A stretch of 64,000 nucleotides of DNA from IMG/VR virus record IMGVR_UViG_3300037963_003785, positions 7,665 to 71,664 of that record. One strand, given 5' to 3'. Numbering within the stretch: the first letter of the stretch is position 1; the number at the start of each line of letters is the position of its first letter. Positions 1 through 64,000 of the stretch are shown here, piece after piece. The notes beneath the pieces are model-generated. The model was not told the origin of the DNA, searched no databases, and saw nothing but the letters and a program-made list of their open reading frames with translations. This DNA is from a virus. The position numbers and the translations under genes are program-made.

Positions 1-2351
1 GGTGTCAAGAAAGCTAACATAGATGGTGTGGTAAATACCGTATTTATAGCACCAGTTAAAGCTGTACCATCACTCTGACCTAATTCATATCCAGCAAAAC
101 CTGGTACTCCAACTTCGTCTGTAGTTCCAACGTATTGTGTCATGTACCATTGTGTCAATTTAGACAATCTACTTGTCTTTGAAATTACGTTAAAATCAAG
201 GTTCAATGGGCTACTTATTGACTCATCATCAAGATAATCTTTTGCATCTGTATACTTTATTCCTGTTGTTTTAAGTACATTTACTCCAGCAATTTGTTTA
301 CTAAGTGGATTTTGTGGTAGTTCTAAATGTCTATCTATGTGTAAAAATGGAACAGAGGAACCGAGACTCAATGGATTATAAGTCCTTGTTTCTGGTCTTG
401 CATTTAGTAAATTTAATCCCACTTGTTTTGCTACAGATAAAACACCTTTTGGTGATAATATAAATTTACCTAATCTTATAGTGTCTTTTAAAGTTCTTGC
501 AACTTGAGTAACAATTCCACCACGTACTAATTCAATTGTAAGACCTTTGTGTGAAAAATTAATACCATTTATTTTATCCTTAATATACGGCATATCAAAA
601 CCAAATATTGCACTACCATCGACTGGTGCACCAAACTCACCAAAATCTCCATGTCTACCGAATGACAATGAAGTTGATTTTACCTTTGTTGTTCTAAATT
701 TATATTGTTCATCTATCTCATCACCTCTTGAACCCAACCCACCAGGTCTTCTTTCCAACTCATCGGTATCAGTTTGGTTTGTGTAGCTTCCAAATTGTGC
801 TTGAGCACTGGCATTAGAATAATGAGAATTACCCTTTTCCCATATTTGATTTATAGTGGCTTTATTCTGATTATATCCTAAAGTCAATGGAACTTGACCA
901 CTATCACCAAAGGACTCTAATTGACTTTGATATATTTCATCTCCACCGAGTAAGGATGAATTAAATTTAACCGTATCACCATATTTGTTTCCACCATTAA
1001 ATCCTGCATTACCAAACTTTGGTGAACTTGAACCACCTAATTGGTTCTCAATTGTAAAATTATTCGTTGTAATCCAACCTGAGTAATTACCAGGACCTGT
1101 ACTATTATTTGGTCTTGGTGTATTGTAAGAAATCATGGAAGATATACCACTATATGATTGTCCGAAAATATCTGTAAATGTCAAGTCACCCGTAAATGAT
1201 GTATCTACATCCCCAAACCTCGAATCCTTTGTTATTGGTGTTAGGACTCCATGAGTTATTGGAAGAGATGGAACTAAATTAGTGGTCGTGGTATAAGATG
1301 AGTCTCTACCTATAAAACTATAATTACTTGGTAAATTATATTGTTTTTTGACTTGATATGGTGCAGTAGATTGGAATTCAATTGAACCAAAGTTTGGTGA
1401 ATCATGAACTATTCTTAATAATGATGAATCACCCCTTGTAAAACTTTTAAATTCAGGAGTTGTTGGTTCTGTAGAATTAGGTATGTACATATTACTACGA
1501 TTAAATCCACTTTCTATTTCAGTTTGAAAATTATCAGCAGAAAATTGACTTGAATAATTAATCAAAGGTGTGGTGAAAAAATCACTACCATGTGCACCTA
1601 ATGATATCGGTGTATTATTAAAATTCTTATGTTCTACTTGAGGGCCTGTTGCCGTTATTTGTGGTAATTCATATGGTATAGCACTTATATGAACATCTGT
1701 ATTAAAGTTTGGTGAATCTTTTTGATATCTTGAAAGTATTGCACTACCCCTTGTAAAATCTTTAAACGTAGGTATTGATGGTTCAGTTGCATTTGGTATG
1801 TACATATTACCACGATTAAATCCACTTATATGAAATGAAGTATTGTAACTTGAGTGTAATTTTTCTGTAGTAGATTGTGTGTACACCTCACCAAGTTCTG
1901 TATTGAATTGTGAACCTATACGTTCATCATATCTATCCGTATTTATTTCAAATGCAGGAAAACCACCATAAGGACTTGTACTAAATACTTGGTCAATATT
2001 ATGTCTTAAGGTTGGTAATGTCAAATCGTTACCATTTACAAGTAAAGAATTTGTTTGATTTATTGTAAATCCTTCAGGTAATGTTCCTGGCCCCCAATTC
2101 TCAGATACTCCACTTAGAAAATTTACACCTTCTGGTGTTTGACCATTAAAAGTTAAATTAAGACCTTTGTTATTTGGATAGGTATAACTTAAACCATTTA
2201 TTCCAACAAATTGACTATTATTTTTATTATCAAAATTCTTAGTGAATCCTTGTGCATCAACATTTGGGATAAAATCAACTGCACCATCAACCTTGTCATA
2301 ATCTGTATATTTAAAGTTCGATAAATCTTTTGTTAAATCAACCAATGCCAT
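1..2351 (-). CDS. Large tail/baseplate-region structural protein (3' end outside window)
   Basis: An ATG at 2351, one base after the tape-measure stop, opens a frame that stays open for 783 codons to the window edge, so the C-terminus is missing. The product is rich in N, S, G and T, has no transmembrane segment and matches no family I recognise. It contains two related segments near residues 175-205 and 280-310 (GFNRGNMYIPNATEP and GFNRSNMYIPNSTEP, each followed by FK.FTRG), which look like a duplicated structural repeat of about 105 residues. Its place directly after the tape measure is where T4-like genomes carry baseplate hub or wedge genes, so a virion structural role is likely; the exact role is unknown. 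Confidence 0.75.
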   Translation of the reverse strand, partial: MALVDLTKDLSNFKYTDYDKVDGAVDFIPNVDAQGFTKNFDNKNNSQFVGINGLSYTYPNNKGLNLTFNGQTPEGVNFLSGVSENWGPGTLPEGFTINQTNSLLVNGNDLTLPTLRHNIDQVFSTSPYGGFPAFEINTDRYDERIGSQFNTELGEVYTQSTTEKLHSSYNTSFHISGFNRGNMYIPNATEPSIPTFKDFTRGSAILSRYQKDSPNFNTDVHISAIPYELPQITATGPQVEHKNFNNTPISLGAHGSDFFTTPLINYSSQFSADNFQTEIESGFNRSNMYIPNSTEPTTPEFKSFTRGDSSLLRIVHDSPNFGSIEFQSTAPYQVKKQYNLPSNYSFIGRDSSYTTTTNLVPSLPITHGVLTPITKDSRFGDVDTSFTGDLTFTDIFGQSYSGISSMISYNTPRPNNSTGPGNYSGWITTNNFTIENQLGGSSSPKFGNAGFNGGNKYGDTVKFNSSLLGGDEIYQSQLESFGDSGQVPLTLGYNQNKATINQIWEKGNSHYSNASAQAQFGSYTNQTDTDELERRPGGLGSRGDEIDEQYKFRTTKVKSTSLSFGRHGDFGEFGAPVDGSAIFGFDMPYIKDKINGINFSHKGLTIELVRGGIVTQVARTLKDTIRLGKFILSPKGVLSVAKQVGLNLLNARPETRTYNPLSLGSSVPFLHIDRHLELPQNPLSKQIAGVNVLKTTGIKYTDAKDYLDDESISSPLNLDFNVISKTSRLSKLTQWYMTQYVGTTDEVGVPGFAGYELGQSDGTALTGAINTVFTTPSMLAFLT

Positions 2352-2352
2352 A

Positions 2353-4662
2353 TTAATCCACCAATCCTTGTATAGAACTATCTACTTTTTTCATGTTTTT
2401 ATTTAACTCTTGTAATTGAAATAACATTTCAGCATCATTTACTCTTGTATTATCAGATTCAGTTGTTTGTAGTTGAATCAAGTCATCTAAATTATTTACA
2501 GGTGGTTGTGAGTTTGATTGAATAGATGCCTGTTCTTTGGCTATAGATACATCCCTTGCAACATTTATTGCATCAATTGCAAGAGATGCTGCCGTACCCT
2601 TACCAGGTATAGTTGATGCAGCACCACTCAATAATTCAAGTCCAGCTCCTTTAAAATCACCACCCATAGCTCTGTCAATTGCAAAACCTACTCCCAACAC
2701 AGCACCAATTAATGGTATTTTGGATAATACCCTTTTACCGAGACTTCTCTTTACTACTTGCTCAGTAATTTCTTCAGTAGCCTCTTTTTTTACTGTATTC
2801 TTGAGAGCCTGTTCAGCAACTTCTTTGGATACCTCTTTAGTTGCCATTTTAGCTCCACCCTCGACTACCTTTTTACCAGCTATTTTCGAAAATGCTTTAC
2901 TTGCCCCTTTTCCAACTACAAGAAGAGCTGCAGTTGTAGCTGCAGTACCAATCATATTACCTAAATCACTTCGTAAGAAAGCTCCTAACTTTAATAAAGT
3001 ACCACCAGCTAAATCATCACCTTTCAATACATCCGAAAGGTCAAGGGTTTGGGCTGCAATAGCATCCACAAGAGATTTTGTTTGTCTTGTAAAGTTTTCT
3101 GTCTCTTCGGTTTGACCTGGCATCTTACCACTAGCATCCGCTACTTGTCTACCACCAACCAATCTACTTAATTCACCTACATCGACACCAATCGATTCTG
3201 CCAATGCTCTTTTTGCAAATACATTCAGTTTTTCAAACTCTGCTCTACCACCAAGCTGTTTAACAACTGATTGAGTTGCACCCTCTATATCACCAGTAAA
3301 TGCTAACTCACGTGCCTTATTGAAGTTTAATTGTCTACCAATTAATAATGAGGCCTCTAATTCTTTTTCTATGGATGACTGAAAATCTAATAAACTATTT
3401 GATATCTTTGCAGTGGTACTTAGGGATACTCCTAATCTTCTTGCCTGTATTGCTGCACCCGCCAAGTTAGCACCACCATCTTTTGAAAACTCTGCAAACT
3501 CTGCCGTTGCATCAGCCAAATCTTTCATGACCATTGATGGTGCAACATTATTTAGTTCTGCTAACGTACCGACTGCTGTAACAACGTTTTGTGCAGTTTC
3601 TAATGAAGTACCACCTACAAGAGCAAACTCATTTACTAACTTAGCTGCCTCGTCATTTGCAATCCCAAACCTACCAGCAATAGCGGTTATATTGACTGCT
3701 GAGGCTGCTAGGTTTTCTGGTATAAAACCCAAGTCATCTACTAAAGCCACACCTACTTGTTGTATGTCTTCCAGACCTTTTCCAAATAGTTTTAAATCTA
3801 CGCCAGATTCCTTAAGTGACGAAGTAATAGATTTCATACTACCGACAATCTTATCTGCACTACCAAAACTAACACCAAGTGCATCTCTTGTCTCAACAAA
3901 TGGTGTTAATAATTTTGAAACCGTATCTACCAATTGTTTAGCAATTACTAAAGCAACACCTAATTTTGCAGTAAATCCTACTGCACCAGAACCCAAGACT
4001 TTGAACTTAGCAATCATTTCTTGAACACCTTGATTCATATTGTCGATGGTGTCTTCACCCTCTTTCATTGCATCCACCGCATCTTGTCCTAAATCTGCTT
4101 TTGCTTTTTCAAATCTAACAGCTTGTTTAAGAGTACCAACATATTGTTTTGCAAATTTAGAATTTACTCTTTGAGCCTCTACAAGTTTTTCTTCTAAATC
4201 TAATATTTGTGATGATGTTAATATTTCATCTCGACTTACTTGTAATAATTGTTCAGTAATATCAAGTTGTGCTAACTTACCTTTTGTTTCATTGGATACT
4301 GATTTCGTTCTACCAGCCGCTCGTTTAGCCTGTGCAGTTTCTACGTCAACAATTAACTTTCTTATAGCTAAACCATCACCTAATATCTTGGTCTCAGATG
4401 CAGCACCTTTTGCCAAGTCTTCAATAGTACCGAACCGTTCCCTTGCGTTCTTTGTCATCTCCTTTTCGACTTCGAGAATGGAACGTGCTGATTTTATATT
4501 TTCTTTAAGGTAATCTAATTGTTTTTGGTCGAATTGAGCATTCTGACGTTTAAGTTTTGCAATCTCATCAAATTGTTGTTTTATTTTTGTTGCAAATTCT
4601 ACATCTTTCGCTGAATAAGTACCATCCGCCTTTTTAGAAAATCCTTTAGGTTCTCTCGCCAT
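2353..4662 (-). CDS. Tail tape measure protein
   Basis: A 769-residue protein predicted to span the tail lumen and set tail length. Residues 1 to about 215 are charged and coiled-coil-like (many K, E, Q). A hydrophobic segment follows near 228-250. A long helical middle part of the TP901 core type comes next (ALVDDLGF, GGTSLETAQN), then two more hydrophobic stretches near 575-590 (TAATTAALLVVGKG) and 650-670 (IPLIGAVLGVGFAID), and a helical C-terminus. Alternation of coiled coil with membrane-like segments is typical of tape measures. At roughly 1.5 angstrom per residue the tail would be about 110-115 nm (inference). It follows the gp26-type chaperone gene, the usual position. Confidence 0.85.
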   Translation of the reverse strand: MAREPKGFSKKADGTYSAKDVEFATKIKQQFDEIAKLKRQNAQFDQKQLDYLKENIKSARSILEVEKEMTKNARERFGTIEDLAKGAASETKILGDGLAIRKLIVDVETAQAKRAAGRTKSVSNETKGKLAQLDITEQLLQVSRDEILTSSQILDLEEKLVEAQRVNSKFAKQYVGTLKQAVRFEKAKADLGQDAVDAMKEGEDTIDNMNQGVQEMIAKFKVLGSGAVGFTAKLGVALVIAKQLVDTVSKLLTPFVETRDALGVSFGSADKIVGSMKSITSSLKESGVDLKLFGKGLEDIQQVGVALVDDLGFIPENLAASAVNITAIAGRFGIANDEAAKLVNEFALVGGTSLETAQNVVTAVGTLAELNNVAPSMVMKDLADATAEFAEFSKDGGANLAGAAIQARRLGVSLSTTAKISNSLLDFQSSIEKELEASLLIGRQLNFNKARELAFTGDIEGATQSVVKQLGGRAEFEKLNVFAKRALAESIGVDVGELSRLVGGRQVADASGKMPGQTEETENFTRQTKSLVDAIAAQTLDLSDVLKGDDLAGGTLLKLGAFLRSDLGNMIGTAATTAALLVVGKGASKAFSKIAGKKVVEGGAKMATKEVSKEVAEQALKNTVKKEATEEITEQVVKRSLGKRVLSKIPLIGAVLGVGFAIDRAMGGDFKGAGLELLSGAASTIPGKGTAASLAIDAINVARDVSIAKEQASIQSNSQPPVNNLDDLIQLQTTESDNTRVNDAEMLFQLQELNKNMKKVDSSIQGLVD

Positions 4663-4687
4663 TGGCTAAGCTCCGAGTTGTACTTTA

Positions 4688-4912
4688 TTAAGGTAATGTT
4701 TTCATTATTCTGTCATACTCTGCGTCTGACATATTAGAACGAGTGGTCTTCTCAAGTTTATCGTAGGATTTAATGAAGTCTGCTAATGCATCCTTTACTT
4801 TTGGATTCTTTTTGATTTGTTGAACACTCTTAGCAAAGCGTTTTCTATTAGCCTTCTTTAAAGAGTTGGTTACTTTTTGTAAAAGTTTTTCTGCAAAGCC
4901 TTCATTTAACAT
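4688..4912 (-). CDS. Small basic protein between tail chaperone and tape measure
   Basis: A 74-residue lysine/arginine-rich helical protein (MLNEGFAEKLLQKVTNSLKK at the N-terminus) with no recognised family. The ATG at 4912 is preceded by GGAG at a suitable distance, and an ATATTTAT box lies 27 bases upstream of the start. Position between the frameshifted gp26-type gene and the tape measure suggests a tail-assembly role, but nothing in the sequence proves it. Confidence 0.65.
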   Translation of the reverse strand: MLNEGFAEKLLQKVTNSLKKANRKRFAKSVQQIKKNPKVKDALADFIKSYDKLEKTTRSNMSDAEYDRIMKTLP

Positions 4913-4939
4913 TGAGATTCTCCATAATTTTACTCATTA

Positions 4940-4947
4940 ATAAATAT
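4940..4947 (-). promoter_or_regulatory. ATATTTAT box upstream of 4688-4912
   Basis: Sense strand reads TTTATATTTATTAATG, 27 bases before the ATG at 4912. It is one of thirteen similar boxes in this window, all in the same orientation relative to the gene. Confidence 0.35.
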
Positions 4948-4955
4948 AAAGTAAC

Positions 4956-5189
4956 CTACTTTCTCGTGATGCCAGGACGGCTCACTTGTGATGTTTTAGA
5001 ACTTTTTTTACGGGCATCTTCGTATTGTTTTCTTTCTTCTTCATAAGCAGATGACATTTTCTGAATATAAAACTTACGTAGATATATGGGCATATTATAT
5101 ATCTCTGTAAAATTAAATCCACCCTTTCCGTAAAATATTAGGGTGAAAATCTGGTCATGAATGTAGGGTCTATCAGTTGCCCGAAGGCC
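4956..5189 (-). CDS. Frameshift extension of the gp26-type tail-assembly protein
   Basis: Seventy-seven codons are open in the +1 frame relative to the upstream gene and end at TAG 4956-4958. The product looks like real protein: RPYIHDQIFTLIFYGKGGF, EIYNMPIYLRKFYIQKM, then a charged tail with EEERKQYEDARKK. In this frame an in-frame TAA lies at 5205-5207 and there is no ATG, GTG or TTG start before the conserved part, so independent initiation is unlikely. The upstream gene reads TTC TTT TGG CCT TCG GGC AAC TGA here; a +1 slip of tRNA-Phe on TTTT (5190-5193) joins the frames to give a fusion of about 326 residues. This mirrors the G/GT tail-assembly chaperones of other tailed phages. The exact slip site is inferred. 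Confidence 0.7.
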   Translation of the reverse strand, partial: GLRATDRPYIHDQIFTLIFYGKGGFNFTEIYNMPIYLRKFYIQKMSSAYEEERKQYEDARKKSSKTSQVSRPGITRK

Positions 5190-5937
5190 AAAAGAACTCA
5201 GTAGTTATTGGGACAGAAACATCAATAGTATTACCCTCATCGGTTAAATACTCATACACTAAGTTAACATCAGGTGTGATACTTTGAGTGTATTTTCTAA
5301 AAGCCTTACTATCGAGGCTAAGAAATTCGTTATCAACAAATTTATTTATTGTCCCTCTCTTAGTATCTCCATCTACTGATAATATCATCTTTTTTAAACG
5401 TGTAGTTGTTTCTGGCAAAATACCAGTATCTTTGGATATTTTTGCTAACCCAGCTAACTCCGAGTCAATTTCCCTTTCGTCTGCTTGTGTTAGTAGTCTG
5501 AACGTTAATGTACGTTTTGAGTTTGGTAATTCAAATTCAAACTCGTTACCATCCTTATATTGTTTACTATCTATTTTCTTATCCCCAAGTTTAGTCAAGT
5601 CTACAACGACAGGATTCTCTTCTCCACTATCTGGATCCAGTACCGTTACGTTATAATCTTTCCCATATCCGAGAATACGAGTTGCAATCATAATTGCATT
5701 TTTGTCTCCAACCAATAAATCATCAATCTTGACTCCCTCTGTAACAATAACAGATTCAAGTAATTTATCAATCACCGTTCCCTTTTTAATAAGGTTAGGT
5801 GATGTCAAAATATCTTCTTCTTTGGCAGTCATATATTTGATATCTACTTTTCCACTTGATAGAGGACTATCTTTTGGATAAAGTAACCCTTTGGATGGCA
5901 GACTAACTTCCTCTGTAGGAAATTGGTATTCAGCCAT
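5173..5937 (-). CDS. 26: gp26-type baseplate hub / tail assembly protein
   Basis: A 254-residue protein of the T4 gp26-like baseplate family. It begins with PTEEVSLPSKGLLYP, the conserved opening of this family, followed by a helical part (EEDILTSPNLIKKGTVIDKLL) and a beta-rich part ending in TTEFFWPSGN. In T4 the gp26 and gp51 genes are adjacent and act in baseplate hub assembly. Here it lies directly upstream of an out-of-frame extension and the tape measure, the arrangement of G/GT tail-assembly chaperones. The short product (stop at 5173) would be the abundant form and the frameshifted product the minor form. Start ATG 5937 is preceded by AGGAG. Confidence 0.8.
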   Translation of the reverse strand: MAEYQFPTEEVSLPSKGLLYPKDSPLSSGKVDIKYMTAKEEDILTSPNLIKKGTVIDKLLESVIVTEGVKIDDLLVGDKNAIMIATRILGYGKDYNVTVLDPDSGEENPVVVDLTKLGDKKIDSKQYKDGNEFEFELPNSKRTLTFRLLTQADEREIDSELAGLAKISKDTGILPETTTRLKKMILSVDGDTKRGTINKFVDNEFLSLDSKAFRKYTQSITPDVNLVYEYLTDEGNTIDVSVPITTEFFWPSGN

Positions 5938-5972
5938 GTTTAACTCCTATTGTTTATAACTGATTAATAGAA

Positions 5973-6182
5973 CTATTTTTTTCCAAACTTCTCTGCTGCA
6001 GTAACACCCAATCCAACGACTGAAATGTACATGAAACAATCTAAGATTTTGTCTTTTACCTCAAATGCAGTAAAGGTGTCTGCACCCCAACTACAAATCA
6101 ACATAAAGAATGCGGCAAAACCGACAAATCTCTTACTTGATACTTTCGCATCACTTGAAAGCATTTCTCTCAAAAAACTCAT
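5973..6182 (-). CDS. Small two-helix membrane protein, holin-like
   Basis: A 69-residue protein with two predicted membrane helices, about residues 18-36 (FVGFAAFFMLICSW) and 48-63 (DCFMYISVVGLGV), and a lysine-rich C-terminus (EKFGKK). Size and topology fit a class II holin, but they also fit other small phage membrane proteins. It sits inside the tail gene run, between tube and gp26-type genes with 18-35 base gaps, rather than next to an endolysin; no endolysin was recognised in the window. The lysis assignment is therefore tentative. Confidence 0.6.
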   Translation of the reverse strand: MSFLREMLSSDAKVSSKRFVGFAAFFMLICSWGADTFTAFEVKDKILDCFMYISVVGLGVTAAEKFGKK

Positions 6183-6200
6183 AATTACTCCGTCTTTTAA

Positions 6201-6692
6201 TTAGAATTGTAATATTGCGTAATCGTATTGTATTGTCAAAGTAATGTCAGCTGGGTCTGTTGCATTAGCCCAATCTAAGTCATTGAAATTAGCGTTCTGT
6301 ATATAAGAACCTTTCAATGTCCATTCTTCAACTTTATCACCTACTGGCCCCAATACGTTAAAAGTAATGTCCTTTTTATAAAAATCTGAATATCCGTCTC
6401 TACCAGTAACAGACTCATGTGATAGTCTTACCCATTCCATAACTGCCTGAGCACCACTTGGAACAACAGGATCGTATAGAGAAATCTCAATAGGTTCCCA
6501 TGCACCTTTACCTTTAATATATCTTTTTATATTAATATGGTCTAATTCAATGGTTTCAAAATTAATAGTAGGCCTTGTAGCAGTTTTGATTAGATATGCT
6601 GGTATCCCCTCGATATACATGATGTACCGATTTTTAGTTTTCGGTTCAAACGGTGTGAACATTATTTCTGACGGGTCGAGTAAATCAGGCAT
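6201..6692 (-). CDS. 19: Tail tube protein (gp19-like)
   Basis: A 163-residue homologue of T4 gp19, which stacks as hexameric rings to form the inner tail tube. The length matches T4 gp19 (163 residues). Features of the family seen here are the N-terminal FEPKTKNRYIMYIEGIPAYL, the central VMEWVRLSHESVTGRDGY segment and the C-terminal ADITLTIQYDYAILQF. It follows the sheath gene, separated by a hairpin terminator and an ATATTTAT box, so it probably has its own promoter for high expression. Confidence 0.95.
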   Translation of the reverse strand: MPDLLDPSEIMFTPFEPKTKNRYIMYIEGIPAYLIKTATRPTINFETIELDHINIKRYIKGKGAWEPIEISLYDPVVPSGAQAVMEWVRLSHESVTGRDGYSDFYKKDITFNVLGPVGDKVEEWTLKGSYIQNANFNDLDWANATDPADITLTIQYDYAILQF

Positions 6693-6727
6693 TTTGTTTC
6701 TCCAAATAAAGTTTATTCAATTCATAT

Positions 6728-6735
6728 ATAAATAT
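6728..6735 (-). promoter_or_regulatory. ATATTTAT box upstream of tail tube gene
   Basis: Sense strand reads TTGATATTTATATATG, 35 bases before the tube start codon at 6692 and downstream of the sheath terminator. The position suits a promoter for the tube gene. Confidence 0.4.
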
Positions 6736-6807
6736 CAATTTTCCAAAAAAATAATCAAATTCGTAATTTAGTTTTTGTTGAAGTTTTATTGAAGTTTTTA
6801 ATATAAT

Positions 6808-6830
6808 GAAAAACCCCACCGAAGTGGGGC
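6808..6830 (-). terminator. Rho-independent terminator after tail sheath gene
   Basis: On the minus strand CCCCAC, a TTCG loop and GTGGGG form a six-pair GC stem (6814-6829) followed by TTTTTC. A UUCG tetraloop on a strong stem with a U tract is a textbook intrinsic terminator. It lies 34 bases past the sheath stop codon. Confidence 0.9.
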
Positions 6831-6863
6831 CTTTCTTATAAGTCAGCGTTTTATAAGTTAAAC

Positions 6864-9248
6864 TTATTCAGGAAATGCTGCTCCTGTTGGTAAGACTACG
6901 AAGTCCAACACAATGAACTCAGCGGTTCTTGTAGGTTGGATAAATATCTGACCAACTAACTGATTCCTATCAACAACATCTGGTGTGTTGTTAGAGTCAT
7001 CCATTACTACCTTGAATGCACTCAGACCACTATTAGCCTGAACACTTTCTAAGAATGGATTAACAATGTTAAGGAATCTATTCCTTGTAGCTGCTGTATT
7101 CTGTTCAAATACCAAGTATCTTGAAGATGAAGCAATGAACTTCTTAAGATTAATTAATAATCTACGTACATTGATTCTATCAAGAGCTGATGGTTTGGAC
7201 TGAAGTGTTTTTTGTCCGAAGACAACCACACCTTGAGCTGGGAATGAAGCTATTGGATTAACTCTACCCTCGTACAAGTCATCTCTCTCACTATGAGTTA
7301 ATCTTGTTTGAGCCATCGTTACACCAAGTTCTGTCAATAGACCTCGATTTAAACCAGCTGGTGCAAACCACTCAGCTGCCACACTATCATTGTTGGCTAA
7401 GACACCAGGAATTACCACATCAGGTGGTACGAAAAGTGACTTTTTCGCTCCTGTTAACTTAACCCACGGATAGTAGACTGCCGCATAGTTTGTATCCAAA
7501 CTCTTAATATCAAGTACTGCATTATCTACAGTTCTTGCTACTCTTGAACCATTGGTGACGTAAAAACAATCACCTCTTGCCTCTACTTTGGAAATAGCAT
7601 GATTTCCTACTTGTGGATGATATTCATAAATAATACCAGGTGTGACCACTAAGTTGACATCAAACTCATCAGGATTACTAATAGCATTTATAGCTCTTTT
7701 GTAAGCTACTGAACCACTAGCAGTGTTCGAAGAACAATCAAATCCTTGTTGGTTTGTTGCTGATATGTCACTACCAAGTTTCTTTGGTACTGCTGGATTA
7801 TCTCCATCAAATCCACCTTGTAATGGTACATTATATTTTCTTTGTTGAATATGTGAATTAGTCAAAGAAACTAATGTTGAACCATTTGCAAAAGTAGCAC
7901 CTAATGAGGATGCATCTGCATGTCCAAAGAAATCACCTAACGACATAGTCACGTTATTACCACTTCCACCTCCTGTTGGAATTGGTGCTAAGTATTCTTT
8001 ACTATCATCGTGGTCAAAGTCAAATCCATATGCTTTACCAGAATCAAACTCATTCCTTGCATCTAACTGACCAGATTTAAATGAAGCAGTAGGTACATTA
8101 TCAACGTTAGCGTTAGGTAATGATACTTTTCCAAATCCAAAAGGAACTAACTCAGGTGATAACGAACGTTCAAGTATTCCGTTGTTAATGTTTGAGATAT
8201 ATATGTTCTTTGATTTATTTGGATAATCTCCATTTACAGTCAATTTACCATTGGAATCGATTGTAATATCTTGGTCACCAATTTCTTTTACAAAGTAATT
8301 TGGTGCATCAGAATCAAGACTCAAGTTATTAAATCCTTCAATAAGGTCACCATCATTGTTTTGGCCTGGATTGTTTACCAAAACATTCAAAGAGAACGTT
8401 CCGTAATCACTACCAGGTACATCAGCTGCTGGTTTAATATTAGAGATTTGAATCTTGAAGTCATCGTTTACATTCGTTCCATGTGAACGTGTTTTGACTT
8501 TAAATAAATTAGCTGTTCCACCACTAATCTTCTGTGAAGTGATGAAAGGTGTTGCAGCCTGTGCATAGTCTTGTGAAAAGTTGTCCTCTCCTGTAGATGC
8601 GAATGAACCTGAACCATCAAGTAAATCAGTATCTCTCATGGTTCTAGCATAACTCTTGTATATGTATACTGGAGTACCAGCACCATTAGCAAGAGTCTGT
8701 GCTTGAGCATTATTAACAGAGCCAAATACATCTTCAATGAAGTTTGAACTACCTGAATCAAATGAGAAATTAATCACTTGAGCACCATGTGTGGATGAAG
8801 TTATTTCCAAGTTAGTATTAGACCAAGTATTGTCTCCAGCATTACTACCAGATAAACTTGCACTACCTTGTAAAGTTTGAGTTCCCTCTACTCCACCACG
8901 TGATGGTTTTAATATTGCTAATGTGTATTGATTTCCATTTGAACCTGAGACACCAAGAGCTATATAGTCATTGGTATACCCACCTATTCCAAGAACACGC
9001 ACAACAGTTACAGCACCAGCACCTCCTTGGAAGTACTTTTGTATTGTTAAAGGTGTATAAAATTTATCGTCTGGTTCACCAAATTCGGTTTTAAATTCGT
9101 CAAAAGAATTAAGTAGTGTTGGTACAAAAGCAGGCCCTTTTGCTGTTGGCCCGATTATTGCTGCACCAATGGCTCCTACACCGACTGGTAAAAACGATAA
9201 GTCTCTTTCACGAGTAAATACACCTGGCGATACGATACGTTCTGCCAT
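6864..9248 (-). CDS. 18: Contractile tail sheath protein (gp18-like)
   Basis: A 794-residue homologue of T4 gp18. The N-terminus IVSPGVFTRERDLSFLP and the following GAAIIGPTAKGPAF are the usual opening of phage sheath proteins. The C-terminal domain with HSERDDLYEGRVNPIASFP, SALDRINVRRLLINLKKFI and IFIQPTRTAEFIVLDFVVLP is the conserved domain that holds sheath rings together. The length is somewhat greater than T4 gp18 (659), the extra lying in the variable surface-exposed middle (about residues 100-500, rich in G, S, N). The gene has its own upstream box and a strong terminator after it, in keeping with a high-copy structural protein. Confidence 0.96.
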   Translation of the reverse strand: MAERIVSPGVFTRERDLSFLPVGVGAIGAAIIGPTAKGPAFVPTLLNSFDEFKTEFGEPDDKFYTPLTIQKYFQGGAGAVTVVRVLGIGGYTNDYIALGVSGSNGNQYTLAILKPSRGGVEGTQTLQGSASLSGSNAGDNTWSNTNLEITSSTHGAQVINFSFDSGSSNFIEDVFGSVNNAQAQTLANGAGTPVYIYKSYARTMRDTDLLDGSGSFASTGEDNFSQDYAQAATPFITSQKISGGTANLFKVKTRSHGTNVNDDFKIQISNIKPAADVPGSDYGTFSLNVLVNNPGQNNDGDLIEGFNNLSLDSDAPNYFVKEIGDQDITIDSNGKLTVNGDYPNKSKNIYISNINNGILERSLSPELVPFGFGKVSLPNANVDNVPTASFKSGQLDARNEFDSGKAYGFDFDHDDSKEYLAPIPTGGGSGNNVTMSLGDFFGHADASSLGATFANGSTLVSLTNSHIQQRKYNVPLQGGFDGDNPAVPKKLGSDISATNQQGFDCSSNTASGSVAYKRAINAISNPDEFDVNLVVTPGIIYEYHPQVGNHAISKVEARGDCFYVTNGSRVARTVDNAVLDIKSLDTNYAAVYYPWVKLTGAKKSLFVPPDVVIPGVLANNDSVAAEWFAPAGLNRGLLTELGVTMAQTRLTHSERDDLYEGRVNPIASFPAQGVVVFGQKTLQSKPSALDRINVRRLLINLKKFIASSSRYLVFEQNTAATRNRFLNIVNPFLESVQANSGLSAFKVVMDDSNNTPDVVDRNQLVGQIFIQPTRTAEFIVLDFVVLPTGAAFPE

Positions 9249-9300
9249 GTTATTTTCTCCTTTAAGGGTTTATTATGTGAGAAGTGTTTTTAAGTTGAAT

Positions 9301-9308
9301 ATAAATAT
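9301..9308 (-). promoter_or_regulatory. ATATTTAT box upstream of tail sheath gene
   Basis: Sense strand reads TTTGATATTTATATTC, 52 bases before the sheath ATG at 9248. It is just downstream of a weak AT-rich hairpin. Confidence 0.4.
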
Positions 9309-9310
9309 CA

Positions 9311-9337
9311 AATAAAAATCCCAAAATTCATTTTTGG
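9311..9337 (-). terminator. Possible weak terminator after 9349-9630
   Basis: On the minus strand CCAAAA, loop ATGAA, TTTTGG is followed by GATTTTTATTT. The stem has only two GC pairs, so termination may be partial. Confidence 0.4.
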
Positions 9338-9348
9338 AAGTTTTTTAT

Positions 9349-9630
9349 TTAAGATGTAGGTGTAAATATACCAGTATTTGGGTCTAAATTACCAGGCCCG
9401 TATTTGTCAATATATTTTTGTACCAAATCTCTTTCTTTTTTCTGTAATCCCTCATATTCAGTCTGTAGTTCTTGTTCTCTTGTATCGAGAGCATCTACTT
9501 GCTGTTCCAAAAGAATCTTTTGTACTTTTATTTGTCCAAATTCAAGTTGTTTTTGCTGGTAGTTACTTTGTAATTCTTGTAACTCATCCATTTCACCGTC
9601 ATCGAATTTGATTTCTTTGACATCTGCCAT
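9349..9630 (-). CDS. Small coiled-coil protein upstream of sheath
   Basis: A 93-residue, glutamine- and glutamate-rich protein. Residues 12-75 form an almost uninterrupted predicted coiled coil (QSNYQQKQLEFGQIKVQ, then LQTEYEGLQKKERDLVQKY), with a short C-terminal tail containing GPGNLDPNTG. No family is recognised. Its place between the fibre genes and the sheath, with its own upstream ATATTTAT box, suggests a virion or assembly protein; it could be a chaperone or a fibre-attachment rod. Confidence 0.65.
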   Translation of the reverse strand: MADVKEIKFDDGEMDELQELQSNYQQKQLEFGQIKVQKILLEQQVDALDTREQELQTEYEGLQKKERDLVQKYIDKYGPGNLDPNTGIFTPTS

Positions 9631-9665
9631 GTTATTAACTCCTTATTGTTATAACTTTTAAATAA

Positions 9666-9673
9666 ATAAATAT
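9666..9673 (-). promoter_or_regulatory. ATATTTAT box upstream of coiled-coil gene
   Basis: Sense strand reads TTTTATATTTATTTATT, 35 bases before the ATG at 9630. A second overlapping TATTTAT copy lies 4 bases closer to the gene. Confidence 0.35.
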
Positions 9674-9677
9674 AAAA

Positions 9678-10616
9678 CTATTTTTTCAAACAATCACAAT
9701 TTTCTTCTATGTGTTTGACTTTTTCTTTTAATTCTTTTATACCCTCAATCAATAGTGGTATAATCTTATCATACTGAACACCTTTGTATCCACTACCTCT
9801 GTCCTTTACTGCCTCAGGTAAAACTTCTTCTATCTCTTGTGCAAGAACTCCAACATCGTGTCCATGATATATTTGTTGTTTATCATTCCAATCAAACGTG
9901 TATCCACCAATCTTTCCTAATTTATCCAAAGGAAATTTTATTGGTTCTACATTGTCTTTTAACCTTTCATCGGAAGAATTAAATGCTATGATATCACCAC
10001 TTGCTCTAATCGTAGAACCACTTATATCACTATTAAAAAGTGCACTCCCTGCTTCAGACATATCTAAGAGAAGAGCATCTATGGTTGAACCACCATCTTG
10101 TCCTCTAAGTATTATATCTTCATTATTTGCTTCTGATTTAATAATAAAATCTGAAGAATCTCTTTTAAATCTACCAAATGCAGTTCCACCATCTTTTAAT
10201 ATAATATCAGTTCCATCAACATCTATATTTAAATCTCCACCGATATCTAAAGTTAAATCACCACCATCTGAAATCGTAGAACCATTTAAAGTAATATCAT
10301 CTACTGTTAATGTTGTAAGTGTACCTAATGAAGTAACGTTCCCTTGAGCAGCAGTTTCTAAAGTTCCTTTTAATGTTGTTGCTTCTATTTTACCAAACGA
10401 ACCAGTTGAGACTGATGAACCACTAACTGAACCTTCATCGTCCAAACTAACGTTATCTGCTTCTATGACTAAGGGACTAAGACCTGAAATGACAGAAGTT
10501 TCTACTCTGCCAAAAGAACCTGTGGAAACTGATGAACCACTTATGTTTCCATCAGTATTTATTGTTTTTAAGTGAGCATCCGACCCACTTGTGATGACTT
10601 TCTTCCAACTTGGCAT
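9678..10616 (-). CDS. Fibre protein with C-terminal S74 self-cleaving chaperone domain
   Basis: A 312-residue fibre-type protein. It opens with PSWKKVITSGSDAHL, shared with the 480-residue fibre further upstream, and carries two ISGSSVSTGSFG-type modules near residues 25-80, then beta-helix-like repeats. The C-terminal 98 residues are an intramolecular chaperone of endosialidase (peptidase S74): NSSDERLKDNVEPI gives the Ser-Asp and Lys residues of the self-cleavage site, with Ser215 the likely scissile serine, followed by GHDVGVLAQEIEEVLPEAV and a coiled coil. Such domains trimerise the fibre and are then released. It probably forms a trimeric tail or collar fibre; the receptor is unknown. 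Confidence 0.85.
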   Translation of the reverse strand: MPSWKKVITSGSDAHLKTINTDGNISGSSVSTGSFGRVETSVISGLSPLVIEADNVSLDDEGSVSGSSVSTGSFGKIEATTLKGTLETAAQGNVTSLGTLTTLTVDDITLNGSTISDGGDLTLDIGGDLNIDVDGTDIILKDGGTAFGRFKRDSSDFIIKSEANNEDIILRGQDGGSTIDALLLDMSEAGSALFNSDISGSTIRASGDIIAFNSSDERLKDNVEPIKFPLDKLGKIGGYTFDWNDKQQIYHGHDVGVLAQEIEEVLPEAVKDRGSGYKGVQYDKIIPLLIEGIKELKEKVKHIEENCDCLKK

Positions 10617-10637
10617 ATATTTATCCTCTTACGGTTG

Positions 10638-10671
10638 GTTACTCATTTGAGCCCACTTCCCAATGTCGCCA
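10638..10671 (-). other. Non-coding element shared with 24252-24287
   Basis: In the 74-base gap before the S74 fibre gene the minus strand reads CGACATTGGG then AAGTGGGCTCAAATGAG. Nearly the same string (CGACAT, A, AAGTGGGGCTCAAATGAG) occurs on the plus strand in the gap before the scaffold gene. Function unknown. Confidence 0.5.
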
Positions 10672-10690
10672 AACATTAGGCCTATAAGTG

Positions 10691-10921
10691 TTACATTAAT
10701 TTCTTGTAAGTATTTTGTAGTTTTTCCACAACACCAACTGCTTCCATTAATTTTTTACCTGGAATCATTCCATCGTGAATTAAATTCAAAATAAATTCAA
10801 TTTCTCCTTTAGATAAACGAATCTTATCGTCACTATCTACGACTTGTTTTTTTGGTGTAGTCTCTTTAACACCACCTTTACTATGTAATGGCATAAGTAA
10901 CCTTTTTATTAATTGTTTCAA
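10691..10921 (-). CDS. Small hypothetical protein among fibre genes
   Basis: A 76-residue protein with a basic N-terminus (MKQLIKRLLMPLHSKGG) and a helical C-terminal half (LSKGEIEFILNLIHDGMIPG, then VVEKLQNTYKKLM). No family is recognised. It starts six bases after the 480-residue fibre stop and precedes the S74 fibre, so it may be a fibre-assembly factor or attachment peptide. Translation looks coupled to the fibre gene. The call rests on codon-like composition, ATG start and tight packing only. Confidence 0.6.
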   Translation of the reverse strand: MKQLIKRLLMPLHSKGGVKETTPKKQVVDSDDKIRLSKGEIEFILNLIHDGMIPGKKLMEAVGVVEKLQNTYKKLM

Positions 10922-10927
10922 ATTTCA

Positions 10928-12370
10928 TTAAGCCGTTCTAATATAGATGATTCCATTTCCTGCCCCATCGGACGAGTTGGTATCAATCCAAAATTCACCA
11001 ACACCATATTCACCATCGTTTACACCTGGTGTGGATGTTGATAAAGTTGTACTAAGAACATATTGTAATGGTGTAATTGCTGTTGCATTACTTGCCACAT
11101 TTTTAGCGACTGCCCATCTTTCATCAGTTATATCATGATAGATTGCAGAACCACTATCTACTGCCGAACCACTTTGTACCACAATACCACCATCAGTATT
11201 TGAAGCTGCTGAACCAGAGTTTACAAATAATAATTGGTCTGTAATTATAGTATTTGTTGTTTCAAGTGTTGTGGTTGTACCTTGTACAGTAAGGTTACCA
11301 CCAATTGTAGCATTTGTTGATACAGTAAGTGCTCCAGTTACATCTACACCTGCGGCGTCCACTCTCATTCTTTCTGTATTATCAGTATCGAATAAAATTA
11401 CATCATCGGTTCCAAAATCAATTGTGTTGTTTTGTGAATTACCACCAATCACAAGTGAATTGTGTTTGACAGATGTAATAGTAGTTTGAGCTGCTGAAAC
11501 AGATAGGGTTCTAGCGTTAGCCCCATCAAATGTACCACCTGCATCTATACCATCTCCTGCCGTCAAAGCATTTGGAACTTTCAATACTGAAAGATTATTA
11601 CTTGATATCTCTATTGTTGAATCATCGGCAACATCATCATTCAACATAGTACCTTGTACAGAATCTGCCTGTATTGTAGCTGCACCACCTGCGGCGATTG
11701 CTATGTCACCTGAAACAACACTAAATGCTGAACTTGACATATAAGCTACGAATGAACCTGAATCTACGTTTAGGGAATTCACTTCATACGATAGTCCACC
11801 ACCAGCAGTGTTTGAGTTTAACATAGAACCTTCAACCGCGTTAGACTGAATTGTTACTGCACCATTGTTAGCTAATGCTACATCACCTGTAACTTCTACA
11901 GAGTTAATATCTGTTCCATCACCAACAAGTATATATCCGTCTGTTTTAGCGTCTAAATCAGTAGGTGCGTTTGAACCACCACCAACTTTAACAGTACCTT
12001 GAGTCATGTTTTCTAACATTGAGTTAGCAACAGTATCAGCACCTATTGTAGAAACACCTGTTCCTGCTATTGTTATATCACCACTAACACCACCATAAAT
12101 TGAAGATGAAAGTACTTCGTAAGGTAAAGCCTTTTCCGTACCTGCATCTGAATAAAAAATCTTGTCACCAGCTATTATAGCCGAACCATTACTAAGTCCA
12201 TCTATGTTGAAAGACGTAGCTGATACACCTGTTAATTCACTTCCATCACCCACAAAAGAACCACTAATGGTACTACCACTAACAATTCCTGATATCTCAA
12301 GTCCACTTCCTGTTATGTTATTCAGGTGTGCATCGGAACCAGAGACGATGACTTTTTTCCATGTTGCCAT
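10928..12370 (-). CDS. Fibre protein with WKKVIVSGSDAHL N-terminus
   Basis: A 480-residue, S/G/T/A/D-rich, almost cysteine- and aromatic-free protein. Its N-terminus ATWKKVIVSGSDAHL matches that of the downstream S74 fibre, so both probably dock at the same kind of site. The body contains repeated short units ending in V.GD.A.A..G..TI.(A/S)(D/N) (for example VTGDVALANNGAVTIQSNAV and VSGDIAIAAGGAATIQADSV), typical of elongated beta-rich trimeric fibres. The C-terminus is globular (NDGEYGVGEFWIDTNSSDG). It has no S74 domain. An upstream ATATTTAT box lies 37 bases before the start. Confidence 0.75.
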   Translation of the reverse strand: MATWKKVIVSGSDAHLNNITGSGLEISGIVSGSTISGSFVGDGSELTGVSATSFNIDGLSNGSAIIAGDKIFYSDAGTEKALPYEVLSSSIYGGVSGDITIAGTGVSTIGADTVANSMLENMTQGTVKVGGGSNAPTDLDAKTDGYILVGDGTDINSVEVTGDVALANNGAVTIQSNAVEGSMLNSNTAGGGLSYEVNSLNVDSGSFVAYMSSSAFSVVSGDIAIAAGGAATIQADSVQGTMLNDDVADDSTIEISSNNLSVLKVPNALTAGDGIDAGGTFDGANARTLSVSAAQTTITSVKHNSLVIGGNSQNNTIDFGTDDVILFDTDNTERMRVDAAGVDVTGALTVSTNATIGGNLTVQGTTTTLETTNTIITDQLLFVNSGSAASNTDGGIVVQSGSAVDSGSAIYHDITDERWAVAKNVASNATAITPLQYVLSTTLSTSTPGVNDGEYGVGEFWIDTNSSDGAGNGIIYIRTA

Positions 12371-12407
12371 TTTAATTTCTCCCTAAACGAGTTGTTAATT
12401 CTCAGTT

Positions 12408-12415
12408 ATAAATAT
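12408..12415 (-). promoter_or_regulatory. ATATTTAT box upstream of 480-residue fibre gene
   Basis: Sense strand reads TTTAATATTTATAACTG, 37 bases before the ATG at 12370. Confidence 0.35.
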
Positions 12416-12900
12416 TAAAGTCCTATAAAAAACTCACTTCCACTATACAATAATCCACCCTCAACGGCCGTTGGTGTAGAACCTTGGTACTCACCAAGTT
12501 GTAAAACACCATCATTTGAAATACTAAACATTGTTCTACTGCCCGTTCTCATGACCATCAAATCATTAGAAGAAGAAGCTTCTCCATGAAATGTTGAACC
12601 ACTATAAATACTCAATCCCCCATCAGGTGATGAAACTTTTAATCCTGTACTATCGACTGATATTTGACCGACTTGTGTTTGTGCATTATTGTAAAATTTT
12701 ATAGAACTTGATTGTACGTGTAAATCTTTCCACGGATACGAAGCAGAACCCAAATCAAATGTGTTTGGTTCACTTGGCACTAACGACCCACTATGTTGCT
12801 GGAAACTACCAGTATATGCAAGAACCTTATTCCAGTTCTTTAAATCAGTTCCTAACTGACCTTGTTTGTCCGCTCTTGGTACTATGTTTTTTGTTGCCAA
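12415..12900 (-). CDS. Short fibre-type structural protein
   Basis: A 161-residue beta-rich protein of the fibre block. The N-terminal part (IVPRADKQGQLGTDLKNWNK, then GSASYPWKDLHVQSSSIKF) has the layout seen in phage fibre segments that carry 'LG...W..ly' repeats. The start codon is TTG at 12900, preceded by GGAG at seven bases; no ATG is available near the conserved N-terminus. It lies between two fibre genes and has its own upstream box at 20 bases. Role inferred as a fibre or fibre-tip subunit. Confidence 0.65.
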   Translation of the reverse strand: MATKNIVPRADKQGQLGTDLKNWNKVLAYTGSFQQHSGSLVPSEPNTFDLGSASYPWKDLHVQSSSIKFYNNAQTQVGQISVDSTGLKVSSPDGGLSIYSGSTFHGEASSSNDLMVMRTGSRTMFSISNDGVLQLGEYQGSTPTAVEGGLLYSGSEFFIGL

Positions 12901-12920
12901 TTTACTTCTCCATTACTAAA

Positions 12921-12928
12921 ATAAATAT
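12921..12928 (-). promoter_or_regulatory. ATATTTAT box upstream of short fibre gene
   Basis: Sense strand reads ACTAAATATTTATTTTAG, 20 bases before the TTG start at 12900. This copy sits in a partly palindromic TAAATATTTA context. Confidence 0.3.
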
Positions 12929-12943
12929 TTAGTGTTTAAATTT

Positions 12944-13507
12944 TTATCCTCTCGGTTGTATATCATCGTTATCATCGTAATCATAAAATACACTTAATCC
13001 ATCGGTTCCTGTTCTTGGTTGTAAGTCACCATTACCATCCGTTTCAAATACTGCCTCTAAGTCTGCACCACCACCTGCTCCGAATCCAGCTGTTGCAGCC
13101 GATGACGATACTGCCAACTCGAAACTTTGTCCACCGACAGTAACTGCATCAAATGAACCAGTTGAACTTACACTAAGTGAAGAACTTACTGAAAGTGAAC
13201 CAGTTATTTTTAAATCATTGTGTGTTGCAAAAAATGAACCAGTTTCCGTAAATATACCACTTGTTGCACCAGATTGGGTTGGGTAATAAAAGGTAGACCA
13301 ATTTACTGAAGCTCCATCCTTTGATGCTTTTATTAATCTGTCTTCACTCTGTACATAAAGTATCTGTCCATCTTCAACCCTTTGAACAGTTATACTACCT
13401 GTATCTGAACCTGAATCTATGGTTCTAAATGCACCAGCTACCAATTTAGAATCAGTAAGTTTGATATTACCTAATACTCCTAAGTCTTGTCCAAGATTTA
13501 ATGGCAT
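12944..13507 (-). CDS. Fibre-type structural protein with TGSFDAVTVGG module
   Basis: A 187-residue protein that starts LNLGQDLGVLGNIKLTDSKL and contains the DLKITGSLSVSSSLSVSS stretch followed by TGSFDAVTVGG, the same TGSF module used throughout this fibre block. The C-terminus is unusual: an acidic DYDDNDDIQPRG tail that echoes NGDLQPRTG fourteen residues earlier, which could be a small repeat or a docking sequence. It overlaps nothing and lies nine bases after the 1252-residue fibre gene. Probably a fibre subunit; no enzymatic motif. Confidence 0.65.
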   Translation of the reverse strand: MPLNLGQDLGVLGNIKLTDSKLVAGAFRTIDSGSDTGSITVQRVEDGQILYVQSEDRLIKASKDGASVNWSTFYYPTQSGATSGIFTETGSFFATHNDLKITGSLSVSSSLSVSSTGSFDAVTVGGQSFELAVSSSAATAGFGAGGGADLEAVFETDGNGDLQPRTGTDGLSVFYDYDDNDDIQPRG

Positions 13508-13516
13508 TTACTTCTC

Positions 13517-16500
13517 CTATACCTCACTCGATGGTGATGAACCACTTGATGGTATTAAATGATAAAATTGTGTGGTAGCAGTATTTGCACCCACACCATG
13601 AACTATTCCAAATCTATCCACACCTCTGATTTTAACTCCAGCATGTGTTGAAAAATAATGTACGTCACTTGATTCTGCCGCATCCAATACCGAGTTATCA
13701 TTAAATACAGTAAATTCTTCAGCCGTACTTCCACCTAAACTACCCCTCATAGAATTAGGTTTCTGTTCCATTGCACTTTGTGATGGGAATACACATACCC
13801 ATGAATGACCATTGTCACTATTACCACTCATGTCTATGTTTCCAAATTGTCTCCATATAGAAGTTGAACCACTTTGTGCTAAAAAGTTATTTGATTGTGA
13901 TGCCACAAGTGATGCTGTTGCTGGATTATTACTATCATCTACAGTTATGATTAGAGAATCTCCAATACTACCAGATTTAAATTGGTCTATCAATGAACCA
14001 CTAATTACAGAGACATCATCTGCACCTGGATCGCCAAGTTTATTAATAGCGTTACTGGCATCCATAATCTGTACACCAGCAGATTGTTTGTAAAAGTAAA
14101 TCATCGGTGTAACATTAACATGACCACTTGCACTTCCAGTTCTAAATCCATGTTCATCTTGTACATGAACAGTATAATCATATTGACTAGCAGATAAATC
14201 TGTATTTGCCTCTATGACCATTGCATTACCACTTCTTGTGGCCGTAAAATTACTACCATCTTGTCCAAGAATTTGAAATGAATCAAAATTTATTGTATCT
14301 GACTCTGTATCACTAAAACTTGCACTTGAAATAAATGAACCACTAACTATGTCTTCGGTAGAAAGACTTGCACTTGCAACAGATAAAGTTATTGATGGTG
14401 AATTGTTTATAGCAACATTTACACTAAAACTTCCACTACCAACATTACCAAATTGGTCTTCAAATCTAGCTGAGCCAGTTATTGTCGAACCTTGTAATAT
14501 ACCAGATTCACTTATATTAGCCTTAAGTGATAAACCACCAGCAGCCGATGATGTTATAAATTGATGTAGGTCTGAATTATTACTCTCAAAAATCTTAAAG
14601 TCTTGAACCGCCGCACTATTAAATTGTGGTGTATACGTGACACCGAAATCAGCTTGAGTTCCAGTTCTACCATTAGAGTTAGTAACAATATTAGCTCCAC
14701 TAACAGCACTTTCTATTATATGAAATAAAGAGGAAGAAGTTAAAGTTCCTTTTGGTGCATGAGTTATAGTGATTGAATGTGATACAGGATTAGTTCTAAA
14801 CCCATGATTATCTTTTATCGATGCAGTCATTACAAAATCAGAACCACTTAGGTTTTCTGAAGCACTTACAACATAAGTATTATTTTCTCTACTTGCCACA
14901 AGTTTACCACTTGGGTCTGTAAATACAAATGTACTATGGTCTAATGTATCACTTTCATCATCGGAAAATGATATAGTTGTCAAAGTATTTCCTAATCTAG
15001 CACCATTTGTATTTAAATTAGCAGATGTATCAGAGAATGATGGTGTCGGTGCATTGTTAATACTCATACTAACAGCAAAAGCTGATGTATTTGTTGTACC
15101 AAAGGCATTGGTCACAGTAACACTACCCGATAAAACGTTCCCACTATTAAAATTATATTCAGAACCACTAGCATCAAACATAATTGATAAATTACCACTT
15201 GAATCAATACCAAATGAACCTGTATCTTTATTTGTTGCAGAACCACTTGGAACTACAGAAAATACTACAGATTCATTAGAATCAAAATCAGCTACAGTTC
15301 CAGTTCTACCATTAGTGCCCCTACGAACACTTGAACCACTTGTAGCACTTTCAATAATATGAAAACTATTACCAGTAACATTACTTGTTAAACTTGGTGT
15401 ATCATCTTGTGTTATGTTTATCGTAATCGTTCCACTTGAACTTGCTGCATTAAAATTATCTTTATAAGTGGCATCATATTTATATTGACTAAATTTACTA
15501 AAGTTTAAGAATTGTCCAGCCTTTAATTGTATTACACCACCACTTGTGACTTGAAATGGATTATTACTTGGGTCTGATTGTGAACTATTTCCACCACCAC
15601 TTCCACTCGTTAGAGTCAAGGACGTAAAAGTTACCGTATCACCCTCATTATCATTTGTTGATATTGTACCAATCGTGGTCAAACTATTACTATTCGCACC
15701 TAAACCATTATCATCTCTACTACCACTATCTTCAGCACAACTAAAAACTTGACTTGCCATTGTCGGTGCTTGGTTGTTAGTCACATTAACAATAAATGGT
15801 AAAGTTGTTAGGTATCCACTTGCACTTGGTTCTGAACTATTATAGTGTTGGTCTGATGCACTTACTTCTAATGTATATTGTTCTGTAGTCTCAAAATCAA
15901 AACTACCAGTATTGGTGGTTATCACAATTCGTTTACCACCACCAACATTTGAAGTTGCCATTGAAAATTCATTACCTGAACTCTGACTCAAGGGACTTAT
16001 TGTAATTGTATCATCTTCTTCATCGGTAATAAACATGGTCAATACAGTAGTCCCATCACTCGTATTTTCATTTACACTACCTGTATTGCTAGAAATTATT
16101 GTACCACTAACACTCGTTGTTCTAAAGTTGGGTGCAGTATTTGGTGTTACTCTTATATAAATTGTTGCAGTTGAAGTTAGAATACCATCAGTTACTTGTA
16201 CCAAGAAAGGATGTGAATTTCCACTTGCATGATTTCCAACATCAGTATTAAAACTTGCACTTGACATTGTATTTAATGTAATAGCACCACTTCCACTATG
16301 AATTGCAAAGAAATCATCTGTATATCCACTTTGGGTTGCAAAAGACAATTCATATGAAAAGTGTTCTGCATCAGTCGTAGTTATAGTTCCTACCGAAGAA
16401 CCACTTACTTCAAACTCATTTATTGTAAACTGACTACTTGAAACATTTGGTGGTGTGTTTGGATAAAATACAGAATCTAAGAAATCACTTACGGAACCAG

Positions 16501-17275
16501 AAGTACCTGGATTGAAACTAGCAGAAAATAGAGTTGGGAAATTTGTATTTAATATCCTACGATTACCATCATAAGATGCTCCGCCAGATGCTAATGATGC
16601 AGAAGTAAACTCACCACCATCAAGTTTAAGTACAGAAAAAGAACCAGTTGAAGTTGATGAACCACTAATTAAAGTTGCAGTTCCATCAGAAAAACTTTCT
16701 GTGGTAAATGATTCCCTACTATCAAGTCTTGTAGCAAAACTTGCACTATCATCTGTAAAAGCACCACTAATCTCATTTGCAGTAAACGATGCAGGTAAAT
16801 TTGTTAATTCACTTGCATCCCCTAATAATTTACCAAACGAACCAGTTGAAGTGGAAGAACCACTTATCATTATTGCATCTGGAAATTTTACTAATTGTTG
16901 GTCAGCATCAGTTCTAAAAAGTATATTATTAGAATTATCCTTGATTTGAAAGTCTATATTGTTGGAACCATTATTGATGGTAAAGAGATGTGGAGAACTA
17001 TCTTTTTTATGTGCCCCAAAAAAATTAATACCACCCGCTTCTAATTGAATTCTGTCACTGGTAAAGTTGATTCGTGTATTAGCATCATCCTTGTGTGAAA
17101 TGTATTCACCAACAATTAAATCATCATTGACTTGTAAATCACCACTTACTTTTCCAGAACTTACTTCTAATCTTCCAAATGAACCCGTAGACTCAGAATC
17201 TCCTGTAATACTACCACTTACAGTAAATGAACCCGTTAGTCTTGGATTTAGTTGTTTACTGTGTATTAATGCCAT
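13517..17275 (-). CDS. Giant fibre/adhesin with cadherin-like repeats
   Basis: A 1252-residue extracellular-type protein. Residues 1-250 hold three TGSF modules (e.g. ISGSSTSTGSFGKL) as in neighbouring fibres. Residues about 275-1060 are a chain of Ig/cadherin-like beta domains, each beginning near N.(A/P)P and carrying D.E.D/DESDT motifs as in calcium-binding cadherin repeats. A two-domain unit is duplicated in tandem: FHIIESATSG...NGRTGT and SFSDDESDT...DNHGFRT recur as FHIIESAVSG...NGRTGT and SFSDTESDT...DEHGFRT. The last 190 residues form a distinct C-terminal domain starting near MIYFYKQSAGVQIMD, perhaps the receptor-binding tip. Likely the main host-recognition or collar fibre; ligand unknown. 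Confidence 0.8.
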   Translation of the reverse strand: MALIHSKQLNPRLTGSFTVSGSITGDSESTGSFGRLEVSSGKVSGDLQVNDDLIVGEYISHKDDANTRINFTSDRIQLEAGGINFFGAHKKDSSPHLFTINNGSNNIDFQIKDNSNNILFRTDADQQLVKFPDAIMISGSSTSTGSFGKLLGDASELTNLPASFTANEISGAFTDDSASFATRLDSRESFTTESFSDGTATLISGSSTSTGSFSVLKLDGGEFTSASLASGGASYDGNRRILNTNFPTLFSASFNPGTSGSVSDFLDSVFYPNTPPNVSSSQFTINEFEVSGSSVGTITTTDAEHFSYELSFATQSGYTDDFFAIHSGSGAITLNTMSSASFNTDVGNHASGNSHPFLVQVTDGILTSTATIYIRVTPNTAPNFRTTSVSGTIISSNTGSVNENTSDGTTVLTMFITDEEDDTITISPLSQSSGNEFSMATSNVGGGKRIVITTNTGSFDFETTEQYTLEVSASDQHYNSSEPSASGYLTTLPFIVNVTNNQAPTMASQVFSCAEDSGSRDDNGLGANSNSLTTIGTISTNDNEGDTVTFTSLTLTSGSGGGNSSQSDPSNNPFQVTSGGVIQLKAGQFLNFSKFSQYKYDATYKDNFNAASSSGTITINITQDDTPSLTSNVTGNSFHIIESATSGSSVRRGTNGRTGTVADFDSNESVVFSVVPSGSATNKDTGSFGIDSSGNLSIMFDASGSEYNFNSGNVLSGSVTVTNAFGTTNTSAFAVSMSINNAPTPSFSDTSANLNTNGARLGNTLTTISFSDDESDTLDHSTFVFTDPSGKLVASRENNTYVVSASENLSGSDFVMTASIKDNHGFRTNPVSHSITITHAPKGTLTSSSLFHIIESAVSGANIVTNSNGRTGTQADFGVTYTPQFNSAAVQDFKIFESNNSDLHQFITSSAAGGLSLKANISESGILQGSTITGSARFEDQFGNVGSGSFSVNVAINNSPSITLSVASASLSTEDIVSGSFISSASFSDTESDTINFDSFQILGQDGSNFTATRSGNAMVIEANTDLSASQYDYTVHVQDEHGFRTGSASGHVNVTPMIYFYKQSAGVQIMDASNAINKLGDPGADDVSVISGSLIDQFKSGSIGDSLIITVDDSNNPATASLVASQSNNFLAQSGSTSIWRQFGNIDMSGNSDNGHSWVCVFPSQSAMEQKPNSMRGSLGGSTAEEFTVFNDNSVLDAAESSDVHYFSTHAGVKIRGVDRFGIVHGVGANTATTQFYHLIPSSGSSPSSEV

Positions 17276-17534
17276 GTCTTAAATCTTCTTGTTTTTTCTC
17301 TAACCACCAACTTCTAATAGACTTAGAAATCTTTTTCTTGTGTTGAGTTGTTTTAGGTTGTTTCATCTTTTCGATGGTGTCCATAGTCAACTTTCTATCA
17401 GATTGTGCACAAGATTTACATACAGAATTATTACCCACAGCTCTATCAAAGGAATCTTTTCTTGTGTAATAAATTATACGATTACAATCAGGACATTTTC
17501 TGTTTTTTCGGTTAGACCAGGTTCTTTTTCTCAT
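17256..17534 (-). CDS. Small zinc-ribbon protein with NUMOD3-like motif
   Basis: A 92-residue basic protein from ATG 17534 (a TTG at 17549 would add five residues). It has CPDC at residues 14-17 and CKSC about 24 residues later, a treble-clef or zinc-ribbon type metal site, then a helix with TTQHKKKISKSIRSWW, which resembles the NUMOD3 DNA-binding motif of phage homing endonucleases. No HNH or GIY-YIG catalytic core is present. It overlaps the giant fibre start by 20 bases and has no clear ribosome-binding site. It may be a remnant or accessory of a mobile endonuclease, or a regulator; uncertain. Confidence 0.55.
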   Translation of the reverse strand: MRKRTWSNRKNRKCPDCNRIIYYTRKDSFDRAVGNNSVCKSCAQSDRKLTMDTIEKMKQPKTTQHKKKISKSIRSWWLEKKQEDLRHGINTQ

Positions 17535-17538
17535 ACAT

Positions 17539-17546
17539 ATAAATAT
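17539..17546 (-). promoter_or_regulatory. ATATTTAT box before zinc-ribbon/giant fibre genes
   Basis: Sense strand reads TTGATATTTATATGTATG; it ends only four bases before the ATG at 17534. If it is a promoter it would serve the giant fibre gene through a long leader rather than the small ORF. Confidence 0.3.
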
Positions 17547-17572
17547 CAAGAAATGGTAAAAGAAAAGTGGAA

Positions 17573-19135
17573 CTACGAATCAAATTTTCCCATAGCAATA
17601 ATTTCATCATCACTTTCTAACGCATACCCAATAGAACCAGTATCCACGTTAAGTTGGAAAGTAGAATCGACTTGTGATATTGTCAATGCATCATGTTCCA
17701 TGTATTGACCATTTATAAAAAATACAAAATCATCTTCGGATGTACTTGTTAACCCACTTGGAGCTGATGCAGTGACTGCCGTAAAGGTAGCTTGAGCTGG
17801 GTTGACAGAGTTAGACTTTTTAACAAAAGATTTTCTAATATAAGTGTCGAAAGTACTTACACTTGTTCCGACAGCAGTACCATTCAACGTTAAACTTCCA
17901 GTTATGTCCATAGAACCACTAAACTTGTGAGTATCATCTAAAGAATTACCAAATATTGTTGAACCACTACTAAAACTTTGAGTTACTTGAGTTATAGAGG
18001 AACTAATGATTAGGTTTTCTGCTATCAAATCACCTTTTACGTGTAAATCTGTATCTATCTGTGCACCACCACCTGGATTCTCAAATATACTAAATGAATT
18101 ATTACCCACGTGAATTGCAGATGATGCAGACATATTAGCAAAAGTTACGTTGGATGTTGTTGCTACATCTTGACCTATTGATAAGGAAAATAAACCTGCA
18201 CTTGAACCATCAAAAGAATTACCAGATACAGATACACCAGTTCCACCCTCTATGTTTAAAGAATTTGCTAAAGTTACAGTAGAAATACTACCTCTACCTT
18301 GAGTAACCCTTACTTCTTGAACTCTATCATCAATATTAACCATAGAACTAATGTTAATATCAGTCTCGTCTTTGATTACCAACCTACGTGGTGTTAAATA
18401 TTTGTTTGTGGTTACCAATTCATTGAATTGTTCAGGTATCAAGTAACCTTTTAGTGTTACACTAAACTCTGTTTTAATTAATCTTTCCGCATCCGTTTCA
18501 GTTACATCATTGAATGCATCAATTGATGTCCTAAACCTCATCTTACCAGGTTCGCCCCAATAAGCACCTTCACTATATTGTATCTTTTCAACAATAGAAT
18601 TCATTTGTTGGATATACGTTGTCCAAATAATAAAATCGTAAGATAGATTTACATAATCAGGTACTGCAACATTATAATATTCATTTTGTGGCATCAATCC
18701 TTGTTGAACTGAAAATCTATCATATCTTTGATTCTGAGTGTATCCTTTCTTAAAAGAATAATGTAACTTTGGCGATTCTGGATCGATTTTATCTATGGCA
18801 TAAGTGTCATCTTTTTCAATAGAAGTTCTTCTAAAAACAATTAATGGTAAAATCTTTTGACCCTTATTATCATTTAAGAATCCTTTAGACCTAATATTAT
18901 ACCACCTTTCAGCAGAAGCATACATCGTTGGAACTTTTATTGATTCACCATTTTCTTGTACGGATGGTTTGATAACATTTTCAAAATAGTACATAATAGC
19001 ACTATCCATATCCATAAGGGTTACGGATACATTTTTTACATCATCCTTGTCTCTTCGTAAAGTTGTAGCACGTGTCTTGTCGGTTAATGCCTGTACTCTT
19101 GAACTTCTTGGAACTGGTTTAGCTCTTTTAGACAT
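17573..19135 (-). CDS. 15: Tail sheath stabilising/terminator protein (gp15-like) with fibre-like C-terminus
   Basis: A 520-residue protein. Residues about 40-260 align by eye with T4 gp15, which caps the tail and joins it to the neck: VPTMYASAERW (T4 VPITYASKEHF), KILPLIVFRRTS, DFIIWTTYIQQMNSIVEKI and IKTEFSVTLKGYLIPEQF. T4 gp15 is 272 residues, so the last 250 residues are an addition. They read like fibre sequence (TGSLTLNGTAVG, VTQSFSSGSTIFG, DTDLHVKGDLIAENL). This suggests a neck protein carrying a built-in fibre or collar domain. It overlaps the gp14-like gene by one base. Confidence 0.85.
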   Translation of the reverse strand: MSKRAKPVPRSSRVQALTDKTRATTLRRDKDDVKNVSVTLMDMDSAIMYYFENVIKPSVQENGESIKVPTMYASAERWYNIRSKGFLNDNKGQKILPLIVFRRTSIEKDDTYAIDKIDPESPKLHYSFKKGYTQNQRYDRFSVQQGLMPQNEYYNVAVPDYVNLSYDFIIWTTYIQQMNSIVEKIQYSEGAYWGEPGKMRFRTSIDAFNDVTETDAERLIKTEFSVTLKGYLIPEQFNELVTTNKYLTPRRLVIKDETDINISSMVNIDDRVQEVRVTQGRGSISTVTLANSLNIEGGTGVSVSGNSFDGSSAGLFSLSIGQDVATTSNVTFANMSASSAIHVGNNSFSIFENPGGGAQIDTDLHVKGDLIAENLIISSSITQVTQSFSSGSTIFGNSLDDTHKFSGSMDITGSLTLNGTAVGTSVSTFDTYIRKSFVKKSNSVNPAQATFTAVTASAPSGLTSTSEDDFVFFINGQYMEHDALTISQVDSTFQLNVDTGSIGYALESDDEIIAMGKFDS

Positions 19136-19620
19136 TATGTACTCCTAACTCGTTCAACACCTATATGACTAGCACGAGTTAGGTGAGCAAGACAAATAAC
19201 AGAATGGTTTTGTTCAAATTGACCACCTAAGAGCTGATTCTCATTGACGTTTCTTATTTCCCAATGTGCATAATTCCAATTTATAACATCACCAACTTCC
19301 ACTACTAAATCTAAATCTAACAATACATCTCTCTGAAAAGAGAAAGTAGCATCTTGTCTTAAATCAGGCCCGAACTCGTCTGTATTAAAATCAAAGTCTT
19401 CAGCTTCTATCAGACAAGCTAACCTTACACCTGATAAATAAGACTTCCCATTACTTGACTCACCATACATATTAACTTGAGTATCTTCAACTGATAGTTT
19501 ATAAAGAACAACGGTTTGGTTTATGATACCATCTTTACCATTCTTTAAATCACCAACTAACTCTTTATTAATGGTGTTAAATAAGTTTATATCTTTTTGA
19601 GAGACAAATCTTCCAGCCAT
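19135..19620 (-). CDS. 14: Neck protein (gp14-like)
   Basis: A 161-residue protein related to T4-type neck protein gp14, which closes the head after packaging. Recognisable features are VNMYGESSNGKSYLSGVRLAC, ALIEAED-type LIEAEDFDFNTDEFGPD, FSFQRDVLLDLDLVVEVGD and INWNYAHWEI. It is shorter than T4 gp14 (256 residues), as in some marine relatives. Position between the gp13-like and gp15-like genes with almost no spacing supports the assignment more than the sequence alone does. Confidence 0.75.
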   Translation of the reverse strand: MAGRFVSQKDINLFNTINKELVGDLKNGKDGIINQTVVLYKLSVEDTQVNMYGESSNGKSYLSGVRLACLIEAEDFDFNTDEFGPDLRQDATFSFQRDVLLDLDLVVEVGDVINWNYAHWEIRNVNENQLLGGQFEQNHSVICLAHLTRASHIGVERVRST

Positions 19621-19624
19621 TATA

Positions 19625-20806
19625 TTATCCTACGTATATTTTTAAAGGAACTTTAGCTAACTTTTCTTGTAAATACTCAGCTTCATCTTTATCTGCCTCA
19701 AGTAATGTCTTTCTACTTGAAGCCTCTAACATTTCTTTTAATTGTGATACCAATGCTTCTTTTTCCGCAATACCCTCAGACCTCAAGGTGTCACCATCCA
19801 TAGTCACTTCAGCTCCAGGTATTGGTATCGAACCATACTTACTTCTAACCAAACCAAGAGTTTCTTTTGCAACTGCTAATCCATATTTTCTAATCCATTG
19901 TTTACCAACATCATTGATTGAATTATACTTCATATTGTAATAAGGTGCATTAGAGAAATCAGAAACTACGTCTTGTGAACCACTAAATACAGTAGACGTA
20001 ACACTATCTCTATCACCTCTTACTAAGTAATCAAAGTAAAGTGATTGTGTAGTTTCATTTACTGGTATTGGAAATAATCTTACTTTATTATTCGTCAATG
20101 TAAATGAAAATGCAGACTTTCTAACTAAATCGTTAAATTCTATAGCCTGTAATCTTAACATATCCGCGTAAACAGGCATCAATAAATACTCTGAACCAGG
20201 CATTGAACCACCACCACTATCAGGCCCCCATCCGAATCCAGATAGTAACTTTATAGCACCAATTCCTGAACCAGCATATGGGTCATAGAATCTTGATTGT
20301 GCGGGTGATTCTTCAAAGTAAACTCTTCTTACTTCTATTGCGTTTCCACTTTCAGACTTTTCAGCCCATACTTTATTTAAATCATATTCTTGTGAACCAC
20401 TAACTACGTCTATCCTACCTTTTTTGTAATCCACTCTACCACCAACACCAGCTTCCGTTCCATATTGTTCTGATAGAAATATAGTTTCAGAAAAACTTGG
20501 GTTCACTCTTTTATGTGTTAGTGAATTCGATGAACCTGTTGGTGCACCTTTTAAACTAAGTAAATTTTCTTTTATGTTGTACTGATTTATATGAGAAGCA
20601 TATTCAGTTACGGATTCTTCGAAAGCTGAATAAAAAGAACCAGATTGTAATTCTATATCTATTATAGGATATCCGAGTGTTCTTGCAGCCCAATCTGCAA
20701 ATTGGTCAGCAGATGATGTGAATTCGGCCTCTGTATCATAAAATCCATAGGGTGTATCCCCTACAGAAAAAGAACTACTTCCTGGCCATATTGGTTTCTG
20801 AGCCAT
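19625..20806 (-). CDS. 13: Neck / head-completion protein (gp13-like)
   Basis: A 393-residue protein resembling the gp13 neck adaptor of T4-like phages, which binds the portal after DNA packaging. The N-terminal part has the family-like YGFYDTEAEF, WAARTLGYPIIDIELQSGSF and FEESVTEYASHINQYN segments, followed by a beta-rich middle and a helical C-terminus (WIRKYGLAVAKETLGLVRSK). Longer than T4 gp13 (309). It lies directly after the capsid and a small unknown gene and directly before gp14- and gp15-like genes, the usual neck order. Confidence 0.75.
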   Translation of the reverse strand: MAQKPIWPGSSSFSVGDTPYGFYDTEAEFTSSADQFADWAARTLGYPIIDIELQSGSFYSAFEESVTEYASHINQYNIKENLLSLKGAPTGSSNSLTHKRVNPSFSETIFLSEQYGTEAGVGGRVDYKKGRIDVVSGSQEYDLNKVWAEKSESGNAIEVRRVYFEESPAQSRFYDPYAGSGIGAIKLLSGFGWGPDSGGGSMPGSEYLLMPVYADMLRLQAIEFNDLVRKSAFSFTLTNNKVRLFPIPVNETTQSLYFDYLVRGDRDSVTSTVFSGSQDVVSDFSNAPYYNMKYNSINDVGKQWIRKYGLAVAKETLGLVRSKYGSIPIPGAEVTMDGDTLRSEGIAEKEALVSQLKEMLEASSRKTLLEADKDEAEYLQEKLAKVPLKIYVG

Positions 20807-21193
20807 TTATATCTCCCATATATGGTCGTATCTCTCATCGTAAATTTCACTACCATAAATCCAATCTTCTTGGTAGAGAACTCCAAATTGACACATCCAT
20901 GTTATCAACTGAAAAGAGCTACTAACTTTTGTTGTCGTTTCCAAATAAGTTTCTAAATTAGTTTCCAATTGGTAATCTACACCTTTATCAGGTAAAGTAC
21001 CATTTCTTGGCCACCAAGTTGAAGACAAACATGGTGCACCAACTCCAATGAAAGATTTTGCAACTTCAACAAGAGTTCCAAAATATTCTTGGTCTGAACA
21101 TGAACCTGTTAATCTATCGTATCTATCATATGAATCTTTAAATTCATCTACTGATAGTAAACTGTTTGCTACTTCAACGTTAATTTTTTTCAT
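20807..21193 (-). CDS. Hypothetical neck-region protein
   Basis: A 128-residue acidic protein, rich in aromatic residues and tyrosines (DSYDRYDRLTGS, STWWPRNGTLPDKG, ITWMCQFGVLYQEDWIYGSE). No family is recognised. Its stop abuts the ATG of the gp13-like gene (one base apart), and it is the first gene after the capsid terminator, led by an ATATTTAT box 22 bases upstream. Likely a connector or virion protein in the neck operon, but this rests on context only. Confidence 0.7.
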   Translation of the reverse strand: MKKINVEVANSLLSVDEFKDSYDRYDRLTGSCSDQEYFGTLVEVAKSFIGVGAPCLSSTWWPRNGTLPDKGVDYQLETNLETYLETTTKVSSSFQLITWMCQFGVLYQEDWIYGSEIYDERYDHIWEI

Positions 21194-21215
21194 AAATATA
21201 TAGTTTTACTCTTCT

Positions 21216-21223
21216 ATAAATAT
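21216..21223 (-). promoter_or_regulatory. ATATTTAT box upstream of neck operon
   Basis: Sense strand reads CCGTTATATTTATAGAAG, 22 bases before the ATG at 21193 and 13 bases after the capsid terminator stem. A start for a new transcript right after a terminator is what a promoter would look like. Confidence 0.45.
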
Positions 21224-21228
21224 AACGG

Positions 21229-21261
21229 CAAAGAAAAAGGGTGATATTTCTACCACCCTTT
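21229..21261 (-). terminator. Rho-independent terminator after major capsid gene
   Basis: On the minus strand AAAGGGTG (21254-21261), a ten-base loop and CACCCTTT (21236-21243) form an eight-pair stem followed by TTCTTTG. It lies 35 bases after the capsid stop codon. Confidence 0.85.
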
Positions 21262-21295
21262 ATCTTTCATGTCTGTTAATTAAGTATAATTAAAC

Positions 21296-22951
21296 TTACA
21301 CTTTATCAACGTCAGCGACAACGACAGTACCGTAGAACTCAGGTCTTACGATTTTCTTCGCGTAACGAGTCATCACACCTTTACGTGGAGTAAAGTTGGT
21401 TGGGTCGTATACGAGAGGTGTCATAATCAACGGAACATAAGGACTATACACAGCACCAGTTTCAAGGAAGTTACTTCCTCTGAAACCAACAAGAATTACA
21501 TTCTCGAATTGGTATGGGTTCTTGTAAACAGTAAATCTGTTGTTCAAGAGACCTGCTTTTTGTACACCCATTGCATACTGTTGATTGTTGGAATCACCAT
21601 TACTATCAGTTGCATATCCAGGAATAGATTCAAGGATTGTAGCAACTTCAGGACTTACTACGATGAAGTTTGCACCACCACGTAGGGTCTTCTGATGAAT
21701 CGCGTTAGACACAGATTGTATCTTGTTACCAAGTGTTTGGAACCAAGTTCCTTTCACGTAGGCATTAGATTGACCAGATGATTCTACAAAAGAACCACCA
21801 TCCCATTCATATCCAACCTTTGCTGACCATTTTTCTTCTTTAGCGTTAGCATTTAAACGAATCATGTCAAGGATTTCTAAGTCGATTTCCATTGCGATGT
21901 ATTCTGATAACATAGAAGTCAATTCAGCTTCTGCATCAACTGAGTGATAAGCATTAAGGTCTTGAGCTAACTCAGGAGTCCATACTGCTTTTAACTTACG
22001 AGTTTTTGCAACAATTGGAATTGAACGCATCTGAATATCAATTTCAGGTATTCCGACATCTCCCTCACCAGAGAAACCACCATCGGTAGCAGCTGCTGGA
22101 GAAGACTCGAAATCACCACGAGTGATATCAGTTGGTTGTTTATGGTACTTAACGGTGTAGGTTACATCACCTGCAGGGCCGTTAGCGTCAAACGTTGTTG
22201 TAGAGTCTGGTGCCACAATAAACTGAATGTGTGTACCAGCCGCTGGGTTTGAAGTACCATCGGAATCTACCCTCTTAGTGTAAGCAGGATAGTAAGTAGA
22301 AAGTGAACCACTACCAGAACCACTAATTGAAAATGCTCTCGCACCATTCAAATCAGCAGCTGATAATTCACTATGTGCGAATCTTAAGAAACGTAGTGAT
22401 GATAGAGAACCACTCAATGATGGTTCGAAATCAATCATAGCGTTTGTTGCTGATCCAGAAGTCGCTGTAGTTGTAGTTGCACTTACGTCATTTATGGAAT
22501 ATCCGAATTTACCTGCTCCATAAAGACCACCACTTGGGTCACCAGAAGAAGAAGTGTTACCAAACACGTCTGCTCTTTGAGTGTGACCAGGTTGAGCTGA
22601 ACCATACTTGAAATCAAGATAGAAGATTAGTCCAGATGGTAAGTTCATAGGCTGTACAGAAACGAATTCCTGTGAAGCTAATGAACCAAAGATTCTACGA
22701 ATTAATGGAAGTGCAACACCGCTCCACTCTTCAGAGTTAGCAGTTGTAGACACTTTAGAAGCCTCATCAATTAACTGACGAGCCTGATTTTCCAATAGTG
22801 TAGCCATACCATGTTTTCTGTTCTCCTCATCTATACCTTCTAAAAGGCCAGTAGGTTCCCATTTCTCAACAAGTTTCTTGGTCTGTTCACGAAGCTCTCT
22901 TTGCGGATTATATCCATCCATGATATTTTGGATTTCATTATAATTGCTCAT
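21296..22951 (-). CDS. 23: Major capsid protein (gp23-like)
   Basis: A 551-residue homologue of T4 gp23 (521). The opening helices and LVEKWEPTGLLEGI, followed by LPLIRRIFGSL and VSVQPMNLPSGLIFYL, match the T4 pattern (VRRAIPNL, GVQPMNSPTG). In T4 the first 65 residues are removed by the gp21 protease; here LIDE at 60-63 is a good candidate cleavage site. A Gly/Ser/Thr-rich surface insertion spans about residues 115-260. The C-terminus GVMTRYAKKIVRPEFYGTVV is typical. It is preceded by the scaffold gene (19-base gap) and followed by a strong terminator, as expected for the most abundant virion protein. Confidence 0.95.
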   Translation of the reverse strand: MSNYNEIQNIMDGYNPQRELREQTKKLVEKWEPTGLLEGIDEENRKHGMATLLENQARQLIDEASKVSTTANSEEWSGVALPLIRRIFGSLASQEFVSVQPMNLPSGLIFYLDFKYGSAQPGHTQRADVFGNTSSSGDPSGGLYGAGKFGYSINDVSATTTTATSGSATNAMIDFEPSLSGSLSSLRFLRFAHSELSAADLNGARAFSISGSGSGSLSTYYPAYTKRVDSDGTSNPAAGTHIQFIVAPDSTTTFDANGPAGDVTYTVKYHKQPTDITRGDFESSPAAATDGGFSGEGDVGIPEIDIQMRSIPIVAKTRKLKAVWTPELAQDLNAYHSVDAEAELTSMLSEYIAMEIDLEILDMIRLNANAKEEKWSAKVGYEWDGGSFVESSGQSNAYVKGTWFQTLGNKIQSVSNAIHQKTLRGGANFIVVSPEVATILESIPGYATDSNGDSNNQQYAMGVQKAGLLNNRFTVYKNPYQFENVILVGFRGSNFLETGAVYSPYVPLIMTPLVYDPTNFTPRKGVMTRYAKKIVRPEFYGTVVVADVDKV

Positions 22952-22970
22952 TTTTTAAGCTCCAAGTAAA

Positions 22971-24170
22971 TTAAAGAATATTAGCCAACTTCTTAAATCT
23001 ATCTCTCAACGCACTACCCTCTTGAATTACTTCTTTAGGTTTTTGAGTTGATGCGACAGCTTTAGAAGCTGAACCTTTACTCTCGTTAACGGTTTCATTT
23101 TTCTTAGCACCAAATGATTCAGCCAAAGTTGAATATACCAACTTGACTTCTCTTAAATTTGCTGCTCTGTCGAAAGTTTCAACAACTTTCAATTTCTGTT
23201 CGTTGTTAAGACCATAAGCCCTAAACAACTTATTGCTGAATAGCAACTTAGCGTTAAGAAGATTAACTTCGTTTAATTTACCACGAAGATACTTAACCAC
23301 ATCTCTGTGTTCTTCTAACTCTTTACTTAGCTCTTCAACACGATTGTCCTGCTCTTCAACTTCTTCCTCTTCAGATAGTGCAGATAGGATTTCATCTAAG
23401 TCAATGTCTTCTTCAACATCTTCTTCAACGTCTTCGTTTTCTTTTAACTTAGCTTTTCCTACTGAACCAATACCAGAAGATTTGTCAGCTGCACCTTTCT
23501 TGTTATCACCTGAACCGATACCAGAAGAATGGTCAACTTCTTCGTCAACTTCTTCATTCTTTTCATCGTCTTCATCTTCCTCATTTACTGATTCATCTTT
23601 CTTTTCGTCATCTTCATGTTCGCCTTCAGAAACGGATTCGTCTTTTTCGTCTTCCTCTTCTTCATTGATGTCAGCTTCTAATTCAGCAAGAACGGCTTCC
23701 AAGTCAAGGTCTTCATCTACATCGTCTTCTTTGTCTTCGTGTTCACCTTCTTCAACTGATTCATCTTTTTCTTCTTCGTCTTCTTCTTCAGTTTTAAGAG
23801 GTGCATACTTGACACCATCGATTTCAATGATTTCTGATTCATCAACTTCATCATCGCCTCTTTCTTCGACTTCTTTATCTTCAGGTTCCATCTCTTCAGA
23901 GTGGTCGTCTGATGGGTCTTCGTCATCGGCATTGATTTTCATTCTTTCCTCAGGATCCTCGTCATCACCATGCATAGCTTCATCTTTTTCATCGTCTTCC
24001 ATTCTTTCTTCTACATCTTCTTCTTCTTCCATCTCAGCTTGAATTTTCTGTGACAACATTGACTTTAATCGTGGAGTAAATGCTTCTTCAAGAGCCACTT
24101 TAGCGTTTGCTAGTGCAGTTTCACGAACTGCTTTTGCGTCAGCAATAGCGTCTTTTAATAAGTCATCCAT
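22971..24170 (-). CDS. 22: Prohead core scaffold protein (gp22-like)
   Basis: A 399-residue, extremely acidic protein that would form the inner core around which the capsid assembles and which is then degraded. The N-terminus (DAIADAKAVRETALANAKV) and C-terminal helical part (NAKLLFSNKLFRAYGLNNEQ, LREVKLVYSTLAESFG) carry the conserved signal; the middle 200 residues are mostly E and D. It has internal repeats: KDESVxEGEHED twice plus KDESVNEEDEDD, SSGIGS twice, and DLDLEAVLAELEADI/DIDLDEILSALSEEE. Start chosen at ATG 24170, which has GGAG six bases upstream; the ATG at 24182 has none. Confidence 0.9.
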   Translation of the reverse strand: MDDLLKDAIADAKAVRETALANAKVALEEAFTPRLKSMLSQKIQAEMEEEEDVEERMEDDEKDEAMHGDDEDPEERMKINADDEDPSDDHSEEMEPEDKEVEERGDDEVDESEIIEIDGVKYAPLKTEEEDEEEKDESVEEGEHEDKEDDVDEDLDLEAVLAELEADINEEEEDEKDESVSEGEHEDDEKKDESVNEEDEDDEKNEEVDEEVDHSSGIGSGDNKKGAADKSSGIGSVGKAKLKENEDVEEDVEEDIDLDEILSALSEEEEVEEQDNRVEELSKELEEHRDVVKYLRGKLNEVNLLNAKLLFSNKLFRAYGLNNEQKLKVVETFDRAANLREVKLVYSTLAESFGAKKNETVNESKGSASKAVASTQKPKEVIQEGSALRDRFKKLANIL

Positions 24171-24251
24171 TTTATTCTCCATATTTTGGATTTGGATTTA
24201 GTAATGTTATTAGAAACATTAATGTGATTATTGGTCGTCTTGACCATTCGG

Positions 24252-24287
24252 TACGACATAAGTGGGGCTCAAATGAGCAATGTCGTA
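24252..24287. other. Structured inverted-repeat element upstream of scaffold gene
   Basis: TACGACAT (24252-24259) and ATGTCGTA (24280-24287) are perfect inverted repeats that enclose a second small inverted repeat GCTCA/TGAGC (24267-24278). The core AAGTGGGGCTCAAATGAG also occurs, as AAGTGGGCTCAAATGAG, at 10638-10671 on the other strand. It lies in the 146-base leader of the scaffold gene, downstream of an ATATTTAT box. No U tract follows, so it does not look like a terminator. Confidence 0.55.
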
Positions 24288-24298
24288 TTCTTGTTTAT

Positions 24299-24306
24299 AT
24301 AAATAT
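24299..24306 (-). promoter_or_regulatory. ATATTTAT box upstream of scaffold-capsid operon
   Basis: Sense strand reads GTATATATTTATATAAAC, 128 bases before the scaffold start. The long leader between contains the structured element at 24252-24287. Confidence 0.4.
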
Positions 24307-24316
24307 ATACAAACAG

Positions 24317-24526
24317 TTAAAAACGTGAGTTTTCACGTGAAATTCTTCTTGATTTCTCTCGTGCAATACCCTTTTTCTTTGCTTCTCTTCTCAAGGTAGA
24401 TGGTTTTGTATAAAACTCTCTCTGTTTGAGTTCGAATAACATATTTGAGTCTTTAACTTTTTTCTTAAAACGTGATATAAGTCTTTCTACAGACTCGTTT
24501 TTTTTCTTTGTAACTTGTATACCCAA
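24317..24526 (-). CDS. rpsU: Ribosomal protein bS21 homologue
   Basis: A 69-residue basic protein matching bacterial bS21: NESVERLISRFKKKV (family NExxExxLRRFKRxV), then FELKQREFYTKPSTLRR (family ExRxREYYEKPSxxRK) and a Lys/Arg-rich tail AKKKGIAREKSRR. bS21 sits on the 30S platform near the anti-Shine-Dalgarno end of 16S rRNA and aids initiation. Phage-encoded bS21 is known in marine phages and could bias host ribosomes to phage mRNA. Start is TTG at 24526, directly after the upstream stop, with GAGG five bases before; no ATG is available. It lies between a core-like protein gene and the scaffold gene. Confidence 0.9.
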   Translation of the reverse strand: MGIQVTKKKNESVERLISRFKKKVKDSNMLFELKQREFYTKPSTLRREAKKKGIAREKSRRISRENSRF

Positions 24527-25225
24527 TTAGTCCTCTTCGTTTTTTCCTTTATAGTTAGCGTCTACATAATTGAAGAATTTTTTCTTTTCCTCATCATCTA
24601 ATTCTGCAGGTGATTTAATACCAAACTTCTTCATAGCCTTTTGAAAGAACTCTTCGTAGTCCCCCTCATCTATATTGTATTCACCAATCTTGGTTTCTTT
24701 TTCTTTTTCAGGTGTCATTGCATCATCTTGGTCATGACCACGAACGTGTCCTTCAGGTATCTCATAATATCTACCAATGATGTGTGCCATATCTTCATAT
24801 ACAGCACTCATTCTTTCTTGTAGTCCTTGTGCCTCCTGTGCAAATTTACCAAATGATTTTGAGAGTGTAGTTAACTCTTTCATGTTACGACCAACAGTTA
24901 CTTTGTCAAACCAATCCTCTGTCTCACGAATTGTATTTTCTTTAACACCATTAGCTAATTCAGATAATGATTTTGCAACATCTCTTAAATTACCCTCTCT
25001 GTAAATTAATTTACCAAGATTGTTAAAGTTGGATAGGTTTTCATTAAAAGCTTTTTTATCAAATTTATCTTCATTTTTATGTCCGTAGATATCTTCTACT
25101 ATATCAGATAAATTAGAATTGTTATTATGTAATGGTGAAGTACCACCGATAGCGGATATACCAACAACACCACCAATTGCTTCGTTTACTAAATCTTTTA
25201 ATTTAATGTTTTTCTTCTTTGACAT
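24527..25225 (-). CDS. Head-module protein, possible prohead core component
   Basis: A 232-residue protein without a recognised enzymatic motif. It opens MSKKKNIKLKDLVNEAIGG, an amphipathic helix with a VNE sequence that also occurs in other head-module proteins here and may be a prohead protease site. The middle is helical (ENLSNFNNLGKLIYREGN, LSKSFGKFAQEAQGLQERM), and the C-terminus has an acidic linker and the compact segment SPAELDDEEKKKFFNYVDAN. It ends flush with bS21. Location between protease and scaffold genes suggests an internal head or core protein. Confidence 0.7.
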   Translation of the reverse strand: MSKKKNIKLKDLVNEAIGGVVGISAIGGTSPLHNNNSNLSDIVEDIYGHKNEDKFDKKAFNENLSNFNNLGKLIYREGNLRDVAKSLSELANGVKENTIRETEDWFDKVTVGRNMKELTTLSKSFGKFAQEAQGLQERMSAVYEDMAHIIGRYYEIPEGHVRGHDQDDAMTPEKEKETKIGEYNIDEGDYEEFFQKAMKKFGIKSPAELDDEEKKKFFNYVDANYKGKNEED

Positions 25226-25244
25226 TGTTAACTCCTGTTCCCTA

Positions 25245-25252
25245 ATAAATAT
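25245..25252 (-). promoter_or_regulatory. ATATTTAT box upstream of 24527-25225
   Basis: Sense strand reads AATTTATATTTATTAGGG, 19 bases before the ATG at 25225. Confidence 0.35.
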
Positions 25253-25255
25253 AAA

Positions 25256-25795
25256 TTATCTACGTTTTTTACCACGAAGATAACTTCTAAATCTTTTTTC
25301 TACTTTTCTCCAAAGGACTTGTAACATCTCTCTAACACCAACACTTGTATCCATAGCTGGGCCAGATTTTATTCCTCTGATTAAATCCATTGCATCGTAT
25401 CTACCACCCTTTACACCATTCATCATAATCTTGATACTTTTTGCAGATGCCTGATTGATAAGTTTCCCCATATCTCTGACATCTTTTTCTACAAACTTTT
25501 GTGCTTCCGTTGAACTAAAAGGAAGTTGTGATGGTGAATTAAGAGGTGCCTCTGTTAATTCAGAATTTAAAATGTAATCACGTGCCTTGTTTAGTCTATC
25601 AGAAGACTCTATTACTTTACCCATCCACCATGTTGGTAACTCTATATCACCAACACTTTCGAGTTTTTGAATAATCTCTTGACAATCCTCTATCGAAGTT
25701 TTTAACTTTCTAATAGCAGACGGAACATCTTCATGTCCATCTTCTGTCAATAAATTTTCTAAGTAAATATCTTTAATCACTTTAATAAAGTCCAA
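25256..25795 (-). CDS. Head-module helical protein
   Basis: A 179-residue protein with the N-terminal helix MDFIKVIKDIYLENLLTEDG, a helical segment KTSIEDCQEIIQKLES, then LPTWWMGKVIESSDRLNKA, a pattern (paired Trp followed by a helix ending in ARDYIL) that I have seen in head-region proteins of marine T4-like phages. The C-terminus is strongly basic (KRFRSYLRGKKRR), which would suit DNA binding inside the head. It overlaps the upstream gene by 19 bases. No catalytic motif; function unknown. Confidence 0.7.
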   Translation of the reverse strand: MDFIKVIKDIYLENLLTEDGHEDVPSAIRKLKTSIEDCQEIIQKLESVGDIELPTWWMGKVIESSDRLNKARDYILNSELTEAPLNSPSQLPFSSTEAQKFVEKDVRDMGKLINQASAKSIKIMMNGVKGGRYDAMDLIRGIKSGPAMDTSVGVREMLQVLWRKVEKRFRSYLRGKKRR

Positions 25796-26232
25796 TCTTG
25801 TGGATTTGAATAACGTGATTTATAATACCATTTCTTTTCTTTCATATTATATATGTAAGCGTATTCCTCACCAGAATTAAAATCAACTGCATCTCTATTC
25901 TTAAAAGTACTCATCGCACTTCCCTTTTCACCTCTGTCTCTTCCGTAGAATACTGTCTCACCATCTTTTCTATTATCAAAGGAATGGTCTTTTCCACCTT
26001 TTATACTTTTGTCTAAAAATGAAATACCTTGTTTTCCAAGTTTCATCAATTGTTTTACGATAGCAGGTTTATTATAAATTTTCTTTAACAATTTACCTGT
26101 GTGTTGTGGATACCCATCATAATGTCCATAGGTGGATTGAATTTTACCATTTGGTTGTTCAATACCAACTAACCAACGAGTTCCTTCTGTAACTAATACA
26201 GATTCTTTTACTAAATTTTTTAATTTAATCAT
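25777..26232 (-). CDS. Head-module hypothetical protein
   Basis: A 151-residue protein. Start chosen at ATG 26232, one base after the upstream stop, giving MIKLKNLVKESVLVTEG; a longer frame to 26313 would overlap the neighbour and lacks support. The N-terminal helix plus ESVLVTEG resembles the start of other head-module proteins here. The rest is basic and aromatic (VGIEQPNGKIQSTYGHYDGY, EEYAYIYNMKEKKWYYKSRY), suggesting a small beta domain. No family recognised. Context suggests an internal head protein. Confidence 0.65.
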   Translation of the reverse strand: MIKLKNLVKESVLVTEGTRWLVGIEQPNGKIQSTYGHYDGYPQHTGKLLKKIYNKPAIVKQLMKLGKQGISFLDKSIKGGKDHSFDNRKDGETVFYGRDRGEKGSAMSTFKNRDAVDFNSGEEYAYIYNMKEKKWYYKSRYSNPQDWTLLK

Positions 26233-26233
26233 T

Positions 26234-28030
26234 TTATCTTCCCATAGTACCAAGACTTGTATACATTCCAGTATGCTTGGTAAACATTTTTTGTAATTGG
26301 TCGTTATAAACACCTTTTACTTTTGATTTAACTTTTAACTTTCCAGCTCTCATCTGAATAAATTCCATATTATATAGGTCTTTACCTCTATCTAAATCTA
26401 TTCTAACATAATTTACACCTTTGGAATTTCTACCAATCTTAAAACTCATTCCTTTAGGCCCCACTGCAAAGTTTTTTGCTCCAGTCATAGCGATAAATTT
26501 ATTACCACCTAATTGTTTTAAGGTTTCACCACCTTGTCTCTTATTCATTGACTCTCTGTAAACTATCTTACCCACTTTAGATTCTATGCCAATGACGTGG
26601 TTTGGATACTTATCTCTCAAATCAGACATTTCTGCTGGTATCTCTTTTAGATTTTTTACAAGTACTCTTTTTACTACCTTATTGTTTTTACTTACAATGA
26701 TGTCCCAAGGCCCAACTTTAGGCCCTTTACGAACAGATTTCATCATATTAGAAGTTTTACTTTCATTTTTCTTTTTTAAAAGGTGAGGCCCAGCTGGTTC
26801 ATCTCCTAATTTACCATCCTCACCATAACCACAAGTTCCTTCATTTTGTGCCCACAATGAATTCATTATCTGTGCTTTCTTTGCTGGATTAGCCTTTTTG
26901 TACATTTTAGAAACTCTACCATACCATTTCATTATACCTTTGGTATCTTTTTTATTGTTACCGTATTTTAAAAGTAACTTTTCAATCTTTTTTTGTTCAG
27001 ATTCTTGTACGGATTCTAACCCTAACATATCTGCAGCAACTACAAAGTTTGTCTTATCACCCTTTGATTTATCCAATTTAATTATTCTTACTCTTTTCAA
27101 ATGTTTCTTTAACAATGTAGCTAATTTTTTTGATTCCTTTTCATCGTCCATGAAAAAACTAAAAGCACCTTTACCTGTAGCCATATCTTTTACCGATTTT
27201 AATTTCTCAGACTTAACAATACTTTTCATTAAAGACTTCATTCTATCATGTACAGAAACTTCGTTTACGGATTCTTTAACTACTTTATACTTACCCTTTA
27301 AAACATTATCTAATTGACTTTGTGAATTTGCAAATACTAAATCAAGTCGTTTAGTAACTGGCATCGTTCTTCCATTTGGAATCTCAGGTACCATTTTAGA
27401 CTTAATAACACCACCGATTGCATCTATGTATTGTCTTGTTCCTCTATCAGCTGTTTTTTTAGAACCTTGTAAACCTTTTTGATTATATCTTTTTGTAATT
27501 TTTAACTTATTTGCTAATTTTTGTGATAAGTTTCTACCAACTTCTGATTTGAATATTTTATCTGCGGTTGTAACAAGTAAACCAGGATGACCAAGATTAC
27601 GTGGATTGAATCGTGGTTGTTTACCAGTAAATTGTCTACCTGTCTTTGAAACTAAAGCAACATAGATATCTTCTGCAATTGTGTATCCTGTAGAATTAGT
27701 TGATATCTTTTTTTCTTTTTCTTTATCTTTTTTACGTTTCTTTTTAGTAGACTGAAATGCATAAGGTGTTTTAGGTGGGCCTTCACCACCATCAAGATTT
27801 CCTGTTACAGAGGCCTCAGGTACCATTTTATACCCTAATACTTCTGCATTCTTTTTTCTTTCTGTTTCAAATTTTCTTTTTGCAGCACCTTTAAGTTCAC
27901 CACCAAAACCCTCTTTTAATTCTTCATCAAGGTCTTCTTCTTTAAATGGAACAAAAGAATGTGCATAAGGATTACTTACGACTCTACTCATTTCACCTAT
28001 ATTCTTTGGTAAGAAATCCTTTAGGTTCAT
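26234..28030 (-). CDS. Large multi-segment basic head-module protein
   Basis: A 598-residue, lysine-rich protein built from several segments: a basic N-terminal region (KKKRKKDKEKEKK near 105), a middle region with KESVNEVSVHDRM, the segment CGYGEDGKLGDEPAGPHLL near 415, a small domain GPWDIIVSKNNKVVKRVLVK near 445, and a C-terminal domain (GGNKFIAMTGAKNF, INYV-like VNYVRIDLDRGKDLYNMEF, then QLQKMFTKHTGMYTSL). The last two look like small phage proteins that are often found alone, so this appears to be a fusion. It lies next to the protease gene and has VNE-type sites, so an internal core role is plausible. Function unknown. Confidence 0.7.
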   Translation of the reverse strand: MNLKDFLPKNIGEMSRVVSNPYAHSFVPFKEEDLDEELKEGFGGELKGAAKRKFETERKKNAEVLGYKMVPEASVTGNLDGGEGPPKTPYAFQSTKKKRKKDKEKEKKISTNSTGYTIAEDIYVALVSKTGRQFTGKQPRFNPRNLGHPGLLVTTADKIFKSEVGRNLSQKLANKLKITKRYNQKGLQGSKKTADRGTRQYIDAIGGVIKSKMVPEIPNGRTMPVTKRLDLVFANSQSQLDNVLKGKYKVVKESVNEVSVHDRMKSLMKSIVKSEKLKSVKDMATGKGAFSFFMDDEKESKKLATLLKKHLKRVRIIKLDKSKGDKTNFVVAADMLGLESVQESEQKKIEKLLLKYGNNKKDTKGIMKWYGRVSKMYKKANPAKKAQIMNSLWAQNEGTCGYGEDGKLGDEPAGPHLLKKKNESKTSNMMKSVRKGPKVGPWDIIVSKNNKVVKRVLVKNLKEIPAEMSDLRDKYPNHVIGIESKVGKIVYRESMNKRQGGETLKQLGGNKFIAMTGAKNFAVGPKGMSFKIGRNSKGVNYVRIDLDRGKDLYNMEFIQMRAGKLKVKSKVKGVYNDQLQKMFTKHTGMYTSLGTMGR

Positions 28031-28641
28031 TAGTCTTCTCTAAGAATAGAATGTATTATGTGTTCTGCCTTACCCCACTTATCATTACTAATACTTTCTT
28101 TTACAACACCCTCATTTACAGGATGTAAAAAAGCACCATGAGTAGACGGATTAGATACAAAGTCAAATGCAATTAACTCAAAGTCATCTCCAACTTTTTG
28201 TGCTCCTTTGTCTGGCCCCTCATTAACAGTTTCAACAGAACCCATACCACGAGAACTGATACCTAATTTAATACCAGCCTTAAATAATTCTTTTAATATG
28301 TTACCTGCAGGTGTACCAACCACTTCTACAGTTCCCAATAAATTGTCACCCTCCCAATGCATTTCTTTGACATTATGAGAAACGTTCTGTAAGTTTACTA
28401 CAGAAGAATCTGGATGGTCTAATTCACCTAAAGCTCTTTTTTGACGAATAAAGTTTTCATCATACTCTTTGGCTTCACGTTGTAAAATTTCTCTTGGATA
28501 CACACGACCATTTTGATTCTTAGCTTCTGCTCTCTGTAACACTCCACGAACAATTAACTTACCATTATTACTTTTCATGGATTCATTAATTTGTTCAGGT
28601 GATACCTCAAATGGTATGTAGTCTACAATTAATTGTTTCAT
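28030..28641 (-). CDS. 21: Prohead core protease (gp21-like serine protease)
   Basis: A 203-residue homologue of T4 gp21, the protease that matures scaffold and capsid proteins inside the prohead. The fold's catalytic residues are visible: His76 in GELDHP and Ser129/Ser130 in LGISSRGMGS; AEAKNQNGRVYPREIL near 38-53 is also conserved. Start chosen at ATG 28641 (MKQLIVDYIP), one base after the upstream stop, because an upstream start would overlap the neighbour with non-conserved residues. T4 gp21 cuts after (L/I)xE-type sites; VNEG occurs twice in this protein itself. It lies between core-protein genes and the portal. Confidence 0.92.
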   Translation of the reverse strand: MKQLIVDYIPFEVSPEQINESMKSNNGKLIVRGVLQRAEAKNQNGRVYPREILQREAKEYDENFIRQKRALGELDHPDSSVVNLQNVSHNVKEMHWEGDNLLGTVEVVGTPAGNILKELFKAGIKLGISSRGMGSVETVNEGPDKGAQKVGDDFELIAFDFVSNPSTHGAFLHPVNEGVVKESISNDKWGKAEHIIHSILRED

Positions 28642-28642
28642 A

Positions 28643-29575
28643 TTATTTAGCCTTCTTTGCAGCTGCCACAGCATCTCTCATAAATGTTGTGACACCTTTT
28701 TTATATTTCTTTTGTAATTCACTTCCTAATTCTTTATTACCTTTTGTTGGGTCAAGATAAAGAGCCTGTACCATTTCATACATTGCTAATCTCAGTCTTG
28801 ATTCTTCTCTCATCAGTACCTTTAACTTAGCTTTGACTTTTTTTACATCATCTGGCCCTTCTGAAATCTTTTGTTGATGTTTTCTCTTAACATCTGCTAG
28901 TGTAGGTAATGGTTCACCAAATTTTCTCTTCTTATCAAAGTTTTCATTTACAGATTCTCTTACACCCTTACCACCCATTTCTTTGTAAACTTTTATTAGA
29001 TTTTTAAGGTGGTCTTCATCTCTAGCATTAGTAACTCTACCTTGTTTCTTTATTCTCTTTTGAAACATTTCTATAGCATCTTTGAGTTTTTTCAATTCTA
29101 CTTTATTAGATAAAGTGCGTTTATATGCCATACCGACATTATCTCTTTCATTTACAGATTCACCAGTATATTGTTTTTTATAAAAGTCTACATCAGCTTT
29201 TGATTGTTTTTTAGGTTTGTCTTTCTTTCTTGAGAGTTTATCCTTGATTCTTTGGAAAAGACTCTTAGATTTTTTATGTAACGGGTGAGATTTGTCCCTT
29301 AGAGGTGTTGAAGCCTTAACACTTTTACCTGTTTTTGGATTTTTCATCTGCATCTTGGTCATTTGCATCACAGTTGCAGCAACAATTGGATTCTCTGATA
29401 GAATACTCTCTAAATTCTTATGTTTTGTAGAAGCATATTTCTTCACGTCTTTCCTTTTCATGTTTTTTGCTACATCTTGAGCTTTTTTAGAAAACTTAGA
29501 TGCTGGTTGTTCCCCTTTTTGTATTGAACGTACAATACCCATAAATTTCTGTTGTTTTTTAGAAACAGATGGCAT
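28643..29575 (-). CDS. Basic head-module protein with DUF3008-like N-terminus
   Basis: A 310-residue, highly basic protein. The first 40 residues (VSKKQQKFMGIVRSIQKGE, then KFSKKAQDVAKNMKRK) match the small DUF3008 family found alone in many bacteria and phages. The rest is lysine-rich helix with the sequences GESVNERD and RESVNENF, candidate protease sites, and a helical C-terminus (MREESRLRLAMYEMVQALY). It overlaps the next gene as TAATG, so translation is coupled. Its charge and place beside the protease suggest a DNA-binding or core protein packaged in the head; this is inference. Confidence 0.7.
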   Translation of the reverse strand: MPSVSKKQQKFMGIVRSIQKGEQPASKFSKKAQDVAKNMKRKDVKKYASTKHKNLESILSENPIVAATVMQMTKMQMKNPKTGKSVKASTPLRDKSHPLHKKSKSLFQRIKDKLSRKKDKPKKQSKADVDFYKKQYTGESVNERDNVGMAYKRTLSNKVELKKLKDAIEMFQKRIKKQGRVTNARDEDHLKNLIKVYKEMGGKGVRESVNENFDKKRKFGEPLPTLADVKRKHQQKISEGPDDVKKVKAKLKVLMREESRLRLAMYEMVQALYLDPTKGNKELGSELQKKYKKGVTTFMRDAVAAAKKAK

Positions 29576-29904
29576 TAATGTAGTTTTCCGACTTTATTAG
29601 CTAACTTAACTAACCTTTCACTAATTTTTGTTAATGCCTTATGTGTATTTTTCCAATATTGGTCACTATTAACACCTAATTCGTTCTTCAACCTGACATT
29701 CATATCAATCAACTTACTGAGTTCGGTTAACTTGGCCCGTACCTCTCTCACCGAGTGACCGATTTTCTGTCTTGGTGTTAATTCTTCATTATTTCTAAAG
29801 TCATGATACCGACCCTCGTTAACAACTTGGTCAATTTCATTAATATTCTTTAGACTATCTTTAATTCTTAGTTTGGACACGTCTAATCTCCTTAATAAGC
29901 TCAT
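29575..29904 (-). CDS. Small helical head-module protein
   Basis: A 109-residue protein of mostly helical character (VREVRAKLTELSKLIDMNVR, KALTKISERLVKLANKVGK), with an N-terminal VVNEGRYHDFRNNEELTP that includes a VNE site. No family is recognised. The ATG at 29904 lies within the end of the upstream gene (44-base overlap) and the stop overlaps the next start by one base. Probably part of the core module with its neighbours. Confidence 0.65.
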   Translation of the reverse strand: MSLLRRLDVSKLRIKDSLKNINEIDQVVNEGRYHDFRNNEELTPRQKIGHSVREVRAKLTELSKLIDMNVRLKNELGVNSDQYWKNTHKALTKISERLVKLANKVGKLH

Positions 29905-30718
29905 AAAATCTCATCAATGAAACAACTTGATTGTCCTTAATAGTCATACTTGACTTTATCGGTGTCAATTTTTTGATTGTTTCTCTTAATTTAATTTTTG
30001 TAACCTTATTATCGACGCCTTTGATGAGTTCTTTAAGTACTTTGTGAACTTTTTTATACTCTTCGTTAATATATTCACGTAAATTATTGGAATTTGATAG
30101 ATTATTAATATATTCTTTCAATAATTTCTTTTGGTCAGCACTTAAGTTTTTATATTTTTTGTTAAATTTTTCAACAAGAATGTTATATGCTAATAAACGT
30201 AAATCTTTTTCTTCTTTTGTAAAAGGATTTTTCTTTTCTACAACTTTCTTGTGTTCTTTATTTAAATTTTCAACAATCGTATATCTTGATTGTACAGCAT
30301 CCTCTGGATTAAACTCAAAACCAGAAGATTCTGATAAAAATAATTTATAAATCGATGCATTTAATTTAAAATTAGGTATCTTTGCATTAAAAAAATCATC
30401 ACCATAGTTATCTTTTATCTCTTTAATGAGATTATATTTTTCGGTCTTGATTTTTTTATTAGATAAATTACCTCTTGACTTTAATACGGCATCAACTAAA
30501 TGGTTTGCACGTATTTCACTAAGTTTAGTCTTAGATGATAATACCTTATATAAATTAAGTTCTTTTCCGAGTTCCTTTGACTCGTGAAAATAATTCTTCA
30601 ACAACTTCACTGCCTTCGAGCTTTTGTTGTTCAAAATATCAACAGTTATCTGACGAGTCAACAACTCGAATATAATGCCAGTATTTTTGATTTTGCTATG
30701 TTTTATAGTACGGGCCAT
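29861..30718 (-). CDS. Helical lysine-rich protein between portal and protease
   Basis: A 285-residue protein, Lys/Asn/Leu rich and almost entirely helical (FELLTRQITVDILNNKSSKA, ADQKKLLKEYINNLSNSNN, VHKVLKELIKGVDNKVTKI). No catalytic motif. Comparable long helical proteins of unknown function occur between portal and protease genes in marine T4-like phages, where T4 itself has the small core proteins gp67 and gp68. An ATATTTAT box lies 41 bases upstream, so this gene may begin a core/protease transcript. Role inferred as head assembly. Confidence 0.7.
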   Translation of the reverse strand: MARTIKHSKIKNTGIIFELLTRQITVDILNNKSSKAVKLLKNYFHESKELGKELNLYKVLSSKTKLSEIRANHLVDAVLKSRGNLSNKKIKTEKYNLIKEIKDNYGDDFFNAKIPNFKLNASIYKLFLSESSGFEFNPEDAVQSRYTIVENLNKEHKKVVEKKNPFTKEEKDLRLLAYNILVEKFNKKYKNLSADQKKLLKEYINNLSNSNNLREYINEEYKKVHKVLKELIKGVDNKVTKIKLRETIKKLTPIKSSMTIKDNQVVSLMRFYELIKEIRRVQTKN

Positions 30719-30759
30719 GTCTTACTCACTCCAATTATAAAAAGTGTAAATTCTCTTAT

Positions 30760-30767
30760 ATAAATAT
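30760..30767 (-). promoter_or_regulatory. ATATTTAT box upstream of core/protease genes
   Basis: Sense strand reads TTTTTATATTTATATAAG, 41 bases before the ATG at 30718, in the gap after the portal stop. Confidence 0.4.
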
Positions 30768-30787
30768 AAAAACTTCATAAAAATAAT

Positions 30788-32647
30788 CTATTCCTTACCT
30801 TTTATTGTACTGACATCATCATGATATTCTTGATTAACTTCATCTGACTCTGTTATTATCTTTACATCACTTTTGTTCATTAATTTTTTCATCTTATCAA
30901 AGTGGGCAAGTGCTAAAGTATTTCCATATTTACGTGAACCACTACCACCTTTTTTCTTATCGTGAGCTCCTAATACGTCTCTACCCCTTACACCACTATC
31001 TTTACCATACTTATTAGGTTCTTTAGGTCTACCAGCTCCCTCTTGTCCACCTTCAGGTGCTCCACCCTCATCATCAAAGACGGAACCACTAACATCATCG
31101 TCCCCACCTTCATCATCAGGACTTTGCATATCACTTGGTGTACCTACCGATTCTCCACTTTGTTTAGGGTCATTACCCTCGTTCTCTATCTGAGAATATC
31201 TAAACTTTTGTTTATAGTCATATACAATTTTTTCTTCTTGGTCTTCTATTTCATCCTTAGTAAAATTATATATGTTCTTATAAATCCAATCACTTGACAT
31301 CAATCCATCTTGTATCATAGAAGAAGCAAGTGATGTCTTGTTGTTCCATAATTCAATTTTTTCTTGTTCATAAATTGTAGATGGATTTGTAAGACTCAAT
31401 TCAAAGTTGACCAACTCTTCATCAGTAAAACCTTGTGCATATAAATGAACAATAGCAATCTTAGTCAACTCACTTACAACAATCCTTTGTATTCTTTCAA
31501 TTGTTCTCGCAAACCTAACGTCTTCAGCAGCTAATGTAGCCTTACTTCCAACTTGTTCTTCATATCCAAGAAAGGCCTTGGGTACTTTAAGAGCAGCTAA
31601 CATTTTATTTCTAAGATATTCAATATCATCAACTGCATCGTATGATAAACTACCAAGAGTTTCTATGTTTGTACCACTATCCCCACCTCGAACTGGCATG
31701 AAGAAGTCTTCTGTTATGTTTTGAATGTTATATTTTAAATTATAATCACCAGTTGTTTCATCTACCAAAGGTGTTTTCTTCATCTTATTAATAATTTGTT
31801 GCATGTAATTATCAACTTCTGCTGGTGGTATGTTTCCAATATCAACTTTGAACACTCTTTTTTCAGGTGCTCTCATAATCCTATGAATCATCATAGCATC
31901 TTCCATAAGAGATAATTGTTTCCAAATCTTTCTAGCAGATTCTATCATTGATTTACCATAAGGAACATAGTTTGAATCTGATAGTAATCTGAAATGTGCC
32001 ATTTGAAAGTTTTCTAATTCTGCACTTTCAGTTTCTTTTCGTGTATGATAAGCAGCCTGTCCTGTATTATCTTGTGTAATTACAAACTTAACTTCGTATG
32101 GATTTTCAGGATTACCACCCTCTGCACGTGCAACAATATAAGGTGTTAATGGTGTTACGTTTGTTACACCATACTTGTCTTGTACATCTAAGTGTAAAAA
32201 GAAATCACCATACTTACACATATTACGAACCCACGGCCATAAATTAAATTCGATGTTTAATATATCATAAAACAAATTATGTAATATCTTTTTAACGTTA
32301 TCATTATCACTTTGAATTTCCAATACTTCTCCGTATTCGTTTTTCATTGTGGTCTCGTCCGAATAGACATCAAGTGCTGATGCTATGATTGGGTCTGAAT
32401 CCATAGTCTCGTAATCTCTGAATAGACCTAACCTCTCAGCCTGTTTATAGGTAGAATCCATTAGACCATATCCTGAACCCTTTGAGTTCTGATACAATCG
32501 TGTGAATCTATCGGTTAAACTTTTCTTATAATATCCTTGTAACTTTTCGGTGTCAGCTATTTTTAATTGGCGACCACCAACATTTCGTACAATAACATTT
32601 GTACTGAATAGTCTTCTTAGTCTTCCAAATAATGTTTTATCTGCCAT
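30788..32647 (-). CDS. 20: Portal protein (gp20-like)
   Basis: A 619-residue homologue of T4 gp20 (524), the dodecameric ring through which DNA enters and leaves the head. Family features include an N-terminal YETMDSDPIIASALDVYSDE, WPWVRNMCKYGDFFLHLDV, SLMEDAMMIHRIMRAPEKRV, GGDSGTNIETLGSL and YLRNKMLAALKVPKAFLGYE. The last 120 residues are an acidic, glycine-rich tail (DDEGGDDDVSG, GGAPEGGQEGAGRP) beyond the T4 core, probably inside the head or on the clip. It directly follows the terminase gene with a nine-base gap. Confidence 0.95.
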   Translation of the reverse strand: MADKTLFGRLRRLFSTNVIVRNVGGRQLKIADTEKLQGYYKKSLTDRFTRLYQNSKGSGYGLMDSTYKQAERLGLFRDYETMDSDPIIASALDVYSDETTMKNEYGEVLEIQSDNDNVKKILHNLFYDILNIEFNLWPWVRNMCKYGDFFLHLDVQDKYGVTNVTPLTPYIVARAEGGNPENPYEVKFVITQDNTGQAAYHTRKETESAELENFQMAHFRLLSDSNYVPYGKSMIESARKIWKQLSLMEDAMMIHRIMRAPEKRVFKVDIGNIPPAEVDNYMQQIINKMKKTPLVDETTGDYNLKYNIQNITEDFFMPVRGGDSGTNIETLGSLSYDAVDDIEYLRNKMLAALKVPKAFLGYEEQVGSKATLAAEDVRFARTIERIQRIVVSELTKIAIVHLYAQGFTDEELVNFELSLTNPSTIYEQEKIELWNNKTSLASSMIQDGLMSSDWIYKNIYNFTKDEIEDQEEKIVYDYKQKFRYSQIENEGNDPKQSGESVGTPSDMQSPDDEGGDDDVSGSVFDDEGGAPEGGQEGAGRPKEPNKYGKDSGVRGRDVLGAHDKKKGGSGSRKYGNTLALAHFDKMKKLMNKSDVKIITESDEVNQEYHDDVSTIKGKE

Positions 32648-32656
32648 TTTATCCTC

Positions 32657-34234
32657 TTACTTTATTAACCAAGTTATATCTTCTTTTTCTTTACCTGTAT
32701 CTACTTGCCATTGTTCTTGGAACATAGATGGTTTAGGTGTATAAATTGGTTGATTTTTATTAAAATATTCCATTGACTTTTTTTGTAGTGTGATTCCTTC
32801 AGCACGTAAACGTAATGCAGTATCACGTATCCATAGACAAATACCAAGTGACATTACTAAATCATCATTGTATCCCTTCATCGCCTCGGCTCTTTGGTTG
32901 TTATATATAAATACAAACAACTCATCCAATAATCTACTTGAATTTATTATAATTGACTTTTCTCTAAAATATTCTTCTATTTTAGCAACTACTAATGGTC
33001 TTGTCTTCATTGTCATAGAGAAACCAGGTACCATGTTCCTTTCTTCCCTATAAATTTTATTTGACAATTGATGTTCAACATCAACATACTTTAAATCTTT
33101 ACTCGTGTAAAATAAATTATCATACCCTCTATCAATAATTTGTTGGATAGAAGCCCAACCAATGTTGTTGTTCTCAATTATTAATAGTGCATTATTATAT
33201 TCAGTTGCAGTATTTAAACATAAGTTTCCAAAATCACGAGTAGAAATTTTTCCTTTATACTCTGCAACTTGTTCAACTGTTTCTGCATCAAAAACATGAA
33301 ATGCAGAAAAGTCTGTTCCGTCCCCTCTTGAAACGTCAGCTGATAAAATATATTGTTTGTCATAGTTTGGATATTTCCAAACCCATAGATTACCATCAAG
33401 TCCTCTTTTTTCGGATGGTTCGTTTACCATATTATTACGACACTCTTCTAAGATAACACCATCAATTACAGTACGACCTGAAGTTATGAAGTCACAATCA
33501 CACTCTTGAGCAGCCATATCAGGCCCCAATAATTTATCTTGTTCAGTTCTCCAATCTTCAGTTCTATCGGGATGTACAGTCCAATGTAGTTTTATCCAAT
33601 TAAACTGATTGGTTCCCTCTTCAGCACCAACCCATGTTTTATGAAACCAATTACCAACACCATTCGGTGTGGATAGTGCGATACAACTACCACCAGTAGA
33701 TAACGTCTGTTGAGCTGCAGTCCATATCTCATCAATCTTATCAATGAAAGCAGCCTCATCAAGTATCAATAACGACAGAGCCTCAGAACGACCAGCATCT
33801 TCTTTACTTGATATTGCCTTTACTTGTGAACCATTTGCATATCTCAGAGACAATTTATTATCTTCAACACATTGTTGTTTAACCCAACTTGGTAAGTTTG
33901 CATGCATCACACGAATTTTTGTTACTAAGTTTTTAGCGGTATCTTGTTTGGTAGCAATCACCAAGACGTTTTTATCTTGATGAAAAGTCATCATCCATAA
34001 AGTGTAACCAGCAGTAAGAGTGGATAAACCCAACTGACGGGCTTTTAATATAATGTTATATCTATGTTCGTGGAAGTCCCTTAAAGTTTTTTCTTGAAAG
34101 TCCCAAGTATGAAAAGGTATTTTACCTTTCATTGGATGTTGTATATAACAATACTTCTTTAAGAAATATACAGGATCCTGAGCACATTTAACATACTCTT
34201 TTTTGATTACTTCTTTTATGGGAACATTAGACAT
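32657..34234 (-). CDS. 17: Large terminase subunit (gp17-like)
   Basis: A 525-residue DNA-packaging motor. ATPase domain: Walker A-type KARQLGLST at 64-72, Walker B LLILDEAAF at 155-163 with Asp159 and catalytic Glu160, and coupling motif IALSTPNG at 185-192. RNase H-like nuclease domain: Asp300 in LSADVSRGDGTDFS, Glu354 in LIIENNN and Asp457/Asp458 in YNDDLVMSL form the metal site. It cleaves concatemeric DNA and pumps it through the portal encoded next. The start overlaps the preceding stop as TAATG. T4 gp17 has 610 residues; the ends are shorter here. No small terminase was recognised upstream. Confidence 0.96.
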   Translation of the reverse strand: MSNVPIKEVIKKEYVKCAQDPVYFLKKYCYIQHPMKGKIPFHTWDFQEKTLRDFHEHRYNIILKARQLGLSTLTAGYTLWMMTFHQDKNVLVIATKQDTAKNLVTKIRVMHANLPSWVKQQCVEDNKLSLRYANGSQVKAISSKEDAGRSEALSLLILDEAAFIDKIDEIWTAAQQTLSTGGSCIALSTPNGVGNWFHKTWVGAEEGTNQFNWIKLHWTVHPDRTEDWRTEQDKLLGPDMAAQECDCDFITSGRTVIDGVILEECRNNMVNEPSEKRGLDGNLWVWKYPNYDKQYILSADVSRGDGTDFSAFHVFDAETVEQVAEYKGKISTRDFGNLCLNTATEYNNALLIIENNNIGWASIQQIIDRGYDNLFYTSKDLKYVDVEHQLSNKIYREERNMVPGFSMTMKTRPLVVAKIEEYFREKSIIINSSRLLDELFVFIYNNQRAEAMKGYNDDLVMSLGICLWIRDTALRLRAEGITLQKKSMEYFNKNQPIYTPKPSMFQEQWQVDTGKEKEDITWLIK

Positions 34235-34632
34235 TATATTTTACCTAACACAAATCCTAATGCTAACCAAAGGTACGTATTCTCGTACCACTTCTTTTCA
34301 ACTAATGATATCATCTTCTCGTTAGCCTCATCACGTGATTTCAATAAATCAATTTGTTTCTTTTGAGCCAACATTACTAAAGTATCTAATTTTGCTTGTT
34401 CTTCTAACTTAACAATAACAGAATCAGATTGGTTGATAGTAATTTTTTGAAATTCTATCAATGTATTTGCCTTTGCAATCTTTTCTTCCCACTCGGCATC
34501 ACGAGCTTTTAACATCTCTAATGCTTCATCATATGTAAATGTAGTTGGTTTTTCACCACCCTTCATTATTTCTTGGCTTTCTGCCATTGACATAGCAAAA
34601 AAGATTACTATAAAGTACTTTAATATTTTCAA
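34234..34632 (-). CDS. Membrane-anchored coiled-coil protein, spanin-like topology
   Basis: A 132-residue protein if started at TTG 34632, which has GAGG six bases upstream; a GTG at 34644 overlapping the previous stop is the alternative and adds four residues. It has an N-terminal hydrophobic signal (ILKYFIVIFFAMSMA), a charged helical middle (LEMLKARDAEWEEKIAKAN, VKLEEQAKLDTLVMLAQKK) and a C-terminal hydrophobic segment (TYLWLALGFVLG). This topology is like a unimolecular spanin, but there is no lipobox cysteine. It could alternatively be an envelope protein of unknown role. Located between small virion-like genes and terminase. Confidence 0.6.
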   Translation of the reverse strand: MKILKYFIVIFFAMSMAESQEIMKGGEKPTTFTYDEALEMLKARDAEWEEKIAKANTLIEFQKITINQSDSVIVKLEEQAKLDTLVMLAQKKQIDLLKSRDEANEKMISLVEKKWYENTYLWLALGFVLGKI

Positions 34633-34643
34633 ACCTAACCTCA

Positions 34644-34961
34644 CTAATATAGTATATTTACAGTTCCACTACCACTAACTCTACTTACAGATATATCGTA
34701 TTGTACCTTTGCAGTAAGATTAGATGCAGTTAAAGGGTCACCACCACCTGCAGGTGTAATTACTGTACTACCAGCACTTACGACAATAAATCCTTTACCA
34801 GGTAAGTTTGAGCCAGACAACACTAAGTCCTCACCAGAAGTTGTTACTACTTTACTATAAACTCCTTGATTCTGAGTGTCCATACTTTGATTATCATGAA
34901 AGTTTGAAGCATCAACTGCTATAGTTCCTGGTAGGTTGTTTGAACCAGTTACGAATCCCAT
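34644..34961 (-). CDS. Small beta-rich protein, possible head decoration or fibre piece
   Basis: A 105-residue protein rich in G, S, T and V, beginning MGFVTGSNNLPGTIAVDAS and ending SVSRVSGSGTVNILY. Composition and short beta-strand pattern (GKGFIVVSAGSTVITPAGGG) resemble small virion decoration or fibre-associated proteins, but no family is recognised. ATG 34961 has AGGAG seven bases upstream. Its neighbours are two coiled-coil membrane proteins and the terminase. Confidence 0.6.
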   Translation of the reverse strand: MGFVTGSNNLPGTIAVDASNFHDNQSMDTQNQGVYSKVVTTSGEDLVLSGSNLPGKGFIVVSAGSTVITPAGGGDPLTASNLTAKVQYDISVSRVSGSGTVNILY

Positions 34962-34970
34962 TCTAAACTC

Positions 34971-35282
34971 CTATTTGTTTTTAGCAAATTTCTTCAAAAA
35001 ATCCTCTGCAGAAGATATGTCGTCATTATCATATGCCTCTTGCATCTTTTTTGTTTTCTTTTTACTAATAGTTAATTTTCTTTTTAATTTACCAACTTCT
35101 TTTTTGGAAACAGATTTATCTTCTTCCAACTTTTTTATTTCTTTTTCAACTTTCTTTTCTTCTTTTTTGTTTTCCTTAATGACTTTCTCTAACTCCTTAA
35201 CTTCTTTTTTCTTAGAAGCTTGAACAGCAAAAAGTCCACCAACTAAACCAAAAAGTCCAAGTATTAATTTCCATATTTTCAT
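34971..35282 (-). CDS. Membrane-anchored lysine-rich coiled coil, i-spanin-like
   Basis: A 103-residue protein with one N-terminal membrane segment (WKLILGLFGLVGGLFAV, residues 4-20) and then 60 residues of Lys/Glu heptad-like coiled coil (VKELEKVIKENKKEEKKVEK). This is the topology of inner-membrane spanins, which bridge the periplasm at lysis, though the extreme Lys/Glu content is also seen in other phage proteins. The ATG overlaps the upstream stop by four bases (ATGA). No outer-membrane lipoprotein partner was found embedded in it. Confidence 0.6.
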   Translation of the reverse strand: MKIWKLILGLFGLVGGLFAVQASKKKEVKELEKVIKENKKEEKKVEKEIKKLEEDKSVSKKEVGKLKRKLTISKKKTKKMQEAYDNDDISSAEDFLKKFAKNK

Positions 35283-35470
35283 ATTATTTCTTTCATGACC
35301 TCCGAAAATTTAGATTCATTTTTTTTCGTACTTCTAAAGTTAACCACACTTCTACCATTAACAGTAGGCATGCCATGGTCATCTTTACCTATCGACTTAA
35401 CGACAATCTTTTTATTTTTAAATCGGCCAACAAGTATTGTATCACCGACACTTACATCAATTTTTATCAT
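35279..35470 (-). CDS. Small conserved-looking hypothetical protein
   Basis: A 63-residue protein from ATG 35470, preferred because GGAG lies seven bases upstream; the ATG at 35482 has no such site. The sequence IKIDVSVGDTILVGRFKNKK followed by IGKDDHGMPTVNGRSVVNF suggests a small SH3-like beta barrel ending in a helix (SKFSEVMKEII). I have seen this type in marine T4-like phages beside structural genes, without known function. It overlaps both neighbours by 4-14 bases. Confidence 0.7.
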   Translation of the reverse strand: MIKIDVSVGDTILVGRFKNKKIVVKSIGKDDHGMPTVNGRSVVNFRSTKKNESKFSEVMKEII

Positions 35471-36047
35471 GTAGTTCTCCATCTATAAATAGACTATTTA
35501 GTTCTTTCTCGGTTTTTTTCAGTTCATCCGTCCACATCTTTTTAGCATCTTCACCCTTTTCTTTTAAAGCTGTCATATCTGCAGTCCACTCTTCCTTATC
35601 CATAGTCTCTCCATCAGCTGCAGTTTGATTCCAAAATACAGGTAAAGGTGTATTGATAAACCCATCAATCTCTTCTAATGCATTCTTAATAAAACTCACT
35701 TTATTTTTTAATACTTTTTGTTGTGCCCATTCCTCATAAGTACCTTCGATTCTTTTCTTATTTTCAATTTCTACCTGACAATTAAAACAATGTCCCATCA
35801 TTCTCCAAAACTTATCATCGAGTCTACTTTTCATGACTTTTTTACATTCAGGACAAAACCAAGGCATCCTAACCTTTTGCATTATTGAAGTCAATGGACT
35901 TTCTATATCACCTTGTTTTTGTTTCTTACCCTCGTATCCAACCATAACCGTTTTTTGAACTTCTTCACCTCGTAGGATTGAACGAACAGCTTTTAATTGT
36001 TTTGCCCTTTCCTTGATTGATACATTTTCCATTTTATTATCTGACAT
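35457..36047 (-). CDS. Zinc-ribbon protein
   Basis: A 196-residue protein with a zinc ribbon at about residues 65-90: CPEC, then CFNC after 20 residues, in a basic context (PWFCPECKKVMKSRLDDKFW, GHCFNCQVEIENK). The N-terminus is helical and basic (SIKERAKQLKAVRSILRG), and the C-terminal half is acidic and helical. No family name is certain. Located upstream of terminase, where a small terminase or packaging regulator would be expected; a nucleic-acid-binding role is plausible but unproved. Confidence 0.65.
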   Translation of the reverse strand: MSDNKMENVSIKERAKQLKAVRSILRGEEVQKTVMVGYEGKKQKQGDIESPLTSIMQKVRMPWFCPECKKVMKSRLDDKFWRMMGHCFNCQVEIENKKRIEGTYEEWAQQKVLKNKVSFIKNALEEIDGFINTPLPVFWNQTAADGETMDKEEWTADMTALKEKGEDAKKMWTDELKKTEKELNSLFIDGELHDKN

Positions 36048-36058
36048 AACCTTTACTC

Positions 36059-38491
36059 CTAAAACGTTAAAAGACCCATTATTTGATTTACAGGTGCAAA
36101 TGCACCAGTAAATTTATAAGTCTTTCCATTATATTTAAAAACTATTCCCTCTGATGGTACTATTGTTTTCAAACCACCAATTGAATTCAATCTATCTAAC
36201 TGAACTTTTAATGTGTTTAGTTTTTTGACATCTCCCTTTGACCTTAAAGTTTGTACTGCCTTCTGTACACCCTTTCTCATTTTTTGAACCGAGTCATTAG
36301 GATTAGCAGCCATATACCCATCTACATTCTTAAGTATCTCAGCACCAACCTCAAAAAACAATATTTCAAATGGTCTCATGTTTTCTTTTACTTGTTTTGA
36401 ATGATTGTTTTTATCAAAACCCAAAGACCACTCTAAAAACTTTTCGTTCTTTATATCTTTTCTCATCATAGGTATTTTATAAGATTTATCAAAAAACGCC
36501 CATCGTTTTGTTAAATTAATCAAAACTTTTCTTGGTATTTTATATTTGTATTTTTTTGAATTTAGTAATATAAAACTTTCCCAATACTTTTGATGATATA
36601 AACCAAGAGTATCATTATTATTCAATCCATACTTTTTCTGTAATTTACTTAGTCTACCTAAAAACTTTTTTTTCATTTTACCAAAATCTTGATGTTTAGG
36701 AACTTTTAAAAATACAGGAGAAGATATCTTAAACTTCTTTTGTATATTTTGATTACGTTGTTTTACCATACCAGCTAATATTCTACCACTACCTGGTACT
36801 TCTCCTATTGGTGAACCAGATTCATCGTATATTAAAGCACCATGAAATACTATTTCTGCCTTATCGTAGTTAACAACGTTGGATGATTTTGGCCACATTA
36901 CTTCGAGATTCATCCAATGTTGACCCTCGTTAAAAATTTTTGTTCTTTGTTTATCACTAAGTGATTGTAATGCCTTATCTAAATCTTTAGCAGCAAACTC
37001 AAAGGCATCTGATATATCACCTCGGCCAGCAAACTTGGATATTATACCACTAACGTTTAGTGCATTTTGACCAAAGTTTTTTACTTGTCCTTTATTTCTT
37101 GCAAATATTGTTTTTCCATCTTTAAAACTTACGAACAAATTCTGACCATCAAGTTTTTCTGTAACATTATCTTCACGACTTAGTTGTCCACCTAATCCTA
37201 ATTCTATAATCTTTTTTAAATCACCAAATGTTAAATCCTTATCATCAAATGGATGAGACATATGTCCGTATGCTCCACCCTCTACAAGAAGTGACTTTAC
37301 GTCTCTAATATAAGAGTCTTGTAATTTATCAACTGTACTTCCCATGGCTTCATCACCAGGTGCCAAATCAAGATTTTTTAACCTTTGTGTATTTTGGTCA
37401 CCTGTTTGTACACCAGGCAATGCAGGTGATTCTACAGGTACACCATTAACGTCTGTTGCACTATCATTTAAACCTAACCATTTTACTATTTTAAAATCAA
37501 GAGTCTTTGTTACTTGTTCAAGCCATTTTTTATAAGCAGAAACAGGATCGGAACTTGGAAATCTTTCACCATAAGGCCCTGCACCTCTACGTCCATACGC
37601 TACTGTGGGTACTTTCCCCATCCTCGTAGTATAATCAAGACCAGGATCGATTGCACTATCACTTAAAATGTAATGAACCAATTCCCATCCAAGTTCATTA
37701 TACATCGAATCTATCCACAACTTAGATTGTTTTTGATAATCACGAAACCCATCATAAAATGTTGGTGGGCCATCATCAATTGGGAATGCAGAAGAATTTG
37801 ATTCTAATATTTTTTCGATATTATGTTCAACAAGAAATTGTTCAAATACCTCATACAACTTTTTAAATTTATTATTCATCATATTAAAGATACCTTTATC
37901 ATAGTATCCAAATGCTTGTTTAAATAATTTAGGTCTTTCTTTATCATCTATTTTTGGTGAACCAAGTAAATCTCTCATCACAGTTCCACTCACTTCTTTA
38001 CCACCAACTTTTATAGATTGATGAGGTGCAACCATAAAGTATCCATGTTCTTCATACCCTTTTATATTATTCTTATTCTTCTTAAAGTCTTGGAAGTATG
38101 ACAAACCACCACCCTTTTTCTTACCACCTGCTAATCTACCTGCATCTTTTGCACCAAATATATAAACCACTGCAGTAGTTTGTGGATTGTACTTTTTTAA
38201 AACATTTTCTGCTCTTAGTGGAACCTTTTCTTTTATAATTTTACTTTTAGGTATACCCATCTTTGTCATATGACGAACTTTTTCTTTATAGTTCATAGGG
38301 TGTTTGGGTGGTCTTTTAATATCAGACGTAGTTATATACGCATCATCAACTTTTGTCTTTAACCATTCATATGTTTTTTTATGATGTGGGCCAAATGGTT
38401 GATATCTTCCACCATATATACCAACGACCTTTGTTATCTTTTTATTTTCATTAACTATCGAATCGACTAGCCATTTTGATAATTTATTCAT
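36059..38491 (-). CDS. Fusion of NMNAT-like nucleotidyltransferase and ligase-like domain
   Basis: An 810-residue protein. Residues 21-215 are an HxGH-superfamily nucleotidyltransferase: GIYGGRYQPFGPHHKKTYEWL at 24-44 without a full GH second half (PHH in place of HxGH), and VSGTVMR at 167-173 (ISSTxxR-like). Such enzymes adenylylate NMN, pantetheine phosphate or similar. Residues about 400-810 resemble nucleic-acid ligase/nucleotidyltransferases: EKLDGQN at 445-451 supplies candidate AMP-linked Lys446, FARNKG at 463-468, EGIVFK at 781-786 and YKFTG at 792-796. A role in NAD metabolism coupled to nick or RNA repair is possible (inference). It has an ATATTTAT box upstream and follows the glycan cassette. 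Confidence 0.75.
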   Translation of the reverse strand: MNKLSKWLVDSIVNENKKITKVVGIYGGRYQPFGPHHKKTYEWLKTKVDDAYITTSDIKRPPKHPMNYKEKVRHMTKMGIPKSKIIKEKVPLRAENVLKKYNPQTTAVVYIFGAKDAGRLAGGKKKGGGLSYFQDFKKNKNNIKGYEEHGYFMVAPHQSIKVGGKEVSGTVMRDLLGSPKIDDKERPKLFKQAFGYYDKGIFNMMNNKFKKLYEVFEQFLVEHNIEKILESNSSAFPIDDGPPTFYDGFRDYQKQSKLWIDSMYNELGWELVHYILSDSAIDPGLDYTTRMGKVPTVAYGRRGAGPYGERFPSSDPVSAYKKWLEQVTKTLDFKIVKWLGLNDSATDVNGVPVESPALPGVQTGDQNTQRLKNLDLAPGDEAMGSTVDKLQDSYIRDVKSLLVEGGAYGHMSHPFDDKDLTFGDLKKIIELGLGGQLSREDNVTEKLDGQNLFVSFKDGKTIFARNKGQVKNFGQNALNVSGIISKFAGRGDISDAFEFAAKDLDKALQSLSDKQRTKIFNEGQHWMNLEVMWPKSSNVVNYDKAEIVFHGALIYDESGSPIGEVPGSGRILAGMVKQRNQNIQKKFKISSPVFLKVPKHQDFGKMKKKFLGRLSKLQKKYGLNNNDTLGLYHQKYWESFILLNSKKYKYKIPRKVLINLTKRWAFFDKSYKIPMMRKDIKNEKFLEWSLGFDKNNHSKQVKENMRPFEILFFEVGAEILKNVDGYMAANPNDSVQKMRKGVQKAVQTLRSKGDVKKLNTLKVQLDRLNSIGGLKTIVPSEGIVFKYNGKTYKFTGAFAPVNQIMGLLTF

Positions 38492-38518
38492 GTATGTCCT
38501 AAATGTATTGACTCCTAA

Positions 38519-38526
38519 ATAAATAT
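38519..38526 (-). promoter_or_regulatory. ATATTTAT box upstream of nucleotidyltransferase-ligase gene
   Basis: Sense strand reads TTAGATATTTATTTAGG, 27 bases before the ATG at 38491, directly after the aminotransferase stop. It marks the border between the glycan cassette and the head module. Confidence 0.4.
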
Positions 38527-39174
38527 CTAATCAGTAAATATTTTCGATTTTGATAGGTCTGAATATGACTCTGAACCACCCATATCTTCGAAGTTTTTTG
38601 ATTTTTTAAGTAAATCATCGAACAATAGTAGTCCTCTTGCAGCATCTTCAGGTGTCATGTACATATTCCAACCCCTTTGTGTAAACTCTTCATGTTTATC
38701 ATATGGTAATCCATCTATTCTACCACAATATCTTGCTCTTCTAAACCATTCATAAGCATCTTTATTATCGGTCAATATCATCCCACCCTTTCCAATAGGT
38801 ATTATTTTTCTTCTATGAAATGATATACATTGAAAACCAGAAGTGTACATATCTTTTTTAAATCTGACTGCACTATCTATAATATCCAAAGGACGTAAAA
38901 GATAATTACCACTCCACTCGAAGTCTTCAAACTCTACCTTATAACCAGCATTTAATATAGTGTTTGGAACTGAAACATAAGTCCTATTTGGAATCGTTAT
39001 TGTCTGTGGTTTATCAATATACTTTAAACAAAGGAATAATGCATTAGTACAATTATCTACAGATACTGCATATGGTGAACCACAAAAGTTTGCTATCTTC
39101 TGTTCGAACAAATCAATTATATCCCATGCATTATCAACATCAAAATTATCTAACTCAGTTCTTCCAAAATTCAT
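38527..39174 (-). CDS. Short DegT/DnrJ/EryC1-type aminotransferase
   Basis: A 215-residue PLP-dependent sugar aminotransferase-like protein. It keeps the PLP site of the family: VSVDNCTNALFLCLKY (phosphate-binding region) and ISFHRRKIIPIGKGGMILTD, in which the Lys after SFHRR is the expected Schiff-base lysine. Full-length members have about 370 residues; here the protein ends shortly after the GWNMYMTPEDAARGL segment and lacks the C-terminal domain. No downstream frame continues it, because the next gene begins 36 bases later. It may be a functional minimal form, act as a subunit, or be a truncated remnant. Confidence 0.75.
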   Translation of the reverse strand: MNFGRTELDNFDVDNAWDIIDLFEQKIANFCGSPYAVSVDNCTNALFLCLKYIDKPQTITIPNRTYVSVPNTILNAGYKVEFEDFEWSGNYLLRPLDIIDSAVRFKKDMYTSGFQCISFHRRKIIPIGKGGMILTDNKDAYEWFRRARYCGRIDGLPYDKHEEFTQRGWNMYMTPEDAARGLLLFDDLLKKSKNFEDMGGSESYSDLSKSKIFTD

Positions 39175-40126
39175 ACAATCCCCTTTCTACTTCATAATCA
39201 AAATTGATTACTTCTCTTTCAGGTTGATTTTTTGCCCACTCCCACATTTTAGTCAAACCATCTTTTATATCTGTTTTATGACTAAAATCTAATAATTCGA
39301 CACTCTTATCATAAGTTGAAAATGCCTGATGAACTTCGTGTCTTTTTTCTAAAAATTCTATAGGTTCACCAAAACCAACAATGTCTTTTAATATATTAGC
39401 AGCAGCGACTAAACTAATTGGATAAATACCACCTAAGTTTATAATATGTCCATTAGTCCTTGAATCAATACTATTCAATAATGGTTGTAATATATCATCA
39501 ATATAAGTAAAAGCCCTACGTTGTAATCCATCACCAAAAACAGTTATTGGTTCGTTATTCAACAACTTTCTCATCCATATTCCCAATACATTTCTATACC
39601 TATCCCATATGTTTTGTTGTATACCATAAACATTATGAGGTCTGATAATACAATAGTCAATATTGAATTGTTCTTTCATACACCTCAAATCTATTTCTGT
39701 ACTTAATTTACTTACACCATAAGGGTCAATTGGGTTCGGAATATCATTCTCATCGAACGGAGCTTTACCTCTACCATAAACTGCCATCGATGACGTGAAT
39801 ATAACTTTCTTTACTGAATTATTTATAGCAAAGTTAATTACTTGATTTGAAGTTTCAACATTATTTTTAGTAACATAGTTTCTGATAAAAGGTGACAATC
39901 CCTCTGCAGCAAATGCTGCAAAATGAAAAATATAATCAATCTTTTCCTCTATGTTTATTGGTTCTTTTAAATCAATATTATATAACTTAACACGATTGTC
40001 TACAAAATCTCTATACCCACCACTAAAGTCATCTATACCAATAACATTATACTCTGTATTATCCAATAAAAATTTAGAAAAATTAGAACCTAATAGTCCA
40101 CCAACTCCTGTTATTAATATATTCAT
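39155..40126 (-). CDS. NAD-dependent sugar-nucleotide epimerase/dehydratase (GalE-like SDR)
   Basis: A 323-residue extended short-chain dehydrogenase. Rossmann motif GVGGLLGSN at residues 7-15, FHFAAFAAEG near 67-76, catalytic SSMAVYG and YGVSK (Tyr and Lys of YxxxK) and the substrate-region RPHNVYG are all present. Closest in layout to UDP-glucose 4-epimerases or related NDP-sugar epimerases. Overlaps the upstream oxygenase by four bases (ATGA) and the downstream aminotransferase by 20, so it is part of one translational chain. Exact sugar substrate cannot be told from sequence alone. Confidence 0.88.
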   Translation of the reverse strand: MNILITGVGGLLGSNFSKFLLDNTEYNVIGIDDFSGGYRDFVDNRVKLYNIDLKEPINIEEKIDYIFHFAAFAAEGLSPFIRNYVTKNNVETSNQVINFAINNSVKKVIFTSSMAVYGRGKAPFDENDIPNPIDPYGVSKLSTEIDLRCMKEQFNIDYCIIRPHNVYGIQQNIWDRYRNVLGIWMRKLLNNEPITVFGDGLQRRAFTYIDDILQPLLNSIDSRTNGHIINLGGIYPISLVAAANILKDIVGFGEPIEFLEKRHEVHQAFSTYDKSVELLDFSHKTDIKDGLTKMWEWAKNQPEREVINFDYEVERGLYEFWKN

Positions 40127-40776
40127 ACTCTCTGGTAGTATTCTCCAAGTAACATTCTCACTCCAACAGTTACACTAACTTTATTTTCTCTCAACACAAC
40201 CTTTTCATGTTTTAAATAATTTTCGTATGTCATGGCTCTAAAATCAACACTAACCCTTGTATATCCTTCTTTGTTTTTTTTATTACCATGTTTACAATTT
40301 GCACCATCCCATACCACATACTCACCATATTCAGCTTCCATTGGTTTGAAATCTTTTTTATTTGGTTCACTCTCAACCCACACAGCATTTGTATTTTCTG
40401 AACGTGTCATTGGTAGGAAAAAATTAATCTCATCGGATGAGTGTGAATAATCTTTATCTCTATGCCAATGTGCTACAGATAAATTGTTTGGGTGTTGAAC
40501 CCTAAAAGTAGGAACCCTTTGATAGACAAACGATTCTCCATTAAAAAACTTAGGAACTTCCGTACGAACAAAATTTTCAAAGCAGTGAAAAAAATCAGAA
40601 TTTTCTATATCTTCATAAAACCTATTATGCCATTTTGTATATTGTTCTGTTTTTATAGTGTGTTCTTTTTCGGAATCTTCAACTCCTTGATATAACATTT
40701 CAAGTGGATATGCAAATCTCCTTACTAAACAATTTTTAAAATCATACTTTTCAATATCATACGTATAACTTTTCAT
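40123..40776 (-). CDS. Fe(II)/2-oxoglutarate-type oxygenase, StrG-like
   Basis: A 217-residue cupin-fold protein. A facial triad is visible: His105 and Asp107 in HWHRDKDYS and His163 in NCKHGN, with Arg174 in TRVSVDFR as the likely 2-oxoglutarate ligand. The segment NFFLPMT and WDGANCKHGN resemble proteins annotated as streptomycin biosynthesis StrG in marine genomes. It shares this layout with the larger protein at 44939-45856. It probably hydroxylates or otherwise oxidises a sugar or sugar-linked group made by the cassette; substrate unknown. Overlaps both neighbours. Confidence 0.75.
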   Translation of the reverse strand: MKSYTYDIEKYDFKNCLVRRFAYPLEMLYQGVEDSEKEHTIKTEQYTKWHNRFYEDIENSDFFHCFENFVRTEVPKFFNGESFVYQRVPTFRVQHPNNLSVAHWHRDKDYSHSSDEINFFLPMTRSENTNAVWVESEPNKKDFKPMEAEYGEYVVWDGANCKHGNKKNKEGYTRVSVDFRAMTYENYLKHEKVVLRENKVSVTVGVRMLLGEYYQRV

Positions 40777-41632
40777 AAATCTTTCCTAACCTAATATCTT
40801 CTTTCAAATTTATATTATGTTTATTTTTTTCAATTGAATAACTACCCTGCGATGTATCATATAAAAAATCCATCCACCCTTTTATAGCATCACTTGACCA
40901 TAGATGATGAAAACTTCTCATTTCTTTTTGGTCATCAAACGGAACCCTATCTCTAATTTGAGACTTTCTCTGAACCATTTTATTTGTTCGAGGACTAAAA
41001 CCATACCACAACATATAAATATCACTTTCATCGTTCAAAACATTATTTAAATGATTATGATGTCTGCCAGGTTCATATTGACCATAGGATGATTTATGTA
41101 CAAGTCTACGTCCTCTCCATGGATAACTATCTGGTAATAAATTTTGATTTGGATTGTTTCCATCCTCATATACAGCACTTGTACTTAAATCATCTTCATA
41201 AAATCCATGATGTTTTTGTACAGGCAATGGAATATTGTGGTCTAACTCTTCATCATAATTATCGCTTGGGTCTACCATTGATATCGGTATTAGTCCAAAA
41301 CCATTATAGTCCGTCTTATCAAAGTCCTCAACGTATTGGTGAAAGTCCTCATGGAATAAAAATTCAGTAGTATTTAATATACACTTGTAACCATCAACTC
41401 TTTCTTCAATATGTTTAAAATTTTCTTCGTTATTCATAACGGAAAAATCATGAGGATTTGTTGGTGTTACAACTTCCCAAGTTGGACATATGTCTTTTAT
41501 TATTTCTACCGACCTATCTGTACTTTGATAGTCCATTATTATGCCATGGTCAAACAAATCCTTGTGATGATTTAACCACCAAGGCAATAAATACTCTTCA
41601 TTCCATACGTTACTTATAATTGTTTTATACAT
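40757..41632 (-). CDS. Glycosyltransferase family 2-type (Glyco_tranf_2_4-like)
   Basis: A 291-residue protein. The N-terminus ISNVWNEEYLLPWWLNHH followed by FDHGIIMDYQSTDRSVEI is the signature of the Glyco_tranf_2_4 group of GT-A enzymes, in which the acidic residues after DYQS bind the sugar nucleotide. A second motif RRLVHKSSYGQYEPGRHHNH, with clustered histidines, is typical of this group's acceptor region. It is predicted to transfer a sugar to a glycan or protein acceptor in the cytoplasm. It overlaps the neighbouring genes by 19-20 bases. Confidence 0.78.
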   Translation of the reverse strand: MYKTIISNVWNEEYLLPWWLNHHKDLFDHGIIMDYQSTDRSVEIIKDICPTWEVVTPTNPHDFSVMNNEENFKHIEERVDGYKCILNTTEFLFHEDFHQYVEDFDKTDYNGFGLIPISMVDPSDNYDEELDHNIPLPVQKHHGFYEDDLSTSAVYEDGNNPNQNLLPDSYPWRGRRLVHKSSYGQYEPGRHHNHLNNVLNDESDIYMLWYGFSPRTNKMVQRKSQIRDRVPFDDQKEMRSFHHLWSSDAIKGWMDFLYDTSQGSYSIEKNKHNINLKEDIRLGKIYEKLYV

Positions 41633-42798
41633 TCTTCTACTGGCCTATCGTTTTCAAAAAAATGATTTTGATTGTGTATTACTTTTTCTTCTACACTTTT
41701 AAATAAATCATGTTTTTGTTTAGAATCTAATTTACAAACACGTTCGACTTCTGATACGATGAACTTATCTCTTTGCTTACCATGATATTCATCATAGGAT
41801 TCATCGAATATTTCAGGAAATGTTTCAAATCCCCATTCTCTTAATATCTTAAGAGTACCTGGATTACCACTTATTATAAACGGATGACCAGTATGTATTG
41901 GTCTCCAAGTTTTTTCAGTTATAAAAAGATTATGGGTTTTTATATTATGAAGTGAATCATTATAGAACGTGTTATTTTCATTACCACCCTCACTAACAAC
42001 TGAAAAGTAAGAATCGTAATGAAACTTATTTAACCTATCAACCGATGGAGCCGAAGTGTAGTTTATTCCCATACCATCTAAACTGATATTTTTATGTAAA
42101 TAACTTAAATAACAATTCATGTCTTTAAAATTATCGTAAAATAAATCTCTATTCTGTTTACTAATACCATTTAGGCTTAAAAAATCTTTACTTGGTTTCC
42201 TTGTACTCAGAGATTCAAATTCAAATTGTTCTCGACCAATAACTTTAAATCTTTCGTAATTTTTGGGTGCCCAATCATAGTCTGGTCTTCCATTTTCAAA
42301 TTCAAAAACTATGTCGTTTTTAGTAGCAGAATACCAAAAGTTCCAAGATACGACATTGAACTTATATGGATAATCCTTACCACTAAACCATTCATCATAT
42401 CTTTGTTTTAAATTATTATCACCATTTAAAAAATAAGTTGATTCATATTGTTCTTTAGAATAATTTTTTTCTTGATAATATTTATGTAAACAATTAATTG
42501 AATCATTAGGTGACCTTTTTACTTTTTCAAACATAGAATGACCCTCATAAGAATACATGAATATTACTTTCTTTTCAGGAGTCCAAAACTTATCAAAACA
42601 TCTATCTATAGATTTCCAATTAAAAAACATACCCCCATGAAATGCCCAACAAAAATTATTCCTAAGTCTTGCATCCATGTCACGTGGAAACAACTCATCA
42701 TGTTGATAATAATGTTCGTCTAAAGATTCAAAGACCATATCCAATAAATCTTTTTTTGAATATTCCCTAAGTCTTCTGAATGGTTTTTCTTTTTGCAT
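41614..42798 (-). CDS. GT-B-like glycosyltransferase with EK C-terminal domain (paralogue 1)
   Basis: A 394-residue protein whose last 140 residues belong to a family found four times in this window: FSVVSEGG, then LFITEKTWRPIHTGHPFII, LKILREWGFETFPEIFDESY and a helical end with EVERVC. The EKxxxPixxGxPFI block resembles the donor-binding end of GT10/fucosyltransferase-like GT-B enzymes. The N-terminal 230 residues are specific to this copy (RNNFCWAFHGGMFFNWKSID). Likely a glycosyltransferase; donor and acceptor unknown. It overlaps the dioxygenase gene by 32 bases. Confidence 0.7.
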   Translation of the reverse strand: MQKEKPFRRLREYSKKDLLDMVFESLDEHYYQHDELFPRDMDARLRNNFCWAFHGGMFFNWKSIDRCFDKFWTPEKKVIFMYSYEGHSMFEKVKRSPNDSINCLHKYYQEKNYSKEQYESTYFLNGDNNLKQRYDEWFSGKDYPYKFNVVSWNFWYSATKNDIVFEFENGRPDYDWAPKNYERFKVIGREQFEFESLSTRKPSKDFLSLNGISKQNRDLFYDNFKDMNCYLSYLHKNISLDGMGINYTSAPSVDRLNKFHYDSYFSVVSEGGNENNTFYNDSLHNIKTHNLFITEKTWRPIHTGHPFIISGNPGTLKILREWGFETFPEIFDESYDEYHGKQRDKFIVSEVERVCKLDSKQKHDLFKSVEEKVIHNQNHFFENDRPVEECIKQL

Positions 42799-43354
42799 TC
42801 TCCCCTCTAATGTAATCTATATTATTTTTGACATACATCACCAAAAGATTTCTTCTCCAATCCAATGATGTGTTTTTATCTGACCAATGTATTAGATGAT
42901 TATGTAATATGGTAATATCACCCTTATCACAATTTAAAGAAACACCATCTGAATGAAATGGTGGATTGTGACTTTCAGGTAAAACTTTTATACATCCATT
43001 CAATTCATTTGTTTTTTCAAAGTGAACTAAAACATTGATTGTATTTCCATGACCAGCTCTTGTCCAAAAATCATCTTGATGATATGGAAACCCATTTCCC
43101 TCTGGTGGTTTAAATCTCCATTGAGTTTGTACGGGTTCGTTTTTACCTAAAATTTTTGTAACCAATTCATTAAGTCTTTCATCAAAAATTATTTCTTTAA
43201 TTGATGGAGCCTTTTCATGTACTTGTAAAATATTAGAATCAGAGTCCGTATGTTCAAATAACGGATTTGTTTCCTTTATTATTTTGTTGATTAAATCAAC
43301 ATCAAAAAAATTATGTATTGTATGAAAACCTAATTTATTAAATTCATCTAACAT
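42767..43354 (-). CDS. Phytanoyl-CoA dioxygenase family (PhyH) oxygenase
   Basis: A 195-residue Fe(II)/2-oxoglutarate-dependent oxygenase. Iron ligands are His92 and Asp94 in YHQDDFW and His156 in HNHLIHWS, with Arg167 or Arg168 (DWRRNL) as the 2-oxoglutarate anchor. PhyH-type enzymes hydroxylate lipids, amino acids and secondary metabolites. Within this cassette, a hydroxylation or desaturation of a sugar or its side group is likely, but the substrate is not evident. It overlaps the upstream epimerase by seven bases. Confidence 0.85.
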   Translation of the reverse strand: MLDEFNKLGFHTIHNFFDVDLINKIIKETNPLFEHTDSDSNILQVHEKAPSIKEIIFDERLNELVTKILGKNEPVQTQWRFKPPEGNGFPYHQDDFWTRAGHGNTINVLVHFEKTNELNGCIKVLPESHNPPFHSDGVSLNCDKGDITILHNHLIHWSDKNTSLDWRRNLLVMYVKNNIDYIRGENAKRKTIQKT

Positions 43355-44250
43355 AATTGTTCCTTATACCATTCTATAGTTTTACGTAAACCATCTTTGA
43401 TACTTGTTTTTGCTTCCCACCCTATTTCCTCTTTTATCTTTGAAACATCTAACAATCTTATTGGTATCATTGATGGTTTTGTTTCATCATAAACAGGTGT
43501 AACTAAATGATTTTCTATGGTCTGACAATGATGTAATATTTCATTTACAGTTGTACCTTTACCACTACCGACATTGTATATTGTATATTCATCAACCTTA
43601 TTCATAACTTCAACACAAGAGTCAACAAAGTCATCTATGTAAATAAAATCTCTTACATCCTCTCCATCACCCCACACTACAAGTGGTTTTTCTCTATTAA
43701 CAACTTTCATAATTGTAGCAGGTAAGACGTGTGACCTTTCATCGTATTTATCACCAGGCCCATAAATATTAGCTGGTCTGAGAACTATACATTGCATAGT
43801 TGGATTCAAAAAAGTAGAATACATTTCACATAGGTGTTCAGTATATCTTTTCATCCACCCTACTGCATAATAAGATTTATATATATCACCAAAAGTAAAT
43901 TCATCTTCCTTGTTTGGTTTTTCAGCTGTATATGAATACACCACACTACTTGACATAAAAATAAACTTCTTAACTTTATTCACATAACAAGCTTCCATTA
44001 AATTTGCGTTCATTATAACATTAGGTGTGACGTGAGATAAAGGTGAATTTTGCATAACATGAGCACCTGAAGTATTTGCAGCACAATGAAATACAACATC
44101 AACACCTTTTGTTACTTCTAAACAATAATCACTATCTCTTAGGTCACCATCTTTTGTAGATGTACCTATAGCATCATAACCATCTTTTAATAATCTATCT
44201 AATAAATTACTACCTATTAAACCACTTTTACCTGTAACTAATATTTTCAT
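43348..44250 (-). CDS. NAD-dependent SDR epimerase/reductase, GDP-fucose-synthase-like layout
   Basis: A 300-residue extended SDR with Rossmann motif GKSGLIGSN at 7-15, VFHCAANTSGAHVM near 53-66 and FMSSSVVYS near 98-106. The usual catalytic YxxxK is altered: the region reads SYYAVGWMKRYTE (126-138), with tyrosines at 127-128 and the lysine at 134, not four residues after a tyrosine. The rest (RPANIYGPGDKYDERSHVLP, VWGDGEDVRDFIYIDD) is well kept. GDLRD and NTSGA recall GDP-L-fucose synthases, which would follow the GDP-mannose dehydratase upstream, but this is not certain. Confidence 0.8.
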   Translation of the reverse strand: MKILVTGKSGLIGSNLLDRLLKDGYDAIGTSTKDGDLRDSDYCLEVTKGVDVVFHCAANTSGAHVMQNSPLSHVTPNVIMNANLMEACYVNKVKKFIFMSSSVVYSYTAEKPNKEDEFTFGDIYKSYYAVGWMKRYTEHLCEMYSTFLNPTMQCIVLRPANIYGPGDKYDERSHVLPATIMKVVNREKPLVVWGDGEDVRDFIYIDDFVDSCVEVMNKVDEYTIYNVGSGKGTTVNEILHHCQTIENHLVTPVYDETKPSMIPIRLLDVSKIKEEIGWEAKTSIKDGLRKTIEWYKEQLC

Positions 44251-44268
44251 ATTCTTTCCTCTTTAAAT

Positions 44269-44946
44269 TTACCAACCACCAGGCCAATGACCTTCATGTT
44301 TTCTTTCTTTTACTTCTACATCTTTTTTCCACCATTCTCCAATATCATGGTCAAAGTAACCAATTAAATCATAGATTACTTTTTCAGCTGGAAAAGCAGT
44401 CAATGATTCTGGTGAATAATCTAACGTTTGTAATTCTTCTACATGATTTGGTATAGGAACTTTTTTAATGTGTTCTGAATTACAATACCACATATTAGCT
44501 TGAAAGTTTCCAAATTCACCGTGCATATTCATCCCAACCATATCAGAATCATTTAGTAATTCTAAACATTTTTTATGATTAGAAACTAAAGTACTTGAGA
44601 TTATTTTTCTAATCGTATGTAAATCACCATCTCCTTGAACGACCCCAAAATTATTGAAATATAATATTTTTGTGTTTGGTTTATCTTTGTAATAATTTTT
44701 TATATATTTTATTGGTTCTATTTCACACCAAGGCCATCCTTGTTTTTTATCTAATTGATGTACATGAACTTCATCTTTTATTTTTAGGTATCGTGGTTCA
44801 CCACTAATTGTAACATGAATATTATCGGTAAGGTCTTCTACCAATTCAAACAATTCTTCAAATATGGATTGTAAAAAGCCTTTGGCTCTGTATTCCTTTT
44901 CTACATCAGAAAGTAAACAATTGTTATGAATCCATACATCAAACAT
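44269..44946 (-). CDS. Glycosyltransferase-like protein of the 'F.NFGV/HTKGV' family
   Basis: A 225-residue protein with no named family that I can assign. Its centre (KILYFNNFGVVQGDGD, then LLNDSDMVGMNMHGEF and NFQANMWYCNSEHIKKVP) matches the pattern of two other proteins in this cassette, at 49537 and in the N-terminal half of 61678-63087: a strand ending in a (F/H)xxGV motif, a helix pair, DxVG, then an aromatic W.N/W.A segment followed by K(V/L)P. These look like GT-A-related proteins, with the aromatic motif near a substrate pocket. It overlaps the upstream oxygenase by eight bases. Confidence 0.65.
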   Translation of the reverse strand: MFDVWIHNNCLLSDVEKEYRAKGFLQSIFEELFELVEDLTDNIHVTISGEPRYLKIKDEVHVHQLDKKQGWPWCEIEPIKYIKNYYKDKPNTKILYFNNFGVVQGDGDLHTIRKIISSTLVSNHKKCLELLNDSDMVGMNMHGEFGNFQANMWYCNSEHIKKVPIPNHVEELQTLDYSPESLTAFPAEKVIYDLIGYFDHDIGEWWKKDVEVKERKHEGHWPGGW

Positions 44947-45856
44947 CTATCAAATCTCTTATACTACTTTTGTGATATCCGAACTTTCCACCTGGTCTAA
45001 ATTCAGCACCCATTCTACCTTTACCTCTATACAATGGTCTACCATCGAGAACTTTCCATTCATAATCTTCTACAGGTATAATTCTAACATCTAAAGATAT
45101 CCTTGTTGTGTAATCATCATCATGTTGTCTTGACTCGCCAGTATGTATACATCTTGAATCAAATACAAATAATTCATCATTTGTAATTTTTAATTCATCA
45201 GATTCTAAAAAACCATAGTCATTAAATATACTATTTGCACTCCAAGACATTTCTATAAATTTATCAAAATTAAATCCATAAGCAGAATACCATCTCAAGG
45301 ATTTATCTATACCCATAATTCGTAATCCACTTCTTTTGTTTTTAGTCAAAGACCACCACAAATTTATCTCTCGTGGTGAGTGTCCATATTGTACATCAGA
45401 ATGATATCTTGGGTAATGTGTTGCACCATACTCATCCGCATCAGGAAAATGAAATCTAAATGTAGGTGTTTCTTGAAAATAAAAATCAAATCTGAAAACA
45501 TCTTCATACAAATGTTTTAACCACTCATGATATAGATTTATAAATTTATCATCGGTCTCATAAAACAATCTACCTACTTCAGATATGCCATGGTCTATAT
45601 CGTAGTTTATTAATTCTTGGTCTAACTTAGAATGTAAATTCTCCAAGTCTTCAGATTTATCATATGATATCAATTCTTTATCATCTAACATCCTACGGAC
45701 TTCATCTCTGTATTTGATAGACCATTCTTTGTTATCTATCTTTATTTGGTCATCACCGAAATTTTCTATCATAGAACCAAATCTACGATATTCTTTTTCA
45801 TAGTGTTTTTGTATATTATTTTGATGTATTGCTTTTACTTCTTGAACTGTTTTCAT
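44939..45856 (-). CDS. Fe(II)/2-oxoglutarate-type oxygenase with long N-terminus
   Basis: A 305-residue protein. The C-terminal 180 residues carry a facial triad: His152 and Asp154 in YPRYHSDVQYGHS, His238 in RCIHTGESRQH and Arg252 in TTRISLDVR, in the same layout as the protein at 40123-40776. The 120-residue N-terminal part is helical and charged (KHYEKEYRRFGSMIENFGD), possibly for substrate or partner binding. Likely a sugar- or glycan-modifying oxygenase. It overlaps both neighbours (41 bases upstream, 8 downstream). Confidence 0.72.
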   Translation of the reverse strand: MKTVQEVKAIHQNNIQKHYEKEYRRFGSMIENFGDDQIKIDNKEWSIKYRDEVRRMLDDKELISYDKSEDLENLHSKLDQELINYDIDHGISEVGRLFYETDDKFINLYHEWLKHLYEDVFRFDFYFQETPTFRFHFPDADEYGATHYPRYHSDVQYGHSPREINLWWSLTKNKRSGLRIMGIDKSLRWYSAYGFNFDKFIEMSWSANSIFNDYGFLESDELKITNDELFVFDSRCIHTGESRQHDDDYTTRISLDVRIIPVEDYEWKVLDGRPLYRGKGRMGAEFRPGGKFGYHKSSIRDLIDV

Positions 45857-46808
45857 TTTTTAAATACCACTCTATTGTTTCTTTGATACCATCCTTTAGA
45901 TTTTTTGTTGGTTTAAAACCATAACTTTCTGCTAAAGTTGTATCCATTAATCTAATGTTATCCCCTTTATTTTTTTCGTCACCCATCCACTCAACTTTTT
46001 TACCATAGTATGCTGCAATTGTATCGACAATTTGTTTTATTTTAAATCCTTGTCCACTTCCAAGATTAACCACGTCATTTACTTTATTTTCAACAAGATG
46101 TATCATACCTCTAGCTACATCCTCTGAATTGATAAAATCCCTAACAGGAGTTCCGTCACCCCAAGCTCTTATAACTCTTGACTTGTGTCCTTTTTTTATG
46201 ATTGACGGAATCACCATAGAATCAGGCCCAAAATTATCATAAAGACCATAAACGTTTGCAGGTCTAACACTCGTATAACTTGTCCACTTTCCACCATCTG
46301 AATCTCTGTAACAATCCAAAACTAATTCACCCATACGTTTAGCCCATGCAGGATACCAATCGTTTTTAGATGGAAATGTTTTCCACACGTCACTTTCCAC
46401 AAAACGTTCTGACTCAGCATACACCCCTACCGAACTTGTGTTTAGAATCCAATCAGCAGAACAACGTTTTGCAGCTTCCAATAAATTAGTATTGAATTGT
46501 AACATTGGTATAAAGTATCTTGCTGGATTGGTCAATGCACTCTTAGGACTACCCTTTACTCCTGCAAGATGAAACACAATGTGTTGGTCTTGACATATGT
46601 GATAACAATCTTTCATGGTTCTTAAATCAACACTATGATAAAATGTATTTTCCTGTGGCCATTTGAATCTTGATTTTCCATGTATATCAGACAGAGTTAA
46701 TACACAATTATAATTATCAAGTAATAACTTTGTTAATTGGTATCCAATCATACCATTAGCACCAGTAATTAATATGTTCTTACCATTTAGGTTGATTTTA
46801 CTTTTCAT
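45816..46808 (-). CDS. NAD-dependent SDR sugar-nucleotide epimerase
   Basis: A 330-residue extended SDR from ATG 46808; a GTG at 46820 would add four residues. Rossmann motif GANGMIGYQ at 16-24, VFHLAGVKGSP near 78-88, and NTSSVGVYAES. The catalytic-tyrosine region reads WYPAWAKRMGE, with Tyr152 five residues before Lys157 instead of four, a shift also seen in the epimerase at 43348-44250. Later motifs are normal (RPANVYGLYDNFGPDSMVIP, WGDGTPVRDFINSEDV). It overlaps the TPP-binding gene by 11 bases. Substrate unknown. Confidence 0.82.
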   Translation of the reverse strand: MKSKINLNGKNILITGANGMIGYQLTKLLLDNYNCVLTLSDIHGKSRFKWPQENTFYHSVDLRTMKDCYHICQDQHIVFHLAGVKGSPKSALTNPARYFIPMLQFNTNLLEAAKRCSADWILNTSSVGVYAESERFVESDVWKTFPSKNDWYPAWAKRMGELVLDCYRDSDGGKWTSYTSVRPANVYGLYDNFGPDSMVIPSIIKKGHKSRVIRAWGDGTPVRDFINSEDVARGMIHLVENKVNDVVNLGSGQGFKIKQIVDTIAAYYGKKVEWMGDEKNKGDNIRLMDTTLAESYGFKPTKNLKDGIKETIEWYLKNENSSRSKSNTSK

Positions 46809-47328
46809 TGTAGTAATCACCCCACTCTACAATAAGTGAAGAACCCTCTCCATGATAAGCGTCTTGGAAAGCTGGTAATATCTCTTCAGGTTCATTTAAC
46901 AATACAACATTAACTTCATTTAATAGGTCTTTGAATATTTGGGTGTAGTCCTGTGTGTGTTGGATACCACCATTCAAAGGATGTTTTGCACCTATTGATG
47001 TTCTCATGATAACTTTAGGTTTAAAATTACCCTCAGTCATTTCTTGCATTTTATCAAGGTGATTTACCAAAGAATCCATTGCTCTCATTAAAAAGTCAAA
47101 TCTTGGAAAACAACTTATTGGGATATGTCCTTCAAGTGCCATTCCAACACTCATACCCATTTGTATTTCCTCAAAGACTGGTGTTTCTATTTTCTTACTA
47201 TCGTCTAAAGTGCTTAAAGTATTATAGATTGCATTACCACTATATTTTACAGATTGACCCATAAAGATAGTGTCGTCTTGTTGACCCAACCATTCCATAC
47301 TATTTATTAATTCATCTTTGTATTTCAT
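46798..47328 (-). CDS. TPP-dependent enzyme, pyrimidine-binding (E1-beta-like) subunit
   Basis: A 176-residue protein consisting of just one domain: the Pyr domain of transketolase/E1-type thiamine diphosphate enzymes. VFEEIQMGMSVGMALEGHIP supplies the conserved Glu that activates TPP; FDFLMRAMDSLVNHLDKMQ and VIMRTSIGAKHPLNG follow as in E1-beta. The usual C-terminal transketolase domain is absent. It directly follows the PP-domain gene; ATG 47328 has AGGAG five bases upstream (a neighbouring ATG at 47331 is also possible). The two subunits would form the TPP site together. Confidence 0.83.
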   Translation of the reverse strand: MKYKDELINSMEWLGQQDDTIFMGQSVKYSGNAIYNTLSTLDDSKKIETPVFEEIQMGMSVGMALEGHIPISCFPRFDFLMRAMDSLVNHLDKMQEMTEGNFKPKVIMRTSIGAKHPLNGGIQHTQDYTQIFKDLLNEVNVVLLNEPEEILPAFQDAYHGEGSSLIVEWGDYYNEK

Positions 47329-47336
47329 CATAACTC

Positions 47337-47954
47337 CTAAAATAAAACCCAATTGCCAGTACCATGATGTGGATACTCACGTTCGTATTTATAATATATT
47401 ACATTTTCAGGTACTTCTCGTTTACCACCCCAAGTTTCATCAGTAGGTGTGTTTGTACTCATATTGTTATCCTCGACCACAAATTGTAATGGTAAATCAA
47501 GGTTAGTTGCATACTTATGTGCCTCATAAAACAATCCACTTTCAAATGTCATGTCTCCGATAAAACACCAAGTCTTGTTTTTACTACCACTTAACTTTTG
47601 TGTTTGTGCAGTTCCAAGAGCCAATGGTATGATTCCACCAACAATTGATGAGGAATAAAACTTAGGTTCTGTAGAATAAACACTCATACTTTTACCACGT
47701 ACAATTAAATCTTTTAGTGTCTCTCTTGGAATACCATGTAGTAACGCATGATAATGATTTCTCCAACTACTAAAGACCCAATCATCTTTGTCTACGTCTT
47801 TAAAAATTTCTATCAGTTGGTCTTCATTCCCACCACTCAAATGAACTGGTGCAGTAATTTTACCATCCTCATATATTTCTTTTATTTCAGTTTCAAAGTC
47901 TATTAAAAAAGACTTATCGTCTGCTCTCTGTATACTTTCTTGTCCTCTTATCAT
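47337..47954 (-). CDS. TPP-dependent enzyme, pyrophosphate-binding (E1-alpha-like) subunit
   Basis: A 205-residue protein with the PP domain of TPP enzymes. The Mg/TPP motif is CFIGDMTFESGLFYEAHKY (GDM at 133-135) to EDNNMSTNTPT (Asn163-Asn164), thirty residues apart as expected for GDG-x-NN. WRNHYHALLHGIP recalls the E1-alpha RNHxxxL segment. Together with the next gene it makes a minimal two-chain enzyme of 381 residues, smaller than ordinary E1 or transketolase. It could act on a keto sugar or pyruvate-type donor to branch or extend a sugar (inference). Start overlaps the previous stop as ATGA. Confidence 0.83.
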   Translation of the reverse strand: MIRGQESIQRADDKSFLIDFETEIKEIYEDGKITAPVHLSGGNEDQLIEIFKDVDKDDWVFSSWRNHYHALLHGIPRETLKDLIVRGKSMSVYSTEPKFYSSSIVGGIIPLALGTAQTQKLSGSKNKTWCFIGDMTFESGLFYEAHKYATNLDLPLQFVVEDNNMSTNTPTDETWGGKREVPENVIYYKYEREYPHHGTGNWVLF

Positions 47955-48427
47955 CTGTCCCTCCCAAATAATATGGGTTTATTATGTGGCCATTCAAATC
48001 CCCACATCTCATCATCCCATTTAATTACGAATTGCTTGTCGATGTCATTATAGTCACCATCAAATGCTAACTTATAATGAAATGTACAATCATCACTTAA
48101 AACAAAATGCCCGTTTCCACAACCTGGTGGAACCAAAACTTGTTTTCTATTTTCTGCTGATAGTACAAACCAATCCCAATCTTTGTAAGTTGGTGAATCT
48201 TCTCTATTGTCTGCAACTATCAAATAAAATTTACCATAAACACAATTGATAAGTTTCCATGTTTCAAAATCTCCATGTAACCCTCGTATTGTATTTTTTC
48301 TTGAGTGAGAAAATTTATCAAATCTCCAATTTAGTTTTGGATATTCTTCACTATCCCAAGTGGTATAAATATCTCCTCTAAAATCTTCCCAAGCTTCTGG
48401 TTCAAATACTTTTAAATCTTTAATCAT
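47951..48427 (-). CDS. RmlC-like dTDP-sugar 3,5-epimerase family protein
   Basis: A 158-residue cupin of the dTDP-4-dehydrorhamnose 3,5-epimerase family. Family landmarks: DFRGDIYTTW, SRKNTIRGLHGDFE with the catalytic His, KLINCVYGKFYLIVADNRED, LSAENRKQVLVPPGCGNGHF and IKWDDEMWGFEWP. In the family VPPGFAHGF, the Ala is replaced (GNGHF), so specificity may differ. Start chosen at ATG 48427 with GGAG upstream; it overlaps the dehydratase stop as ATGA. It would epimerise the 4-keto sugar made by the upstream dehydratase, or isomerise it. Confidence 0.88.
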   Translation of the reverse strand: MIKDLKVFEPEAWEDFRGDIYTTWDSEEYPKLNWRFDKFSHSRKNTIRGLHGDFETWKLINCVYGKFYLIVADNREDSPTYKDWDWFVLSAENRKQVLVPPGCGNGHFVLSDDCTFHYKLAFDGDYNDIDKQFVIKWDDEMWGFEWPHNKPILFGRDR

Positions 48428-49401
48428 AACTTTTCTCTCCAATAATCTAAAAGGTCATCACATATTTCTTCTAAACCTTTCGTTGGTTCCCATCCAGTTT
48501 CTTTTCTAAACTTACTTGTATCAGGTACTTGTAAGGTAATATCAGTTGGTCTAACTCTATCTTGGTCAAGTAAAGGCTCTAAACCCTTTTTGGTAGACTT
48601 ACTAATCAACATATTTAGTGCATCACCAACTGTACAGGTGTAGTCTCCACCTATATTATATCGTTGTCCAACTCTACCTTTTTTCTTTACCAACCAATAT
48701 GCATGTACAGCATCATCAATATGACTATAAGTTCTAACGGAATCTAAATTACCATGTCTGATATAACCATCTCCGTTACCCTTTTCATTCTGTACAACTT
48801 GGTGTGCAAACCACGATAGAGCAAACATCTTACCTCTACGTGAACCCTCGTGACTAAACATTCTTGTTATGATAACTTTCATATCATAAGCAGTGTGATA
48901 GTATTCTGAAATAAAATCATGTGCTACCTTAGATATAGAATATGGATTAGCAGCTCTTAATGGTTGAGACTCGGTCATCGGTAATTCTTCTCTCTTTGGA
49001 TTACCATAAACCTCTGATGAAGACACACTTACAATCAAAGGATTACAAATACCATCATCTTTTGCTAATCTTAATTCTTCTAATAGGTTGGTAGTTCCTA
49101 TAACATTAGTAGTTAGTGTCTGAACAGGTAATTGAAAACTTGTTTCTGGAAAACTTTGAGCTGCAAAATGATAAACAACATCAGGTTTAGAATCACGAAT
49201 TACCATGTTGAGACTACTTCTATCAAGTAAATCACATTCATATAATTTTACTTTGGGATGTCCTATTAGATGTTCTATATTTTCGTGGTTACTTCTCCAA
49301 CGTTTGAGTGCATATACTTCCACGTCATCTACATTATCTAATAGATAGTCAGCCATGTGACTTCCTACAAAACCTGTTATTCCTGTTATCAATACTCGCA
49401 T
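48424..49401 (-). CDS. gmd: GDP-mannose 4,6-dehydratase-type SDR
   Basis: A 325-residue extended SDR. GITGFVGSH at 7-15 binds NAD(P); VYHFAAQSFPETSF, SVSSSEVYGNP and NPYSISKVAHDF (YxxxK normal) form the active site; RMFSHEGSRRGKMFALSW resembles the GDP-mannose dehydratase NHESPRRGE block. It would make GDP-4-keto-6-deoxymannose, the entry to fucose-, colitose- and perosamine-type sugars. A related CDP-glucose dehydratase cannot be fully excluded. The start is led by GGGAGGCATTTTTTTATG and lies behind a 130-base structured leader, the only large break in the cassette. Confidence 0.83.
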   Translation of the reverse strand: MRVLITGITGFVGSHMADYLLDNVDDVEVYALKRWRSNHENIEHLIGHPKVKLYECDLLDRSSLNMVIRDSKPDVVYHFAAQSFPETSFQLPVQTLTTNVIGTTNLLEELRLAKDDGICNPLIVSVSSSEVYGNPKREELPMTESQPLRAANPYSISKVAHDFISEYYHTAYDMKVIITRMFSHEGSRRGKMFALSWFAHQVVQNEKGNGDGYIRHGNLDSVRTYSHIDDAVHAYWLVKKKGRVGQRYNIGGDYTCTVGDALNMLISKSTKKGLEPLLDQDRVRPTDITLQVPDTSKFRKETGWEPTKGLEEICDDLLDYWREKL

Positions 49402-49525
49402 AAAAAAATGCCTCCCAAATAAAGTAAGACATTCTGTATTGAATGCCTCCCATAGTTTATAGTCTTATTGTGGTGGGTTAGGTCTTTCAGGATTGGCTAC
49501 CCGAGTTATCACCACTTGACTGTAT
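49402..49525 (-). promoter_or_regulatory. Structured leader RNA candidate upstream of gmd (wcaG-RNA-like)
   Basis: The 124-base leader after the box at 49526 holds a stem GTGGTG/CACCAC (49510-49515 with 49470-49475) enclosing GGGTAG/CTAACCC, a stem with one bulged A. An 11-base direct repeat TGGGAGGCATT (49442-49452 and 49407-49417) follows; the second copy is the dehydratase ribosome-binding site. Its position before a sugar-nucleotide gene in a marine T4-like phage recalls the wcaG RNA motif. That match is from memory of where the motif occurs, not from an alignment. Confidence 0.5.
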
Positions 49526-49533
49526 ATAAATAT
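49526..49533 (-). promoter_or_regulatory. ATATTTAT box upstream of gmd leader
   Basis: Sense strand reads TTGATATATATTTATATACAG, 124 bases before the start at 49401. It overlaps the end of the upstream glycosyltransferase gene region and precedes the structured leader. Confidence 0.4.
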
Positions 49534-49536
49534 ATA

Positions 49537-50367
49537 TCAAGTTAGCCATGGATTAATTAATTTTTTCTCATTTTTATTTATATAATCCCAATTCTCTTGT
49601 TGATACAAATGTCTTTGATTAGATGTTAGTATTTCAAATCCAGATATTTCATTAAATACATGACCAAAATACATTTCAACTCCATGTCGATGTGGGTCGT
49701 TATATAAACCATCAACATCATTCCATTTACTATTACTAAATAATTTTTTATTGTTAACCCAAAAGAAAGTTCCTGAATAATGCCATCCTACATATTTTAG
49801 TTTATCTGCAGTTGTTGGCCAATTTACTTTAGTATTATCATCTCTTAAATCCCAATGTTCAAAATTAGTAATTTTAAAACAACCAGCAGTAGAATAGTTT
49901 TTTAATATAGTATCGAGTTTATCAACGTACTTTAAATTAAATTTATACATTGATTCTGTCCAAGTCAATATTGGTTTTATTGTATCAAAATATGATACAC
50001 CCTTTGTGTGTGCATAAAAAGTCATTTCATCTTCTAAACTATAAACCTTTTCTAACATATCTCTAAACGTATATATCTCTCCGATGGTAGGGTCGTTTTC
50101 GTAAAATTGTATATCGGCTTTTTTTGGAAAAAAACTTTTTATATAATCTTCATCAGTATGTGTAACTAAATCCCTTTGTCCTAAATCATAATGTTTTCCG
50201 ATAAGTTTTTTATAATCATCTCCAGTATTTTTTTCTATACAAACAGATATTATCAATCTATCAAATATCTTAAAATCATTAGAATATTCTTTTAACCAAT
50301 TTATATTTTTTATCCAAACATCATTTCCCTTAACAGGAAATACGTGATATAATAATGTTTTTTTCAT
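49537..50367 (-). CDS. Glycosyltransferase-like protein of the HTKGV family
   Basis: A 276-residue protein from ATG 50367, which overlaps the previous stop as ATGA. The centre has TFYAHTKGVSYFDTIKP, CFKITNFEHW and YVGWHYSGTFFWVNNKKLF, the same succession (HTKGV, helices, aromatic FFW.N) as in the N-terminal half of the protein at 61678-63087 and in the protein at 44269. The family is common in surface-glycan loci but its reaction is not defined; a GT-A-like glycosyltransferase is the best guess. It is the last gene before the leader and dehydratase. Confidence 0.68.
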   Translation of the reverse strand: MKKTLLYHVFPVKGNDVWIKNINWLKEYSNDFKIFDRLIISVCIEKNTGDDYKKLIGKHYDLGQRDLVTHTDEDYIKSFFPKKADIQFYENDPTIGEIYTFRDMLEKVYSLEDEMTFYAHTKGVSYFDTIKPILTWTESMYKFNLKYVDKLDTILKNYSTAGCFKITNFEHWDLRDDNTKVNWPTTADKLKYVGWHYSGTFFWVNNKKLFSNSKWNDVDGLYNDPHRHGVEMYFGHVFNEISGFEILTSNQRHLYQQENWDYINKNEKKLINPWLT

Positions 50368-51131
50368 ATTACCCAATCTTTTAATTTTGTTGGTATTTGA
50401 TATTTTTCTCTATCAGGCCATTTTGATAAATCTGTATAGATTCCATGAAATCCAAATTGATTTTCATATTTTAAATCTCCTTGTCGTGGTGACTCCGAAG
50501 AAAAGTTCCATTCTACCCACGATGATTTTGGCCAAACACAACCTTGTGATTCAAGAAAATCTCTATTCATTCTACATATCACATGGTCTTCTGGTCTTAC
50601 TTTATCTACATAAACTTTTTCAAAAACCCCATCGTTATTATTATGAGCAACAGTTACTAACTCAGCATTAACTATTTCATATTTACAATATGACTGAACT
50701 AAATTCATCAGTTTTTTAGAACGCCAACTAAAACCACCATTACCTACGTTACCATTTGTTCTCTTTGAACCACCAAAACTACCATCACCATCTTTGAAGT
50801 CCCATCTAGCTCCCATATAATCATACTGATTAAAAAACTCAGGACTATATTGTTCTGCATTACAAACCCAACTATCAGACTGAATCAACAACATATAGTC
50901 TGTATCAAAATAATCGTTCATATAATTTAAACAAAAATACTGATACTCAGTTGATGAAGGCATCGGTCTTATCTTTTCATGAAATTCATGGTCAACATCA
51001 AATGGTGTTAATAACTTTACATCATCAAACTCACATTGGTCTAATGTTATTTCTAATGACTTTAGAATCTTATCAACATTATAACTAACACCCTCTATGG
51101 CTATGAGAGTTGTGTCTTCTATCTTAGTCAT
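50364..51131 (-). CDS. DUF5672-type glycosyltransferase-like protein (copy 2)
   Basis: A 255-residue protein of the DUF5672 type. MLLIQSDSWVCN (a putative metal-binding QSD in place of DxD), FFNQYDYMGARWDF and NVGNGGFSWRSKKLM are the family landmarks, followed by RPEDHVICRM and QFGFHGIYTDL. The family is found in surface-polysaccharide loci and is believed to be GT-A-like. It is a tandem paralogue of the next gene upstream, which it overlaps by eight bases. Confidence 0.8.
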   Translation of the reverse strand: MTKIEDTTLIAIEGVSYNVDKILKSLEITLDQCEFDDVKLLTPFDVDHEFHEKIRPMPSSTEYQYFCLNYMNDYFDTDYMLLIQSDSWVCNAEQYSPEFFNQYDYMGARWDFKDGDGSFGGSKRTNGNVGNGGFSWRSKKLMNLVQSYCKYEIVNAELVTVAHNNNDGVFEKVYVDKVRPEDHVICRMNRDFLESQGCVWPKSSWVEWNFSSESPRQGDLKYENQFGFHGIYTDLSKWPDREKYQIPTKLKDWVI

Positions 51132-52002
51132 GGTTACTTGGTGTTCCTATTATTGTGTCATCTCCATCCATAACTCTATCTACTAAATCTTGAAAAGGTA
51201 AAGTAGTTTCATACCCCCACTTTTTTAAATCTTTCCATTGACGTAAATCAGTCCATATATTATGAAAACCAAATTGTCCTTCCCACATACCAGGTGATTC
51301 TCTATCTCCATTCAAAAAATCTTTATAAGTTGCATCAGTAGCCTCAACTGAAAACTTTTCTGCTAATTCTACTGGTGCAAATTTAAAACCATTGTCATGT
51401 AAAAATGAACCATTTAGTCTTGCCATGGTTTGGTCATCTGGTCTAATACCTGGAACGTAACCGAGTGTACCATCTATCTTACGATTGAAATGGTCATAGT
51501 AAGGTTTTTTTGCGTCATAGTCAAATACTCTACGAAATTTAAAATTCTCTTGTACAAACTTTAAAAGTCTTCTACTTCTTAGACTAAATCCACCGTTACC
51601 TACCTTTCCATATGTTGAGCCTGATTTTAAACCACCCCAAGAATCTTCATCACCTCTTATGTCCCACCAAGCACCAATGTAATCATATTCTAAAAATTCG
51701 TCTGTCCATGCCTTTGGATTACAAACCCAAGAGTCCCAATTTATAACTAAACAAAAATCCGTATCCACATAATCATATAACTCCGCCATAGCAAATAAAT
51801 TATATTTCTGTAATGTATCTAAAGCTCTGTTAACAACGAATATATCTTTATCATCATAGTGTGATTGTGGTGTTAAAACTTTTACATCTGCAAAATCAAT
51901 ATACCATTTACATATATTTTTTGCTTTCAAAGTCATATCCATATGAGAGTTTCTACCCTCAATAACAATAAGTGTAACATTATCAAGTTTTAATTTACTC
52001 AT
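51124..52002 (-). CDS. DUF5672-type glycosyltransferase-like protein (copy 1)
   Basis: A 292-residue DUF5672-type protein with CLVINWDSWVCNPKAW, FLEYDYIGAWWDI, VGNGGFSLRSRRLLKF, IRPDDQTMARLNG and QFGFHNIWTDLRQW. It is clearly related to its downstream neighbour across the whole length, so the pair arose by duplication. In place of the neighbour's QSDSW it has NWDSW. Likely transfers a sugar during glycan assembly; donor and acceptor unknown. It overlaps the SGNH-like gene by eight bases. Confidence 0.8.
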   Translation of the reverse strand: MSKLKLDNVTLIVIEGRNSHMDMTLKAKNICKWYIDFADVKVLTPQSHYDDKDIFVVNRALDTLQKYNLFAMAELYDYVDTDFCLVINWDSWVCNPKAWTDEFLEYDYIGAWWDIRGDEDSWGGLKSGSTYGKVGNGGFSLRSRRLLKFVQENFKFRRVFDYDAKKPYYDHFNRKIDGTLGYVPGIRPDDQTMARLNGSFLHDNGFKFAPVELAEKFSVEATDATYKDFLNGDRESPGMWEGQFGFHNIWTDLRQWKDLKKWGYETTLPFQDLVDRVMDGDDTIIGTPSNHD

Positions 52003-53095
52003 CCCAAAACCCTTTTAATTTAGTTTTTAAAAATTTAGACCACTCATTATTTGCATTCTCACTTGGATGAAAATTATCATCACCAAATCCAAGATTTTGA
52101 AGTCGTGTAAACTCTCCAAGTCCAGCTCTTGGAACCAAGTCGTTTTCCCAAAATACAAATTTATCCCAATTAATTTCATCATATAAATGCTGTGAGTATG
52201 GAAAACAATCAACATATCTTGGATAATTATTCATATCTGGTATTTCTTCATTGTGAACTCCAAATTGTAATGGATAGGTATGAGGAGCAAAATCACCTTT
52301 GTCATTATAATTTGGATGGGTAGAAATGTCATTACATTGCCACACCGTCATAAAATATTTTATATTCTTTGATTCCAAATAATTTTGTACAAATAGTATA
52401 TTTTTTAAATAATCATAATAAGAAGTAGAATGATGATGAACTCTATCATAATAAATTTGTGGCCATTTTTCGAACGTAGCTTCATTATCAATATAATCTC
52501 TTGCTCTCGCATCACCACCAACTAAAAAATACATATGTCCTGCATCTTTTAATTTTTTCCAATGAGTTCTTTTAACATCACCTCCTGATTCATGATGGTC
52601 TTCATTTATAACTGATGGATTCATATAACTATGAGCTAAAGTAAAATCTATAAAAGGTGGGTCGATGTATATATTTTTAATTTCTTCTTTAGATGGTTGA
52701 ACCTCATTGAAATAAATATTTGATTTATCAATATACACAGCCTTTCTTTCCCATCCTGTCCACATAATACCAACCCTAATGTTTTCTGGTTTATGTTTTT
52801 TTAATAACTTGTTTACTTGTCCAATGACTCTATAAGTTACCAAATCATTACCACCAGATGACATTGCTAAATTGTAACTTTTCCCACGAAAACGATTTGG
52901 ATAGTACTTATCCACGTAAATTTCATCAAACTTATAATATGAAGTAGTCGTCCCATCTTCTTTAACAAATATAGGGTCTTCATTGTGAGCATCAATTGTC
53001 TCATCAGAATCAAGGAATGATGGCCAACAAAAGTGTTCACTAAAACTACATCCTGAATATACGTTAAATAAAGGTGTCTTATACACAGAATTCAT
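51995..53095 (-). CDS. SGNH/GDSL-like hydrolase or acyltransferase
   Basis: A 366-residue protein with the block order of SGNH enzymes: YSGCSFSEHF near 13-22 (nucleophile Ser in GCSFS), YNLAMSSGGNDLVTY near 74-88 (oxyanion Gly/Asn) and the C-terminal GDDNFHPSENANNEW, which supplies the Asp and His of the triad. Such enzymes remove or add acyl groups on sugars. In this cassette it may de-acylate or O-acetylate the glycan. The middle is variable and aromatic-rich (VHHHSTSYYDYLKNIL). It overlaps the neighbouring genes slightly. Confidence 0.72.
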   Translation of the reverse strand: MNSVYKTPLFNVYSGCSFSEHFCWPSFLDSDETIDAHNEDPIFVKEDGTTTSYYKFDEIYVDKYYPNRFRGKSYNLAMSSGGNDLVTYRVIGQVNKLLKKHKPENIRVGIMWTGWERKAVYIDKSNIYFNEVQPSKEEIKNIYIDPPFIDFTLAHSYMNPSVINEDHHESGGDVKRTHWKKLKDAGHMYFLVGGDARARDYIDNEATFEKWPQIYYDRVHHHSTSYYDYLKNILFVQNYLESKNIKYFMTVWQCNDISTHPNYNDKGDFAPHTYPLQFGVHNEEIPDMNNYPRYVDCFPYSQHLYDEINWDKFVFWENDLVPRAGLGEFTRLQNLGFGDDNFHPSENANNEWSKFLKTKLKGFWDE

Positions 53096-54263
53096 CCATT
53101 TGTTTTATGATATCTTTACCATCATGTTTTTCCATCAAAACTTGTTGGTTGTGACAAACATCATCCTTGACTAAATCATACCAATCATTAGCGGAATAAT
53201 TCATATCAATAATTCTTTTTAATTCGTTTACAACACACGATACAGTATTTCCCCAAGACTCAACACCATGTCTTTCATATGATGTATCAAAAATATTATC
53301 AAAAACTTTAAACCCTAAACTCTTTAGAAATGTTAAACCACCTTTGTTACATACTGATATAAACGGGTGTCCTAATGTAATGGGTTTAAAAATCTTCTCA
53401 GACCAAAATGATGTTTGTTGTAAAGTTTCAGAACGTATGGTATCTATACTACTTTCAGAAACCACACTTAATCTACTATTCACATAATAATTAAAAGCGA
53501 TATCTAAGTCCCAATCATCAAAAGGTGCTGGATTTTTACCATCGTCTTTGATATCAAGGTAATCATAATTATCTTCTATCGTCACTCCATCCCAAATATG
53601 ACTAACATATCCTTTATCATATAAGCCCTCTGATTTTAAAAGAGATAACAAAAACTTTCTTTGTTTATGTGGTCTTCTTAACATACATAAAAAATCTTTG
53701 TAGAATAAATTAGGTTGTCTGTTAACATAATTTAATTTATTAAAATTATTTTTTAAAGCTCCAGCTGAAATCATCATTGCCCTATTCCAATACATAAATT
53801 TTTTAATTGGACTATCTTGAGTGCCTTGACTTGGTAGTTCTATCAATTCTCGTTGGTCTGATACCCAATAGGGTGAGTTACTCCGAACCTTTCTCCAATC
53901 TTTGTAATTTTGTTCCATATTATAATCACTATGTAAAACTATCACCTTATCCATCTCTAATCCAAACTCTAAACAACACTCAGACAAATAGTTAAAACTT
54001 CCCCAAAAAGGGCCAGGTTCACCACTAAAATCAAAGACCCAATATTCGTTTGGAAACTTGTCAAGAAGTTTTCTAAAAAGTTGTTTAAAAATTCCTTCTC
54101 TATATCGACCATCATACCATACGTGATTCCAAACTAATTGATAACAATCGGTAAAAAAAGTATAGGGTACATATGGAATCAAAAGGTCAAACCTTGTAGA
54201 CTCGTTAAAAAACATTTCTTTTGGTTTTCCTTGTCTAATAAATTTTTCGTGTCTTTCACTCAT
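53079..54263 (-). CDS. GT-B-like glycosyltransferase with EK C-terminal domain (paralogue 2)
   Basis: A 394-residue protein from ATG 54263; two alternative upstream starts (54275, 54287) have no ribosome-binding site. The C-terminal part has SRLSVVSESSID, FWSEKIFKPITLGHPFI, LTFLKSLGFKVFDNIFDTSY and a final helix, the same order as in the proteins at 41614, 54256 and 63192. A shared middle segment, CMLRRPHKQRKFLLSLLKSE followed by YDKGYVSH, matches (R.pr..R..ll..l, dkGlVS) in the other copies. The N-terminus (STRFDLLIPYVPYTFFTDCY) is its own. Predicted glycosyltransferase. Confidence 0.7.
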   Translation of the reverse strand: MSERHEKFIRQGKPKEMFFNESTRFDLLIPYVPYTFFTDCYQLVWNHVWYDGRYREGIFKQLFRKLLDKFPNEYWVFDFSGEPGPFWGSFNYLSECCLEFGLEMDKVIVLHSDYNMEQNYKDWRKVRSNSPYWVSDQRELIELPSQGTQDSPIKKFMYWNRAMMISAGALKNNFNKLNYVNRQPNLFYKDFLCMLRRPHKQRKFLLSLLKSEGLYDKGYVSHIWDGVTIEDNYDYLDIKDDGKNPAPFDDWDLDIAFNYYVNSRLSVVSESSIDTIRSETLQQTSFWSEKIFKPITLGHPFISVCNKGGLTFLKSLGFKVFDNIFDTSYERHGVESWGNTVSCVVNELKRIIDMNYSANDWYDLVKDDVCHNQQVLMEKHDGKDIIKQMDEFCV

Positions 54264-56547
54264 ATAATATCCCATATACTTTATCAAATATTTGTTTGTG
54301 CATATTGTTATTTGTAGCGTAGTTTAATAAATGATTATAATTGTGTTCTATGATATCGAAGTTATCATGATACAAATCATGTAACTCTTCAAGTGATAAA
54401 CCACATAATCTATCAACCTCTTTAGCAATCGATTCTAACCTATCATAATTATCTTTTACATCATCATATGACTCATCAATAAACTTATCAAATGTTCTAA
54501 ATCCCAACTCCTTTAGCATCTGTAAAGAATGTCTTGCTCCCACATAAATAAATGGTAATCCATACATCATGGGTTTGAATACTTTTTCACTTAGGTACAT
54601 CGTATCATTATTACTATATACAGACTCAGTAGCTATCTGAAAATATGCATTCTGAAAGGAATCCTTCAATAACATTTGAGGACTTAAGGATGACGCGTGA
54701 ACGTGTGAATCACTTAACGCATCTTTTAAACTATCCTCAATCACCAAAGGTGATATCTCAAGTAACTTTTGTTTATACCTTTCTAAATCTTTTTGTTTGT
54801 TAGAATCTTTTACCAACCTTTCCATAGGTTCTTTCCATGCTGGAAAAGACTTCCCACCAAGACTCACAATACCTTTGTCAAGATTATCATCTCTTAATAA
54901 CATGGACATCAATACGTGTTTGTGTAATCTTGGATTTCTATTATGTGTTATAAAGTGATACTTTCTTTTTTTATCCTTACTAATTTCATTCAATAATAGA
55001 ACAGACTTTTTATATCCCTCGTGTTGTTCAAGTTCATTTTTTTCTTTAGTAATTCTCAAACCATCTTTTAGAGTTTTAAACATCTGAGATGTAATGTTTA
55101 GTTCTGAATTTGTTGCCATAACATTGATTGGTTTTTGATAAGAAAAATTATGTAATGAACCTTGACTATAACCAGGATGACCAAATGCCCAAGAGTTATA
55201 TGCTTCCTCTAATTTATGGTTACTAATTAAAAATAATATCTGACTTGGTGGTATTTTATTTTTATCTATCACGTGATGTAACTCATCAAAGAATTCAAAC
55301 AGACCATCACCATCACCATAAGAATTATTTTCAACATACCCCTCATGGATATAACTTATTACTAATAAACAATTACCTTTTTGTACCTGTTCCAATACAC
55401 CAGGTGACATGAAGTCAACAAAAGTTCTCCCATGATGATGTGGACTATCTTTAATTACACCAAGAATATTAAGAGGTGTTCCATAAGGTTCAACAACATA
55501 CACAAACTTTTCTCTATCTGGCCTATTAACATTTAATGATTTATCACCACTATGTCTTAGATTAGATTCGGTGTCGGGTAGTTTTAAAAATTCACTACAA
55601 GAACCAAAGTGTAAATTATATCCAGTTTCTATATAAGGTATATCAAAAAATGCAGTTCTTTGGGTGGTTGGTCTTGGGTCTTGATGAATTACACCACAAT
55701 GGTCACACTCTCCGTTATACAAATCATTCCAACGTTCATGAAAAAAAGGCATTGGGTCTCCACCATGTCTAATCATTTCACTAACGTATCTTGGTGCTAA
55801 ACCATTTGGAATCGGCCCGTAAGGCCCCATGTAATCAAAACCAAAATTTAGGTCAATCTTATCAACCACTTTAGGTGTTTCTTTATAAACAACTGGACTT
55901 TGACAAACCATATATTTAGAACTATTTGCTTCTTGTGTGAAACCATCACCATACTTTTTAGGTGGTAATTTAGAAATATACTCACAACTATAATCTTTAA
56001 ATAAATTTTCTATATCTATAGTAATATCATCAGTTAGATTACTATCAGATACTATCCACCCACCAGAAACCATTTTACTTTTTGCCCACAGATAACCACG
56101 TTCTCTAAGTAATGGTGTTCGTTTCCAACTACCCAAATCATTATGTAGTAACGCAATATCAAAATTATGGATACCAACTCTATCTAAATCATTACAATCA
56201 AATATTTCTATGTTTGGATGATTTGTTGGATTAAATAAATCATATCCTATAACTCTATCTTCTCCAAACTTTTCAATCAAATGGTCAAGTGTCTTTCCAT
56301 TACCAGCACCCAACACAACAATCTTTCCATTCTTAGGTATTGGTAATTGAAAAATTATTTGTCTATATAACGAATTTATTGGATATGATGAATCATATGG
56401 GCCTGTTTCTGGATTATCATCTTCAAACCAATATGACTCATCGTAAAAAGCAGTTTCATCATTTTTAGCATGTAAGATACTGATATAGTCTTTCCACGTA
56501 GACCACCTATCATCATTATGTTTTTTTAACAACTCTTGAAAGTTCAA
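54256..56547 (-). CDS. Fusion protein: methyltransferase-like domain plus EK-type glycosyltransferase (paralogue 3)
   Basis: A 763-residue protein. Start chosen at TTG 56547, which overlaps the carbamoyltransferase stop and has AAGG four bases upstream; the longer frame to 56652 reads through the neighbour in another frame with no conserved sequence. N-terminal region: KIVVLGAGNGKTLDHLI and VIGYDLFN form a SAM-binding class I methyltransferase-type motif. Middle: a segment with ECDHCGVIHQDPRP (CxxC...H). C-terminal 260 residues: YHFITHNRNPRLHKHVL, DKGIVSLGG, ATESVYSNND, LSEKVFKPMMYGLPFIYVG and FRTFDKFIDESYDD, as in three other genes here. It may methylate and transfer a sugar. Confidence 0.7.
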   Translation of the reverse strand: MNFQELLKKHNDDRWSTWKDYISILHAKNDETAFYDESYWFEDDNPETGPYDSSYPINSLYRQIIFQLPIPKNGKIVVLGAGNGKTLDHLIEKFGEDRVIGYDLFNPTNHPNIEIFDCNDLDRVGIHNFDIALLHNDLGSWKRTPLLRERGYLWAKSKMVSGGWIVSDSNLTDDITIDIENLFKDYSCEYISKLPPKKYGDGFTQEANSSKYMVCQSPVVYKETPKVVDKIDLNFGFDYMGPYGPIPNGLAPRYVSEMIRHGGDPMPFFHERWNDLYNGECDHCGVIHQDPRPTTQRTAFFDIPYIETGYNLHFGSCSEFLKLPDTESNLRHSGDKSLNVNRPDREKFVYVVEPYGTPLNILGVIKDSPHHHGRTFVDFMSPGVLEQVQKGNCLLVISYIHEGYVENNSYGDGDGLFEFFDELHHVIDKNKIPPSQILFLISNHKLEEAYNSWAFGHPGYSQGSLHNFSYQKPINVMATNSELNITSQMFKTLKDGLRITKEKNELEQHEGYKKSVLLLNEISKDKKRKYHFITHNRNPRLHKHVLMSMLLRDDNLDKGIVSLGGKSFPAWKEPMERLVKDSNKQKDLERYKQKLLEISPLVIEDSLKDALSDSHVHASSLSPQMLLKDSFQNAYFQIATESVYSNNDTMYLSEKVFKPMMYGLPFIYVGARHSLQMLKELGFRTFDKFIDESYDDVKDNYDRLESIAKEVDRLCGLSLEELHDLYHDNFDIIEHNYNHLLNYATNNNMHKQIFDKVYGILYE

Positions 56548-58001
56548 TGTACCTTTACCCCATATCTCTTTGTGAAAGCAACGCCGTCTTGATATGAGTT
56601 TACAATAGGTTGACCTTTTATGTTTAAAGACGTGTTCAAAACCATTGGACATCCTGTCTTCTTATAAAACTCCTTGATTAGTTTATAGTAACCTGGATTA
56701 TCATCTTTACTTACAGTCTGTACTCGTGAAGTGTTATCAACATGACAGATAGCAGGATATTTATCAGGATACTTACAAGGTGCAACAAATTGCATAAACT
56801 GAGATTTACGAACTGGCATATCAAATATTTCGTGTGCGTGCTCTTCTAACACCGATGGTGCAAAGGGTCGAAACTTTTGTCTACGTTTTATCTCGTTTAC
56901 TTTATCTTTAATCTCATCACCTCGTGGGTCTGCTAACAAACTACGATTACCAAGAGCTCTTGGGCCAAACTCTGCCCTACCACTTGCAACTCCTACAATG
57001 TTACCATCCAACAACTCATTCAAAACTTTACGCCATGGATATCTACCTTTTATATCATATCCTGTAAATGGTGTTTTCCAATTTACGTGTTCACCAAATA
57101 GATAAGCTGCACAACCAAGTGATGAACCAGCATCACCAGGATTTGGTAGTATCCATAATTTAGGATAATGGTCACGAGCTATGATTGAGTTAGCCACACA
57201 ATTTAAGGCTACCCCACCCATGTATACACAATTATCTGTTTCAGGTACTAACTCCTTAGCTTTCAAAAATATTTTTTGAATCTCTTCCTCAATGACAGAT
57301 TGTGTGTTTGCTGCAATATGAAACTTCCATTGTTCTGAACCATCATCAGGATAGTATTTACTATCCCACCCTAAACAACCTCTATGTAAATTGTGATGAA
57401 GTAACTCTCTTAGTTCTGATTTTATTTTTTCATTTACTTGTCCATAAGCAGCCATTCCCATAAGAATGTATTCATCTTCTTGTGGTTTTAATCCAAGTCG
57501 TTGTGTTATAGCTGAATAGAATAAACCAAGTGATTGTGGGTAAGTCATACTCCATCTTTTTTCAAAGTGACTACCCCAAGCATACCATATAGTAGCCGTT
57601 TCAAACTCACCTATCGCATCGATGTTAACAATACATGCCTCATCATACGGACTCGTGTAATATCCAGCAGCTGCATGTGATTGATGATGTTGAACATAAT
57701 TAATAGGAAGTTCACCAATATATCTTTTTAGATATTTCTTTGGTGTATTGTCAAGTTGAAATACTTCTTTGTACTGACCAGCCTTGAGTTGTCTGTATTT
57801 CTTTAGCCAAGGGCGTTCAAAATAAGCAACCTTATCTGGTTTTCCATATCGATACATATCTGCAAATATAGCAGCATGTAACTCGGAATCATTTTTTATT
57901 CCAGAGTATCTTTCTGAATGTGCAGCAAATACGACTTCTCCATTATCAATTAAAGATATGGACGCGTCGTGATTCAGTGCGTTTATTCCTAATATTCTCA
58001 T
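56544..58001 (-). CDS. Carbamoyltransferase (NodU/CmcH/TobZ family)
   Basis: A 485-residue enzyme that would carbamoylate a hydroxyl group, typically of a sugar, using carbamoyl phosphate and ATP. N-terminal Kae1-like domain: GINALNHDAS at 5-14, QHHQSHAAAGY at 104-114 (metal-binding histidines), DAIGEFETATIW and MGMAAYGQ. C-terminal YrdC-like domain: GRAEFGPRALGNRSLLADPR at 341-360, KFRPFAPSVL, and MVLNTSLNIKGQPIVNS near the end. The C-terminus is a little short but includes the family's last conserved block. Start ATG 58001 has GAGG seven bases upstream and overlaps the radical SAM gene by 56 bases. Confidence 0.92.
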   Translation of the reverse strand: MRILGINALNHDASISLIDNGEVVFAAHSERYSGIKNDSELHAAIFADMYRYGKPDKVAYFERPWLKKYRQLKAGQYKEVFQLDNTPKKYLKRYIGELPINYVQHHQSHAAAGYYTSPYDEACIVNIDAIGEFETATIWYAWGSHFEKRWSMTYPQSLGLFYSAITQRLGLKPQEDEYILMGMAAYGQVNEKIKSELRELLHHNLHRGCLGWDSKYYPDDGSEQWKFHIAANTQSVIEEEIQKIFLKAKELVPETDNCVYMGGVALNCVANSIIARDHYPKLWILPNPGDAGSSLGCAAYLFGEHVNWKTPFTGYDIKGRYPWRKVLNELLDGNIVGVASGRAEFGPRALGNRSLLADPRGDEIKDKVNEIKRRQKFRPFAPSVLEEHAHEIFDMPVRKSQFMQFVAPCKYPDKYPAICHVDNTSRVQTVSKDDNPGYYKLIKEFYKKTGCPMVLNTSLNIKGQPIVNSYQDGVAFTKRYGVKVH

Positions 58002-60000
58002 TCATAACCTCATAGTCTGTAAATGGTAATTTAGAGGACGGAACTTTGTCTACCATATTTTTACCAAACCCTATTTTTCTTCTTCCAACTAATTTCCCTG
58101 CAAAGTCTTGAAAATCAGTCCATGTTTCTTTAGGATAAAAATTATAACCTGTAGTTTCATTTATTACTTCTTTATTCATATAAAGATTATAATATGATTT
58201 AGAGTATATTTTATAAATAGAACCAACGTTGTTAAAATCAACAATTAAATCTTTATTGAACTCTACAATCTCTGATAACTCTAGCTTATCGACATCACCA
58301 AATTGTTCTTTATAAAAGTTTTGTAGTTCTTGAAAAACTTGTGTCTTATTTTTATGTAAAACAAACTGAAGTCTACAATAAAAATACCAACCTAATATAT
58401 TAATGTCATCGTAATCTTTTCTTGAAGAATAGTCTTTTGTTTCCAACACCTCTCTAATATCAGTAGAATGTAACTCATAAAAATAATTTAAAAATAATTC
58501 TTTGTTTTCCACAATATACTTTTGTAATTCATCATAAAATTTATAGTAAGAAACATTATAATATTTGTTTAAATATCTACTGACATATTGTGTCCACCCT
58601 AAGACGTGAAAGTTTATTATGATTACATTGAATAAAACAGCATCTAACCAATCAGTAAAAGGCATTGTGTTTGTCTCGTAAACAAGTTCTACTATTTCTG
58701 GTGTAGGGTCGTCTTCAGGATTATTGTTTGTGATATAATTTTTTATTGGTTTTGTTTTTATACCAAACACTTCCCTTAGATTTTTATCATTCAAGGGTGC
58801 ACCTTCTAAAATTTCACAAAACCATAAATCCATTGATGTATGTTGACCAGCTTCTAATAAATCATTTATACCTTTTTTCCAAGTGTCTAAGGTTTCTAAT
58901 GGTAGACCAAGTATAATCTCTGTATAATTAGGTATACCCTTTTCATCACACTTCTCAATTATCTCTTCAAACTTCTGTATTTTCATATTAGAACGTTCGA
59001 TAACTTTTAACGTTTCAGGATTCATAGATTGAAAACTTAAAGTCAACCCTCTCATCAATCCAACGTCATTCATTTTTTCAGAGATTCCTAATATTCTTTC
59101 GTTACTATTTTTAGCCCAAGCAATTTGATAAGCAGATGGATATCCTTGTTCGACTTTACACTTTACCATATGGTCTGCTATAGCTAAATCTCTTTTATTA
59201 TAAATACCAAAGTTTGCATTAGCAATGTTTACAAAATCTATCTTTTCTTTATTAACCCACTCTATCTCATCATATACTCTGTCTCTACCAAACTTTTTTA
59301 ATTTAGAGTAGGTCAACGTACCCCAATCACAAAACGTACACTTATATGGACATCCTCTATCGGTCTCCATTACCATCGACCATTTTGCATTTGGTTCTTC
59401 TTTCAGTATATCATCGAATAAACCAATTGTATATGGTGACGGAATATCATCTAAATTTTCAACTCGTAATTGTGGTGGTGTTGAGATAACCATACCATCC
59501 TTTTTAAAAGACAATCCTTTCACATCACTAAAATCATTTGTATCAATATAGGTTTCAAGTATTTGTTTGAAAGTAATTTCACCCTCACTATGTACTAATA
59601 CATCTGCATACTTATACTTTCCTTGTAAAGAACTTTTATCTATTCTTCTACCTGACTCAACTGTTTTTGTACCAAACCCTTTCTGTGGTACTGACGGGCC
59701 TCCTACAACTATTAAACAATTTGGATATTTTTCTTTTATTAATTTTATTACTTTTAGATTATATTGGTCATTCCAAAGATAAGCAGAAAATCCAACTACT
59801 GATGGATTGTCGAGTTTTTTTAAATATTCTCTTGGATTTAATCTTTTATAAAACAATCCTTTTAGTTTGTAATTATCAGTAACAATATCTGAAGTAGTGC
59901 AATACGACCATAGAGTAGCAACAGAGTATGGTAAATAGTATCCACTATTTTCACCATATCCTGTTTTAAAATTTACACTAAAAAGATATACATTTTTCAT
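57946..60000 (-). CDS. B12-type radical SAM enzyme
   Basis: A 684-residue protein of the B12-binding/radical SAM family. N-terminal cobalamin-type Rossmann domain: YYLPYSVATLWSYC near 21-34, VGFSAYLWN, CLIVVGGPSVPQ near 95-106 and DVLVHSEGEITF. Radical SAM core: RGCPYKCTFCDWG with Cys217, Cys221 and Cys224 for the 4Fe-4S cluster; later TLSFQSMNPETLKVIERSNM and EIILGLPLETLD as in the family. The last 250 residues are a helical extension. It may C-methylate or otherwise remodel a sugar or lipid-linked group. It follows the epimerase (ATGA overlap) and precedes the carbamoyltransferase. Confidence 0.88.
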   Translation of the reverse strand: MKNVYLFSVNFKTGYGENSGYYLPYSVATLWSYCTTSDIVTDNYKLKGLFYKRLNPREYLKKLDNPSVVGFSAYLWNDQYNLKVIKLIKEKYPNCLIVVGGPSVPQKGFGTKTVESGRRIDKSSLQGKYKYADVLVHSEGEITFKQILETYIDTNDFSDVKGLSFKKDGMVISTPPQLRVENLDDIPSPYTIGLFDDILKEEPNAKWSMVMETDRGCPYKCTFCDWGTLTYSKLKKFGRDRVYDEIEWVNKEKIDFVNIANANFGIYNKRDLAIADHMVKCKVEQGYPSAYQIAWAKNSNERILGISEKMNDVGLMRGLTLSFQSMNPETLKVIERSNMKIQKFEEIIEKCDEKGIPNYTEIILGLPLETLDTWKKGINDLLEAGQHTSMDLWFCEILEGAPLNDKNLREVFGIKTKPIKNYITNNNPEDDPTPEIVELVYETNTMPFTDWLDAVLFNVIIINFHVLGWTQYVSRYLNKYYNVSYYKFYDELQKYIVENKELFLNYFYELHSTDIREVLETKDYSSRKDYDDINILGWYFYCRLQFVLHKNKTQVFQELQNFYKEQFGDVDKLELSEIVEFNKDLIVDFNNVGSIYKIYSKSYYNLYMNKEVINETTGYNFYPKETWTDFQDFAGKLVGRRKIGFGKNMVDKVPSSKLPFTDYEVMNENIRNKRTESRRVHIFN

Positions 60001-61004
60001 TTATTCCACCACTCAAGTGAGCCTTTGTTATCATAAATATCGGAATGTTCAGTATCATGATTATATCTTATCCATTCAAAAGTATTTTTTAATCCCTCTT
60101 CAAGAGTATACTTTGGTTTCCAATCTAAATCTTTTTCAACTAAACTATTTTCAGAATTACGAGTTCTGACTCCAATCTGTTTAACGTCTATGTTTTTGAT
60201 TTTTGTTTCCTTACCACTAAACTTTATTGCAAGTTTAGCCAATTCATTTATAGATACATCTTCTTCTGAACCAATATTATATGGGCCTGATAATTCACTA
60301 TCCATCAGTTTAGAAACTCCGTTAATACAATCATCAATATACAAAAATGAACGTCTCTGTTTTCCGTCTCCATAAACTTCCATAGTACCATCAGACTCTA
60401 TCGCCTTTCTACACATAGCCGCTGGTGCCTTTTCTTTACCACCATCAAAAACTCCACCAGGCCCATATATGTTGTGAAACCTTGCAATCTTTACATCGAA
60501 TCCATGATTCTTTTTATAAGCTAAATATAATCTTTCACTAAATAATTTTTCCCACCCATATTCAGAATCAGGATTCGCTGGATATGCGAACTCTTCTTTT
60601 AATGCAGGTGAGCCTTTTTTGTTTTGTCTTTCATTTGGATAGATACAAGCAGAAGAGGAATAAAATACTTTCTTTATAGATTTTCTTTTCATTACATCAA
60701 GTACATTTAAATTTATTCGAGCTGAATTTGACATTATATCCGCATCATGTTCTTCTGTAAAAATGTAATCAGCTCCACCCATATCTGCAGCAAACTGATA
60801 AACTTCGTCTACGAACGTACTAATAACAGAATCACAAAAGTTATAATCAGTCAAGTCTCCTTTCACGAACTCATCAGCTTCGGTTAAAGAAAACTCAGGT
60901 GACTTTAAGTCAACACCTCTGACCCAATGTCCTTGTTTTCTTAAATGACTAACCATAGCATTACCTATGAAACCACCTGCTCCTAATACAACTATGTTTT
61001 TCAC
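59997..61004 (-). CDS. GDP-mannose 3,5-epimerase-like SDR
   Basis: A 335-residue extended SDR. The start is GTG 61004, with GGAG six bases upstream and a GTGA overlap with the previous stop. It matches the GME group: GAGGFIGNAMVSHL, YQFAADMGGADYIF, SSSACIYPNER, DSEYGWEKLFSERLY (YxxxK), ARFHNIYGPGGVFDGG and EKAPAAMCRKAI. GME converts GDP-mannose to GDP-galactose/gulose. With the GDP-mannose 4,6-dehydratase downstream, the cassette appears centred on GDP-mannose-derived sugars. Confidence 0.9.
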   Translation of the reverse strand: MKNIVVLGAGGFIGNAMVSHLRKQGHWVRGVDLKSPEFSLTEADEFVKGDLTDYNFCDSVISTFVDEVYQFAADMGGADYIFTEEHDADIMSNSARINLNVLDVMKRKSIKKVFYSSSACIYPNERQNKKGSPALKEEFAYPANPDSEYGWEKLFSERLYLAYKKNHGFDVKIARFHNIYGPGGVFDGGKEKAPAAMCRKAIESDGTMEVYGDGKQRRSFLYIDDCINGVSKLMDSELSGPYNIGSEEDVSINELAKLAIKFSGKETKIKNIDVKQIGVRTRNSENSLVEKDLDWKPKYTLEEGLKNTFEWIRYNHDTEHSDIYDNKGSLEWWNK

Positions 61005-61684
61005 TCGACACTCCAATCTAATTTATTATAATATGACATTACGATATCCTTGTAAATTATTTTATTCCCATACTTTTCTTTGTACTTATTTATAAAATCA
61101 AAATCTTCCCCATCGTTATTACTACCACCAACAAAGTTGTCAAATAAAATATCGTCCTTTGTAAATACAGCCTGTGCCATATCTACAGCACCTTTTCTCC
61201 ATTGATTGTATCCATACATTGATTTATCTTCAGGTGTCATATCTGTTTTTTCTTCGTAAAAACAATTTCTAATTCTAAAGGGTGTGTTATCCCAATACCA
61301 CCATTGTTGGTCACCACAATCTTGTGAGAAAATATACATTGGAGCTTCATCTTTGACTAATTCATCAAGACCATTATAAAAATTTGGATGTAACAAATTA
61401 TCATCATCCAAGTGAAAAGTCAAATTATATTTAGCAACTTCTTGTCCAAGATTTCTACCTCTTGACCTTGACTTACCGAGAAGTCCATCACCAGTTATTT
61501 TTTCGAAGTAGGTAGAAATATAATCATCTTTATCAAACTCATTAAAGCCTAAGAATTCATCATCAAGGATAAGAACCCATTCAGTATCCCATCCGTTCCA
61601 ACTTATACTTTCTATACTCTCTTTAATAAGTATTAAGTTATTTGGCCTTGTTACAAGAGTTATTATTGATATTTGTTTTACCAC
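61001..61684 (-). CDS. Glycosyltransferase family 2-like protein
   Basis: A 227-residue GT-A glycosyltransferase-like protein: ISIITLVTRPNNLILIKESI at the N-terminus, WVLILDDEFLGF, FHLDDDNLLHPNFYNGL near 90-106 (DDD metal-binding motif) and a C-terminal NNDGEDFDFINKYKEKYG acidic base region. It is about the same length and has the same order of motifs as the C-terminal half of the next upstream gene, so the two came from duplication. It overlaps that gene by seven bases. Confidence 0.82.
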   Translation of the reverse strand: MVKQISIITLVTRPNNLILIKESIESISWNGWDTEWVLILDDEFLGFNEFDKDDYISTYFEKITGDGLLGKSRSRGRNLGQEVAKYNLTFHLDDDNLLHPNFYNGLDELVKDEAPMYIFSQDCGDQQWWYWDNTPFRIRNCFYEEKTDMTPEDKSMYGYNQWRKGAVDMAQAVFTKDDILFDNFVGGSNNDGEDFDFINKYKEKYGNKIIYKDIVMSYYNKLDWSVE

Positions 61685-63087
61685 TTAAGATTAGTTTCCG
61701 TTACTATGTTTATATCCCAACTCAGTCTATTATAATAACACAAAACCTCATCACTAAAAACCATATTTTCAACACCATATCTTTCTCTAAACTCATTTGC
61801 AAAATGCCAATCTTCTTGTATATCAATATGTTTGGTGTCTTTTGGGTCTTGTGGTGGTGTACCCTCATATTTAAATTCTTGGTATGGATTTTTAAATATC
61901 ATCTGTGCAGTATCTATATTACCACACCTAAACCATTCATCAGTTTTTACTATCCCACCATAACCTTGCTCATCACAATCTTGTGCTACAATATACATTT
62001 TTGCATCTTGTTTAGTAAGTTCTGTAAGTCCTTTGAAAAAGTTAGGATGTACTAAATTATCATCATCACATCTATAAACTAATTCATGGTTAGCAACTCT
62101 CAGTCCCCAATTTATACCATCAAGTTTACCTGGCCATCCTAATATGGGTTTGAACCAAACTTGTATCCAAGGCTCATCAATATCAAATTTAAAATCTTCT
62201 AAACTATCATCTATAATCAACACCCATTCAACATCCCAACCATCCTTATCAATTGATTGAATATTATTTTTTATAATCTCAACATTATGTGGTTTAGTTA
62301 CAGAAGTAATTATAGATATGTTTTTTACTAAGTCATGAACCTTTGGTTGAGCATATCCAATCCATTGTTCTGCTAGATAACGAGTTTCTTCAGGCCATTC
62401 ATGACCACCAGTTAACGCTCCTTTACCACGTTCTTTTATATAAATTTTATCATAATCTAAATCAAAGGAATAGATATTAGGTAACCTTTTTATATATGAT
62501 ACATTTGCCCACCAAAAGTTATTAGTGGGAAAATTAAATGGTTTATCAGGTGTTCCATAGTAACCTAACTTTTCTCCTTGATGTGATTTACCAATACCTA
62601 CTACATCGTACTTTTTTAATTTATCAAGAGCAACATCGATATTACCAAATATAGTTTTTTCAAGATATAATCTTTGTTCTTCTCTTTTCTTAGTTCCTAC
62701 TGAAACTCCTTTTGTATGAAAATATAAAACGACATCATCATCTGGTAATTCTTCACAATATTTGTGTAAATAATCTAAGGTTATTATTTCCCCATCATTA
62801 ATATTAGATGACAGTTTTATAACATTTAATTTATCTCCCCAATAATCATCAAAGTTTTTTGGTAATGAGACCTCTCCATCACCAACAATACAAATATTTA
62901 ACTTACATTCTACATTTTCTTCTTGTCTAAAGTATTTAATCAAAGAACCAATTTGTGCTCTAAATAAACCTTTGTAATCTGCCCACGATACGTCTTCTGA
63001 AGCACGTGTGTAAAAATTAACAAACGTCTCGGTGTCTTTTTCTTCGATAGAATCTACTGTTGCAACGTGATAAAATATATGTATCAT
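61678..63087 (-). CDS. Two-domain glycosyltransferase: HTKGV domain plus GT2 domain
   Basis: A 469-residue protein. Residues 1-250 contain VVLYFHTKGVSVGTKKREEQ, DVVGIGKSHQGE and NFWWANVSYIKRLP, the HTKGV family domain shared with the genes at 49537 and 44269. Residues about 255-469 are a GT2-type domain (ISIITSVTKPHNVEIIK, WVLIIDDSLEDF, RCDDDNLVHPNFFKGL), paralogous to the next gene. Such fusions in one chain would let two sugars be added in sequence (inference). An AT-rich gap of about 100 bases precedes it. Confidence 0.8.
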   Translation of the reverse strand: MIHIFYHVATVDSIEEKDTETFVNFYTRASEDVSWADYKGLFRAQIGSLIKYFRQEENVECKLNICIVGDGEVSLPKNFDDYWGDKLNVIKLSSNINDGEIITLDYLHKYCEELPDDDVVLYFHTKGVSVGTKKREEQRLYLEKTIFGNIDVALDKLKKYDVVGIGKSHQGEKLGYYGTPDKPFNFPTNNFWWANVSYIKRLPNIYSFDLDYDKIYIKERGKGALTGGHEWPEETRYLAEQWIGYAQPKVHDLVKNISIITSVTKPHNVEIIKNNIQSIDKDGWDVEWVLIIDDSLEDFKFDIDEPWIQVWFKPILGWPGKLDGINWGLRVANHELVYRCDDDNLVHPNFFKGLTELTKQDAKMYIVAQDCDEQGYGGIVKTDEWFRCGNIDTAQMIFKNPYQEFKYEGTPPQDPKDTKHIDIQEDWHFANEFRERYGVENMVFSDEVLCYYNRLSWDINIVTETNLKW

Positions 63088-63191
63088 TTATATATAAACG
63101 GGTCTTTTCTTTTCATTTTTCTGATTCGTTGTTTGAATTTGTACCACCTATATATTTTGAAGTACAACAATTTAATTTTTCCAAACATAAA
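63088..63191. other. Intergenic gap without a clear feature
   Basis: An AT-rich gap before the two-domain glycosyltransferase gene. It has TTTATATATAAATG on the sense strand at the start codon, but no clear hairpin terminator, repeat or small gene. Confidence 0.4.
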
Positions 63192-64000
63192 TTACACTCC
63201 CTCGTAAATTTGAGCTACTTCTTTAGCAGGTTGATAATAACTATTTTTGGTTGTCCATATATTATAGTTATGTTCTAATATTTCTCGTTGGTCTTTGTAC
63301 CAATCTAACATACTCTTACTATCCATTTCACAGATACGTTCACATTCATCAAGTATCATTTTTAATCTTTTTCCGTTGTTCTCTTCTTTATCATATTCTT
63401 GATTTATAAAAGGTTCAAATGACTTGTAACCCAAAGACTCAAACTTTTCTATAGAACCAGGTGTAGTCATGAATAATATTGGACTATACCAAGCCACACA
63501 TTTAAAAACTTTTTCACTTAAAAATATCGTTCTGACATCAAAGTGGGTTTCTGATAATAAATTAAAAAAAGTATTATCATATAGAGCTCTATTAAAAACC
63601 ATAGATAGGTTAGGACTAAAATCTTCCACATCTGCTATAAATGGTGTCTTATCAACTAACTCTTCTATATTACCATGTTCAAAAAAAGCAGAAGTACTTA
63701 TATCTTTATTATAAGGATATGAATGTTCATTTAAAAATCTCTTCTTACTCATATCTCCTATATTAACTTCTGAATCTAAACTAAAACTTACGAGACCTTT
63801 GTCTATTATATTTCTTTGATTTAAACCTGCAGTCATTGCAATTCTATAAGACCTTTTACGTCTACACAACCACAAATAATATTTTATCTTTTCTAAATTA
63901 TCTTTTTTGTAGTTATACATTTCATCAAAATATATTGGTAATTGTAATTCTATTTGGTCTCTAACCATACGTTCATTGTGTAAAACTTCTATAATATTAC
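63192..64000 (-). CDS. GT-B-like glycosyltransferase with EK C-terminal domain (paralogue 4, 5' end outside window)
   Basis: The frame is open to the window edge, so the N-terminus is missing; an ATG at 63968 is probably internal because codons above it stay open (NIIEVLHNER). The visible part has RSYRIAMTAGLNQRNIIDKG, LVSFSLDSEV, FNLLSETHFD, FLSEKVFKCVAWYSPILFM, FESLGYKSFEPFINQEYD and a helical end with ECERIC, as in the three related genes here. In this copy the proline of the EKxFKP block is replaced (KCVAW). Predicted glycosyltransferase of unknown specificity. Confidence 0.72.
   Translation of the reverse strand, partial: NIIEVLHNERMVRDQIELQLPIYFDEMYNYKKDNLEKIKYYLWLCRRKRSYRIAMTAGLNQRNIIDKGLVSFSLDSEVNIGDMSKKRFLNEHSYPYNKDISTSAFFEHGNIEELVDKTPFIADVEDFSPNLSMVFNRALYDNTFFNLLSETHFDVRTIFLSEKVFKCVAWYSPILFMTTPGSIEKFESLGYKSFEPFINQEYDKEENNGKRLKMILDECERICEMDSKSMLDWYKDQREILEHNYNIWTTKNSYYQPAKEVAQIYEGV

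Follow-up and report, generated by a model that had tools for sequence, protein, structure and literature searches.

How does a viral gene that closes at a stop codon come to be followed, one register over, by further protein-like sequence that appears to have no usable start of its own? We address this question for a gp26-type gene in a 64,000-nucleotide stretch of viral DNA (the window, by which we mean this whole stretch). All features of the window described here lie on its minus strand. In frame 0, the gene (positions 5173 to 5937) encodes a protein of 254 aa, and its 3′ end reads GAG TTC TTT TGG CCT TCG GGC AAC TGA, followed at once by an in-frame TAG. The TGA (5173 to 5175) is the fifth codon past the string TTC TTT TGG (5188 to 5196). 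The +1 register is open from GGC (5187 to 5189) for 77 codons (5189 down to 4959), ending at TAG (4956 to 4958), and a reading of the frames shows that it is closed upstream of the string by TAA at 5205 to 5207. When re-read from the window, the TGA, the TTTT at 5190 to 5193, the 77-codon frame and the in-frame stop upstream of it all lie exactly where the original prediction had put them.

We consider it very likely that the entire region (4956 to 5937) is one recoded gene, which would yield two tail assembly chaperone forms from a single start by means of a +1 frameshift at TTC TTT TGG. The short form (TAC-N) would be the 254-aa product of frame 0, and the long form (TAC-NC; 326 aa) would carry the extension (4956 to 5189) as its C-terminal domain. 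At the level of the coding sequence, the locus indeed holds one protein in two versions, a short one and one extended at its C-terminus. The two-form reading draws on gene structure, conservation, selection on the +1 frame, synteny, and homology to proteins fused by a −1 shift and, via them, to T4 gp51.

Gene order and protein identity

The frame-0 protein matches PF12322 (T4_baseplate) with 33.3 bits, against a curated cut-off of 24.5, and also matches phrog_150 (baseplate hub). Its predicted structure (pLDDT 88, pTM 0.84) has baseplate hub and hub assembly proteins as its BFVD relatives. The extension, which was folded as a model separate from the frame-0 part, is predicted to be a three-helix domain (pLDDT 84.6). 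Searched alone, the window's extension matched no family in Pfam, PHROGs or NCBIfam, and Foldseek found nothing significant for it among viral models (best E=0.38).

The gene sits between genes for the tail tube (6201 to 6692; phrog_4542 tail tube protein, E=1.2e-25) and the tape measure (2353 to 4662). In phage immuto, the region annotated as tape measure is 31% identical to the latter (E=2e-19). A tail sheath gene (6864 to 9248; phrog_23 tail sheath, E=1.3e-70) precedes the tail tube gene. One small gene of 74 aa (4688 to 4912), for which a weak match is found in a single relative (L017), separates the extension from the tape measure gene. Thus, the tail genes identified around the locus place it in the position of G/GT chaperones, as had been proposed from its location before a small gene and the tape measure. 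Within the window's tape measure, the C-terminal residues 541 to 713 also have matches (E about 1e-16 to 1e-18) among PHROGs that carry the names peptidase and endolysin.

The gpG and gpGT proteins of phage lambda are likewise encoded before the tape measure and comprise a short major and a long minor form (PMC5009743). In contrast to the window, lambda uses a −1 shift, and no relationship between the protein families of lambda and the window is established here. If the system works like lambda G/GT, the tape measure may be coated by the N domain, with tail tube subunits recruited by the helical domain at the C-terminus; the chaperone role of both forms would follow from homology together with this analogy.

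The shift site and its reading

When viral contigs were searched with the window's frame-0 protein, 80 relatives with 49 to 61% identity were found, of which 78 extend past the junction. These 78 IMG/VR contigs, the window and two named phages (Flavobacterium phage immuto and Microcystis phage Mel-JY01) make up 81 complete loci. Clustering of the loci by protein identity gives 74 groups at 90% and 23 at 60%. Every locus has exactly one site of the same kind and an open +1 extension (81/81). The site is TTTTTTTGG in 67 loci, TTTTTTTAC in eight, TTTCTTTGG in four, and TTCTTTTGG (the window) and TTCTTTTAC in one each. The usual site is therefore a run of seven T (67 + 8 of the 81 loci), and the TTCTTTT of the window is a minority variant.

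Among the same 81 loci, 5 to 8 codons separate the first Phe codon from the frame-0 stop, and no stop interrupts the +1 frame for 64 to 100 codons past the site. The −1 frame closes after 3 to 86 codons without conservation, such that the family has no conserved −1 extension. Because the chance that a random 64-codon stretch is open at the given base composition is about 0.007, and all 81 loci share the feature, the open +1 extension exceeds chance by far. This comparison supports the original prediction of a programmed +1 frameshift in the G/GT position, by which a chaperone of the gp26 type gains an extension at its C-terminus.

The codon proposed to occupy the P site (5191 to 5193 in the window) is TTT in 77 loci, CTT in four and TTC in none, and is always followed by T, although TTC accounts for 20% of Phe codons elsewhere in the same genes. 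In frame 0 the third base of this codon can change silently, and it lies outside the reading of the extension; its fixation therefore fits UUU slipping onto UUU. Indeed, a YTT-T slip codon that can re-pair in the +1 frame is present in 81/81 loci. In such a mechanism, the majority of ribosomes would read the 3′ end of the gene through to the TGA and release TAC-N. In a minority, peptidyl-tRNA-Phe on the P-site UUU would move one base forward to the overlapping UUU (5190 to 5192), GGC would be read next, and 77 codons would complete TAC-NC. The ratio of TAC-N to TAC-NC would be set by the shift frequency. The slip in translation, its frequency and the chaperone functions are the parts of the two-form reading that we infer.

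A ribosomal shift is the best-supported reading of these sites, and a +1 P-site slip on UUU-U or CUU-U accounts for the variant sites better than either a −2 slip or polymerase stuttering. A ribosomal slip of −2 would reach the same frame and add one additional Phe, and where the site is the usual seven T it too would re-pair perfectly. We nonetheless hold it to be very improbable. In the window and in L058 (both TTC TTT T), as well as in GXN1 (TTC TTT C), a −2 slip would land tRNA-Phe on UCU with a middle-base mismatch, whereas a +1 slip re-pairs perfectly in all three. The TTT CTA of L089 likewise favors +1.

Transcriptional slippage at the T run, which would create a mixed mRNA pool where some messages carry the fusion in one frame, has a similarly slight chance of being correct. 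It could draw on the run of seven T present in most loci, and on the occurrence of both shift directions in the family, which the GeneTack study treated as a sign of transcriptional realignment (PMC3711429). However, the extension is kept where only runs of 3 to 4 T are present, as in the window (TTCTTTT), members with TTTCTTT including immuto, GXN1 (TTCTTTC), and L089 (TTTCTATTC). Polymerase slippage is generally known to need longer runs than these. The L089 locus belongs to a huge phage (LR756508) that has the +1 extension and the site TTT CTA TTC CCT, at which the A site would hold CUA while UUU probably slips onto UUC.

A P-site slip on YUU-U is also the means by which bacterial prfB (RF2) shifts +1 at CUU UGA C, which the CUU UGG C variants of the window's family resemble. 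Unlike prfB, the family has UGG or UAC in the A site rather than a stop codon, and is without a consistent Shine-Dalgarno-like stimulator. Such a stimulator was rejected as a family feature, since Shine-Dalgarno-like 5-mers occur upstream of the site in only 8/81 loci, with 0 to 6 in controls, and no clear one is present at the window's site.

Some relatives carry a 6-bp GC stem that starts three bases past the A-site codon and holds the frame-0 stop in its loop (17/81 loci, namely the L003 to L027 group and L065). This stem occurs as GCCGCC/GGCGGC, GCCGGC/GCCGGC, GCGGGC/GCCCGC and GCCGGT/ACCGGC, with compensatory changes at three of the six pairs, and its count compares with a mean of 1.7 and a maximum of 6 in shuffled sequences, where the shuffle ignores relatedness. 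When other stems are included, strong hairpins are found in 24/81 loci versus 0 to 9 in shifted control windows. A downstream hairpin is supported as a stimulator in subsets of loci only; as a general one, it was rejected both for the window and for the family. Since the window's own site has no downstream hairpin, the element appears to be a lineage-specific addition that was probably gained by the +1 site in one sub-clade, where it is probably stimulatory.

Selection on the +1 frame

The extension as a whole has a pN/pS of 0.235 over 24 independent close pairs. For the segment between the site and a YNMP motif, which lies past most dual-coding codons and upstream of an internal ATG, the +1 frame has a pN/pS of 0.131, compared with 1.43 and 2.27 for the other frames, and differences at codon positions 1/2/3 number 48/23/156. 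These values indicate that the +1 extension is under strong purifying selection. Because the pattern extends upstream of the internal ATG, translation as protein appears to begin before that codon, which is the only frequent candidate start of the second frame.

These results bear on the possibility that the extension is a separate small gene, either started at the internal ATG or translated by coupling at the frame-0 stop. The original prediction had stated that the extension lacks a usable start. Strictly, the window does contain an ATG (5091 to 5093) that opens a 45-aa ORF within the extension, so this part of the statement required correction. An ATG at the M of YNMP is present in 63/81 homologues, and small CDSs of this kind are annotated in GenBank records. 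However, the ATG is missing in 18/81 loci, where TTA, CTA, CTG, CTC or TTT takes its place, a Shine-Dalgarno-like 4-mer precedes it in only 3/63, and the strong selection on the +1 frame acts upstream of it. Furthermore, the homologous tail is fused in one frame in T4 gp51. The window's clade thus has no conserved start for a separate gene, and we give this arrangement the least credence of the three alternatives weighed here. A sequencing error as the cause of the frame break is dismissed by the same break in 81 loci.

Relation to T4 gp26 and gp51 and direction of the shift

T4 gp26 and gp51 share with the window the PF12322 N domain, the existence of short and long forms, and a homologous C-terminal tail on the long form. 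Residues 1 to 201 of gp51 correspond to the full-length PF12322 domain, leaving a tail of 48 residues. The two T4 forms are separate genes on opposite strands, in contrast to the window, where one gene with a +1 shift would supply both.

The link to T4 is provided by phages in which the tail is in the −1 frame. A homologous tail in this frame follows the gp26-type gene of Synechococcus phage S-RIM8, PhiW-14, ZPAH1 and a KVP40-type phage, in each of which that gene ends at TTTTTTC. The same arrangement is found at TTTTTTT in Melnitz, and after GTTTTC or GTTTTT in two Ackermannviridae. In a further 80/80 cyanophage-type loci, the canonical heptamer T TTT TTC is followed by one codon and the frame-0 stop, and the −1 frame is open for about 60 codons in 78/80 (14 and 41 in the other two). 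These chaperones thus share with the window a homologous gene and extension and the same Phe-Phe shift position, whereas the window's clade differs by its +1 shift and by a frame-0 stop that comes several codons later.

Profiles of the +1-fused and −1-fused proteins match end to end, Phe-Phe on Phe-Phe (E=2.7e-12, probability 97.6%), and the −1-fused profile matches that of T4 gp51 (E=3e-21, 99.4%). The tails alone also match, with E=1.7e-8 for +1 versus −1 and E=8e-8 for −1 versus gp51; the direct match between the extension family and gp51 is weak and suggestive (E=0.015). Judged by this chain of matches, the unshifted product is of the gp26 type (TAC-N) and the shifted product is therefore of the gp51 type (TAC-NC). 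The proposal that a gp26-type gene plus its extension is gp51-like was correct by way of the −1 group, and was already known.

Small CDSs are annotated at several of these junctions. GenBank records of immuto (L082:3339-3449), Mel-JY01 (L083:3276-3512) and SP-15 (L084:3321-3440) have separate ones on or near the +1 extension, with no annotation of a frameshift fusion. In S-RIM8 (L093:2232-2369) and Methylophilales phage Melnitz-1 (L094:2223-2366), CDSs of 45 to 47 aa inside the −1-frame extension are annotated as ‘baseplate hub assembly catalyst’ or ‘baseplate hub assembly’, and these probably represent pieces of a gp51-type protein made by frameshifting. In another huge phage (L267; LR756511), the gp26-type frame ends ATATCTAATGG and a possible tail domain begins at an ATG overlapping the stop (MDEQFFFLYHLHVGRK...); here the extension could exist as a gene of its own.

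An open tail in the +1 frame is also present in SP-15, LIS04, GXN1 and RM378, and PA5oct and a relative (L106) have the tail in −1 at TTTTTTC. In a TAC-N tree, the side with T4, KVP40, cyanophages and Ackermannviridae has −1 sites or split genes and the side with the window and SP-15 has +1 sites; PA5oct, with its −1 site, is placed near the latter. When three long rows (RM378, L267 and 44RR gp26) are omitted, the +1 rows form one side of a branch (94/82). A single switch then suffices, and we make no claim of several. Because the tree has long branches and its root is unknown, we claim at least one switch and leave polarity and number aside.

It is likely that the recoding site has been kept at the same Phe-Phe over very deep divergence while its direction switched. 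The shift would be −1 on U UUU UUC in the cyanophage, KVP40 and PA5oct types and +1 on UUU-U in the window's clade, SP-15, LIS04, GXN1 and RM378, with separate genes in T4 and the hairpin gained in one +1 sub-clade.

The frameshifted tail chaperone as a device, and its T4 counterpart, are already known. The 2022 abstract of Vladimirov, Gautam and Davidson reportedly names genes 26 and 51 and describes frameshifting as conserved in several T4-like groups. As far as the papers citing that study convey its content, the chaperone link between gp26 and gp51 is already published (Vladimirov, Gautam & Davidson 2022, Virology, doi 10.1016/j.virol.2021.11.003). The PRFect paper (PMC10885494) cites it for T4-like phages that encode a short chaperone and, in a second gene, a long fused one, and the Adele paper (PMC12846349), which itself describes a −1 site in Vandenendeviridae, cites it for −1 signals of the poly-T kind in the TAC-N genes of T4-like phages. 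With Vladimirov et al. (2022) represented through these citing papers, we found no description in the literature of a change of shift direction within the family.

Shifts of +1 in other phages have been reviewed (PMC5009743). The chaperone shift of the haloarchaeal myovirus HSTV-2 is very likely +1. In the cps and tsh genes of Listeria phage PSA, as in the window, a +1 shift extends a gene of the phage structural module, with a 3′ RNA structure in one case; these are other genes, unlike that of the window, and they shift at CCC with proline as the slip codon.

Our findings suggest that the short genes of cyanophages annotated as ‘gp51 baseplate hub assembly catalyst’ are frameshift extensions instead. 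According to the GeneTack study (PMC3711429), orthologous genes that are read by ribosomal frameshifting keep the direction of their shift; the switch described here, if true, would be an exception. Within one protein family of abundant marine phages, +1 sites, −1 sites and split genes at the same junction form a natural series, which would offer a clean system for learning how a recoding site changes direction while its product remains unchanged.

Follow-up and report, generated by a model that had tools for sequence, protein, structure and literature searches.

The window (the whole 64,000-nucleotide stretch that was analysed, part of an 87.6 kb virus record from a T4-like phage with TerL, gp20 portal, gp21 protease, and gp23 capsid genes) contains a real, conserved phage gene for the ribosomal protein bS21, positioned among the head genes. 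In the reading that we favour, with a probability of roughly 0.7, this bS21 is probably made late in infection and would join the 30S subunit, replacing or topping up the host bS21 and keeping ribosomes fully active on the late mRNAs. The gene and its neighbours in the head locus are:

30788..32647, minus strand: portal, gp20-like (PF07230, E 2e-77)
28030..28674, minus strand: prohead protease, gp21-like (PF03420, E 3e-28)
24527..25225, minus strand: upstream gene of 232 aa, ending in a stop that abuts the bS21 TTG; prohead-core-like N-terminus (NIKLKDLVNE); kept as the neighbour in relatives
24317..24526, minus strand: bS21 (rpsU-like) gene, 69 codons, TTG start, identified by HMM matches and by the best PDB matches of its AlphaFold model
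22971..24182, minus strand: acidic gp22-like gene in the scaffold position (403-aa ORF), before the Gp23 gene
21296..22951, minus strand: major capsid protein (MCP) Gp23 (PF07068, E 1e-78)

The 69-aa product, read from 24526 to 24317 on the minus strand, is (M)GIQVTKKKNESVERLISRFKKKVKDSNMLFELKQREFYTKPSTLRREAKKKGIAREKSRRISRENSRF. The first-pass annotation had taken it for bS21, naming an HMM search as the check and the lack of a significant match as the outcome that would speak against it. The search returned significant bS21 matches, above the cut-offs, from three libraries: Pfam PF01165 (39.6 bits, cut-off 27, E 4e-10, model positions 2–49 of 55), NCBIfam TIGR00030 (35.6 bits, cut-off 28.95), and PHROG 21469 'ribosomal protein S21' (E 8.5e-11). 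Given these scores, together with the fold match, the identification is borne out. Sequence matches in the PDB were without exception to bS21 proteins, organellar forms included, with E. coli at E 2e-8 and F. johnsoniae at just E 0.004. The AlphaFold model (three helices, pLDDT 83) retrieved bS21 chains as its top three Foldseek matches (E 0.02–0.15), led by 8rd8 (probability 0.99, E 0.02) and with the E. coli bS21 of 4ybb at E 0.09; these E-values are modest because the protein is tiny. The core residues of bS21, including the invariant K21, K41, and P42, are kept, and the gene recurs with the same start in four IMG/VR contigs of this phage. The cellular bS21s of E. coli and F. johnsoniae share with it the Pfam family, the core motif, and the fold, but identity is 27–29% to the enterobacterial proteins and 23% to that of F. 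johnsoniae, and the cellular proteins fall outside the head-locus lineage described below. A chance or passenger ORF is ruled out by the HMM scores, by its presence in 52 of 53 relatives, and by dN/dS.

Conservation was assessed among relatives retrieved by their capsid protein alone, and thus without selection for bS21, 53 of which had enough upstream sequence. In 52 of these, bS21 lies ~1–1.4 kb before the MCP gene, on the same strand and upstream of the scaffold gene; the sole covered relative without it (L042, 8131-8712) has unrelated genes in the slot, one of them HNH-like by eye. Among all pooled loci having both genes, bS21 is found within 2.5 kb before the MCP gene on the same strand in 133 of 135, the two others being that of Microcystis phage Mel-JY01 (2.6 kb) and the window's own short locus; since some pooled loci were found via bS21 itself and the contigs are partly redundant, 52 of 53 is the fair figure. 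The gene is under purifying selection (dN/dS 0.06–0.15 in the more diverged pairs), and distances between bS21 proteins follow those between MCPs (rho 0.69; none of 500 permutations as high), which together indicates long joint inheritance. A single bS21 pattern matched 455 viral contigs. In this abundant group of marine phages, a ribosomal protein gene has thus become a near-universal part of the head locus.

A bS21 tree (67 columns, many forks unresolved) covered cellular Bacteroidota, E. coli, and phage bS21s. A branch with support 96/95 parts the head-locus set, the window's gene included, from the sampled cellular Bacteroidota, E. coli, and other phage bS21s. Pelagiphage bS21s form a cluster of their own, phage bS21s with an aromatic residue 54 (Bacteroidia-type) cluster with cellular Bacteroidia (support 99/94), and long branches are formed by LR756508, near the boundary, and by Mel-JY01, on the cellular side. 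Judged by this tree, the bS21 of the window appears to form a lineage with its head-locus relatives, apart from Bacteroidetes-phage, pelagiphage, and sampled cellular bS21s. The origin comparison suggested in the first-pass annotation, with SAR11, cyanobacteria, and Bacteroidetes, is thereby answered in part: the gene stands outside the sampled Bacteroidota, E. coli, and pelagiphage bS21s, and no derivation from SAR11 or Bacteroidetes is supported. Recent capture from a Bacteroidota host is unsupported, all sampled cellular sequences being placed across a supported branch. A bS21 match was present in 197 of 198 genomes drawn from Bacteroidota, MAG G006 matching via its two phage copies only, and the best cellular score among them was 58 bits; a scan of genome contigs for cellular donors yielded two bS21s from Bacteroidales, besides a phage contig binned in a MAG. 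The MAG G006 (Flavobacteriales, NZWA01) contains two contigs of the phage group (L249 and L288), and no cellular bS21 was found there. Two other candidates were discarded: the Klebsiella-phage bS21 (L009 = MK416018 and related records), flanked by tsaD and primase genes and no less than 99% identical to E. coli rpsU (best 100%), is host rpsU from the margin of a prophage or of the record, and the record behind a Salmonella 'phage' match is bacterial.

The placement of the gene between a core-like gene and the scaffold gene, also claimed in the first-pass annotation, stood: the upstream product has a T4-core-like N-terminus, and the downstream gene, whose true start is probably the ATG at 24170 behind GGAG, occupies the gp22 position. 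TerL, portal, protease, and MCP genes all lie within a few genes of bS21, which agrees with the co-location with head genes described by Chen et al. 2022 (PMC9723584). By TerL and portal (~54–56% identity), the nearest named phages are Flavobacterium phage immuto and Microcystis phage Mel-JY01, and no bS21 was found in the head locus of immuto. Several genes upstream of bS21 have in common an N-terminal KLKDLxxE motif (24527-25225, 25777-26313, and 3639-4704 of the related contig L288), which looks like the T4-type signal for capsid targeting and protease cleavage. The position of bS21 among prohead-core-like genes, together with the possibility of encapsidation raised by Chen et al. (PMC9723584), could suggest a basic prohead-core or injected protein with no ribosomal function. 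Nevertheless, the T4-like KLKDLxxE N-terminus is found on the upstream neighbours and not on bS21, which retains the bS21 core (K21, K41, and P42 included), and a virion role is therefore regarded as very improbable.

The presence of phage bS21 near head genes is already known from Mizuno et al. 2019, Chen et al. 2022, and Mel-JY01. Mizuno et al. described phage bS21 and the incorporation of HTVC008M bS21 into E. coli 70S ribosomes (PMC6375957), while Chen et al. located bS21 to the head region in Bacteroidetes phages, found it close to structural genes in 388 of 900 phages, and proposed preferential translation late in infection (PMC9723584); the idea that the protein steers ribosomes to phage mRNAs, put forward in the first-pass annotation, was thus already published. 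The present analysis adds the lineage, the residue-54 class, the strand, the start-codon pattern, and the leader, no description of which was found in the part of the literature searched. The RpsU of Mel-JY01 (PP395634) resembles that of the window in its strand and in its place between the protease side and a scaffold-position gene of a related head locus (TerL 55%, portal 56%), in a non-aromatic residue 54, and in the Shine–Dalgarno (SD)-rich genes of its phage, but it is very divergent (35% identity) and is separated from the scaffold-position gene by extra genes. The freshwater Bacteroidetes-phage bS21s of Chen et al. likewise occupy the TerL/portal/protease/MCP region and are expressed late, as we infer for the phage of the window. 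However, in those clades bS21 is on the strand opposite to the structural genes, whereas in the window and in 133 of the 135 pooled loci it shares the strand of the capsid gene; they have an aromatic residue at Tyr54, where the window has Ala55; and the aromatic-54 phages found here lack SDs, while genes of the window's phage are rich in SD motifs. The Pelagibacter phages HTVC008M and Mosig are similar to the window in their non-aromatic residue 54 and SD-bearing genes. Their bS21 genes, in contrast, adjoin AAA/CobS-like ATPase, hsp20, and replication genes instead of head genes, and the window's bS21 is not in their clade (branch support 96/95 on 67 columns).

The putative control signals around the gene are:

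30759..30768, minus strand: late-promoter-like motif TATATTTATA, which could start the transcription unit ending in bS21
24532..24535, minus strand: GAGG, SD-like motif, 5 nt before the bS21 TTG and within the last codons of the upstream gene
24298..24307, minus strand: late-promoter-like motif TATATTTATA, directly 3' of bS21, invariant in 25 relatives
24200..24287, minus strand: two-hairpin leader of the scaffold mRNA, covariance model match E 3e-7

The motif TATATTTATA, a variant of T4's TATAAATA, has four copies in the window, at 49534, 30768, 24307, and 21224 (minus strand). All four coding-strand copies in the window are intergenic, as are 11 of 11 in one relative and five of eight in another, and its reverse complement is never intergenic in the window or in two relatives. 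The covariance model of the leader was built on 22 sequences, the window among them (99% of alignment cells paired; changes on both sides in 10 of 15 pairs), and it gives a single match in the window and in each of two longer relatives; a search of Rfam with the leader gave no match above threshold. Leader-like hairpins are visible by eye in immuto, Mel-JY01, and LR756508, and are not scored by the model. The leader belongs to the scaffold gene and not to bS21, because L042 keeps it without having bS21. With the promoter-like motif and the leader placed ahead of the scaffold gene, the preceding late unit probably ends with bS21; a terminator-like hairpin occurs just 3' of bS21 in some relatives, and the scaffold and capsid genes probably have a promoter of their own. 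Thus, of the proposal that bS21 is made with the virion proteins from a head operon, likely late co-expression is supported, but a single operon is less probable, the motif and the leader parting bS21 from the scaffold gene.

The TTG start directly follows the upstream TAA (TAATTG), in agreement with the coupling noted previously, and the first in-frame ATG does not occur before residue 29. TTG or GTG starts were assigned to 54 of the 83 distinct bS21 genes with an assigned start; two GTG and no TTG were found among 98 recognisable MCP starts, and neither codon among the portal, TerL, and protease starts. An SD-like motif precedes bS21 in 65 of 84 distinct relatives. The idea of an exceptionally strong bS21 SD holds in one subclade, where it is the strongest of the contig, and was rejected for the window, where it is average (44% of genes have a stronger one). 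No more than translational coupling is needed to account for the abutting stop and TTG. Strong SDs are also paired with TTG in some cellular rpsU genes of the Bacteroidota phylum (L322, L325, and L326), and Flavobacterium rpsU is autoregulated through an extended SD (PMC9976891), so that autoregulation of the phage bS21 is possible by analogy.

According to the favoured reading, bS21 would be made late, at the 3' end of a unit carrying protease and prohead-core genes, by ribosomes that finish the upstream gene and restart at the abutting TTG. The basic helical protein would occupy the bS21 site of the 30S platform, next to the 3' tail of the 16S rRNA, as a substitute for host bS21 or a supplement to it, and the ribosomes would stay fully active, or become somewhat better, on phage late mRNAs, which are mostly SD-bearing. 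Incorporation into host ribosomes is likely by homology; binding to the 30S of the actual host is not guaranteed because the protein is divergent (27% identical to enterobacterial bS21). A preference for phage mRNA is a plausible hypothesis. In a rival reading there would be none, and the phage bS21 would simply top up a limiting, exchangeable host protein during a long infection, so that ageing or bS21-less ribosomes would keep initiating. bS21 is exchangeable and of the kind that viruses tend to encode (PMC6375957), Flavobacterium ribosomes without bS21 initiate worse on most mRNAs (PMC9976891), and the sequence bears no sign of mRNA selectivity. However, that the lineage has long evolved on its own suggests that its protein is not just a copy of that of the host, and supply without selectivity is considered possible but rather unlikely.

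In F. johnsoniae, Tyr54 of bS21 stacks on A1534 and helps to hide the anti-SD (PMC9976891; PMC9723584); the aligned residue in the window is Ala55, which is non-aromatic. Residue 54 was compared in the 85 distinct phage bS21s for which sufficient flanking DNA was available, being assigned by hand in seven loci. H, W, or Y occurs in eight of them, and SD motifs precede 0–18% of the genes of those phages; in the other 77 the residue is non-aromatic, and 76 of these 77 phages are above that range (median 63%), these fractions being rough because each gene was assumed to start at the ATG that gives the longest ORF. P values for this association overstate the evidence, because the eight aromatic cases represent few related lineages. 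The exception is LR756508 (L008 / L265), a huge phage without SD motifs, whose head-locus bS21 has Met at residue 54. Cellular genomes of the Bacteroidota phylum do not follow the rule strictly either, several of them having Arg there and few SDs. In the window, SD motifs precede about half of the genes, versus a background of ~8–10%, and in two longer relatives SDs exceed background in every segment, weakly in one. The residue-54 class tracks SD usage of the phage, which makes the behaviour of ribosomes with one or the other class on SD and SD-less mRNAs a concrete test of what phage bS21 does.

The simplest reading of this pattern is that the hosts of head-locus phages use SDs and that the bS21 of these phages matches them in this. 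A bolder one would posit two functional classes of phage bS21 matched to the mode of initiation, in which this lineage, lacking the aromatic residue 54, frees the anti-SD in a Bacteroidia-like host and so switches ribosomes that ignore SDs to the SD-bearing phage mRNAs. It accords with the alanine in the window, with the 77 of 85 non-aromatic proteins and the corresponding split in SD usage, and with the higher translation of strong-SD mRNAs seen in Flavobacterium when bS21 carries Y54A or lacks its C-terminus (PMC9976891); two contigs of the phage group were binned in a Flavobacteriales MAG, and the cultured relative immuto infects Flavobacterium. Nevertheless, immuto has neither SDs nor a head-locus bS21, Microcystis was the source of the other cultured relative, binning in a MAG is weak evidence of a host, and the aromatic residue is also missing from some cellular bS21s of the Bacteroidota phylum. 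The split between SD-less early and SD-rich late genes predicted by such unlocking was not seen in the two longer relatives, and the spread of SDs throughout them weakens it, since early genes would need them too. The switch is accordingly judged quite unlikely, and the reading of a late bS21 that maintains ribosome activity is preferred.

A search for tRNA genes as pointers to the host found none in the window or its ends, five in G001, and one, together with a tmRNA, in G002, a set that was uninformative about the host. The tmRNA gene of a related 165-kb phage contig (L279, 9378-9797) has the predicted tag VNDEPTYAYAA. Elsewhere in the window, positions 38500-61000 hold a large sugar/polysaccharide cluster that includes nucleotide-sugar epimerases, an aminotransferase, and a carbamoyltransferase.

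Follow-up and report, generated by a model that had tools for sequence, protein, structure and literature searches.

The 810-residue chain and its genomic neighbourhood

The window, by which we mean the whole 64,000-nucleotide stretch analysed here, is part of an 87,553-base IMG/VR record (IMGVR_UViG_3300037963_003785) of a marine T4-like phage. One of its minus-strand ORFs encodes a chain of 810 residues that runs from a short N-terminal tag through an NMNAT module and a middle module to an RNA-ligase-like module (Table 1). An earlier note on this DNA had picked out a set of motifs in the chain, and the ORF carries each of them in its place: GRYQPFGPHH at residues 28-37, SGTVMR at 168-173, EKLDGQN at 445-451 (with Lys446), FARNKG at 463-468, EGIVFK at 781-786 and YKFTG at 792-796. 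The sequences IVNEN and LLVEGG are likewise present, and both are junction sites across the family described below. Searches of NCBIfam and of PDB sequences with the 810-residue chain returned nothing useful, and the middle module matched no known family in Pfam and PHROGs. The linker that precedes it is similar to the N-terminal tag of a free-standing middle module in the relative L138.

Table 1. The polyprotein gene, its parts and neighbouring genes, in window coordinates; a slash marks the position of a junction site.
Feature	Positions	Strand	Basis or remark
Polyprotein of 810 aa: tag, NMNAT module, middle module, RNA-ligase-like module	36059..38491	-	ATG start
N-terminal tag, residues 1-15, ending VNE/N	38447..38491	-	Resembles T4 internal-protein capsid-targeting sequence and protease site; tag biology from the accessible part of PMC9026906
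NMNAT (HIGH-superfamily, NadM-like) module, residues 16-222	37826..38446	-	Pfam, profile, fold
Linker after LVE/H (222), ending ILE/S (230)	37802..37825	-	
Middle module, residues 231-404, ending LLVE/	37280..37801	-	No family match
RNA-ligase-like covalent nucleotidyltransferase module, residues 405-810, first residues GGAYGHM	36062..37279	-	
Lys446, candidate motif I nucleophile	37154..37156	-	Conserved motif
Zinc-ribbon-like protein of 196 aa, next gene	35457..36047	-	Look-alike near the ligase in L038, L138 and L145, judged by eye
Small GDT module as a separate gene	35282..35482	-	Stop-to-stop frame; VGDTILxGRFKNKK in relatives
Prohead (head maturation) protease, candidate processing enzyme	28030..28641	-	phrog_207, E 7.9e-55
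Major capsid protein, LIDE/A at residue 63	21296..22951	-	
Head module beside the polyprotein: ORF at the portal-gene place (30788-32647) and terminase large subunit (32657-34234)	30788..34234	-	

The polyprotein gene does lie at the border of the head module, as had been noted before, with the terminase gene and a putative portal ORF adjoining; the latter is presumably a portal gene, a name given to it for its position. A prohead protease was present in all 12 records searched. The LIDE/A of the capsid protein at residue 63 and the FLTE/A of T4 gp23 at residue 65 are matched by position only, the two proteins being unaligned there. A search of annotated phage nucleotide sequences with 24 kb of the window gave no match.

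The NMNAT module

The Pfam family CTP_transf_like was matched by the window chain at E 0.0012, below the cut-off. Among five relatives scanned that have an NMNAT domain, four scored above the cut-off (best E 1.6e-10) and L013, at 0.0061, below it. An archaeal NMNAT was matched by profile at E 4e-4, and VIA-align of the modelled module gave Z 9.2 to NadM 2r5w (3.4 Å over 156 residues) and Z 8.8 to 1m8j (3.2 Å over 147), with phosphopantetheine adenylyltransferase (PPAT) rows tying with the NMNAT rows within 1 Z unit. The earlier assignment of this part to the HxGH superfamily agrees with both the fold and the profile, and by sequence and model the first domain is a NadM/archaeal-type NMNAT with a predicted activity. 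SGTxxR is found in 88/88 NMNAT domains of distinct relatives. The HxGH motif in the same 88 domains reads GPHH in 50, GLHH in 4, GRHH in 1 and the canonical HSGH in 33; the window has GPHH, in which the first His is lost and the last His is kept, as in the GxHH of 55 of the 88 domains, the window included. According to the accessible part of PMC9503650, known NadM phages all carry NadV. A NadV gene was found in 0 of the 12 records searched, most of which are fragments, so a full NAD salvage route is doubtful.

The RNA-ligase-like module

Motif I, EKxDGQN, is present in 130/130 distinct relatives, and Lys446 is thus kept throughout. In the 122 full-length ligase domains ARNKG occurs 117 times, EGx[VT]F 122 times and K[FY]TGAF 112 times. 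Six residues (K42, R61, E126, F145, E377 and K389 in domain numbering) are invariant in 84/84 rows of alignment A3, which holds the window and 83 of the 84 non-redundant domains, L004 being omitted as a near-copy; we take their order to be that of ligase motifs I, Ia, III, IIIa, IV and V. The full-length chain gave a mediocre model (pLDDT 65; alignment A1, with 51 of the 69 listed relatives after near-copies and over-long and short rows were omitted), and therefore the ligase domain was folded on its own. With 84 sequences it reached pLDDT 87.1 and pTM 0.81, and the model contains a mostly helical insert of ∼230 residues between motifs IIIa and IV. Matches of this insert to ribosomal protein eS6 (best E 0.0023) were taken as compositional.

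In VIA-align the first 37 rows for the ligase model were all ligases of the covalent nucleotidyltransferase superfamily, and the top 23 were RNA or tRNA ligases (Z 8.9-6.8). The best row was the Naegleria RNA ligase 6vt1 (Z 8.9, 4.1 Å over 188), and others included T4 Rnl1 (7.9), Trl1 (7.8), the trypanosome editing ligase (7.4) and T4 Rnl2 (7.3). Below these, DNA ligases were mixed with archaeal RNA ligases, and the first unrelated fold came at rank 38 with Z 5.5. In Foldseek, too, the first 25 rows were exclusively ligases of this kind, yet with a best E of 0.02 (all above 0.001). Pfam PF09414 (RNA_ligase) was weakly matched by 67/84 members at E ≤0.5 (best E 0.0012), and the window scored 14.8 bits against a cut-off of 27. 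Since this score is below the curated cut-off, the module is termed RNA-ligase-like and is not called a PF09414 member. A comparison with the T4 Rnl2 family alignment by hhalign was not significant (probability 1.6%, p 0.031), the little aligned part running from motif I to III, and a family search of the 12 records produced one match (E 0.001, below cut-off), located elsewhere in Mel-JY01. The ligase-type motifs noticed before in the C-terminal half are borne out by a fold of the RNA-ligase nucleotidyltransferase type, with Lys446 as the conserved motif I lysine. From sequence and model, we regard the C-terminal domain as an RNA-ligase-like covalent nucleotidyltransferase, presumably catalytic.

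A family of polyproteins with shuffled modules

Scanning IMG/VR with the 810-residue protein produced 223 pattern hits, 221 of which encode relatives; the best 80 of the 221 are designated L001-L080, and their frames reach ∼1,480 residues. A second scan with the ligase alignment found at least 535 relatives among the 600 matches listed, and 80 were retained, a few of which overlap with L001-L080. In 50,697 annotated phage records the chain was found three times at E 0.01, including Microcystis phage Mel-JY01. BFVD relatives come from uncultured phages and are named Cytidyltransferase-like domain-containing protein. Judged by sequence, the 810-residue chain belongs to a large phage polyprotein family that is uncharacterised, and it is among the shorter members. 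No description of this family was found in the titles and abstract openings of the open-access literature.

Recurring pieces were excised and then searched against all frames, and the modules were given names in this analysis (PAP, KIN, HD, NTN, PARB, etc.). By this procedure 36 module orders were distinguished among 81 N-terminally closed chains having both NMNAT and ligase, near-copies counted. In most relatives NMNAT and ligase form the constant end of the chain and other modules are shuffled ahead of them: a kinase, a CCA/poly(A)-type nucleotidyltransferase, an HD phosphohydrolase, a Cys-hydrolase-like module and small ones. Some relatives have inserts between the two constant modules, as in NMNAT-AVR-GDT-LIG and NMNAT-PARB-NTN-LIG; the NTN and PARB identities are our assumption, made by eye, and neither has a family match. 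The nucleotidyltransferase head matched PolyA_pol at E 1.2e-29 and a tRNA nucleotidyltransferase PHROG at 8e-59, and the HD module was matched at E 1.8e-7, with a PDB poly(A) polymerase match at 6e-4. The head and HD parts are themselves parted by LxE or by another module. The kinase module matched AAA_33/Zeta at E values down to 1e-9 and a polynucleotide kinase PHROG at 1.9e-6, with PHROGs of unknown function scoring higher; a P-loop motif is visible in 30/41 kinase pieces, fragments counted, and a PDB sequence search with this module gave nothing useful. The kinase and GDT modules also occur as single genes, the GDT module so in the window. The window chain is without kinase, HD and CCA modules.

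Protease-like sites at the module junctions

The motif [LIVM]xE was found in 155/189 distinct module-boundary 15-mers, vs 11588/75462 (15.4%) across the same proteins. This count covers L001-L080 and the window, leaves out matches beginning past profile position 6 or less than 13 residues from the frame start, and is one of distinct 15-mers, which are not independent events. By module, the motif is present at 37/38 NMNAT, 20/21 kinase, 32/46 ligase, 8/13 SPS and 15/23 GDT junctions. Representatives of most of the 14 modules were cut right after their own LxE, and those junctions are therefore not independent of the motif, whereas all further occurrences of these modules are. A separate count at NMNAT starts found it in 56/59, and in 32/33 different upstream contexts, vs 14.1% expected; the three exceptions (L010, L014 and L032) share one sequence. 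An N-terminal LxE tally over the window genes hinges on guessed start codons and has no part in these statistics.

The Cys-hydrolase-like module starts CIA and then KKFG, and its Cys stands directly after [IV]xE in 6/6 visible starts from four upstream settings; a seventh start, in L131, is lost at the contig end. This module had no family match in Pfam, PHROGs and PDB sequence searches (a PHROG at E 0.032 was disregarded), and we tentatively take it to be an N-terminal-nucleophile hydrolase.

T4 gp21 cuts after L/I-X-E, and the targeting propeptides of T4 internal proteins have 10-19 residues, as given in the accessible text of PMC9026906. The window tag has 15 residues and ends in VNE, with Val rather than L/I at P3, and many relatives end in L/I-X-E. 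On sequence evidence, the module junction signature is close to the T4 prohead-protease signature.

Exchange of sites ahead of the ligase and a split ligase

Most members without LxE ahead of the ligase read KELLLM GGAYGHM. In the DNA of 39/45 such junctions this is AAGGAG, nine bases and ATG, and the others have AGGGAG (3), AAGGGG (1), AGAGAG (1) and AGAGAT (1). The Lys codon is AAG in 40/40 (27% in the genes) and the Glu codon GAG in 43/43 (29% in the genes), across 26 upstream contexts; the gene-wide frequencies rule out a mere codon preference as the source of this Shine-Dalgarno (SD) and ATG pattern. A ligase tree of 128 rows has 74 with LxE (Mel-JY01 included), 47 with SD-ATG, 6 split and 1 other. 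There are 13 state changes on the tree, and by a quick method at least 9 are forced by strong branches for either state. As the states swap on the tree, two unrelated ways of releasing the N-terminus of the ligase are exchanged for one another, and the replacement of LxE by SD and ATG suggests that release of the ligase is selected. The swaps may stem from recombination rather than mutation, since a junction could be carried along with the module upstream of it.

Relatives L038-L041 (one sequence), L135, L138, L141, L144 and L145 have a ligase divided in two, with the break between motifs I and Ia. The larger part is preceded by either the NMNAT or the middle module, with LITE/, LLTE/, MLNE/ or LLSE/ at the junction. 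The small part, of 53-54 residues including the catalytic lysine, lies ∼0.6-1.7 kb downstream with its own tag and LxE; it stands alone in L038 and L145 and after a middle module in L138. On the tree the six distinct split members group in a single clade (support 96). An intein or intron at the L038 split was ruled out by the reversed order of the parts, their placement in separate genes each with its own tag, and the six-member clade; an assembly artefact was likewise ruled out by reversed-order tagged parts in six distinct members of one clade. Reassembly of the split ligase in trans would be the natural reading of these sequences, and loss of function is possible. No description was found in the open-access literature for 'split RNA ligase' with phage.

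Proposed role and alternative explanations

The domain families, motifs, module order, junction signatures and protease gene are seen in the sequence. From these we propose, with a probability of roughly 0.62, that the chain is a capsid-targeted, protease-cut polyprotein whose enzymes enter the host as an RNA-repair and NAD kit; packaging, cleavage, ejection, the activities and the tRNA substrate are inferred from sequence. The polyprotein would be made late, together with the head proteins, and its short N-terminal tag would take it into the prohead core, where the prohead protease, cutting after [LIV]xE, would cut off the tag and separate NMNAT, middle module and ligase from one another; some relatives would instead start their ligase at an internal ATG. 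Once free, the enzymes would leave the head together with the DNA and be active within minutes of the start of infection. On its Lys446 the ligase would form lysyl-AMP, and it would seal RNA, the likeliest substrate being host tRNA that defence nucleases have cut. In relatives the kinase, HD phosphohydrolase and CCA/poly(A)-type nucleotidyltransferase would heal RNA ends. The NMNAT would remake NAD from host NMN. The junction evidence speaks for the hint in the earlier note that the chain could be packaged, and this hint is probably right.

The same note had seen in the chain an enzyme that could make an adenylylated cofactor joined to one that uses an adenylylate. A true bifunctional enzyme of this kind, which stays in one piece and in which the NMNAT serves an NAD-using ligase by supplying NAD or by handling NMN, would account for the two modules keeping together at the chain end in most relatives, and NAD-dependent ligation frees NMN that an NMNAT could recycle (chemistry from the accessible part of PMC8131947). 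However, 121/128 tree rows have LxE (74) or an internal start (47) ahead of the ligase, other modules intervene between the two in some relatives, and one clade has part of its ligase elsewhere. The fold neighbours of the ligase are RNA ligases, which we take to be of the ATP type. Since the junctions look made for undoing, and in view of the inserts and the split clade, the joined enzyme is unsupported, and we consider a bifunctional enzyme quite improbable. It is also improbable, if a little less so, that the chain is a cytoplasmic, unpackaged multi-domain enzyme made late, in which LxE reflects a linker preference only. Packaging is read from sequence alone and charged linkers are Glu-rich, but the motif stands at just 14-15% overall in the same proteins, 32/33 upstream contexts converge on it before the NMNAT, and the Cys falls exactly after the E in all six visible starts of the Cys-hydrolase-like module. 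The adjoining head genes and the SD and ATG substitution, which suggests selected release, also speak against an unpackaged enzyme.

A further alternative concerns the substrate: the ligase might work on DNA, at genome ends or nicks during ejection, or cap RNA with adenylate and have no part in tRNA repair. The fold is also that of DNA ligases and capping enzymes, which appear in the lower VIA-align rows, and RNA ligases may leave A-pp-RNA, as described in the available part of PMC8131947. We find this rather unlikely in view of the partner modules, which are RNA-end enzymes, and of the VIA-align order, in which RNA/tRNA ligases (Z 8.9-6.8, top 23) stand above DNA ligases (≤6.7), with a small gap at the boundary.

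Relation to known phage systems

The capsid-targeted polyprotein that we favour has its closest counterpart in the T4 internal proteins and Alt, which are alike in the short N-terminal tag ending xxE, the head-gene location and a gp21-type protease in the genome. T4 IPI-IPIII consist of one short propeptide and one mature part (accessible part of PMC9026906), whereas members of the polyprotein family have two to about eight modules, most with their own site. These sequences probably represent a development of capsid-targeted internal proteins into polyproteins of enzymes that a protease cuts apart. Polyvalent proteins, too, have several conflict-related domains per chain and are probably injected, according to the accessible part of PMC5512222, and the present family is like them in its 36 module orders and head-gene neighbours, with a putative conflict role. 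Their release is ascribed in that part of PMC5512222 to embedded peptidases, whereas the present family has external prohead-protease-like sites and internal starts. The same accessible text contains RNA ligase, CCA, NMNAT and HIGH superfamily 0 times as whole words, and RNA ligase 3 times at a word start, for other proteins.

Phage NadM and NadR share the NadM-like HIGH nucleotidyltransferase; in them the fusion partner is Nudix or NR kinase, and NadM is accompanied by NadV (accessible part of PMC9503650), whereas here the partner is a ligase and NadV was not found in the 12 records. Phage RNA repair enzymes (Rnl1/Rnl2, polynucleotide kinase, CCA enzyme and HD-like phosphatase) amount to the same predicted activity set; they are encoded by separate genes in the accessible account of PMC7824862, whereas in the family they are modules of one polyprotein, and the ligase has the ∼230-residue insert. 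In Mel-JY01, too, NMNAT and ligase are combined in a single chain: WWT39297.1 has ∼640 aa, its gene stands upstream of that for terminase, and its ligase shows 43% identity, but it is annotated just as cytidylyltransferase like protein and is shorter between the domains. No paper on Mel-JY01 was found in the open-access literature.

Beyond this locus, we tentatively suggest, with somewhat less than even confidence, that a widespread T4-like lineage, mostly of environmental contigs, has a virion-delivered kit of exchangeable modules cut by the head maturation protease; that ligase release is under selection, with protease sites and ribosome-binding sites being swapped; that in the split clade a lysine fragment of ∼54 residues from another chain is rejoined to the ligase in trans; and that the protease unmasks the N-terminal Cys of a hydrolase. 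Phage RNA repair is commonly pictured as a response begun after infection starts. A capsid-borne kit, if true, would be at work before the phage translates anything, at a stage when the cell may attack with anticodon nucleases and NAD-depleting systems. As a predictive rule, LxE or SD and ATG would mark the true N-terminus of each module, which would allow correct cutting and expression of the parts. The family may also provide a ligase that is split by nature, and it may let prohead proteases be seen as polyprotein processors.

Ligase and Cys-first modules

Among the IMG/VR relatives of the window's polyprotein, three members of a single clade (L138, L145 and L038) encode the parts of the ligase in two separate genes, with the break between motif I and motif Ia and an LxE of its own before each part. 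Within the polyprotein gene of L026, L034, L045, L061 and others, the protease site upstream of GGAYGHM, the start of the ligase module, is replaced by a Shine-Dalgarno sequence and an in-frame ATG. The reading frame of L115 (2405-3660) is broken within the ligase domain near residue 129, reflecting either a sequencing error or decay.

Cys immediately follows [IV]xE at all six visible starts of the Cys-first hydrolase-like module (L026, L132, L102, L093, L094 and L130); family searches with this module gave no match.

Coordinates of module variants in relatives of the polyprotein
Feature	Relative	Position
Split ligase	L138	6577-7329 with 2255-5059
Split ligase	L145	3086-3334
Split ligase	L038	6195-6440
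Cys-first hydrolase-like module	L026	2164-3042

Other genes and candidates for packaging

A long gene run adjoins the head genes (window 38527-63968), with sugar-nucleotide epimerase-like, aminotransferase, glycosyltransferase-like, carbamoyltransferase-like and radical-SAM-like products, most named by eye; the aminotransferase belongs to the DegT family (Pfam) and, at 215 aa, is short for it. A C-terminal stretch of the window's 9678-10616 protein resembles, by eye, a tail-spike intramolecular chaperone.

Further short genes of L138 (307-669 and 6194-6580) carry the tag MIKLRQLISE or MIKLKEIVSE and are candidates for packaged proteins. In the window, several small head-region proteins (24527-29904) open with tags ending in xxE, and the 26234-28030 protein has multiple internal xxE sites; because of these sequence features, the head region likely encodes additional packaged proteins or polyproteins.
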